27,359 bases of DNA from a virus, in the IMG/VR virus record IMGVR_UViG_3300008267_000277, positions 1 through 27,359 of that record; one strand, given 5' to 3'. The translations under genes and the position numbers were made by a program. The notes under the pieces are model-generated. The model was not told where the DNA came from. It worked only from the letters and a program-made list of their open reading frames with translations, and searched no databases. Numbering within the stretch: position 1 is the first letter of the stretch; the number at the start of each line of letters is the position of its first letter. Positions 1-27,359 of this stretch are shown here, piece by piece.

Positions 1-4
1 ATTA

Positions 5-12
5 TTATTTAT
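5..12 (+). promoter_or_regulatory. Candidate late-promoter octamer, one mismatch (TTATTTAT)
   Basis: TTATTTAT lies 20 nt before the ATG at 33 and is followed by A/T-rich DNA with AATTAAAA. It differs by one base from the ATATTTAT octamer found before many other genes here. Position near the window edge and AT-richness make this a weak member of the set. Confidence 0.3.
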
Positions 13-32
13 ATTAATTAAAATTAATTTAA

Positions 33-641
33 ATGAAGAAGAGAATAGGGATTGAAGTTAATGGTGTACTTAGAAATACCATAAATAAAATTGAACAAAC
101 TTATCAAAAATATTATATTGATAAAACGGACGGGATAGAAAACGAGGACATTTTTGAATATAAAATGTCCTTACCTGTCACCTCTTTAAACTTAAAAGAC
201 CACTTCTCATTCCAAGATGACGAAGAATTGTATTTCTTTCTATATGAGGAATTCGCAATGGAAATATTCGGACATTCACAATCAACCGAATATTCATCAT
301 TTAATGATTTACAAGAAATATATTTAAAATTACGTGAGAATAATGATTTAGTCATTGTTTCTGATGAAATAGGTAAATCAAAACCCGCCACACTATTTTT
401 CCTATCAAAATTTGGATGTCAAATAGAAAAAGTACTTTTTTATAGTAATTCTACAATTAATTCTATGTGGAATGAAATTGATATTTTACTTACTTCAAAT
501 CCTGCTCTATTATTGTCTTATCCTACAGATAAGAAAGTTATAAAATATGAAACTGAATATAATAAACATATCGAATCTGTTGATACAATTAAACAACTTA
601 AAGAGTTAAACAATAAATTAGAAACCTTAGTATTATGCTAA
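33..641 (+). CDS. HAD-like protein with degenerate catalytic motif
   Basis: A 202-residue protein whose N-terminus, IGIEVNGVLRNT (residues 5-16), has the shape of HAD motif I (DxDGVLxD) but with the nucleophile Asp replaced by Glu and the second Asp by Asn. A later segment LVIVSDEIGKSKP (about 105-118) resembles motif II (Ser) and motif III (Lys), and WNEIDILLTSNPALL (about 146-160) sits where the acidic motif IV is expected but has only one Asp. HAD phosphatases and deoxyribonucleotidases need the motif I Asp, so this is probably a non-catalytic or altered member. It starts the plus-strand block seen here and overlaps the next gene by 7 nt. The function is unknown; the fold assignment is from motif reading only. 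Confidence 0.6.
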   Translation: MKKRIGIEVNGVLRNTINKIEQTYQKYYIDKTDGIENEDIFEYKMSLPVTSLNLKDHFSFQDDEELYFFLYEEFAMEIFGHSQSTEYSSFNDLQEIYLKLRENNDLVIVSDEIGKSKPATLFFLSKFGCQIEKVLFYSNSTINSMWNEIDILLTSNPALLLSYPTDKKVIKYETEYNKHIESVDTIKQLKELNNKLETLVLC

Positions 642-895
642 AAATTTTAGGAGAACATTATTATTTGGACTTAGACCGAATAGAGGAATACATTAATATT
701 CCAACCGAATCAATTAGTGGTGAAACACACATTAGTATTGTTAAATATGAAATGATAAAAACCATGGTCGAAGTATTAATCACTGAAAGTGAAGATATCG
801 ATGAGACTTTAGGTGGTAAAAGTGCGGCTATTAGTATACCATTTAAATTAGCATTTAACACATTAATAAATAAACATATAATCAATAAATATTAG
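635..895 (+). CDS. Hypothetical protein, 86 aa
   Basis: A small acidic protein that I do not recognise. It overlaps the 3' end of the HAD-like gene by 7 nt and ends 1 nt before the next ATG, so it is almost certainly translated as part of one plus-strand operon. The sequence is mostly predicted helix (EEYINIP near the start, then a long hydrophobic and acidic stretch with MIKTMVEVLI). There is no signal peptide, membrane segment or Cys/His cluster. The tight coupling on both sides supports that it is a real gene. Confidence 0.65.
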   Translation: MLKILGEHYYLDLDRIEEYINIPTESISGETHISIVKYEMIKTMVEVLITESEDIDETLGGKSAAISIPFKLAFNTLINKHIINKY

Positions 896-896
896 A

Positions 897-1958
897 ATGA
901 ATCAAGAACAAATTACAAAACTAGAACAATCAGTTGAAAACTTGAAGACTAAAAAATCTAAAATTTATCTTCTAGTTCAAGATACTAAAGGAAATGCTAA
1001 AGCATCGGTATCTTACATTTATAACTTAGCTATGTCATTGACAGAATCAGGTTATAACGCAATAATTTTACACGAAAAACCTGACTACACAGGTGTTCAA
1101 ACATGGTTAGGTGAAGAGTATATGAAATTACCTCACACGGCTATCGAAGGTCAAAACTTACAAGTATCACCTGAAGACTTTATTGTTATCCCTGAACTTT
1201 ATGGTTTCGTTATGAGTCAGATAACAAAATTACCTTGTGGTAAAATTGTTTTAAGTCAAGCTTATGACCATATTTTAGAAACATTACAACCAGGTCAAAG
1301 TTGGGCACAATTAGGATTTTTTAAATGTATTACAACATCTGAAACACAAAAAAGTTATTTGGAAACTATTATGAGAAACGTATCTTACGATGTGTTAGAA
1401 CCATTCATTTCAGATAATTTCACACCAAGTGAATTACCGGCTAAACCAATTATTTCTGTTCATTCAAGAGACCAAAGAGATTCTATTAACATTATTAAAT
1501 CTTTTTACTTAAAATACCCTCAATATAGATGGGTGACTTTTAGAGATATGAGAGGTTTAACTGAAGTTGAATTTTCTAAATCTTTAAGAGAAAGTTTCTT
1601 GTCAGTATGGATTGATGAAACAAGTTCTTACGGTACATTCCCTTTAGAGTCAATGAAATCTAATGTACCAGTGATTGGATTAGTTCCGAATCTTTTACCA
1701 AGTTGGATGAATGAAAAAAATGGTATTTGGGTAAATAATAAAACACAAATCGTTGATGTTATCGCTGATTACTTACAAAATTGGTTAGAAGATAGTGTAA
1801 GTAGTGAATTATTAAATGAGGCTAAAACAACAGTAGAAACTCTACAAACTAAAAATGAATTTAAAAATAAATCAGTGTCTTTATTTGATGAATATATCAC
1901 AACAAGATTAACATCATTTCAAGAACAATTATCTAAACTACAAACAATTGAAGAATAA
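897..1958 (+). CDS. GT-B-like glycosyltransferase
   Basis: 353 residues. A short coiled-coil-like leader (1-20) precedes a Rossmann-type start IYLLVQDTKGNAKASVSYIY (about 23-42), as in the acceptor domain of GT-B enzymes. The C-terminal half contains SYGTFPLESMKSNVPVIGLV (about 240-260), which fits the nucleotide-sugar-binding region of GT4/GT1-type transferases, including the conserved Glu of the PLESM segment. The last 50 residues are helical. The gene begins 1 nt after the previous stop and is followed after 1 nt by a second, GT-A-like transferase. Likely role: transfer of a sugar from an activated donor to a virion protein, phage DNA base or host surface glycan; the sequence does not tell which. 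Class call is fairly firm, substrate unknown. Confidence 0.72.
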   Translation: MNQEQITKLEQSVENLKTKKSKIYLLVQDTKGNAKASVSYIYNLAMSLTESGYNAIILHEKPDYTGVQTWLGEEYMKLPHTAIEGQNLQVSPEDFIVIPELYGFVMSQITKLPCGKIVLSQAYDHILETLQPGQSWAQLGFFKCITTSETQKSYLETIMRNVSYDVLEPFISDNFTPSELPAKPIISVHSRDQRDSINIIKSFYLKYPQYRWVTFRDMRGLTEVEFSKSLRESFLSVWIDETSSYGTFPLESMKSNVPVIGLVPNLLPSWMNEKNGIWVNNKTQIVDVIADYLQNWLEDSVSSELLNEAKTTVETLQTKNEFKNKSVSLFDEYITTRLTSFQEQLSKLQTIEE

Positions 1959-1959
1959 T

Positions 1960-2757
1960 ATGGAAAAATTTGACGTATCGGTAATATTACCAATTAAATC
2001 GGCTAAAGTTAATCAATTCCCAGAATATTTTGGAAAAGCAATTGAGTCGATTAAAACACAAAAATTAAAAATTAATGAATTGGTTATCGTTCATACTAAT
2101 GAAACATCATTAGTTGAATTTTTAGACACTTTCGATTTCGGTGATTTAACTGTTAGTAGACATGAATGGACTAAAACTCCAAATTACGCAGAACAAGTTA
2201 ACCATGGTGTTAGAGTTTCTAAATCAAATTGGGTTTCTTTATTCGAATTTGATGATGAGTATTCTAATATTTGGTTTAAAAATGTGGATTTATATGTTAA
2301 ATCATATCCTGATGTTGATGCGTTCTTACCAATCGTTGTAGATACTAATGATAAAGGTTTATTTGCGGGGTTTACTAATGAAGCAACATTTGCGGCTAAC
2401 TTTAGTCAAGAAATGGGTGTATTAAATAATGAAACATTACATCAATATCAAAACTTCCAAACGTCAGGAATTGTTATTAAAAAATCTAAATTTATTGATT
2501 TTGGTTTACTTAAGCCGTCATTTAAATTAACATTCGGGTATGAATTTTTCCTACGAATGACACATAATTCAGTTAGAATTATGACAATACCTCGTATCGG
2601 TTATAAACATCTTAATCTAAGAGAAGGTTCTATTTTTTGGAATTATAAAAATGGTGAACAGGTTTTAACTGATAATGAAGTGACATTCTGGATTGAATCG
2701 GCTAAAAAAGAATATTTCTTTATTAATGATAGAGCCATAACGTATGAACCACAATAA
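1960..2757 (+). CDS. GT-A (family 2-like) glycosyltransferase
   Basis: I use the ATG at 1960, 1 nt after the preceding stop, rather than an upstream TTG at 1948; this gives 265 residues. The N-terminus VSVILPIKSA (6-15) is the typical first strand of GT2 enzymes, followed by an EYFGKAIESIKTQ helix (22-34) and a strand LVIVHTN. NYAEQVNHGVRVSKSNWVSL (75-94) followed by FEFDDE (95-100) matches the region carrying the metal-binding DxD motif. It pairs with the GT-B-like gene directly upstream, and the late sigma gene follows 5 nt downstream. It probably acts in the same sugar-modification process as its neighbour. Catalytic competence is plausible but untested. Confidence 0.75.
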   Translation: MEKFDVSVILPIKSAKVNQFPEYFGKAIESIKTQKLKINELVIVHTNETSLVEFLDTFDFGDLTVSRHEWTKTPNYAEQVNHGVRVSKSNWVSLFEFDDEYSNIWFKNVDLYVKSYPDVDAFLPIVVDTNDKGLFAGFTNEATFAANFSQEMGVLNNETLHQYQNFQTSGIVIKKSKFIDFGLLKPSFKLTFGYEFFLRMTHNSVRIMTIPRIGYKHLNLREGSIFWNYKNGEQVLTDNEVTFWIESAKKEYFFINDRAITYEPQ

Positions 2758-2762
2758 TATTA

Positions 2763-3509
2763 ATGACAAAATCTAATTTAACTAGTGATGAAAATATTGA
2801 GTTAAAAAAGAAAGGTAGAAAACCAAAACAAGCAAATTATTTCGATGTTCAAGAGGAAATGGCGGTTATAGATTATTTAACCGCCAAAACTTTTGAAGAA
2901 AAGAATCGAATTTATAATGATTTTCTTAGGAAACCTTTAGATAAGATGATATCTTCAATTATTAGAAGATACAAATTATATAGAAAAGATATGGATTTTT
3001 ATGAAATCCATATAGACACACACTCATTTTTAATGACCAAAATTGATAAGTTTAAACCGGCTAAAGAAAAAAAGGCTTATTCATATTTTGGTACAATATG
3101 TAAGAATTATTTGATGGGTCAAATAATTAAAGACCAAAAAGAAACAAATAGAAAAATTTCTTACGAAGATATTTCTTCTGATTTAGAAAATAGTGACCGA
3201 TTTTCTTATGACATTGAAAATGATAATATCGATACTCAAAGCATAATTACTAACTTATTATTAGAATTAGATTTGTTTATTAAAAATGAAAGTTTAACTG
3301 AAAATGAGGTGAAGTTAGGTCAAGCACTTTATGAGTTATTCGATAATTATGAAAGTATTTTCATTGGTAATGATAATAATAAATTCAATAAAAACATCGT
3401 CCTATTATCATTAAGGGAAATGACTAATTTATCAACCAAAGAAATTAGAAGTTCAATGAAGAAATATAAAGGTGTTTATTACACATTAATACAAAAAATG
3501 GTTAAATAA
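2763..3509 (+). CDS. T4 gp55-like late-transcription sigma factor
   Basis: 248 residues. Residues about 55-140 look like sigma region 2 of the gp55 family seen in T4-like phages: FLMTKIDKFKPAKEKKAYSY (89-108) continues into FGTICKNYLMGQIIKDQKE (109-127). In T4, gp55 directs host RNA polymerase to late promoters and depends on the sliding clamp. A basic N-terminal patch (KKKGRKPK, 15-22) precedes this. Unlike the short T4 protein, this one has about 100 further residues, with SLREMTNLSTKEIRSSMKKY (about 215-235) reading like a helix-turn-helix of region-4 type. It lies in the glycosyltransferase/structural operon. It is the obvious candidate to read the ATATTTAT boxes upstream of structural genes in this window. 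Confidence 0.8.
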   Translation: MTKSNLTSDENIELKKKGRKPKQANYFDVQEEMAVIDYLTAKTFEEKNRIYNDFLRKPLDKMISSIIRRYKLYRKDMDFYEIHIDTHSFLMTKIDKFKPAKEKKAYSYFGTICKNYLMGQIIKDQKETNRKISYEDISSDLENSDRFSYDIENDNIDTQSIITNLLLELDLFIKNESLTENEVKLGQALYELFDNYESIFIGNDNNKFNKNIVLLSLREMTNLSTKEIRSSMKKYKGVYYTLIQKMVK

Positions 3510-3516
3510 TATTTAT
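3509..3516 (+). promoter_or_regulatory. ATATTTAT octamer, short spacing
   Basis: A perfect ATATTTAT octamer overlaps the last base of the sigma stop codon. It is only 6 nt from the ATG at 3523, instead of the usual 14-20, so if it is a promoter the transcript would start at or inside the next gene. It may simply be an AT-rich gene junction. Confidence 0.3.
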
Positions 3517-3522
3517 ACTATT

Positions 3523-3900
3523 ATGGGAAGACCTCCAAAAAAAGAAATTAATTTAACTAAAGAGTCTATGTTGGCTCTAATGCAAGAAATTTATAATGAA
3601 TTGGTAGAACAAAGAAATACCGCTATTAGAATTCAAAATAAAATGTTAACGATGATGAAAGAACCTGAAGATATGACACTAATAGGTCCTGTTATCGAAA
3701 AACAACAAAAAATAATAAATGATTGTGTTGAGAAAAAATTAACACTTTCAAAACTACAGTCTAATATGTGGGAAAAAAATAATAACACTAGTGATAATTT
3801 CACATTATCTGATATTGATATGGATGATGATGTTATTAAAAGTTTATTAGAGAAAGATGTTAATAACTCAACAAATAATTCTTATAGAATGAAAAAATAA
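3523..3900 (+). CDS. Hypothetical protein, 125 aa, helical
   Basis: I do not recognise this protein. It opens with GRPPKKE, an AT-hook-like basic patch. A helical core (about 10-90) follows with heptad-like hydrophobics (MLALMQEIYNELVEQRNTAI), and then an Asn/Asp-rich tail with DIDMDDDVIKSLLEKD. It sits between the late sigma gene and a large structural candidate and overlaps the latter by one base (TAATG). A small acidic-tailed DNA-associated helper of late transcription (T4 gp33-like role) or a packaging/tail chaperone would both fit the position, but nothing in the sequence decides between them. Confidence 0.55.
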   Translation: MGRPPKKEINLTKESMLALMQEIYNELVEQRNTAIRIQNKMLTMMKEPEDMTLIGPVIEKQQKIINDCVEKKLTLSKLQSNMWEKNNNTSDNFTLSDIDMDDDVIKSLLEKDVNNSTNNSYRMKK

Positions 3901-5840
3901 TGGCTGACTTAAATTCTAAATATCAAGAAGTTCAAGACAAAGTTACCTCTACCAAAAACTATAAAAAGTTAAAAGGTGATTATGATAATTTAAAAAAAAA
4001 GGCAGGTAATGCATTCGAGAAATCTAAAGCAGGAACTACTGAAGCTTTAAATAAGTTAAATAAGGGTGCTTCCGACGCAGCTCAAACTTTGAACAATTTA
4101 CAAAATCAAGCGAAAAGTTATGAGAGAAATTTAAAAAATCAATTTGAACAACTTTTAGATATTAATAATATAACCGGCGGTAAAGGTTCTAATTCAATTA
4201 GTTATATAAAAAGACAATTAGTTAAAACTTTAAAAAACATTGAGCCTAAAATAGCTGAAATATTATATGAAGAATCATTAAAAGCTGTAGGATGTGACCA
4301 ACAACAAACCTTCACCCAAGAATCTATATATGTTAAAGTTAGTGCGATTGATTTAGGTCAATTACTTAAAATTGACCCAACTACAAAATTAGGTCGAGTT
4401 TTATATGAAAAAGAACCTGTAATCATTCAAACATATCCCTTCTCGATGAATAGGGAGTTATATCAATTAATTCAATCAGGTAATGATTATTTTACAGATA
4501 ATGGACGTTTTTATAATGGTAAATCAGGACAACCATTATTCAATATAAAATTTGTTGAGTATGATAATTTAGGTAGACCAGGGCCTTGGTATAGAGTTGA
4601 CATTAAAAATAGAGTCGGTGTAAATAACGTTGGTGAATGGTTAGTTGATTATTATAGAACTATTAAAGTATTTGATTATCGTAATACGGTATCTTGGATA
4701 CTTGAAGCTATGTTGGGTATCATATCAATTAAAGGTGAGATAGGTGTTAGTAAAATTGAAGATGTTAGTAAATTTCAATTAATAATTCAAAGAATTCTTG
4801 GGTTATGTTTTGATAATAGAAAAGAAATTGATGTTAGTGGTGTTGCTAAATTATCTGAATATGATGATATAGATGATTCATTTTTCCAATTCACTGAAAT
4901 TGATTTAAGAAATTTTGACCAAAAAATAACAAACATTAAGAATGGTGTTGTTGAATTTGAAACGTGTGATAATGTGAAATTACCACTAAATACTGAATCT
5001 ATAATTGACTTGTTAGATGAAATAACGTTTGTTGATGGTGATTCTGATGAGAATTTAATTAACGATATTAGTAAAAAAATTGCTAGTAATCCAAATTGGA
5101 GAGGTTATGCAATTAACGGTAGTTTAGAAGCTGAATTAGATTTAAACTTTGTTAAAAATTTATCGAAAGGTTTGGTTTTATCGTTATTATCCCCAAAAGT
5201 ATTATTACCAATTTTCACTATGTTAGAAGCTATAGGTCAGGAAGGTTCTAAATTTATTAATGATTTCAATGATTTTATGAGGGTTTACCGGACATTTGTT
5301 AAAAACATTGTGTCTAAAATCGGTGCTATTTTTGTTAAAGAACTTTTTAATATTATTAAAAAAGACATTAGAAATTTAATACAAAGTGTTGTTATTGATT
5401 TAGCCAAAGAAAAAGCTGATAAACGAATAATCATCATATTAAAACTAACACAATTATTAATCACGGTTGCACAATTTGTGAAAGATTGGAGAGAATGTAA
5501 AAGTGTGGTTGATGAATTATTATGGTTATTAAAAATATCAACATCAGGATTAAGTGGTGATATACCATTACCATTATTAACCGCAACTAAACTTCTCGAT
5601 GGTTTTTCTGATGTTAGAGCGTATATTAATACTATAGGTGAATTACAAAAAATTGGTATATCAACAGGTGATATGCCTGATGGTAGTCCTAATTTAACAG
5701 TATTAAGTATGTTTGCACAAATTAAAGGGGTATCACAAGAACAGAATGAAAATAGTAAAGCTATTATTGCAATACCACCATTAACTATAACACCGATTGG
5801 TGTTACTTTACCACGTAAAGCTTACGGAAAAGGAATGTAA
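3900..5840 (+). CDS. Large putative virion/baseplate structural protein
   Basis: 646 residues. Residues 1-90 are a charged coiled-coil-like region (NNLQNQAKSYERNLKNQFEQ near 65-85). A mixed alpha/beta region (about 120-400) follows with several aromatic segments (PGPWYRVDIKN). Residues about 420-560 are long amphipathic helices, including LSKGLVLSLLSPKVLLPIFT, and there is a Pro-rich end (IPPLTITPIGVTLP). There is no signal peptide and no clear transmembrane span. It is translationally coupled to the 125 aa gene upstream and lies two genes before the gp5-like baseplate protein, so a baseplate or tail-associated structural role is the best inference. I do not recognise a named family. Confidence 0.6.
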   Translation: MADLNSKYQEVQDKVTSTKNYKKLKGDYDNLKKKAGNAFEKSKAGTTEALNKLNKGASDAAQTLNNLQNQAKSYERNLKNQFEQLLDINNITGGKGSNSISYIKRQLVKTLKNIEPKIAEILYEESLKAVGCDQQQTFTQESIYVKVSAIDLGQLLKIDPTTKLGRVLYEKEPVIIQTYPFSMNRELYQLIQSGNDYFTDNGRFYNGKSGQPLFNIKFVEYDNLGRPGPWYRVDIKNRVGVNNVGEWLVDYYRTIKVFDYRNTVSWILEAMLGIISIKGEIGVSKIEDVSKFQLIIQRILGLCFDNRKEIDVSGVAKLSEYDDIDDSFFQFTEIDLRNFDQKITNIKNGVVEFETCDNVKLPLNTESIIDLLDEITFVDGDSDENLINDISKKIASNPNWRGYAINGSLEAELDLNFVKNLSKGLVLSLLSPKVLLPIFTMLEAIGQEGSKFINDFNDFMRVYRTFVKNIVSKIGAIFVKELFNIIKKDIRNLIQSVVIDLAKEKADKRIIIILKLTQLLITVAQFVKDWRECKSVVDELLWLLKISTSGLSGDIPLPLLTATKLLDGFSDVRAYINTIGELQKIGISTGDMPDGSPNLTVLSMFAQIKGVSQEQNENSKAIIAIPPLTITPIGVTLPRKAYGKGM

Positions 5841-5841
5841 T

Positions 5842-6057
5842 ATGACAAATGAAGAAAAAATAGAAAAATCCATGAGGATTATTAATGATTATAAATCATC
5901 TTCAAATAAAGATTTAATGTTTGTTATGGATATAATACAAGAAGATTTTGAGGTAACTAAAGACTCATTAATAAAACTAACTCATCATTTAGATAATTTA
6001 GAAAATACGTATAATATAATATTAAACGAATATAATCAAAGAACTACTAAAAAATGA
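5842..6057 (+). CDS. Small coiled-coil protein, 71 aa
   Basis: I choose the ATG at 5842, 1 nt after the stop of the previous gene, over an in-frame start at 5797 that would overlap the upstream gene by 44 nt. The 71-residue product is highly charged and almost entirely helical, with leucine/isoleucine spacing of coiled-coil type (LTHHLDNLENTYNIILNEYN). It overlaps the gp5-like gene by 4 nt (ATGA), so the two are coupled. It could be a chaperone or minor baseplate component; the family was not recognised. Confidence 0.6.
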   Translation: MTNEEKIEKSMRIINDYKSSSNKDLMFVMDIIQEDFEVTKDSLIKLTHHLDNLENTYNIILNEYNQRTTKK

Positions 6058-7631
6058 GTAATATTAATAATCAAATTCTTTTTCAGGGGCAAGTTATTGA
6101 TTCTAAAGACCCTTTAATGTTAGGTAGAATTAGAGCATACGATGTAAGTCGAAAAGAAAGTAATTTAACTGATAGTGTACCTAATTGGAATGAAGAAAAA
6201 GATGCTTGGACATCTAAAGACCCTACAATATTCCATCCATTATTACCTTTTTATTTAAATATACAACCTCAAAAAGATGAGTTAATATTAATTCTGTATA
6301 CTAATAAAGATTACCCTACTCAGAATCAATTTTATATACCGGGTTACTTTTCATCACCAATGGCGTCTATGTATGAACATTATGAAGCGTCAAAAAAAAT
6401 ATTATCATCAGGTGATTTAATTAAAGATAGTACTAATATAAAAAACACAGATAACACTTATAAAAATAAAGAAAGTGAAGGTGTTTTTCCAGAACCATTG
6501 GATAATGGTTTATTGGGTAGAGGTAGTGCTGATATTATTATTAAAGAAGATGAACTATTAATTAGAGCCGGTAAAGTAAAAACCTTAGAAAAAAGTAAAC
6601 TACCAATAGGTAATACTAATAGAGCTTTTTTACAATTAAGTCGATTCCCAACAACAAGAGTTCCCGGAAATACTGAAACCAATTATAATTCAAGTATTTT
6701 AAATGTTCCTGTTTTAAAAATGATTACTTGGAATATTAAAAACTTGGATAATCAACAAGATAGATTTACCGGTAATGTTTCTTTATACAGTATAATACCT
6801 AGTGAAAAAACAAAAACCGAAAACTTTAAAATTAACACTATTGAAAATTTATCGGATGGTATCGATTACAAAGGTCCGTTAGAATCAATTTCATTTCAAG
6901 CGATTCCTCTTAATGATGCTGTTAATATTATTAATAATTTTATTAATGATGTGTTTAATAGTTTTAAAAATGTTAAATACCCATTAAATTCTAAAAATTT
7001 AAGTGCTGACCCGTCAACAACATTTCCTTTTGTTGTAACACCATCCTATGAAACTTATAAAAAAGGCATTAAATTTGGTCCTTCAGTATCAGACAATGAC
7101 ATTTATGAGTTAGAAAACTATACTAAATTTTATAATAGAATTAAACCTAATGGTAATAGTAGTCCTAATACAGGGTTTTTTATTGTATCATCAAATGATA
7201 ATGGTAATTTTAAATTAGGGTCACCAATAAAATTATCAGTTGAAGATGTTAATCAGACCGAAGTTTTAGATACTGATATTACTTATGGTACATTAGGTGC
7301 TCAAAAAATCTACTTACTATCTCACGATTCCGACGGTCCTAAAGGTAAGATATCTCTTTCAAATACATTATATGGTATTGGACAAGATAAATTCGTTAGT
7401 GGTGAAGAAAATAAAAGTATTTACGATAAAACATACCCAATGGTTAGAGGTGATAAATTAATCGAATTATTAAGAAAAATTGTAAACTTTATATCAGGAC
7501 ATGTTCACCCAATTGCAACTGAAGTACCGATACCAATTGCTTCGGGTACGGGTCAGTCAATCGCTGAAATTAATTCATTATTAGCCGATGCTGAAAATAT
7601 CATTCTAAATGAAAATATTAGAATAAATTGA
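6054..7631 (+). CDS. Baseplate hub protein with gp5/gpV-type OB fold
   Basis: 525 residues. The N-terminal domain (about 8-115) has the pattern of the OB-fold domain of T4 gp5 and related baseplate assembly proteins: ILFQGQVIDSKDPLMLGRIR (8-27), then LLPFYLNIQPQKDELILILY and TQNQFYIPGYFSS. The central part (about 140-470) is Asn/Ser/Thr-rich beta structure. Near the C-terminus VRGDKLIELLRKIVNFISG leads into GHVHP (482-486), a signature I associate with this class of tail proteins. No lysozyme domain or typical spike repeat is visible, unlike T4 gp5, so cell-wall lysis would have to come from another protein. The call on the OB domain is firm; the exact place in the baseplate is inferred. Confidence 0.75.
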   Translation: MSNINNQILFQGQVIDSKDPLMLGRIRAYDVSRKESNLTDSVPNWNEEKDAWTSKDPTIFHPLLPFYLNIQPQKDELILILYTNKDYPTQNQFYIPGYFSSPMASMYEHYEASKKILSSGDLIKDSTNIKNTDNTYKNKESEGVFPEPLDNGLLGRGSADIIIKEDELLIRAGKVKTLEKSKLPIGNTNRAFLQLSRFPTTRVPGNTETNYNSSILNVPVLKMITWNIKNLDNQQDRFTGNVSLYSIIPSEKTKTENFKINTIENLSDGIDYKGPLESISFQAIPLNDAVNIINNFINDVFNSFKNVKYPLNSKNLSADPSTTFPFVVTPSYETYKKGIKFGPSVSDNDIYELENYTKFYNRIKPNGNSSPNTGFFIVSSNDNGNFKLGSPIKLSVEDVNQTEVLDTDITYGTLGAQKIYLLSHDSDGPKGKISLSNTLYGIGQDKFVSGEENKSIYDKTYPMVRGDKLIELLRKIVNFISGHVHPIATEVPIPIASGTGQSIAEINSLLADAENIILNENIRIN

Positions 7632-7638
7632 TATTTAT
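7631..7638 (+). promoter_or_regulatory. Candidate late-promoter octamer ATATTTAT
   Basis: A perfect ATATTTAT lies 15 nt before the ATG at 7654, starting on the last base of the upstream TGA stop. It is followed by TAATAAAAC, closely matching the tail of the box before 9155 (AATAAAAAC) and that before the 238 aa minus-strand gene (ATAATAAAAC). Confidence 0.5.
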
Positions 7639-7653
7639 TAATAAAACATTTAA

Positions 7654-9126
7654 ATGTCTATTAATAATTCTTATTTCAGTAAAAATAATACAATAGTTTC
7701 AAATAGTTACACTAATACAGGTCGTAATCCTGTTACAGAACTATTTTACGGGTCAGTAAATAATACACAATACCCTTATGGGTTTAGTCGTTTTATATTT
7801 AATTTAGATTTGTCGTTATTACAACAAAAAGTTGATGATGGTATAATCGCGTTTGAATGTGATTATACTATTAAACATACTTTAAGGATGACGAATACTT
7901 CATCATTTAATGATAGATTAAATACCGAAACATCTCAAAATCGAATGAGAGCTACTTCATTTGATTTGATATTATTTAGAATACCGTATATTAATAATGA
8001 TTCAGATTTTCCTCAATTATGGGATGAAGGTGTTGGTTATGATTATGCGGACTTAGTTTACGAGGTTGTAAACGACAAAAATTTCTCAGATAGACCATCT
8101 AATTGGTATCAAACAACAACTATAAATACTTGGACAGAACCTGGTATATATAACAATAATAATACAGGTGTTGTTGATTATAACGATTTAGTAATTGTCG
8201 ATACACAACATTTCGAATTCGGTGATGAAAACATTAGTTTTGATATGACTAATGAAATTAATTCAATTCTTAACGGAACATTAGAAAATGTATCAGGTTG
8301 GGGAATTGCATATAAACCACAAGTTGAAAATCTAACAGGTCTTACCTCTAACTACGAAGTTCAATTCTTCACAAGACACACACAAACATTCTATGAACCA
8401 TTTTTAGAGACATCTTACGATGATTTAATTGAAGATGATAGAAATTTATTTACATTAGGTAAAACTAATAAGCTTTATTTATACCTTTATGATAATGGTA
8501 ACCCTGTTAATTTAGATTCTAATCCTATGGTTAGTATTTACGATGGTAGTGGTGAACCTATTGTGGGTTTAACAGGTATGACAGCTTGTTTAAGAACTAA
8601 AGGTGTTTATGAAATTACAGTACCACCTTTAAGTGGTTATAAAACACCTTGTATGTTTTCTGATGTTTGGTCTAATTTATATTTAAATGGATTTAATATT
8701 CCATATATCGTTAATGACTTTACAATATTCCCTTATAAAAATTCTATACAAATAGGGTCGACAAGTTCTAATGAAACTAAATTATATGGTTTTGATTTTT
8801 ATGGGATTAAACAAGATGAAAAAATATTTAATTCAGATATTAGGAAAGTTGGGGTAATAATTAAACAAGCTTTCACAACTCAAAAATTATTACAAAAAGT
8901 CGATGCTTATTATAGAGTTTATGTTAGAGAAGGACAAACTGAAGTTGAAGTTCAAAATTGGACTAAAATAAATAGAACTCCTAATGAATATTTCTTCATA
9001 TTTGATACTAGAGATAAAATACCTAATGAATATTTTATTGATATTAAAGTTGAAAGTGGGGGTGAAATTAATACGTATAAAAGACAAATTAAATTTCAAA
9101 TAGTGAATGTTAAATATTCAGAATAA
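7654..9126 (+). CDS. DNRLRE-like virion structural protein
   Basis: 490 residues, rich in Asn, Thr, Tyr and beta structure, with no signal peptide. Residues about 35-260 resemble the DNRLRE-type beta domain used in surface and fibre proteins: PYGFSRFIFNLDLSLLQQ (42-59), later WGIAYKPQ and VQFFTRHTQTFYEPFLE just before the domain ends. Two further beta modules follow. One (about 275-350) contains NKLYLYLYDNGNPVNLDSNP and reads like an Ig-like domain; the C-terminal one (about 390-490) is Ig/FN3-like. It probably forms part of the baseplate periphery, a tail fibre or another exposed structure. It has its own candidate promoter and follows the gp5-like gene. Confidence 0.6.
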   Translation: MSINNSYFSKNNTIVSNSYTNTGRNPVTELFYGSVNNTQYPYGFSRFIFNLDLSLLQQKVDDGIIAFECDYTIKHTLRMTNTSSFNDRLNTETSQNRMRATSFDLILFRIPYINNDSDFPQLWDEGVGYDYADLVYEVVNDKNFSDRPSNWYQTTTINTWTEPGIYNNNNTGVVDYNDLVIVDTQHFEFGDENISFDMTNEINSILNGTLENVSGWGIAYKPQVENLTGLTSNYEVQFFTRHTQTFYEPFLETSYDDLIEDDRNLFTLGKTNKLYLYLYDNGNPVNLDSNPMVSIYDGSGEPIVGLTGMTACLRTKGVYEITVPPLSGYKTPCMFSDVWSNLYLNGFNIPYIVNDFTIFPYKNSIQIGSTSSNETKLYGFDFYGIKQDEKIFNSDIRKVGVIIKQAFTTQKLLQKVDAYYRVYVREGQTEVEVQNWTKINRTPNEYFFIFDTRDKIPNEYFIDIKVESGGEINTYKRQIKFQIVNVKYSE

Positions 9127-9130
9127 ATAG

Positions 9131-9138
9131 ATATTTAT
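9131..9138 (+). promoter_or_regulatory. Candidate late-promoter octamer ATATTTAT
   Basis: A perfect ATATTTAT lies 16 nt before the ATG at 9155 and 4 nt after the previous stop. AATAAAAAC follows at the same offset as at 7639. The repeated arrangement in two consecutive intergenic spacers is the clearest pairwise evidence for the motif. Confidence 0.5.
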
Positions 9139-9154
9139 AATAAAAACCAAAATT

Positions 9155-9322
9155 ATGTCAAATGTAAGTGCAAATACTGAAAATACTATATGTATAGTTG
9201 ATTGTAGTGGTAATACAAAAACCATAAACCCTCCTCATCCTGTTTTCTCAGACCAAACAGGTGGAACAGTAACCCAATTGAATTTAGTTCAATTAGGTGG
9301 AGAAAATGGATTATATTCTTAA
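9155..9322 (+). CDS. Small putative virion protein, 55 aa
   Basis: An intact 55-codon frame from ATG 9155 to TAA 9322 fills the space between two longer genes. Residues 13-17 contain CIVDC, then a polar stretch, NPPHPVFSDQTGGTV (25-39), and a C-terminal LNLVQLGGENGLYS. The regular spacing (28 nt after one gene, 6 nt before the next), the upstream ATATTTAT box and the non-random composition support a real gene. The two close cysteines could form a disulphide or bind metal. A minor structural role is likely from the context; no family was recognised. Confidence 0.55.
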   Translation: MSNVSANTENTICIVDCSGNTKTINPPHPVFSDQTGGTVTQLNLVQLGGENGLYS

Positions 9323-9328
9323 ACGTAT

Positions 9329-9640
9329 ATGAAAAAAGTTATTAAATTAAATGAAACCCAATTGATTACTATTATTAATCGTGTGGTTAAAGAACAAGAA
9401 GAAAAACGTTATATGTTTTTCTCAAATTTAGAACAAATAAAAAAACAAGTTGAAGAACTACTTACTCTAAATGAAGATGAGGTAACTGAAATTTTAGAAA
9501 ATGGACATGATTGGGCTCAAGACCATTTAGCAACGGCTAAAGAAAGTATTGACCAAGTTTATGAATTTCTAACCAAAGAATCAGAAGATGAGGTTATGTT
9601 GGAAAATAAAAAAACTAAATTGAAAAAACAAACAAAATAA
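9329..9640 (+). CDS. Small putative packaged protein with N-terminal targeting peptide
   Basis: 103 residues. The N-terminus MKKVIKLNE|T has the form of a T4-type capsid-targeting sequence: a short basic peptide ending in LxE, the signal cut by T4-like prohead proteases. It continues QLITIINRVVKEQEE, nearly matching the C-terminal peptide of the 135 aa protein encoded at 10394-10801. The rest is acidic helix with LTLNEDEVTEILENG and HDWAQDHLATAKESIDQVYE (about 48-82), ending in a Lys-rich tail. It begins 6 nt after the 55 aa gene and is followed 3 nt later by a terminator, so it closes the plus-strand structural unit. The packaged-protein role is inferred from the N-terminus; the mature function is unknown. 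Confidence 0.6.
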   Translation: MKKVIKLNETQLITIINRVVKEQEEKRYMFFSNLEQIKKQVEELLTLNEDEVTEILENGHDWAQDHLATAKESIDQVYEFLTKESEDEVMLENKKTKLKKQTK

Positions 9641-9643
9641 ATT

Positions 9644-9670
9644 AAAAAGGGTGTAAAAACCCTTTTTTTT
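9644..9670 (+). terminator. Intrinsic terminator ending the plus-strand structural block
   Basis: AAAAAGGGT pairs with ACCCTTTTT around a GTAAAA loop and runs into eight T's in total. It starts 3 nt after the stop of the 103 aa gene. Confidence 0.85.
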
Positions 9671-9686
9671 ATAACCTAAAAAGATG

Positions 9687-9694
9687 TATATTTG
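9687..9694 (+). promoter_or_regulatory. Host-type -7 box TATATTTG with possible leaderless start
   Basis: TATATTTG matches the Bacteroidota primary-sigma -7 consensus TAnnTTTG. It lies just after a terminator and ends 4 nt before the ATG at 9699, so transcription would begin at or next to the start codon. No clear -33 TTG element is visible in the T-rich DNA upstream, which keeps confidence moderate. Confidence 0.45.
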
Positions 9695-9698
9695 TATC

Positions 9699-10142
9699 AT
9701 GGAAACAAATACTAAAAACATCGACATCGTTAGTCATAAAATTAAACGTCTGTTTCAGACAGTTGGAATTAAATTTATAAGACTATTAACACCTAAAGAA
9801 GACCAAAATAAAGGTGAGTTTGAATCTGAATGTATTTCAATATGTAAAAATCTTATACATAAAGATAATACTAAACTACTTATTTCCCCAATTTCCAAGA
9901 AAAGGTATATTAAAAGTGATGAAAAACAAATTTTCATTATTATGGAAACGGGACAATTAACCATCGTTAACCATAATTATAGTTACAACATCAACGTACT
10001 TCCAAAGTCGTATGACAAATTAATTTCATTATTCGATAATGAAGTTGAGAAAAGACGACAGAAAATGGAAGATGAAATACGTTCTAATGTAAAACACTCA
10101 TTGTCTAACATTTATCAAAACATTATCAATGAAAAAGTTTAA
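9699..10142 (+). CDS. Hypothetical protein, 147 aa
   Basis: I take the ATG at 9699 as start because it directly follows a TATATTTG box; an in-frame ATG at 9684 lies upstream of that box and would add five residues. The protein is basic at the front (VSHKIKRLF) and has a middle beta-rich part (LLISPISKKRYI, QIFIIMETGQLTIVNHNYS). A charged C-terminal helix follows (DNEVEKRRQKMEDEIRS). No membrane segment, Cys cluster or catalytic motif is visible. It is separated from the structural genes by a terminator and has a host-like promoter, so it may be expressed earlier in infection. It overlaps the next gene by 14 nt. Function unknown. Confidence 0.6.
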   Translation: METNTKNIDIVSHKIKRLFQTVGIKFIRLLTPKEDQNKGEFESECISICKNLIHKDNTKLLISPISKKRYIKSDEKQIFIIMETGQLTIVNHNYSYNINVLPKSYDKLISLFDNEVEKRRQKMEDEIRSNVKHSLSNIYQNIINEKV

Positions 10143-10377
10143 TAATTTATTATATCTCGGTGTATTATGTTTTTTAATACCAATAATTGTTTTTATTATT
10201 TTAACATCTAATTTTAAAAATAGGTTTACTAATAAGACAATTGATACTGAAATCATTTATGACACTATAACGGTTAAAAATACCACATATGATACTGTAG
10301 TCATTAAAAAATATGTTTACGATACCATTAGGAAAAAAACACCTAAAAAAATCATATCTAATGACACTTTAAACTAA
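10129..10377 (+). CDS. Single-pass membrane protein with YDT repeats
   Basis: 82 residues. After MKKFNN comes a strongly hydrophobic helix (LLYLGVLCFLIPIIVFIILT, 7-26), then a polar tail with three related units: YDTITVKN, YDTVVIKK and YDTIRKK. The layout (short cytoplasmic start, one membrane span, beta-rich tail outside) fits an inner-membrane-anchored protein with a periplasmic domain. A role in lysis (spanin-like) or envelope modification is possible, but neither is shown by the sequence. It is coupled to the previous gene by a 14 nt overlap and ends at a bidirectional terminator. Confidence 0.6.
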   Translation: MKKFNNLLYLGVLCFLIPIIVFIILTSNFKNRFTNKTIDTEIIYDTITVKNTTYDTVVIKKYVYDTIRKKTPKKIISNDTLN

Positions 10378-10379
10378 TT

Positions 10380-10411
10380 AAAAAACCCAATCGTTATTGA
10401 TTGGGTTTTTT
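10380..10411. terminator. Bidirectional intrinsic terminator between convergent genes
   Basis: A 13-bp stem (AAAAAACCCAATC with GATTGGGTTTTTT) closes a GTTATT loop, with T-runs on both strands. The plus-strand 82 aa gene ends just before it, and the stop codon of the minus-strand 135 aa gene lies inside it. Confidence 0.85.
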
Positions 10412-10801
10412 ATTATATTGTTCATTAATAACTCTTTTAATGATTCTAATTAAATCATCTTCTGTTAATTTAATTATTTTTTTATTTTTACCTGGTGTTT
10501 GATTAATATTATTCCCATCATCATCACTAAATGTTGAATATGGGTTTCTTTTAATATAATCTGTAGCTTTTTTTGCTTGTGATTCTATTTTCTTAATCTG
10601 AGACCGTCTTTCGTCCATTTTCCCGTCATAACTATCGTATTGTAATAATGGACTATCATAATCGGATAAAGAGATGTCAAACGGTTGTAATGACGTTTTT
10701 TTGAATGGTCTTAAACCCGGTTGTAATGGTGAAATATAAGAACCTCTACCCCCTGAACTATCGGAGGTGGCTTCATTTAACTTGATTTTATTATTTTTCA
10801 T
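10394..10801 (-). CDS. Putative packaged/prohead protein, 135 aa
   Basis: The N-terminus MKNNKIKLNE|ATSD looks like a capsid-targeting peptide with an LxE|A cleavage site, similar to the FLINE|ATSE site of the capsid protein. The middle is low-complexity and polar with Tyr/Asp/Ser (LSDYDSPLLQYDSYDG) and a basic helix (RRSQIKKIESQAKKATDYIK). The C-terminus has KIIKLTEDDLIRIIKRVINE, close to the N-terminus of the 103 aa protein. It has its own ATATTTAT box 14 nt upstream of the start. I infer a small protein carried into the prohead and trimmed there; what it does after delivery is unknown. Confidence 0.6.
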   Translation of the reverse strand: MKNNKIKLNEATSDSSGGRGSYISPLQPGLRPFKKTSLQPFDISLSDYDSPLLQYDSYDGKMDERRSQIKKIESQAKKATDYIKRNPYSTFSDDDGNNINQTPGKNKKIIKLTEDDLIRIIKRVINEQYNKKPNQ

Positions 10802-10815
10802 TTATATTCTTTATT

Positions 10816-10823
10816 ATAAATAT
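10816..10823 (-). promoter_or_regulatory. Candidate late-promoter octamer ATATTTAT
   Basis: Read on the minus strand, ATATTTAT lies 14 nt before the start at 10801 and is followed by AATAAAG. The reverse strand of the same spacer also serves the plus-strand gene at 10833, so the 31-nt gap may hold divergent promoters. Confidence 0.5.
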
Positions 10824-10832
10824 TTTTAATAT

Positions 10833-11060
10833 ATGGAAGAACAACAAATTTTTGGTAAATTATTTAATAGAATACCATTATTAACCGAAAATCATATCGA
10901 TATCCTTTTACAGACAATGGATAAAGAAACCTCAATTTACTATCTAACACAAGCCATTTCATACGCATATGAAATGGGTGTGTTTTCTATTGGTGAAGTT
11001 GAAATATTATCTAAAGCAATACGAATCTCTAATCGTAATCCTGATGAAAAACAAAATTAA
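10833..11060 (+). CDS. Hypothetical protein, 75 aa
   Basis: A small helical, mildly acidic protein that I do not recognise. Its core LTENHIDILLQTMDKETSIY (17-36) is followed by a run of helix (YAYEMGVFSIGEVEILSKAI, 45-64). There is no membrane span or metal-binding cluster. It is an isolated plus-strand gene between two minus-strand ones: it starts 32 nt from the divergent start at 10801, and its stop overlaps the stop of the convergent gene by 4 nt. The LTE near residue 19 is not at the extreme N-terminus, so it is not counted with the targeting-peptide proteins. Confidence 0.6.
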   Translation: MEEQQIFGKLFNRIPLLTENHIDILLQTMDKETSIYYLTQAISYAYEMGVFSIGEVEILSKAIRISNRNPDEKQN

Positions 11061-11575
11061 ACATTAGATTTAAATGCATCTAATCCATATCCTTGAGTAC
11101 CTGAATCATAAGCTGTTTGTTCAGGTGTTAATGGTTTATTAGGTTCAGGGACTTTTATATCTTCTTCAGAGTTAGCAACAACATCAGATGGCTTAAATTT
11201 AACTGATTGTTGTAATTTAAAATTTTCACCTTGTTTAGCCCACTCTCTACGAGTATTTGGTCCACACATACCATAACCTTTTTTAACGTCTTTTTTAAGA
11301 CCATCGGGGTATTTAGGAACCCAACCTTTAACATTTATATCTAACCAATCTTGAAATACCATCACCTCTTCTTTAGTACCTTTACCTACAGGACATGGTG
11401 TCTGTACCGGCTTATTAGTAACCTTTTTAGGTTGATTATTTTGAGGTAAATAAGTTATAGGTCCTGTTTTATAACTACTATTTTGTTCACTTAAATATTG
11501 TCGTTCAGTGGCTGTTTTATGTAACGATAAAATCCTTTCTTTTTCGGATTCGTTAATTAAAAATTGTTGTTTCAT
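11057..11575 (-). CDS. Putative packaged protein with peptidoglycan-binding-like domain
   Basis: 172 residues. MKQQFLINE|S at the N-terminus resembles the T4 capsid-targeting peptide and ends in the same FLINE signal as the capsid cleavage site. Residues 10-31 (SEKERILSLHKTATERQYLS) are a charged helix followed by a polar linker. A domain at about 60-115 begins CPVGKGTKEEVMVFQDWLD and ends GYGMCGPNTRREWAKQG. The FQxWL ... GYGxxGPNTxxxW pattern resembles PG_binding_1-type repeats (xxLQxxL ... GxFGPxTxxA), with two cysteines that could pair. A cell-wall-binding virion protein is a reasonable inference. It has an ATATTTAT box 16 nt upstream. Confidence 0.6.
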   Translation of the reverse strand: MKQQFLINESEKERILSLHKTATERQYLSEQNSSYKTGPITYLPQNNQPKKVTNKPVQTPCPVGKGTKEEVMVFQDWLDINVKGWVPKYPDGLKKDVKKGYGMCGPNTRREWAKQGENFKLQQSVKFKPSDVVANSEEDIKVPEPNKPLTPEQTAYDSGTQGYGLDAFKSNV

Positions 11576-11589
11576 AATTTATATTTTAA

Positions 11590-13320
11590 CTATAAATATC
11601 GTATATATTTAAAAAGACCACAATCCCATATTTTACTATAACCTAATTCAGTTGTTAATTCTTTTTCACTTTTACTGAAATCTAAATTGGGATATTTTTT
11701 TTTAAGGTTATTTTTACCAAAACCAAATTTATGGTATCTTTTATATTTGTTAATTTTTGAGTTATAATAACAATATGATGGTTTTGTTATTGAATCTAAA
11801 CTAAAACCTAAACTTATATAAAAATTATTATCGGGGTCAATAGTCCACCTTCTATCGGCAAAACTAATTATAGTTTTTGGGTTATATTCATTTATAAAAT
11901 ATTTTAAAAATTTTGACCCTAACCCTCTAATAACATATTCTGATTTTGTCGCATACCGACTTAATTCATACTCCCCTTCGGTGTTTTTTGTCATATTCCT
12001 ATTTGAATTAAAAGTCATAATACCAACTAATTCTTCTTTATAAAATGCACCATAAAATATATCGGATTTATCAGACCCTTGTATATGATTAGAATCTAAA
12101 AAATAGTTTTTTTCTTCTTTAGATATTTTTTTAATTATTAAATTTCTCCCCCCAATTTTAATTCCTGTGTTAACTTTTAAAATATGTTTTAGTTTTATTT
12201 TAACTAATTCTTTATTATTAACCCATTCATCTTCAAATATGTGTATTAATTTATAACCATGTTTATAACAATCGATTGTTTTATTCAAATGATAATTCAT
12301 GGTTTTTCCCATAGATTCGGTATGATAATATAATCCATTGTATTCTATACATACCTTAACTTCATCAATAATTAAATCAATCTCTTTACCATCTAACAGT
12401 GTTCTATTTTTACCTTTATCGACTTTAAACCCTAAACTTTCAATAAATTCCTTAACCTCAGTCTCACCTTTAGAAGTCCAAGTTGGTGTTATAGTTAAAT
12501 TTAATTTTTTAGTAATTTCACTTAATGTGTTGGAGATATTTTCTGAAATGATTCTTTCATTAGGAAACATTAACTTATATTCTGAAGTTGTTATATTATG
12601 TTTGGTTTTTAAATGAGTATTTGAAATTGTTTTCATTTTTTCATTACATAATTTACAAACCACATGATTTTTAATATCTAATAATTCTTTTGATTTTATA
12701 ATTTTCGGATGGTAATGAGAATCCAATGGAAATTTATATAGATACTCTTCAATTGAAATATTATGAACATTACTGATATGTGATTCAAAACAACCTGTTT
12801 TATTTTTAACGTCAGTCGTTGTCCAATCACACAATTCACATTTTCTTATTTTTACCTTTTCAATCTTAATGATTTCAAAATATTCCTCAAACCATTTTTT
12901 TTTATTTAACGCTTCGTATTTTTTTCTTTGGTAATTGTTTTCAGGTATCCAAACATTTTCATAGTTATCAATGATATGTTTAGTTAATTTACCGGATAAA
13001 TTATTAGGGTCTTTAATGATACTATGTGTTTTTTTACATTTAGCAACTAATTCATATTCATCATCCGAATAACGTTTTATTTTAGATGATTCTATAATAG
13101 AACTATCACCGGTTTTTACTTGACCACCTCGATTATTAATTAATACGTTATTATCTAATAATATTTGACGTATCTTTTTATGACCTACTTTAAATTTTTC
13201 ACCTAATTTATGAGTACTCGGAATCTCTGTTTTATATAATAAAATTATATTTTCGATATCCTCTTTAGTCAAATTTGTTTTCATAATATTAAATATAGTA
13301 AAATTATTATCATAATCCAT
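11590..13320 (-). CDS. EDxHD/VSR-type homing endonuclease with zinc fingers and GNAT-like domain
   Basis: 576 residues from the upstream ATG; an ATG 12 codons later (13284) is the likelier start because it follows an AT-rich promoter-like box and begins MKTNLTKED. Domains in order: helix-turn-helix (about 17-60); zinc finger 1 with C161, C164, H181, H186; zinc finger 2 with C222, C225, H236, H241; nuclease at about 284-380 with EIDLIIDE, then EYNGLYYHTE (326-335) and HIFEDEW, the pattern of VSR-related phage homing nucleases. A C-terminal region (about 390-560) follows with FADRRW, which I associate with Mom-like GNAT domains often fused to phage homing enzymes. It is a free-standing mobile gene inserted between the capsid terminator and the 172 aa gene. 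Confidence 0.8.
   Translation of the reverse strand: MDYDNNFTIFNIMKTNLTKEDIENIILLYKTEIPSTHKLGEKFKVGHKKIRQILLDNNVLINNRGGQVKTGDSSIIESSKIKRYSDDEYELVAKCKKTHSIIKDPNNLSGKLTKHIIDNYENVWIPENNYQRKKYEALNKKKWFEEYFEIIKIEKVKIRKCELCDWTTTDVKNKTGCFESHISNVHNISIEEYLYKFPLDSHYHPKIIKSKELLDIKNHVVCKLCNEKMKTISNTHLKTKHNITTSEYKLMFPNERIISENISNTLSEITKKLNLTITPTWTSKGETEVKEFIESLGFKVDKGKNRTLLDGKEIDLIIDEVKVCIEYNGLYYHTESMGKTMNYHLNKTIDCYKHGYKLIHIFEDEWVNNKELVKIKLKHILKVNTGIKIGGRNLIIKKISKEEKNYFLDSNHIQGSDKSDIFYGAFYKEELVGIMTFNSNRNMTKNTEGEYELSRYATKSEYVIRGLGSKFLKYFINEYNPKTIISFADRRWTIDPDNNFYISLGFSLDSITKPSYCYYNSKINKYKRYHKFGFGKNNLKKKYPNLDFSKSEKELTTELGYSKIWDCGLFKYIRYL
11592..11599 (-). promoter_or_regulatory. Candidate late-promoter octamer ATATTTAT
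   Basis: On the minus strand it lies 16 nt before the start at 11575 and overlaps the last codons and TAG stop of the homing endonuclease gene, so the 3' end of the mobile gene carries or preserves this box. Confidence 0.45.
13289..13296 (-). promoter_or_regulatory. Promoter-like box before homing endonuclease (TATATTTA)
   Basis: ATATTTAA on the minus strand, preceded by T to give TATATTTA, ends 4 nt before the ATG at 13284. It is one base from both the host box TAnnTTTG and the ATATTTAT octamer. The spacing resembles the possible leaderless start at 9699. Confidence 0.3.
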
Positions 13321-13344
13321 TTAGTTTTAAACCTATTAAAATAA

Positions 13345-13372
13345 AAAAAGGTCAGAAAACTCTGACCTTTTT
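13345..13372 (-). terminator. Intrinsic terminator after the capsid gene
   Basis: A 12-bp stem (AAAAAGGTCAGA with TCTGACCTTTTT) with an AAAC loop on the plus strand, and seven A's on the plus strand giving a U-run on the minus transcript. It lies 22 nt after the capsid stop and separates the capsid unit from the mobile endonuclease gene. Confidence 0.88.
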
Positions 13373-13394
13373 AATTGTTATATCAAGTTATTGA

Positions 13395-15206
13395 TTATCT
13401 CAATTCTTGTAAATCAAATGTACGAACACCATCAACAGTGATTTTAGCGTAGAATCTGTTATTAACCATTTTCTTCGCGTATCTTGTCATAATACCTTTA
13501 ATAGGTGTGAAGTTAAATGGATTGTACATTGTAGGTGTTAATTGTAATGGTACATACGGTGCGTAGATGTAACCAGTGTCTAACAATGAAGTACCTTTAT
13601 GACCAATCAAAATTGTGTTTGATGGGAAGTAAGGGTCACGGTAAACTTGGTAACGACCAGCTAAAGTACCTACTCTTTCGATACCCATGTTGTATTGGTC
13701 TTGTTCAGGAGATGCGTTAGATACGTGGAAATATTCTAAATCATCAAAAATAGCTGAAACTTCAGAAGAAACAACAATCCAGTTAGCTCCACCTCTTAAA
13801 GTAGATTTGTGGATTTGTGCTGACAATTGGTTAATTGCTGTAATCAAAGTTTGGTTCCAATCTTTTTGTGTATATGAAGTAGTTAAATTTAAACGTCTCC
13901 ATCCGTTGTAATCCCAACGTAAGTTCCAAGCCGCACCTTTACGTAAATCACGTAAAATTTCACGGTCAATCTCAGCCGCAACTTGTTCAGATAATAATGC
14001 TGTCAATTCAGCTTCAGCATCGATGTTGTGGAACGCCGCAACGTCTTGTGCTAATTCAGGAGACCATTGTGCTCTTAATTTTCTTTCTGTTACAGAAACA
14101 GTAACTGATTCTAAATCGAAAGAAACTTCACCAATTTTGTCTTCGAATTCTAATTCTTCATAACGTCTGAAAACAGATACGAAAGAAGTGTTAGTAGCCG
14201 CACTTGTGATAGTTGTACCAGTGTATCCGTCTAAAGTATCAGCACCACAATTAGCACATACAGGACAAGATAAGTCAACTTCTAAATAGATACATCCGTC
14301 AGCGTCACAAACGTTTTTGAATGAACCACCGTTTCCTGTTGAAGCCCAAGTTGTAGTTGTAGTGTTACCGTAAGAAACGATACCTTTACCATATTGTTGA
14401 GTAACAACACGGAATAATAATGAACCTGTACCAACAGCACAAGGTGTGTCAGCGTCAACCGCTAAACCTGTACTTGCGATAATATGTAAATCAGATAAGA
14501 AAGCTTCAGTATCCATTTCATTTCCATCAGGTCCGATTAATTTACCAGCTCCTGTGTCAGCGAAACCACACATTTTAACGATTACTTTTCTTACATTTTT
14601 ACCATCTAATTCACCATCAGCATCAACTAATGTACCGTTAGACCAAACTTGAACTTTAGTAGTAGCTGTAATAGCTGACCATTGTCCTTTAGAATAATCA
14701 AATAAACCAGCTGGATTTAAACCTGGTTCAGCACCTTCATAAAATAAATCATAAAGATTTTTAGTGTAAGCTCCCGCTTCAGGTGCGTAACCTGCACCTA
14801 CTGCTGGTCCACTTGGTGCTCCAACAGGTGCGTAATGTGCTCCTGATGCGTTTTCAGTACCACCGTTATAACCTTGAATTTTAGGTACGAAGTAGAACAA
14901 TTTACCGATTGGTAAGTTCATAGCTTGTACTGATACGATATCGTTAGCTAACAATTTAGAAAATACACGTCTTACGATAGGGAAAACAACTGTTTCAAAA
15001 GCTCCGTTTGAACCTTCTGAAGTTGCTTCGTTAATCAAGAAAGATGCTTGGTTTTCATATAATTGTGCTACGTTTTCTCTCAAATGTCCTTTAAGGTTTT
15101 CTAAGAAACCTAATTTTTCCCATTTGTTAATAGTGTCTTCTTTGATAACTTTTAAATGTTTTAATCCGATGTTACCAACAAGACCTGATTCTAATAATGC
15201 TCCCAT
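13395..15206 (-). CDS. Major capsid protein, T4 gp23-like
   Basis: 603 residues, somewhat longer than T4 gp23. Residues 1-60 are a helical propeptide ending in QASFLINE|ATSEGS: cleavage after E60 would mirror T4 gp23, which is cut after FLTE at residue 65. Family landmarks follow: VVFPIVRRVFSKLLANDIVS with QAMNLPIGKLFYF, and later LRAQWSPELAQDVAAFHNID with AEAELTALLSEQVAAEIDRE, equivalent to the T4 segment with WSLELAQDLAA. The HK97-type core continues to the end. A cysteine-rich patch (C300, C305, C314, C317, C320; CPVCANC) is unusual for a capsid protein. It follows the scaffold gene by 30 nt in one transcription unit that ends at a strong terminator. Confidence 0.93.
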   Translation of the reverse strand: MGALLESGLVGNIGLKHLKVIKEDTINKWEKLGFLENLKGHLRENVAQLYENQASFLINEATSEGSNGAFETVVFPIVRRVFSKLLANDIVSVQAMNLPIGKLFYFVPKIQGYNGGTENASGAHYAPVGAPSGPAVGAGYAPEAGAYTKNLYDLFYEGAEPGLNPAGLFDYSKGQWSAITATTKVQVWSNGTLVDADGELDGKNVRKVIVKMCGFADTGAGKLIGPDGNEMDTEAFLSDLHIIASTGLAVDADTPCAVGTGSLLFRVVTQQYGKGIVSYGNTTTTTWASTGNGGSFKNVCDADGCIYLEVDLSCPVCANCGADTLDGYTGTTITSAATNTSFVSVFRRYEELEFEDKIGEVSFDLESVTVSVTERKLRAQWSPELAQDVAAFHNIDAEAELTALLSEQVAAEIDREILRDLRKGAAWNLRWDYNGWRRLNLTTSYTQKDWNQTLITAINQLSAQIHKSTLRGGANWIVVSSEVSAIFDDLEYFHVSNASPEQDQYNMGIERVGTLAGRYQVYRDPYFPSNTILIGHKGTSLLDTGYIYAPYVPLQLTPTMYNPFNFTPIKGIMTRYAKKMVNNRFYAKITVDGVRTFDLQELR

Positions 15207-15236
15207 TTTGTTTTGTTTTTATTTTATTTTTTAAGT

Positions 15237-16613
15237 TTATTTTATTTTAGTCATTAAGTCTTTCATTCTTAGGAATTGAGGATTTTCGTAAGTTTTAGAT
15301 TCAATCAAATTAGACGATGAACCAGTTGAAGGAGATTTTTCAATCACATTGCTGATAGACTCGTTAATTTTTTTGTTAGAAAGTTCTTCTTTGACAGTTT
15401 TGTATAGATTTTTTGATTCTTTAATAGTTTCAACACCATCAAATCTGTGTAGAATATTAATTTTCTCTTGTTTAGTTGTAGTATGTTCAGTAAACAAACG
15501 AGTAGCGTAAGCTAAGTTTGAATTAAATACTGCAACTTCATTAAGTTTATTTCTAAAAAGATTTAAGGCTTTTCTATACTCCTCATTTTTTTCTCTTAGA
15601 ATGGTTAATTCTTCAGAACTAACTTCTTCTTTGATTTTAACTCTCATTTTAGGTAAACCTTTTCTTTCAGAATAATTTCTGCTTCCGTTTCCTAATGTTC
15701 GAGCTGATTCTTTAGTTTCCGCTTTTTTAGGTTTGATTTTAAATTCACCATCAAGATTCTCACCTGATTTATCATATTCGAATCCTTTTTTAGCGTCACC
15801 GGTACCCATAGTTTTATCGGCTTTTTTATTAACTGTTTTAAATCCACCTTTTTGAGTTTTGTATGAAAAATTAGGTTTACCCATACCAACACCTTTAGGT
15901 TTAGTAGTAAGTTTAGATTCTACAACTTGTTCGTCATATTCCTCAACACCTTCTTCAGTTTCATCCATTTCAATCTCGTAAATAAATTCATCTTCAGTTT
16001 CACCTTCTTCAGTTTCACCTTCTTCAAAATTTCCTTCAGAAAAAACTCTATCGATAATATCGGTTAGTTCTTCTTCAGAATATTTTTCGTCAGATTCTTC
16101 TTCAGTCATTTCATATGATTCATCTTCTAAAGTTTCATCATATTCTGACTCTTTAACTATCATATATTCTTTTCCGGTTGAATTATCTTTAAAATTAATG
16201 TTACCAGATGTGTCTTTTTTAACAATAACTTCATCGTTATCGTCCATTAGTTCGAATACACGTAAAACTTCTTCGTCACTAATATCTTCACCTGTCAAAT
16301 CGATAGGTTCCATATCAACATCTTCTTGGTCATCAACTTCAAAATTATCAATTTCAGCTTCGTCTGATAAGTCAGTATCTTCTACTTCAGTGTCTTCTAC
16401 TTCAGTATCTTCTACTTCATCAGAGTTAACATCCATTTCCATGTCATCAATCTGTTCTTCGTCTTCTTGTTCGAATAAAGATTCTTTTACTAATTCTTTA
16501 ATTTCTGTTCTCATAGTTGAGGCCAGTATTCCTTTTGCATTTTCTTTGACAGCTTCTTCCAAGTTTTTAATTTGGATAATTGTGTCATCTACTAAAGATT
16601 TTTCGTTTGCCAT
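15237..16613 (-). CDS. Prohead scaffold/core protein (gp22-like role)
   Basis: 458 residues. A helical N-terminus (1-50, including VKENAKGILASTMRTEIKEL) is followed by an extremely acidic region (about 50-235) built partly from short repeats: VEDTE units near 70-85 and EEGET units near 200. A basic, Gly-rich stretch (about 235-320) comes next, then a long helical C-terminus with NEEYRKALNLFRNKLNEVAV. An acidic, helical, low-complexity protein directly upstream of the capsid gene and downstream of the protease is what a T4 gp22-like core scaffold looks like; in T4 it is digested by the protease during maturation. Assignment is from position and composition, since scaffolds diverge fast. Confidence 0.78.
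   Translation of the reverse strand: MANEKSLVDDTIIQIKNLEEAVKENAKGILASTMRTEIKELVKESLFEQEDEEQIDDMEMDVNSDEVEDTEVEDTEVEDTDLSDEAEIDNFEVDDQEDVDMEPIDLTGEDISDEEVLRVFELMDDNDEVIVKKDTSGNINFKDNSTGKEYMIVKESEYDETLEDESYEMTEEESDEKYSEEELTDIIDRVFSEGNFEEGETEEGETEDEFIYEIEMDETEEGVEEYDEQVVESKLTTKPKGVGMGKPNFSYKTQKGGFKTVNKKADKTMGTGDAKKGFEYDKSGENLDGEFKIKPKKAETKESARTLGNGSRNYSERKGLPKMRVKIKEEVSSEELTILREKNEEYRKALNLFRNKLNEVAVFNSNLAYATRLFTEHTTTKQEKINILHRFDGVETIKESKNLYKTVKEELSNKKINESISNVIEKSPSTGSSSNLIESKTYENPQFLRMKDLMTKIK
16375..16425 (-). repeat. Tandem 15-bp repeat encoding VEDTE in the scaffold gene
   Basis: About three adjacent units of the type CTTCTACTTCAGTGT on the plus strand encode repeated EVEDT in the acidic part of the scaffold. 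A second 15-bp duplication (EEGET) lies near 15992-16023. Both look like replication-slippage expansions of an already acidic linker. Confidence 0.7.
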
Positions 16614-16631
16614 TTATTAATATTTTATTAA

Positions 16632-16639
16632 ATAAATAT
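16632..16639 (-). promoter_or_regulatory. Candidate late-promoter octamer ATATTTAT for scaffold-capsid
   Basis: On the minus strand it lies 18 nt before the scaffold start and is followed by TTAATAAAA. A terminator for the upstream genes sits about 60 bp before it, so the scaffold and capsid genes need a promoter here, and this is the only motif-like candidate. Confidence 0.55.
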
Positions 16640-16700
16640 GTACTAATTTTAAAAAAGTTCAATCAAAAAGTTTGATTATGTCATTTTTTTTTATTAAACA

Positions 16701-16729
16701 AAAAAAAGGAGGGTAATAACCCTCCTTTT
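16701..16729 (-). terminator. Intrinsic terminator before the scaffold gene
   Basis: AAAAGGAGGG pairs with CCCTCCTTTT around TAATAA; the minus transcript then runs into seven U's. It ends the protease/DUF4494-like unit and isolates the scaffold-capsid unit. Confidence 0.87.
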
Positions 16730-16748
16730 ACTATTAAATTTTAATTTT

Positions 16749-16967
16749 TTACTGTTCAATCACTTCATCAATCTTACTTTCGACGATACCTGTGATTCTC
16801 CAATCAGTTGCGTAGTTTTCATAAACTTTAGTTACTTTTGCTTCAACATCCGTTGGTGAATAACCTCTAACTAATTTTTCTTCTTTAACTTTTTTTACTT
16901 TTCCTGATTCATTATCAACTAAATCAGATGAGATTTTAGCGACGAAATATTTTTCTCCTTGTTCCAT
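16749..16967 (-). CDS. Small DUF4494-like protein, 72 aa
   Basis: The pattern EKYFVAKISSD, then VKEEKLVRGYSPTDVEAKVT (about 27-46), then WRITGIVESKIDEVIEQ resembles the Bacteroidota DUF4494 family: an aromatic-starting strand, a repeat of [K/E]xY.V.a.S.tEAE type, and a closing strand with I...  It is shorter than the bacterial proteins I know of. It follows the protease gene by 14 nt and precedes a terminator, so it is made with the protease. The function is unknown in both the family and here; a small head-assembly accessory is a guess from position. Confidence 0.5.
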   Translation of the reverse strand: MEQGEKYFVAKISSDLVDNESGKVKKVKEEKLVRGYSPTDVEAKVTKVYENYATDWRITGIVESKIDEVIEQ

Positions 16968-16981
16968 AATTTATATATTTT

Positions 16982-17710
16982 TTATCTAATACCTAAATAA
17001 TCGTTTAATTTTTTCATTAAGTCAAGCGACTTGTTAGTATTGTCAGTCACATTAGACTCATTCCTTTTTTGTTTTTCTTCTTCAATATTCTCATCGAATT
17101 TATGTCTATCATTAGGGTCTAAGAATAGATAAGCCCCAGGTGTTGAAGGTGATGAAACTAAATCAAAACAAATTAATTCAAAATCATCTTGAACTTCATT
17201 TTGTTCTCCAACCTTTTTAAGTGACCCAACTCCTCTTGATGATATACCTAATGTTACACCTTGTCTTAAATAATTGGCCGCCATATCGCCTTTTGTAGAA
17301 ACGATACCTCTTTCATGGAATCCGGGACTTGTTAATAACTTTAATTTACCCATTAAAACATTCCCATCCCACCATACTTCAGTGATAATGTGAGAAACCC
17401 TATCTAAATCAATTAATGACGATTCTGGATGATTTAATTCTGATAATGAAACACCTTTTTCAATTAATTTTTTATAGTTGTCGGCTTCTCTTTTTAATAT
17501 ACGTTCAGGATAAACTCTACCATTTCTGTTAGGTGTATTGTATTTTTGTAACACGGCGTAAAACTCAAATGGTTTTGAATGGTCTAAATTACCTTTAGAT
17601 TCATTAATCATTTTAGCATTAAACTCATGATTTGGCGATATATGACCAGCATCGTATTCAATAAGAATACCTCTCCCAACCTCAGTTGGATTTAAAACTT
17701 TTAAATTCAT
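16982..17710 (-). CDS. Prohead maturation protease, T4 gp21-like
   Basis: 242 residues. ELNHPESS (91-98) supplies the likely catalytic His94, GISSRGVGS (155-163) the likely catalytic Ser, and CFDLVSSPSTPG (181-192) a conserved Asp/Ser-Pro segment, all in the order expected of gp21-type prohead proteases. GRVYPERIL (64-72) is another familiar segment. In T4 this enzyme cuts capsid, core and internal proteins after [L/I]xE. It lies between portal and scaffold genes, as in T4. MINESKG (34-40) in its own N-terminal part may be a self-processing site. The charged C-terminal 40 residues may be removed on activation. Confidence 0.88.
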   Translation of the reverse strand: MNLKVLNPTEVGRGILIEYDAGHISPNHEFNAKMINESKGNLDHSKPFEFYAVLQKYNTPNRNGRVYPERILKREADNYKKLIEKGVSLSELNHPESSLIDLDRVSHIITEVWWDGNVLMGKLKLLTSPGFHERGIVSTKGDMAANYLRQGVTLGISSRGVGSLKKVGEQNEVQDDFELICFDLVSSPSTPGAYLFLDPNDRHKFDENIEEEKQKRNESNVTDNTNKSLDLMKKLNDYLGIR

Positions 17711-17729
17711 TTTAATGTTTTTTTATATA

Positions 17730-17737
17730 ATAAATAT
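17730..17737 (-). promoter_or_regulatory. Candidate late-promoter octamer ATATTTAT for the protease
   Basis: On the minus strand it lies 19 nt before the protease start, overlapping by one base the stop codon of the upstream 156 aa gene, and is followed by TATATAAAAAAAC. Confidence 0.45.
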
Positions 17738-18207
17738 TATACAACTTCAATTTGTATAATTTCCGGTGTTGTTTTATTAGTTTTAGTTAAACTAAATGTG
17801 AAATATTTATTTTTATAAAAGTTTTCATCAAAAATTATTTTAGTGATTTCTTTAATAGATTCTTTTACTTCATTAGATTTAAAATCAATATTTTCATCAT
17901 TCACGAAAAAATTAACCTCTAAATTCATAAATGATTTTTTACCTTTAATTAAACCGCTTGACCTTAAATCTAAGTCAACTATAAATTTATCATCGAAAAT
18001 TGTATCGTTAATTTTATCATATATAGAATGTTTAATACTTCTACTTAAATTTAAAACTACTCTAGTCCAATTATCCGAATCAATTTTAGGTTCAACCCAT
18101 GTCTGAATATTTAAATATAGGGATTTTAAAGTTATGGAATCGACTGTTCCATATATTGTTTTTGCGGTCTTAAAACCTTGTACTTTTGAAGTTTTTCCTT
18201 TTTTCAT
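17737..18207 (-). CDS. Conserved-looking hypothetical protein, 156 aa
   Basis: I place the start at the ATG at 18207 (MKKGKTSKVQG). The frame stays open upstream to 18423, but that extension is antisense to the bS21 gene, is hydrophobic and has no box before it. The product has TAKTIYGTVDSITLKSLYLN (14-33), NIQTWVEPKID, LDLRSSGLIKGKKSFMNLEV (about 85-104) and a C-terminal FTFSLTKTNKTTPEI. It is mixed alpha/beta with no membrane span and no visible catalytic motif. Located between the portal-side genes and the protease, it is probably a head-assembly or virion component. I do not recognise a named family. Confidence 0.65.
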   Translation of the reverse strand: MKKGKTSKVQGFKTAKTIYGTVDSITLKSLYLNIQTWVEPKIDSDNWTRVVLNLSRSIKHSIYDKINDTIFDDKFIVDLDLRSSGLIKGKKSFMNLEVNFFVNDENIDFKSNEVKESIKEITKIIFDENFYKNKYFTFSLTKTNKTTPEIIQIEVV

Positions 18208-18221
18208 TATTATTTCATATA

Positions 18222-18229
18222 ATAAATGT
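18222..18229 (-). promoter_or_regulatory. Candidate late-promoter octamer, one mismatch (ACATTTAT)
   Basis: On the minus strand it lies 14 nt before the chosen start at 18207, which supports that start. It shares a 70-bp divergent spacer with the box for bS21. Confidence 0.4.
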
Positions 18230-18250
18230 TTATTTTTATAAAACATAAGG

Positions 18251-18258
18251 ATATTTAC
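18251..18258 (+). promoter_or_regulatory. Candidate promoter octamer for bS21, one mismatch (ATATTTAC)
   Basis: It lies 19 nt before the bS21 ATG and is preceded by TAAGG. The purine-rich TAAGGA at about 18246-18251 is some 26 nt from the ATG, too far to act as a Shine-Dalgarno sequence. Confidence 0.4.
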
Positions 18259-18277
18259 ATATAAAGTCAAAAAATAT

Positions 18278-18466
18278 ATGATAGTAGTAAAAGTAGATAA
18301 AGGTATTGAAAGAGCATTAAAACAATACAAAAGTAAAATAATAAAAACGAGACAATTGTCAGAATTGGTTAATAGAAAAGAATTCATTAAACCTTCTGTA
18401 AAAAAAAGAAACGCACTTAACAAAGCTAAGTACGTTCAAAAAAATTATAATTACGAGGTAGATTAA
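18278..18466 (+). CDS. rpsU: Phage-encoded 30S ribosomal protein bS21
   Basis: 62 residues, the usual bS21 length. MIVVKVDKGIERALKQYKSK (1-20), then IKTRQLSELVNRKEFIKPSV (21-40) and KKRNALNKAKYVQ (41-53), follow the bS21 layout: a short strand, basic helix, KPSVKKR turn and second basic helix. The KPSVKKR and KAxYVQ features are those of Bacteroidota bS21. In that phylum bS21 lies next to the 16S rRNA 3' end and takes part in hiding the anti-Shine-Dalgarno sequence, so a viral copy could retune which mRNAs the host ribosome starts on. It is the only plus-strand gene inside the minus-strand head module, with its own promoter-like box, and its stop overlaps that of the convergent 238 aa gene by 3 nt. 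Confidence 0.88.
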   Translation: MIVVKVDKGIERALKQYKSKIIKTRQLSELVNRKEFIKPSVKKRNALNKAKYVQKNYNYEVD

Positions 18467-19179
18467 ATATTTTCGTTTAGAGTTTTTAATTTATAGTAAT
18501 TTAATTTATCGTAGTTTTCATTATTAACCTTATTAAGAGTCTCTATAATTGTACTCTTAGTTTTTTCATCTTGCTCAGTCTTTTCCATTTCATTTAATTT
18601 ACTAATAACACTTTCTTTTATTGTATTATATTCTTTAATTAAAATTTCATCATTAATTGAAAATATTTGAGAAAGTTCTTTCTTTTCAGATTCACTTAAC
18701 GTATTAATGTATTTATTAATTGTTTTATTAGCAACATTAACCATAGTACTAATTGGTACTTCAATAGTTTCTGTTACTAATGGAGGATTCTTTACTAGTG
18801 ATTCAGAAATGATTTTTTTAGTCTTAACTTTTTCTTCAATCGTTAAAACATTACTTGAAAATAATTTATCTATATTTTCATACGAATTTTCAACAATAAC
18901 ATCTTTAACCCAATTATTTAATTTTTTTAAATCCTCTGATTTAATAGATTTAATTGTTTTTTCATACACTGAAACTGACTCTGTGATATAATCATTCACC
19001 AATGATTCATTGATGCCTTTATTAGATGTTAAATCATCATATAGATAATATAATTTACTAATATTTTTATTTTTTAAAACTAAACTTTTAAAGTTTAATA
19101 ACTCCTCTTTAAAAGAACCTTTTTTATAAGATTCTAATAAATGGTTTTCGATTTTTGATTTTAATATTCCGAATTTCAT
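18463..19179 (-). CDS. Putative head-core protein, 238 aa
   Basis: A charged, almost wholly helical protein rich in Lys, Glu, Asn and Ser. MKFGILKSKIENHLLE|SYKK at the N-terminus carries an LxE|S site at residue 16, and further sites of the same form recur (GINESLVND near 55). It continues with LKKLNNWVKDVIVENSYENI (about 85-105) and ends in helices with ESVISKLNEMEK. It lies between portal and protease, where T4 has its small core genes 67 and 68. The layout fits a prohead core/internal component that the protease would process, although no sequence family was recognised. It has an ATATTTAT box 16 nt upstream. Confidence 0.6.
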   Translation of the reverse strand: MKFGILKSKIENHLLESYKKGSFKEELLNFKSLVLKNKNISKLYYLYDDLTSNKGINESLVNDYITESVSVYEKTIKSIKSEDLKKLNNWVKDVIVENSYENIDKLFSSNVLTIEEKVKTKKIISESLVKNPPLVTETIEVPISTMVNVANKTINKYINTLSESEKKELSQIFSINDEILIKEYNTIKESVISKLNEMEKTEQDEKTKSTIIETLNKVNNENYDKLNYYKLKTLNENI

Positions 19180-19195
19180 CTGTTTGTTTTATTAT

Positions 19196-19203
19196 ATAAA
19201 TAT
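19196..19203 (-). promoter_or_regulatory. Candidate late-promoter octamer ATATTTAT
   Basis: On the minus strand it lies 16 nt before the start at 19179, touches the portal stop codon and is followed by ATAATAAAAC, nearly the same downstream sequence as at 7639 and 9139. Confidence 0.5.
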
Positions 19204-20999
19204 TAGTCTTTTAAAAGTTTATTTAATTGTTCCTCAATATCTCCTAAAGAATTTTTACCTTTAGATAAATCAATAAAACTATCCTCATCAAATATTGAGT
19301 CATTTTCTAATAATATTTTTAAATTATCTCGATTAAATGATTCAGGTGTTACTGCGGATTCTGATGGTGGTGTACTCATTTCACCTCCCCCGAATTCTTC
19401 GCCACCTGATGGTGGTGGAGGTGGTGTTGATGACGCACTTTGTGTTGTACCTGAAGAATTACCATATAATTTATCGATATTATCAAATACACCCGTATGT
19501 GTAATAATAGTTGGTGTATTAGTTAATTCAGAACCAACTGCTTTTTCAACACGTTGTTGTTGTAAATCCAATTTAATTTCATCGTCAGAAAACCCTAAAA
19601 TATGTTTTTTAGCCCAAGATACTGAAACAGGTGCTATACCTTCAATAGGTGTTACCGCGTCTTTATAAAGTAAAACTTTTTCTTTCCAAACATCAACTTT
19701 CAATAAATCGGCTTGTGTTGATGGGTTAGTTAACATTAATGTGAAATTAGATAACTCATCTTCAAAACCCAATAAGAACAAATGGATAATTGCTATTTTA
19801 TTTAATTCAGCAATCATTGATTTTTGAATTCTATTAATAGTTCTAGCAAATCTAATATCCATTAATGACAAATCTTTACCACCACCAACAGGTTCTTCAA
19901 AACCTAAAAACGCTTTAGGAACTCTAAGAGCTGTTAACAATTTCTTTTGTATGTATTCAATATCGGCAATTTCAGATAAATTTTGTGCGCCGGCTAAAGT
20001 TTCTATTGGAGACGCTTGAGCGGCATCACGAACAGGGATAAAATAATCTTGGTCAACCGCCATTTGATTAAAACGTAAATCAACATTACCTGTTTTACTA
20101 TCAACAACTTGGTCTCTTTTAAATTTATTGGCGACACGTTGTACATATGGTTCAACATCCTTATCATCCATATTACCAACAAACACTTTAAATACACGTC
20201 TTTCAGGTGCTCTTGATGTCCTATATATTAACATAGCATCTTCAGATAATAATAATTGTTTCCAAATACGTCTAGCCTTTTCTAACATAGATGTTCCGTA
20301 AGGTAGTTTTCTATCATCACCTAATAATCTAAAATGAGCTATCTCCCAAGAATTAAATTCCATGTCTTTAATTTTCCATTTAAAACGAAGTCCCCTATGT
20401 TCAACAGGGTCTTCAACATTTTGAGTTCTAGCTGCCATACCACGTTCTAATCTTTCAATTTCGATGTTTGGTAATTGCATACAACCAATAATACCTTTCT
20501 CAGTGTCTAATTTTAAGTAAACGAAATTATCACCGTATTTACAAGTATTTCTCACCCACATAGGTAAGTTAGTATTAATGTCTAACGAATTGTTGAATAA
20601 GTCGGTTAAAATTGATTTAATACGTTTAGATTCTGAGTATATTTGTAACATATAACCATTTTGGTTAACTGTTGTTGATTCTTCGGCATAAATGTCTAAT
20701 GCTGCCGAAATTTCAGGGGTATACTCCATAGATTCGTAATCATAAAATGAAGCTAAACGTGTCGGTTCATAATATATAGCTTGAGTGTATAGATTACTTT
20801 CAATCTTAGTCCATTGATTACCTAAATAATAGGTCTGTTGTGCTTGTAATTTTTCCCGTTCATAATCTTGTTTTGATGTTGTTTTTAACAACTCATTTTT
20901 ATCAAATTTATATGTTGGGTAATCTTGATTTAGTAACGAATTAGGACCAAATGCTTGGGATAATCGTTGCCAAACTGTTAAATTTTTATCGTTTGCCAT
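19203..20999 (-). CDS. Portal protein, T4 gp20-like
   Basis: 598 residues, slightly longer than T4 gp20. The N-terminal part contains YYEPTRLASFYDYESMEYTP (about 75-94) and EISAALDIYAEESTT, the portal landmark region. The middle has WEIAHFRLLGDDRKLPYG-type residues (about 218-235) and AMLIYRTSRAPERRVFKVFV (about 255-275), typical of gp20. Toward the end VPKAFLGFEEPVGGGKDLSL (about 365-385) precedes a stem/crown region. The C-terminal 100 residues are Pro/Gly/Ser-rich (STPPPPPSGGEEFGGG) and then acidic, probably disordered. The protein forms the dodecameric DNA gate at the capsid vertex and docks the terminase. It lies 55 nt downstream of the terminase gene. Confidence 0.92.
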   Translation of the reverse strand: MANDKNLTVWQRLSQAFGPNSLLNQDYPTYKFDKNELLKTTSKQDYEREKLQAQQTYYLGNQWTKIESNLYTQAIYYEPTRLASFYDYESMEYTPEISAALDIYAEESTTVNQNGYMLQIYSESKRIKSILTDLFNNSLDINTNLPMWVRNTCKYGDNFVYLKLDTEKGIIGCMQLPNIEIERLERGMAARTQNVEDPVEHRGLRFKWKIKDMEFNSWEIAHFRLLGDDRKLPYGTSMLEKARRIWKQLLLSEDAMLIYRTSRAPERRVFKVFVGNMDDKDVEPYVQRVANKFKRDQVVDSKTGNVDLRFNQMAVDQDYFIPVRDAAQASPIETLAGAQNLSEIADIEYIQKKLLTALRVPKAFLGFEEPVGGGKDLSLMDIRFARTINRIQKSMIAELNKIAIIHLFLLGFEDELSNFTLMLTNPSTQADLLKVDVWKEKVLLYKDAVTPIEGIAPVSVSWAKKHILGFSDDEIKLDLQQQRVEKAVGSELTNTPTIITHTGVFDNIDKLYGNSSGTTQSASSTPPPPPSGGEEFGGGEMSTPPSESAVTPESFNRDNLKILLENDSIFDEDSFIDLSKGKNSLGDIEEQLNKLLKD

Positions 21000-21054
21000 A
21001 TAGTTAATTTAATTATTTTTGTTTATTATTAAATAGTATAATCATAATAATTAA

Positions 21055-22818
21055 CTATTTCATACCACCGAATAACCAATTATATTTCATATAATCATTT
21101 CTACTGACCGTATTATTTTGTGTCATACGTTCAGAATAATTTGGCATAACAGGGTTAAATGAAATATTTTCAGTAACCGAATCGTTGTTATTTACCGACC
21201 AAGAATTCAACATTGCTTTAGTCTGTTCTGTTACTTTAGTTAATTTAGCGAATGATGTTTCACCAACATACGTCGCCATTGAAATTGACATTAATAAGTC
21301 ATCATGTCTTCCTTTTTGGTGGTCAGGTCTACCGTTTATATAAATAAAGGTATCCATTTCATTATATAGACGATGACTATATATTTTAAAATCATGTCTT
21401 AATGCTTCTTCATAAGATGCTATGATTTGAACTCGTTTGTTATTAAAGTTAATCCCCGGTATTTTTTCAGCTGATTTAGGATTATATTTCCAACTTTTAT
21501 TTAAATCTTCACCCTCAACATATAAGTCTTTATATCCTAACTCTTGTAATTTTCTTGATGTTGCAACACCCATACCACCTGTAATATCAATTACAATAAA
21601 TGCGGAATACATATTACCCCATTTATAACATATTTCGGCCATAGTATCCGGTGGTAATTTACCAACAAATTCGGCGACTTGTTCACGAGTGTCAAAATCT
21701 ATTATTTGAAATGAACTAAAATCTTCACTATCACCTCTACTAATATCCGCACCCATAATATACTTATGACCAATAACAGGTTCTTTCCAAATCCATAATT
21801 GATTACCTATCATTTTATTTTGAGGTTCGATTAAATAGTTTTCACGTATTTTTTGCATTAAACGTGAATCAAATACGTTATCACCTGAACCCAAAAAATT
21901 ACATTCAAGCTCTTGAGATACTTTTCTCTTATCGTATTTAAGTTTTTTAACCATCTTCTCAAACCAATCAGAACATGGTTTATACCCGTCATTTATTAAT
22001 TTTTTAGCATCATCAAAATCCCTATCGTTAAATTCAATTTCTGACCAATTAATAATTTTATCAGTACCGTATTCATTTTTATTTAACACATAATGTATTA
22101 TATCATCAGTTTTAACAAAAATTAAATCACTAGTATAACGAGGGTCACGATACCAATACATTTCGGTGATTTTAAAATCGTTCATACCTCTTAATGCTTG
22201 GTCATAGATTTCATAATATATTGGGTCATTACCATTCGGAGTGGAAACTACAATAACTTTACCACCTGTTGATAATGACGCCATACAAGCTGACCAAAAA
22301 TCACTGTCGGCTTCAATAAAGGCGGCCTCGTCAAATACTAATATTGTCGGTGTAAAACCACGTAACGCATCCTTAGATGTAGCAACGGCTTTAACCTCAC
22401 ATCCGTTAGTAATTTTCCAATGTTTTGTCGATTTTTTATTAGGGTCTATACCAACATTCACCCATGACGGCCATTGTGTTACAAACGCTCTAATTTTATT
22501 TGCCATCTCAATTGAAGTATCTAACTTATTTGCAATGATAAGTATTTTTTCAGGTTTTGTTTTTTTAGCAAAAACTAATCTTTTAGAAATCCATGCTGAT
22601 GTAACTGTGGAAACACCTGCCTGACGATATTTTAATGCAATATTTTCATTATATTCTTCATAATCGTTAAGTAACGTTATTTGGTCAGGAAATAATTCTA
22701 ACGGTACGTATTTAGAAACGGTATTATCGTATGTTTGTAAATATGTACTAAGTGCATATGGGGTATCCTTCATACACTTAACATATTCTAACATTATTTG
22801 TTCTCTAGTTAAACTCAT
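21055..22818 (-). CDS. Large terminase subunit, T4 gp17-like
   Basis: 587 residues. ATPase domain: RQAGVST (65-71) is the Walker A variant of T4-like terminases, VFDEAAF (161-167) the Walker B with D163/E164, and STPNG (192-196) the coupling motif. Nuclease domain of RNase H fold: MGADISRGDSED (355-366) with D358, FIVIDITGGMGVA (407-419) with D411, and GRHDDLLMS (503-511) with the third acidic cluster. All motifs are intact, so it should be an active packaging motor and headful nuclease. It is the first gene after a terminator/promoter pair and leads the portal. No small terminase gene is evident in the window. Confidence 0.95.
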   Translation of the reverse strand: MSLTREQIMLEYVKCMKDTPYALSTYLQTYDNTVSKYVPLELFPDQITLLNDYEEYNENIALKYRQAGVSTVTSAWISKRLVFAKKTKPEKILIIANKLDTSIEMANKIRAFVTQWPSWVNVGIDPNKKSTKHWKITNGCEVKAVATSKDALRGFTPTILVFDEAAFIEADSDFWSACMASLSTGGKVIVVSTPNGNDPIYYEIYDQALRGMNDFKITEMYWYRDPRYTSDLIFVKTDDIIHYVLNKNEYGTDKIINWSEIEFNDRDFDDAKKLINDGYKPCSDWFEKMVKKLKYDKRKVSQELECNFLGSGDNVFDSRLMQKIRENYLIEPQNKMIGNQLWIWKEPVIGHKYIMGADISRGDSEDFSSFQIIDFDTREQVAEFVGKLPPDTMAEICYKWGNMYSAFIVIDITGGMGVATSRKLQELGYKDLYVEGEDLNKSWKYNPKSAEKIPGINFNNKRVQIIASYEEALRHDFKIYSHRLYNEMDTFIYINGRPDHQKGRHDDLLMSISMATYVGETSFAKLTKVTEQTKAMLNSWSVNNNDSVTENISFNPVMPNYSERMTQNNTVSRNDYMKYNWLFGGMK

Positions 22819-22832
22819 AAATTAATTTATTA

Positions 22833-22840
22833 ATAAATAT
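22833..22840 (-). promoter_or_regulatory. Candidate late-promoter octamer ATATTTAT for terminase-portal
   Basis: On the minus strand it lies 14 nt before the terminase start and directly abuts a terminator hairpin (22841-22875) that ends the upstream operon. It is followed by TAATAAATT. Confidence 0.55.
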
Positions 22841-22875
22841 TAAACCCCCTATTAATTTCTTAAAAAGGGGGTTTA
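22841..22875 (-). terminator. Probable terminator ending the head-internal operon
   Basis: TAAACCCCCT pairs with AGGGGGTTTA across a 15-nt loop. The five G-C pairs make it stable, but the U-run after it on the minus strand is short (UUUA), so termination may be partial. Confidence 0.65.
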
Positions 22876-22895
22876 TGAAATGTTTTTATTTAAAT

Positions 22896-24362
22896 TTAGA
22901 TATCCCAATCTTCCATATCCGTCCAATCATCATCATTTTCAGGTTCTGACGGTTGTTCAGGTTCTGTCGGCATTGGTAATTCACTTAATCTTTCAACCTG
23001 TTCTTTAGCACCTTTAGCTAATTTATTAACGAACTCATTAGCAGATGGGGAATTTTTAATTAAACCTGTAGCCAATGTTTTCAAATCTTCAGGTGATAAT
23101 AAACTGATTTTATTAACTAAGTATAATTGTATAATATTTTGACTTTTAGTATCTGTTGATATGAAGTTGTTAAATTCAACCGGCATCATAGATAATAATT
23201 TTTTATAAAAAACTTTACCTAATAAAGAATCCCAAACTTCGGCTGGTAATGTATCTTCAGAACCCAATACCATTTTAGCTTGTTTTTCATCTTCAGGTAA
23301 ACTATCCCAAACCATAAATTGAAACACACCTTTCATTAATTCATGTACTAATAATGGTAATGTAGCTGCGTATGCTTTAATGATATAAGGACCATTTTCA
23401 GTTTCAGGGTCTTCAATCGACACTTGACCTAACTGGCCATGACCTGTTGATGCCATTTGTTCCATATTAGGGAATATCCAATATAAATGTTCCATAACTG
23501 ACTGAGAAACTTTATAAAGGTCATTTAATTCAGGGTCAATTTTATCAATCTCTTTTTCTAAATTTTGATAAAGATGTCCTAAGTTAAATGCCGCACCTTG
23601 CACTAATGAATTAACTAAACGTCGTTTATTTTTTTCATTTTCAAAAGTTTTTAATGCAACATCCTCCATTTTTTTACTAATGATTTCTTCCCCTTTTTCA
23701 TAATCAAATGGTACTCCCATTTCTTCGAACTCTTTAGCAAAATTCTCTAATTCTTCTTTATGTTTATCAGCATTTTTAAATGCATCAATAATTTCTTTAC
23801 GTGAAAATTCTTCAGGTTTTTTTCTCATACCCGAAACCATACTTCTAGGTCCCGATATTAAATGAGGTTCTAATTTAATTACGTTTTTATATCTTGGTGA
23901 ATCAAGTCCAAAATGTTTAGAAACTAAATCAGATGCTAATTTTTCAATTTGTCCTGATTTACCTGATTGCAATTGTGTAATTTCACTTAAATTACTCATA
24001 GCTGTTGACATCAACTGCATATAAACTTGTTGAGGATTACCTTCCACAGGAGAACTATCACCTAAAGCATCTTTAACCTTTTCAACAGAATCCTTAAACC
24101 CTTCACTTGAAAGTAATTCAATTAACTCATTAGAAATACCCATTTTCGCATACGGGTTTTCACCTTGTTCTATTTTTTGTTGTCTAATTGGGTCCATTCT
24201 AGAACCACCAACTTCAGAATAATCAATTGGTGCTTCATTAAGTTTACTTTTAATATTACTTAATAAAGTTTTTTCACTTTTAGTTAAACCTTCATTAATT
24301 AATTTTTTTTCTAAGTTTTTTCTAGTTCTTAGTAATTTTTCCATATTTTGATTTAAACTCAT
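22896..24362 (-). CDS. Putative head-internal protein, 488 aa
   Basis: The N-terminus is basic and helical (MEKLLRTRKNLEKKLINE) with two candidate protease sites, LINE|G (24) and KLNE|APID (43); the second strongly resembles the capsid and 135 aa sites. The body is helical and mixed in charge (SRKEIIDAFKNADKHKEELE, about 195-215), with a more hydrophobic segment at about 325-365 (ATLPLLVHELMKGVFQFMVW). The C-terminal 40 residues are Pro/Glu/Asp-rich (PEQPSEPENDDDWTDMEDWD). I do not recognise the family. Position just upstream of the terminase, in an operon with other [L/I]xE-containing proteins, suggests a processed virion component. Confidence 0.6.
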   Translation of the reverse strand: MSLNQNMEKLLRTRKNLEKKLINEGLTKSEKTLLSNIKSKLNEAPIDYSEVGGSRMDPIRQQKIEQGENPYAKMGISNELIELLSSEGFKDSVEKVKDALGDSSPVEGNPQQVYMQLMSTAMSNLSEITQLQSGKSGQIEKLASDLVSKHFGLDSPRYKNVIKLEPHLISGPRSMVSGMRKKPEEFSRKEIIDAFKNADKHKEELENFAKEFEEMGVPFDYEKGEEIISKKMEDVALKTFENEKNKRRLVNSLVQGAAFNLGHLYQNLEKEIDKIDPELNDLYKVSQSVMEHLYWIFPNMEQMASTGHGQLGQVSIEDPETENGPYIIKAYAATLPLLVHELMKGVFQFMVWDSLPEDEKQAKMVLGSEDTLPAEVWDSLLGKVFYKKLLSMMPVEFNNFISTDTKSQNIIQLYLVNKISLLSPEDLKTLATGLIKNSPSANEFVNKLAKGAKEQVERLSELPMPTEPEQPSEPENDDDWTDMEDWDI

Positions 24363-24375
24363 TTTAATATTTTTT

Positions 24376-25488
24376 TTAAGAATTAGTAATTGAACCCCAA
24401 GTTAACCATGATGGTAATTCTTTTTCCGCTTGTGGGGCTGGTTTTTCTTTAGTTCTTCTACCCGGTCTCAATGGGTCGTCTTGTGGGTGCGATGGTTGAC
24501 TTGGACTTGGTGAAATTTTAGGTTCAGCAGGTTTAATTACCGGAGCCGTTTCAGTTTCACCGGCTTGTGGAGCGGGTTTTTCTTTAGTTCTACGTCCTGG
24601 TCTTAACGGGTCATCCTGTGGATGTGACGGTTGATTTGGACTTGGAGAAATTTTAGGCTCGGCAGGTTTAATAACGGGTGCGGTTTCAGTCTCACCAGCT
24701 TGCGGTGCGGGTTTTTCTTTAGTCCTTCTACCCGGTCTTAATGGGTCATCCTGTGGATGTGATGGTTGACTTGGAACTGTTTCCGGTTTTGATGGTTTAA
24801 TAATCGGTTCAGGTAAAACTTCAGGTGATTCCATAATACTGTTTTTAACAGTTTTTAAAAAATCACTCTTAGTCATTTTAGGTTTAATATGTTTTTCAAC
24901 TAATTTAATAATGTGACTTTCTAATTCAGATTCACCAAACGTAAATTTAGGTAATTTACTATTAACGGCATCATTATAATTCTTAGCCATTAAATTCTCA
25001 ATGGTTTTTTGATATACAGGAACACCTTCTTTAGTTTCTTTTTTAACCTTCGTTGGTAAACCTTTATGTTTAGTTGATGCAAAATCTTTAACATCTTCAG
25101 GTTTCATTTCTTTAGCAACTTCACCAGCTTTACCTTTTTTAGGTAAATCACCTTTTTGCATTGCTCTTACAACCCCCATAAATTTTTGTTGTTGTACTGA
25201 TTCTGCTTTTTCAACCATTTCACCCTCTTTAGTCACAACTAATTTTTTTTGATTAGGGTCAATATTTGCCATACCACCTAACGCTTTATTTGCTGCCGAA
25301 ACATCAGATGTATTACTTAAATCGTAAGTAGTTGTAGTCGAAGTTTTAGTTACGGCTTCTTTTTGTTCTTTTTTAGATTCGTTTAATCTAAGATAAAGGG
25401 TATTTATTTGTGATTCACTTAGATTAGATAAAGTTGTTGCTTTTAATCCACTTTTAACTAATTCTAATATTTTTTTATTAATTTTCAT
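24376..25488 (-). CDS. Proline-rich repeat protein, putative head-internal, 370 aa
   Basis: I start at ATG 25488 (MKINKKILELVK), which overlaps the previous gene by 11 nt; a TTG at 25506 would add six residues. The N-terminus is helical with LSNLSE|S (25) and RLNE|S (37), both of protease-site form. The middle (about 45-230) is Lys-rich with low hydrophobicity. From 241 to 354 come two full and one partial copy of a 45-residue unit that begins QPSHPQDDPLRPGRRTKEKP and ends KISPSPN. Repeats of this Pro/Arg/Asp kind are probably unfolded. It follows the 136 aa gene in the minus operon. Role unknown; a packaged or DNA-contacting virion protein is the inference. Confidence 0.6.
   Translation of the reverse strand: MKINKKILELVKSGLKATTLSNLSESQINTLYLRLNESKKEQKEAVTKTSTTTTYDLSNTSDVSAANKALGGMANIDPNQKKLVVTKEGEMVEKAESVQQQKFMGVVRAMQKGDLPKKGKAGEVAKEMKPEDVKDFASTKHKGLPTKVKKETKEGVPVYQKTIENLMAKNYNDAVNSKLPKFTFGESELESHIIKLVEKHIKPKMTKSDFLKTVKNSIMESPEVLPEPIIKPSKPETVPSQPSHPQDDPLRPGRRTKEKPAPQAGETETAPVIKPAEPKISPSPNQPSHPQDDPLRPGRRTKEKPAPQAGETETAPVIKPAEPKISPSPSQPSHPQDDPLRPGRRTKEKPAPQAEKELPSWLTWGSITNS
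24427..24768 (-). repeat. 135-bp tandem coding repeat (about 2.5 copies)
   Basis: Three copies encode the same 45-residue Pro-rich unit (third copy 24 residues). Protein copies are almost identical, with one N/S change at the unit end, while the DNA differs at many third positions (for example GGTCTCAATGGG, GGTCTTAACGGG and GGTCTTAATGGG for the same residues on the plus strand). Confidence 0.85.
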
Positions 25489-25888
25489 AAACAACTTTTT
25501 TTTCAAATTCTAATACGATATCTCTCTCGTATAATTTATCTTTAACATCTTGTTCAGTTTCACCAAATTTAAAAACTAATCTTTTAACATTTTCAAAATC
25601 AACTGAATTAGTTTCTTCTTCCCAAGACAAAGCAATAACATTATCTATTGCATCTATCATTGAAAAATAATCTGATTTTTGTATAACAGTTAATAACACG
25701 TTATCACTTTTTAATGTTCCAACTTTAGTTATTAACTCTAAATCAGGTGGTAAGGGATAACCATTTGATGGTCTTGAGTCCCATCCATCACCCCATACAT
25801 TATCCAAACTATTGGAGAAAATAAATTCGTAAGTATTTTCTCCTTTGTAGTTTGGTCCTAATTCATTAACATATATTAAAAAACTCAT
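25478..25888 (-). CDS. Hypothetical phage protein, 136 aa
   Basis: 136 residues. It has a distinct start MSFLIYVNELGPNYKGENTY (1-20), then EFIFSNSLDNVWGDGWDSRP (21-40), a Pro-rich turn (NGYPLPPD), and an alpha/beta C-terminal half with VFKFGETEQDVKDKLYERDI (about 105-124). The Trp/Asp/Gly cluster WGDGWD looks like a conserved surface site. There is no membrane span and no catalytic motif that I can name. It overlaps the upstream gene by 4 nt (ATGA) and the downstream gene by 11 nt, so it belongs to a tightly coupled operon of head-associated proteins. Function unknown. Confidence 0.65.
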   Translation of the reverse strand: MSFLIYVNELGPNYKGENTYEFIFSNSLDNVWGDGWDSRPSNGYPLPPDLELITKVGTLKSDNVLLTVIQKSDYFSMIDAIDNVIALSWEEETNSVDFENVKRLVFKFGETEQDVKDKLYERDIVLEFEKKVVYEN

Positions 25889-27321
25889 AAAATTTCTCCG
25901 TTAGGTGTTATACGAACTTGTTTGTTTTTAGATTCAAAAACTAAATTATTGTTTTTATTTTTACCTAAAAATTTAACATTTGGGTGTTTTTTAATTAATT
26001 TTAAAGACACCATTTCTTGTATAACATTAACTGATGAATTTCTAACTTTAGATACTAATTCTTTTTTGTTAGGTACAGTATTTTCTGTCGGTGTAAAGTA
26101 TTTCGATAAAACTTTATCAACTTTAGATTCAGTAAATAAACCCTCAATCATATCTTCCAATTTAGATGCTTCATGGTCTTTTATAGAATCGTGTTTAAGT
26201 CTTGATATTTTTTCAGGTCTAATATTTTCATTAAATTCTCCATCATAGTCAATATCAAAATCTGTTAAATCATTAAATTTATTTTTAATTTGGTTATGGA
26301 AAAATTTAGTAGGTGTTGTAGAATCGTCTTCTAAATTTCTATGACTAGTTTTTCCTAATGGAATTGAATCGAATTCATCTTCATCAAAATCTTTACCTTG
26401 TCTATAAAATTCAGTTTCAAAATCATCAAAACCTTCAGCCATTTCAGTTCCCATTTCTTCTTCAGGTCCAACATTTGAGGGTTCTTCAACTTCACCAGAC
26501 ATTTCATCTGATTCATCACCCATAGTTTCATCACCCATAGTCTCATCTTCAGAACCTTCTAATTTACTCATAATTTGTTCTTTATCGTCTTCATCTAAAG
26601 ACTCTAAATTAAGAGCGGATAATATTGAATTAATAACATATTTAATATCATTAGAAGACATTTCTTCTTCACCATCACCGAAAGCTCTCAATTTTTGAGC
26701 TAATTTTCCGGTTAACTTTTGAATAGTTTTAATAGTTACAACATCATCTGACATTTCTGTTTCATCTTCAGTTTCTACTTCAGTCTCATCTGAAAAATCA
26801 TCAGGTAATTCATCAGGTATTTCGTCAGTAGGTTCTGACTCTACAGGTGCAGGCTCGGGTGTTGGTGCCGCAGCTACAGGAGCGGGTGCTGGAGCTGCTT
26901 GTTCATTTGTTTCCTTTTTACCAACGTTTAAAAAATATTTTTTTTCTTCTTTTTCTAACTCACTTTCAGTAAATAAAGAAATATTTTTATCATACCCTTC
27001 ATTAATATTAACTTCTTTAGCAATTAAATTAAGTCTTTTAAAAGCTTGGGAATATGATTGATAATATTTTCTATTTTTCATAGGTTCAATATAATCGTAT
27101 TCACTTAATGATTCATTAATACTTCTTTTAATCACATAACCATTTTTTTCTTTAGTTATTTGATAATTTTTACCATCAGATAAAATTTTATTAAATTCTA
27201 CTGATGTGTTTTCATTGACTGATATAGGTTGTTTTTCGTTATAACGAGCAATTTCCATTATACGATTTATTTTATCCATACCTTGTAGTTTTTCACTACC
27301 TATTGGTCTTAAATTTCCCAT
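25885..27321 (-). CDS. Acidic putative prohead/internal protein, 478 aa
   Basis: The protein opens MGNLRPIGSEKLQGMDKINR with a helical region (1-125) holding RSINE|S (70) and VNINE|G (108), both [L/I]xE-type sites. An Ala/Pro linker (APAPAPVAAAPTPEPAP, about 140-158) leads into a very acidic region (about 160-345) with a duplicated GDETMGDE unit. A more balanced C-terminal part follows, with FDIDYDGEFNENIRPEKISR and FTESKVDKVLSKYFTPTENT (about 395-415), and a small basic end (KKHPNVKFLGKNKN). Composition resembles the scaffold, but the gene is far from the capsid. It is the first gene of a four-gene minus operon; its promoter is probably beyond or at the window edge. A core or packaged protein is inferred. 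Confidence 0.6.
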   Translation of the reverse strand: MGNLRPIGSEKLQGMDKINRIMEIARYNEKQPISVNENTSVEFNKILSDGKNYQITKEKNGYVIKRSINESLSEYDYIEPMKNRKYYQSYSQAFKRLNLIAKEVNINEGYDKNISLFTESELEKEEKKYFLNVGKKETNEQAAPAPAPVAAAPTPEPAPVESEPTDEIPDELPDDFSDETEVETEDETEMSDDVVTIKTIQKLTGKLAQKLRAFGDGEEEMSSNDIKYVINSILSALNLESLDEDDKEQIMSKLEGSEDETMGDETMGDESDEMSGEVEEPSNVGPEEEMGTEMAEGFDDFETEFYRQGKDFDEDEFDSIPLGKTSHRNLEDDSTTPTKFFHNQIKNKFNDLTDFDIDYDGEFNENIRPEKISRLKHDSIKDHEASKLEDMIEGLFTESKVDKVLSKYFTPTENTVPNKKELVSKVRNSSVNVIQEMVSLKLIKKHPNVKFLGKNKNNNLVFESKNKQVRITPNGEIL

Positions 27322-27359
27322 TTTATTAATTTTTTTTAAAAATTATTTTTTATATATAA

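Follow-up and report, generated by a model that had tools for sequence, protein, structure and literature searches.

In phage T4, the 10-residue propeptide of internal protein IPIII, a capsid-targeting sequence (CTS), is by itself enough for packaging, and gp21 cleaves it off (PMC9026906). The same protease removes the 65-residue propeptide of gp23, with L/I-X-E as the cleavage motif, and T4 Alt is also cleaved at its C-terminus (review, PMC9026906). The bodies of the T4 internal proteins are diverse, and only the CTS is conserved (review, PMC3012670). The large phages phiKZ, 201phi2-1 and SPN3US cut many head proteins after a short x-E motif; in SPN3US the propeptides of gp45 and gp225 span 20–24 residues and the N-termini of gp53 and gp54 are identical (PMC10052503, PMC5694885). 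Among cyanophages, the T4-GC190 orthologue of S-SM1 has been detected in purified virions (PMC3037559). It has long been asked which of the many uncharacterised proteins of large phages are carried in the particle.

The window analysed here, by which we mean the whole 27,359-base stretch of viral DNA in IMG/VR record IMGVR_UViG_3300008267_000277, carries a minus-strand head-gene cluster comprising terL, portal, core protein, an uncharacterised ORF, an S77 protease, a 72-aa ORF, a scaffold-position protein and gp23. Compared with T4 and Flavobacterium phage immuto, this order is that of T4. The gp21-like prohead protease anticipated by the original prediction is encoded at 16982–17710 (−), with matches to Peptidase_S77 in Pfam (E=1.8e-24; 86.7 bits against a curated cut-off of 27) and to PHROG 207, ‘head maturation protease’ (E=2.8e-43). 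The major capsid protein at 13395–15206 (−) belongs to the gp23 family (E=5e-74), and its propeptide does end in FLINE60|A61, as had also been proposed, opposite FLTE65|A66 of T4 gp23 in the alignment. Between the two lies an acidic core/scaffold protein in the gp22 position (15237–16613, −), as in T4 and immuto, which is homologous to immuto gp067. Both the S77 protease and the gp23 capsid protein are encoded in the window and in 9/9 relatives. A guess that the ORF at 2763–3509 encodes a gp55-like sigma factor found no support, and no PDB relatives of it were detected.

Three small proteins of the window have exactly the N-termini first described for them, MKKVIKLNE|T (protein 1; 9329–9640, +), MKNNKIKLNE|A (protein 2; 10394–10801, −) and MKQQFLINE|S (protein 3; 11057–11575, −). 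The pattern MK-x(3-8)-[LI]-x-E-[AGST], scored at ORF N-termini against shuffled proteins, occurs at 3/30 ORFs of the window versus 0.17 expected (300 shuffles; p = 1/301, the lowest value that the test can give) and at 0/14 internal ‘MK’ positions, and it is enriched in 4/7 relatives too. Its only matches in T4 are ipII and ipIII, both annotated internal virion proteins, and its matches in S-SM2 and P-SSM4 include T4-GC190 plus a few others. The expectation that such a signature would find further cargo genes holds in so far as it recovers these T4 proteins and yields candidates genome-wide, but the simple pattern is unspecific: it matches 1/30 replication genes versus 0/30 for the leader profiles described below, which are specific.

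The 9–10-residue peptides are real, but in proteins 1 and 3 they are only the front of longer conserved leaders of 22 and 30 residues. Protein 1 (103 aa; orthologues in 26 distinct relatives) consists of a class-A leader, MKKVIKLNETQLITIINRVVKE (22 aa; 9329–9394, +; leader profile E=3e-10), and a conserved helical body, RYMFFSNLEQ.... The predicted helix begins at residue 9 and runs unbroken through E22 (mean pLDDT 77), so that KLNE looks like a helix start; a helix through E22 would also make the junction less accessible. E22 is invariant in 20/20 aligned orthologues with differing leaders, while E9 is present only in orthologues with a class-A leader, and when 97 leader-bearing proteins are aligned, no residue other than E22 is close to invariant. 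Because E22 persists behind differing leaders and E9 is tied to class A, the cut site of protein 1 very likely lies after residue 22 (VVKE), and KLNE|T, the site originally proposed, is probably wrong.

Protein 2 (135 aa) is a short member of a multi-unit family, in which a 10-aa leader, MKNNKIKLNE (10772–10801, −; proposed cut E10|A11, from the orthologue junctions), is followed by a Tyr/Asp-rich unit 1 and a second class-A module at the C-terminus, KKIIKLTEDDLIRIIKRVINEQ (10406–10483, −). This module fits the class-A regular expression and, in a homology search with protein 1, is 58% identical to the protein 1 leader over residues 2–27. Protein 3 (172 aa) bears a class-B leader, MKQQFLINESEKERILSLHKTATERQYLSE (30 aa; 11486–11575, −; profile E=3.3e-13), which has [LI]xE near both ends and probably terminates at YLSE30. 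Giant-phage propeptides have redundant sites, and the two [LI]xE of class-A and class-B leaders, one at either end, are in line with this. A peptidoglycan-binding body had been suggested for protein 3, and no such Pfam domain was found in it; with the protein as query against viral contigs, no relative of its body was found, and no PDB relatives of proteins 1 and 2 were found.

Classes A (MKKIIRLTESDLTRIVKRVIKE) and B (MKKLYFLDEEEKNRILNLHESATKRQYLSE) were defined in 80 related loci gathered via the capsid protein, which contain 22 class-B N-termini. An unbiased comparison of N-termini within genomes recovered both classes plus three more sets, Ap (MKIIITESQYK), C (MNLQESIRRILREE) and D (MNLQEQISRIQSMMGLNE). 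By profile, 136 proteins in 8 records bear one of these leaders (A 44, Ap 39, B 19, C 18, D 16), on bodies that fall into approximately 100 clusters without detectable similarity; the 44 class-A leaders sit on 41 body clusters and the 19 class-B leaders on 17. Since several of the 8 records are fragments, per-genome counts are best taken from a 296-kb terminally redundant record (G001; 43/384 ORFs with leaders) and a 273-kb record (G002; 42/334). For classes A, B and C, 2702 internal windows from these proteomes gave 0 matches, and reversed N-termini gave none either. The leader profiles have 0 matches in T4, P-SSM4, phiKZ, phi14:2 and immuto, and one weak match each in S-SM2 and Mel-JY01.

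Where orthologous bodies follow different leaders, the junction retains [LIV]-x-E, the same motif as at the capsid cleavage site. Among 39 distinct protein 2 orthologues, the junction E is present in 38, with I/L/V at P3 in 38/38, seven different residues at the middle position and A at P1' in 31/38; their leaders vary in sequence and range from 10 to 46 residues, and a misassigned start may account for the longest. In the protein 1 family, the junction E is found in 26/26 distinct orthologues and P3 is V/L/I/M in 26/26. A conserved protein encoded next to terL (22896–24362, −) has a 43-aa leader ending in KLNE|APIDY; its 17 distinct orthologues have leaders of 8–43 aa, with E in 17/17, I/L/V/M at P3 in 13/16 and A at P1' in 15/16.

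The motif also recurs inside the relatives of protein 2. The long members carry, in order, a leader, a GSY..P unit, an AGxYNGP unit and a basic, Cys-containing LAVWFG..KPKG unit, and some continue with a class-A module that has an additional body attached. [LIVM]xE stands directly before the second unit in 16/16 cases and, with one additional residue, before the third in 29/30 distinct cases, against a background of 1.9% per position. In the 296-kb record, the third unit, elsewhere inside longer chains, also occurs as a solitary body immediately after a leader (MIIDDTIKKILRE|DLAVWFG). Protein 2 of the window stops just past its class-A module. With [LIV]xE at the unit boundaries, we infer a cargo polyprotein cut in the prohead, and the arrangement suggests that the family encodes such polyproteins; the cleavage of T4 Alt at both ends provides a precedent for processing at a chain end, as in protein 2. 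Cleavage of a cargo polyprotein within the head of a phage would, to our knowledge, be a new arrangement.

A common motif, ATATTTAT[ATG], precedes many of the leader genes; the T4 late promoter TATAAATA, considered as the shared element, occurs at only 12/40 of them. This late-type promoter-like motif lies in the window at 9131–9139 (+; ATATTTATA), upstream of the ORF at 9155–9322 and protein 1, and upstream of protein 2 (10815–10823, −), protein 3 (11591–11599, −), the scaffold-position gene (16631–16639, −) and the protease gene (17729–17737, −). It is found before 34/44 class-A and 13/19 class-B genes (47/63 together) versus 0/30 replication genes (p=4.5e-13), before 34/65 structural genes, including the protease (8/8) and the scaffold position (8/8), and before 185/1170 other genes. 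It precedes 28% of class Ap genes and about half of those of classes C and D; being rarer there, it suggests that these three classes may differ.

We consider it likely that the leaders act as propeptides that direct proteins to the capsid and are cleaved off by the gp21-like protease, the same few being reused on dozens of late proteins. A leader of 10–30 residues would bind the assembling head core, enclosing its protein in the prohead, and the S77 protease would then cut after [LIV]-x-E and free the body, as it would the capsid protein from its propeptide. The leaders of proteins 1 and 3 would be members of a small standard set that serves dozens of unrelated late proteins in these phages, and in the protein 2 family, with [LIV]xE and sometimes a class-A module between units, one gene may deliver several small proteins. 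We regard as possible, and put more tentatively, the wider proposal that some 40 late proteins per genome, multi-unit polyproteins cleaved in the prohead included, are addressed to the capsid by a few interchangeable leaders and that many enter the host as takeover or counter-defence factors. If true, a trick that T4 applies to a few proteins would extend to over one tenth of the genome in very large T4-like phages. If the leaders do direct packaging, sequence alone would be enough to recognise cargo genes in thousands of uncultured phages; these genes would supply candidates for host takeover and counter-defence, and the leaders themselves would offer a range of natural tags with which proteins of choice could be loaded into phage heads. 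Against targeting to the capsid counts the observation that 0/65 structural genes assigned by homology bear these leader classes. The literature yielded neither the leader strings nor virion proteomics of this phage group or of immuto.

The leaders could instead be uncut docking helices that take late proteins elsewhere, to the tail, the membrane or the lysis machinery, with [LIV]xE as a helix start or the end of an amphipathic helix. Class-A leaders are indeed predicted to be helical from residue 9, [TND]-E-x-[DE] would make a suitable helix N-cap, there are matches to endolysin, peptidoglycan-binding or lysozyme families among the leader-bearing bodies, and P1' after class-A leaders is mostly Q or E. 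This is nevertheless unlikely, as P3 and P1 are kept in three families while the remaining leader varies in sequence and length, internal unit boundaries have the motif without the helix module, and the junction motif is that of the gp23 site. The identity of P1' is a weak point of the propeptide reading as well: Q or E after class A differs from the A found in gp23, protein 2 and the terL neighbour. A narrower form of that reading, in which the leaders do package but only [LIV]xE|A junctions (protein 2, the terL neighbour and gp23) are cut and the mature protein retains a class-A or class-B leader, draws on just this difference, with A at 31/38 and 15/16 versus Q/E/T/S in the protein 1 family and Q/E after class A. 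We think it improbable, given that, for the published prohead proteases of T4, phiKZ and 201phi2-1, specificity depends on little beyond P3 and P1 (PMC9026906).

That the repeats act as DNA or mRNA, for example as a recombination hot spot or a translation start context, with functionless peptides, would be in keeping with the similar, AT-rich DNA upstream of the leader genes and with their frequent clustering. However, the module is found in the interior of proteins and at their ends too, and leader copies of one genome are far diverged synonymously (pS 0.50–0.57) while conserved as protein (pN 0.19–0.26). The copies are thus under protein-level selection and the function lies in the peptide, which makes an explanation at the nucleic-acid level very improbable.

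Taken as propeptides, the leaders resemble those of T4 IPI, IPII and IPIII, where unrelated small bodies likewise share an N-terminal peptide ending in L/I-x-E alongside an S77 protease and gp23. The leaders here are mostly longer (14–30 aa) and of several types, are found on approximately 40 proteins per genome as opposed to three internal proteins plus Alt, and the motif also separates units within one chain. As such, the system would work like the T4 CTS but does not share its leader, as neither homology to MKTYQEFIAE nor any leader-profile match in T4 was found. In phiKZ, 201phi2-1 and SPN3US, by contrast, the protease is of the S80 type, the motif is S/A-x-E, the propeptides are mostly long, and no leader set reused on dozens of proteins is known; the same within-genome test found no recurrent leaders in phiKZ. 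The scale of leader reuse is most likely unprecedented. T4-GC190 and other proteins of cyanophage S-SM2 have N-termini ending in LxE (MKTLGQFLAE|A, MKSFFQFLSE|A) on unrelated bodies, although these are few per genome and the leaders are short and T4-like. Immuto, for which a cultured host exists, reuses two other leaders, MENFDLKKFLVENKLT..ILKE and MKKSQLRQIIKE, on fewer proteins, seven in all (gp003, gp076, gp077, gp080, gp092, gp094 and gp095), two of them encoded just upstream of terL.

Scans of 97 leader-bearing proteins with Pfam, PHROGs and PADLOC assigned few functions, with single matches to endolysin, peptidoglycan-binding, AAA and kinase families and also to lysozyme. HExxH is weakly enriched among the leader proteins (5/136 versus 13/1268, p=0.024), and this enrichment is not used here. 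Short tblastn searches with leaders A and B against INPHARED gave no match, the queries being too short to be informative in a large collection. Class A is specific to viruses: in IMG/VR it is confirmed in at least 497 stretches among 600 candidates, and 84,980 prokaryote genomes contain 3 matches. Two of these are phage-like contigs that belong to one MAG and have ORFs with leaders, a Gp23 match being present in another part of that MAG; the third lies in no listed ORF on the matching strand and apparently arose by chance. Sixteen large leader-A contigs carry 1–16 leader copies each. Two of them (G015 and G021) have neither an S77 nor a gp23 match and are fragments or other phages, and another (G013) looks, from its matching leader spacings, like a near twin of G012 that would end before the protease gene. 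In 13/16 of these contigs, S77 scores above the curated cut-off.

The AT-rich motif ATATTTAT[ATG] was found upstream of late genes, with sites in the window at 3509, 7631 and 9131 on the plus strand and at 892, 10823, 11599, 16639, 17737, 19203 and 22840 on the minus strand, and none was found before replication genes (n = 30 examined). The motif is possibly the late promoter of the window's phage group. Between the class-B leader protein (protein 3) and the capsid gene sits an HNH-related homing endonuclease (11590-13320, minus strand; PHROG 3339, E=2.4e-83); T4 gp23 is likewise followed by a homing endonuclease, segD. The protein encoded at 24376-25506 on the minus strand, adjoining the terL-neighbour gene, contains long, near-identical proline-rich repeats, PSQPSHPQDDPLRPGRRTKEKPAPQAGETETAPVIKPAEPKI.

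In the related virus record G001, about 12 paralogous proteins (L083-L097) are dispersed across the genome, most carrying class-Ap leaders in front of the body ...IVGSLDKTFEIFDIKEPMDFLNLF. Several multi-unit or leader-bearing proteins contain HExxH metallopeptidase-like motifs, namely a relative of protein 2 (L018 in G009) and those at 50379-50831 of G001, 18256-19506 and 241346-241993 of G002, and 5218-5703 and 10285-11595 of G005. The cultured Flavobacterium phage immuto (NC_055915) has two leader types of its own, reused on seven proteins (regions 1803-2318, 102294-104354, 113188-113946 and 117631-118931), some of which are annotated with unrelated enzyme names.
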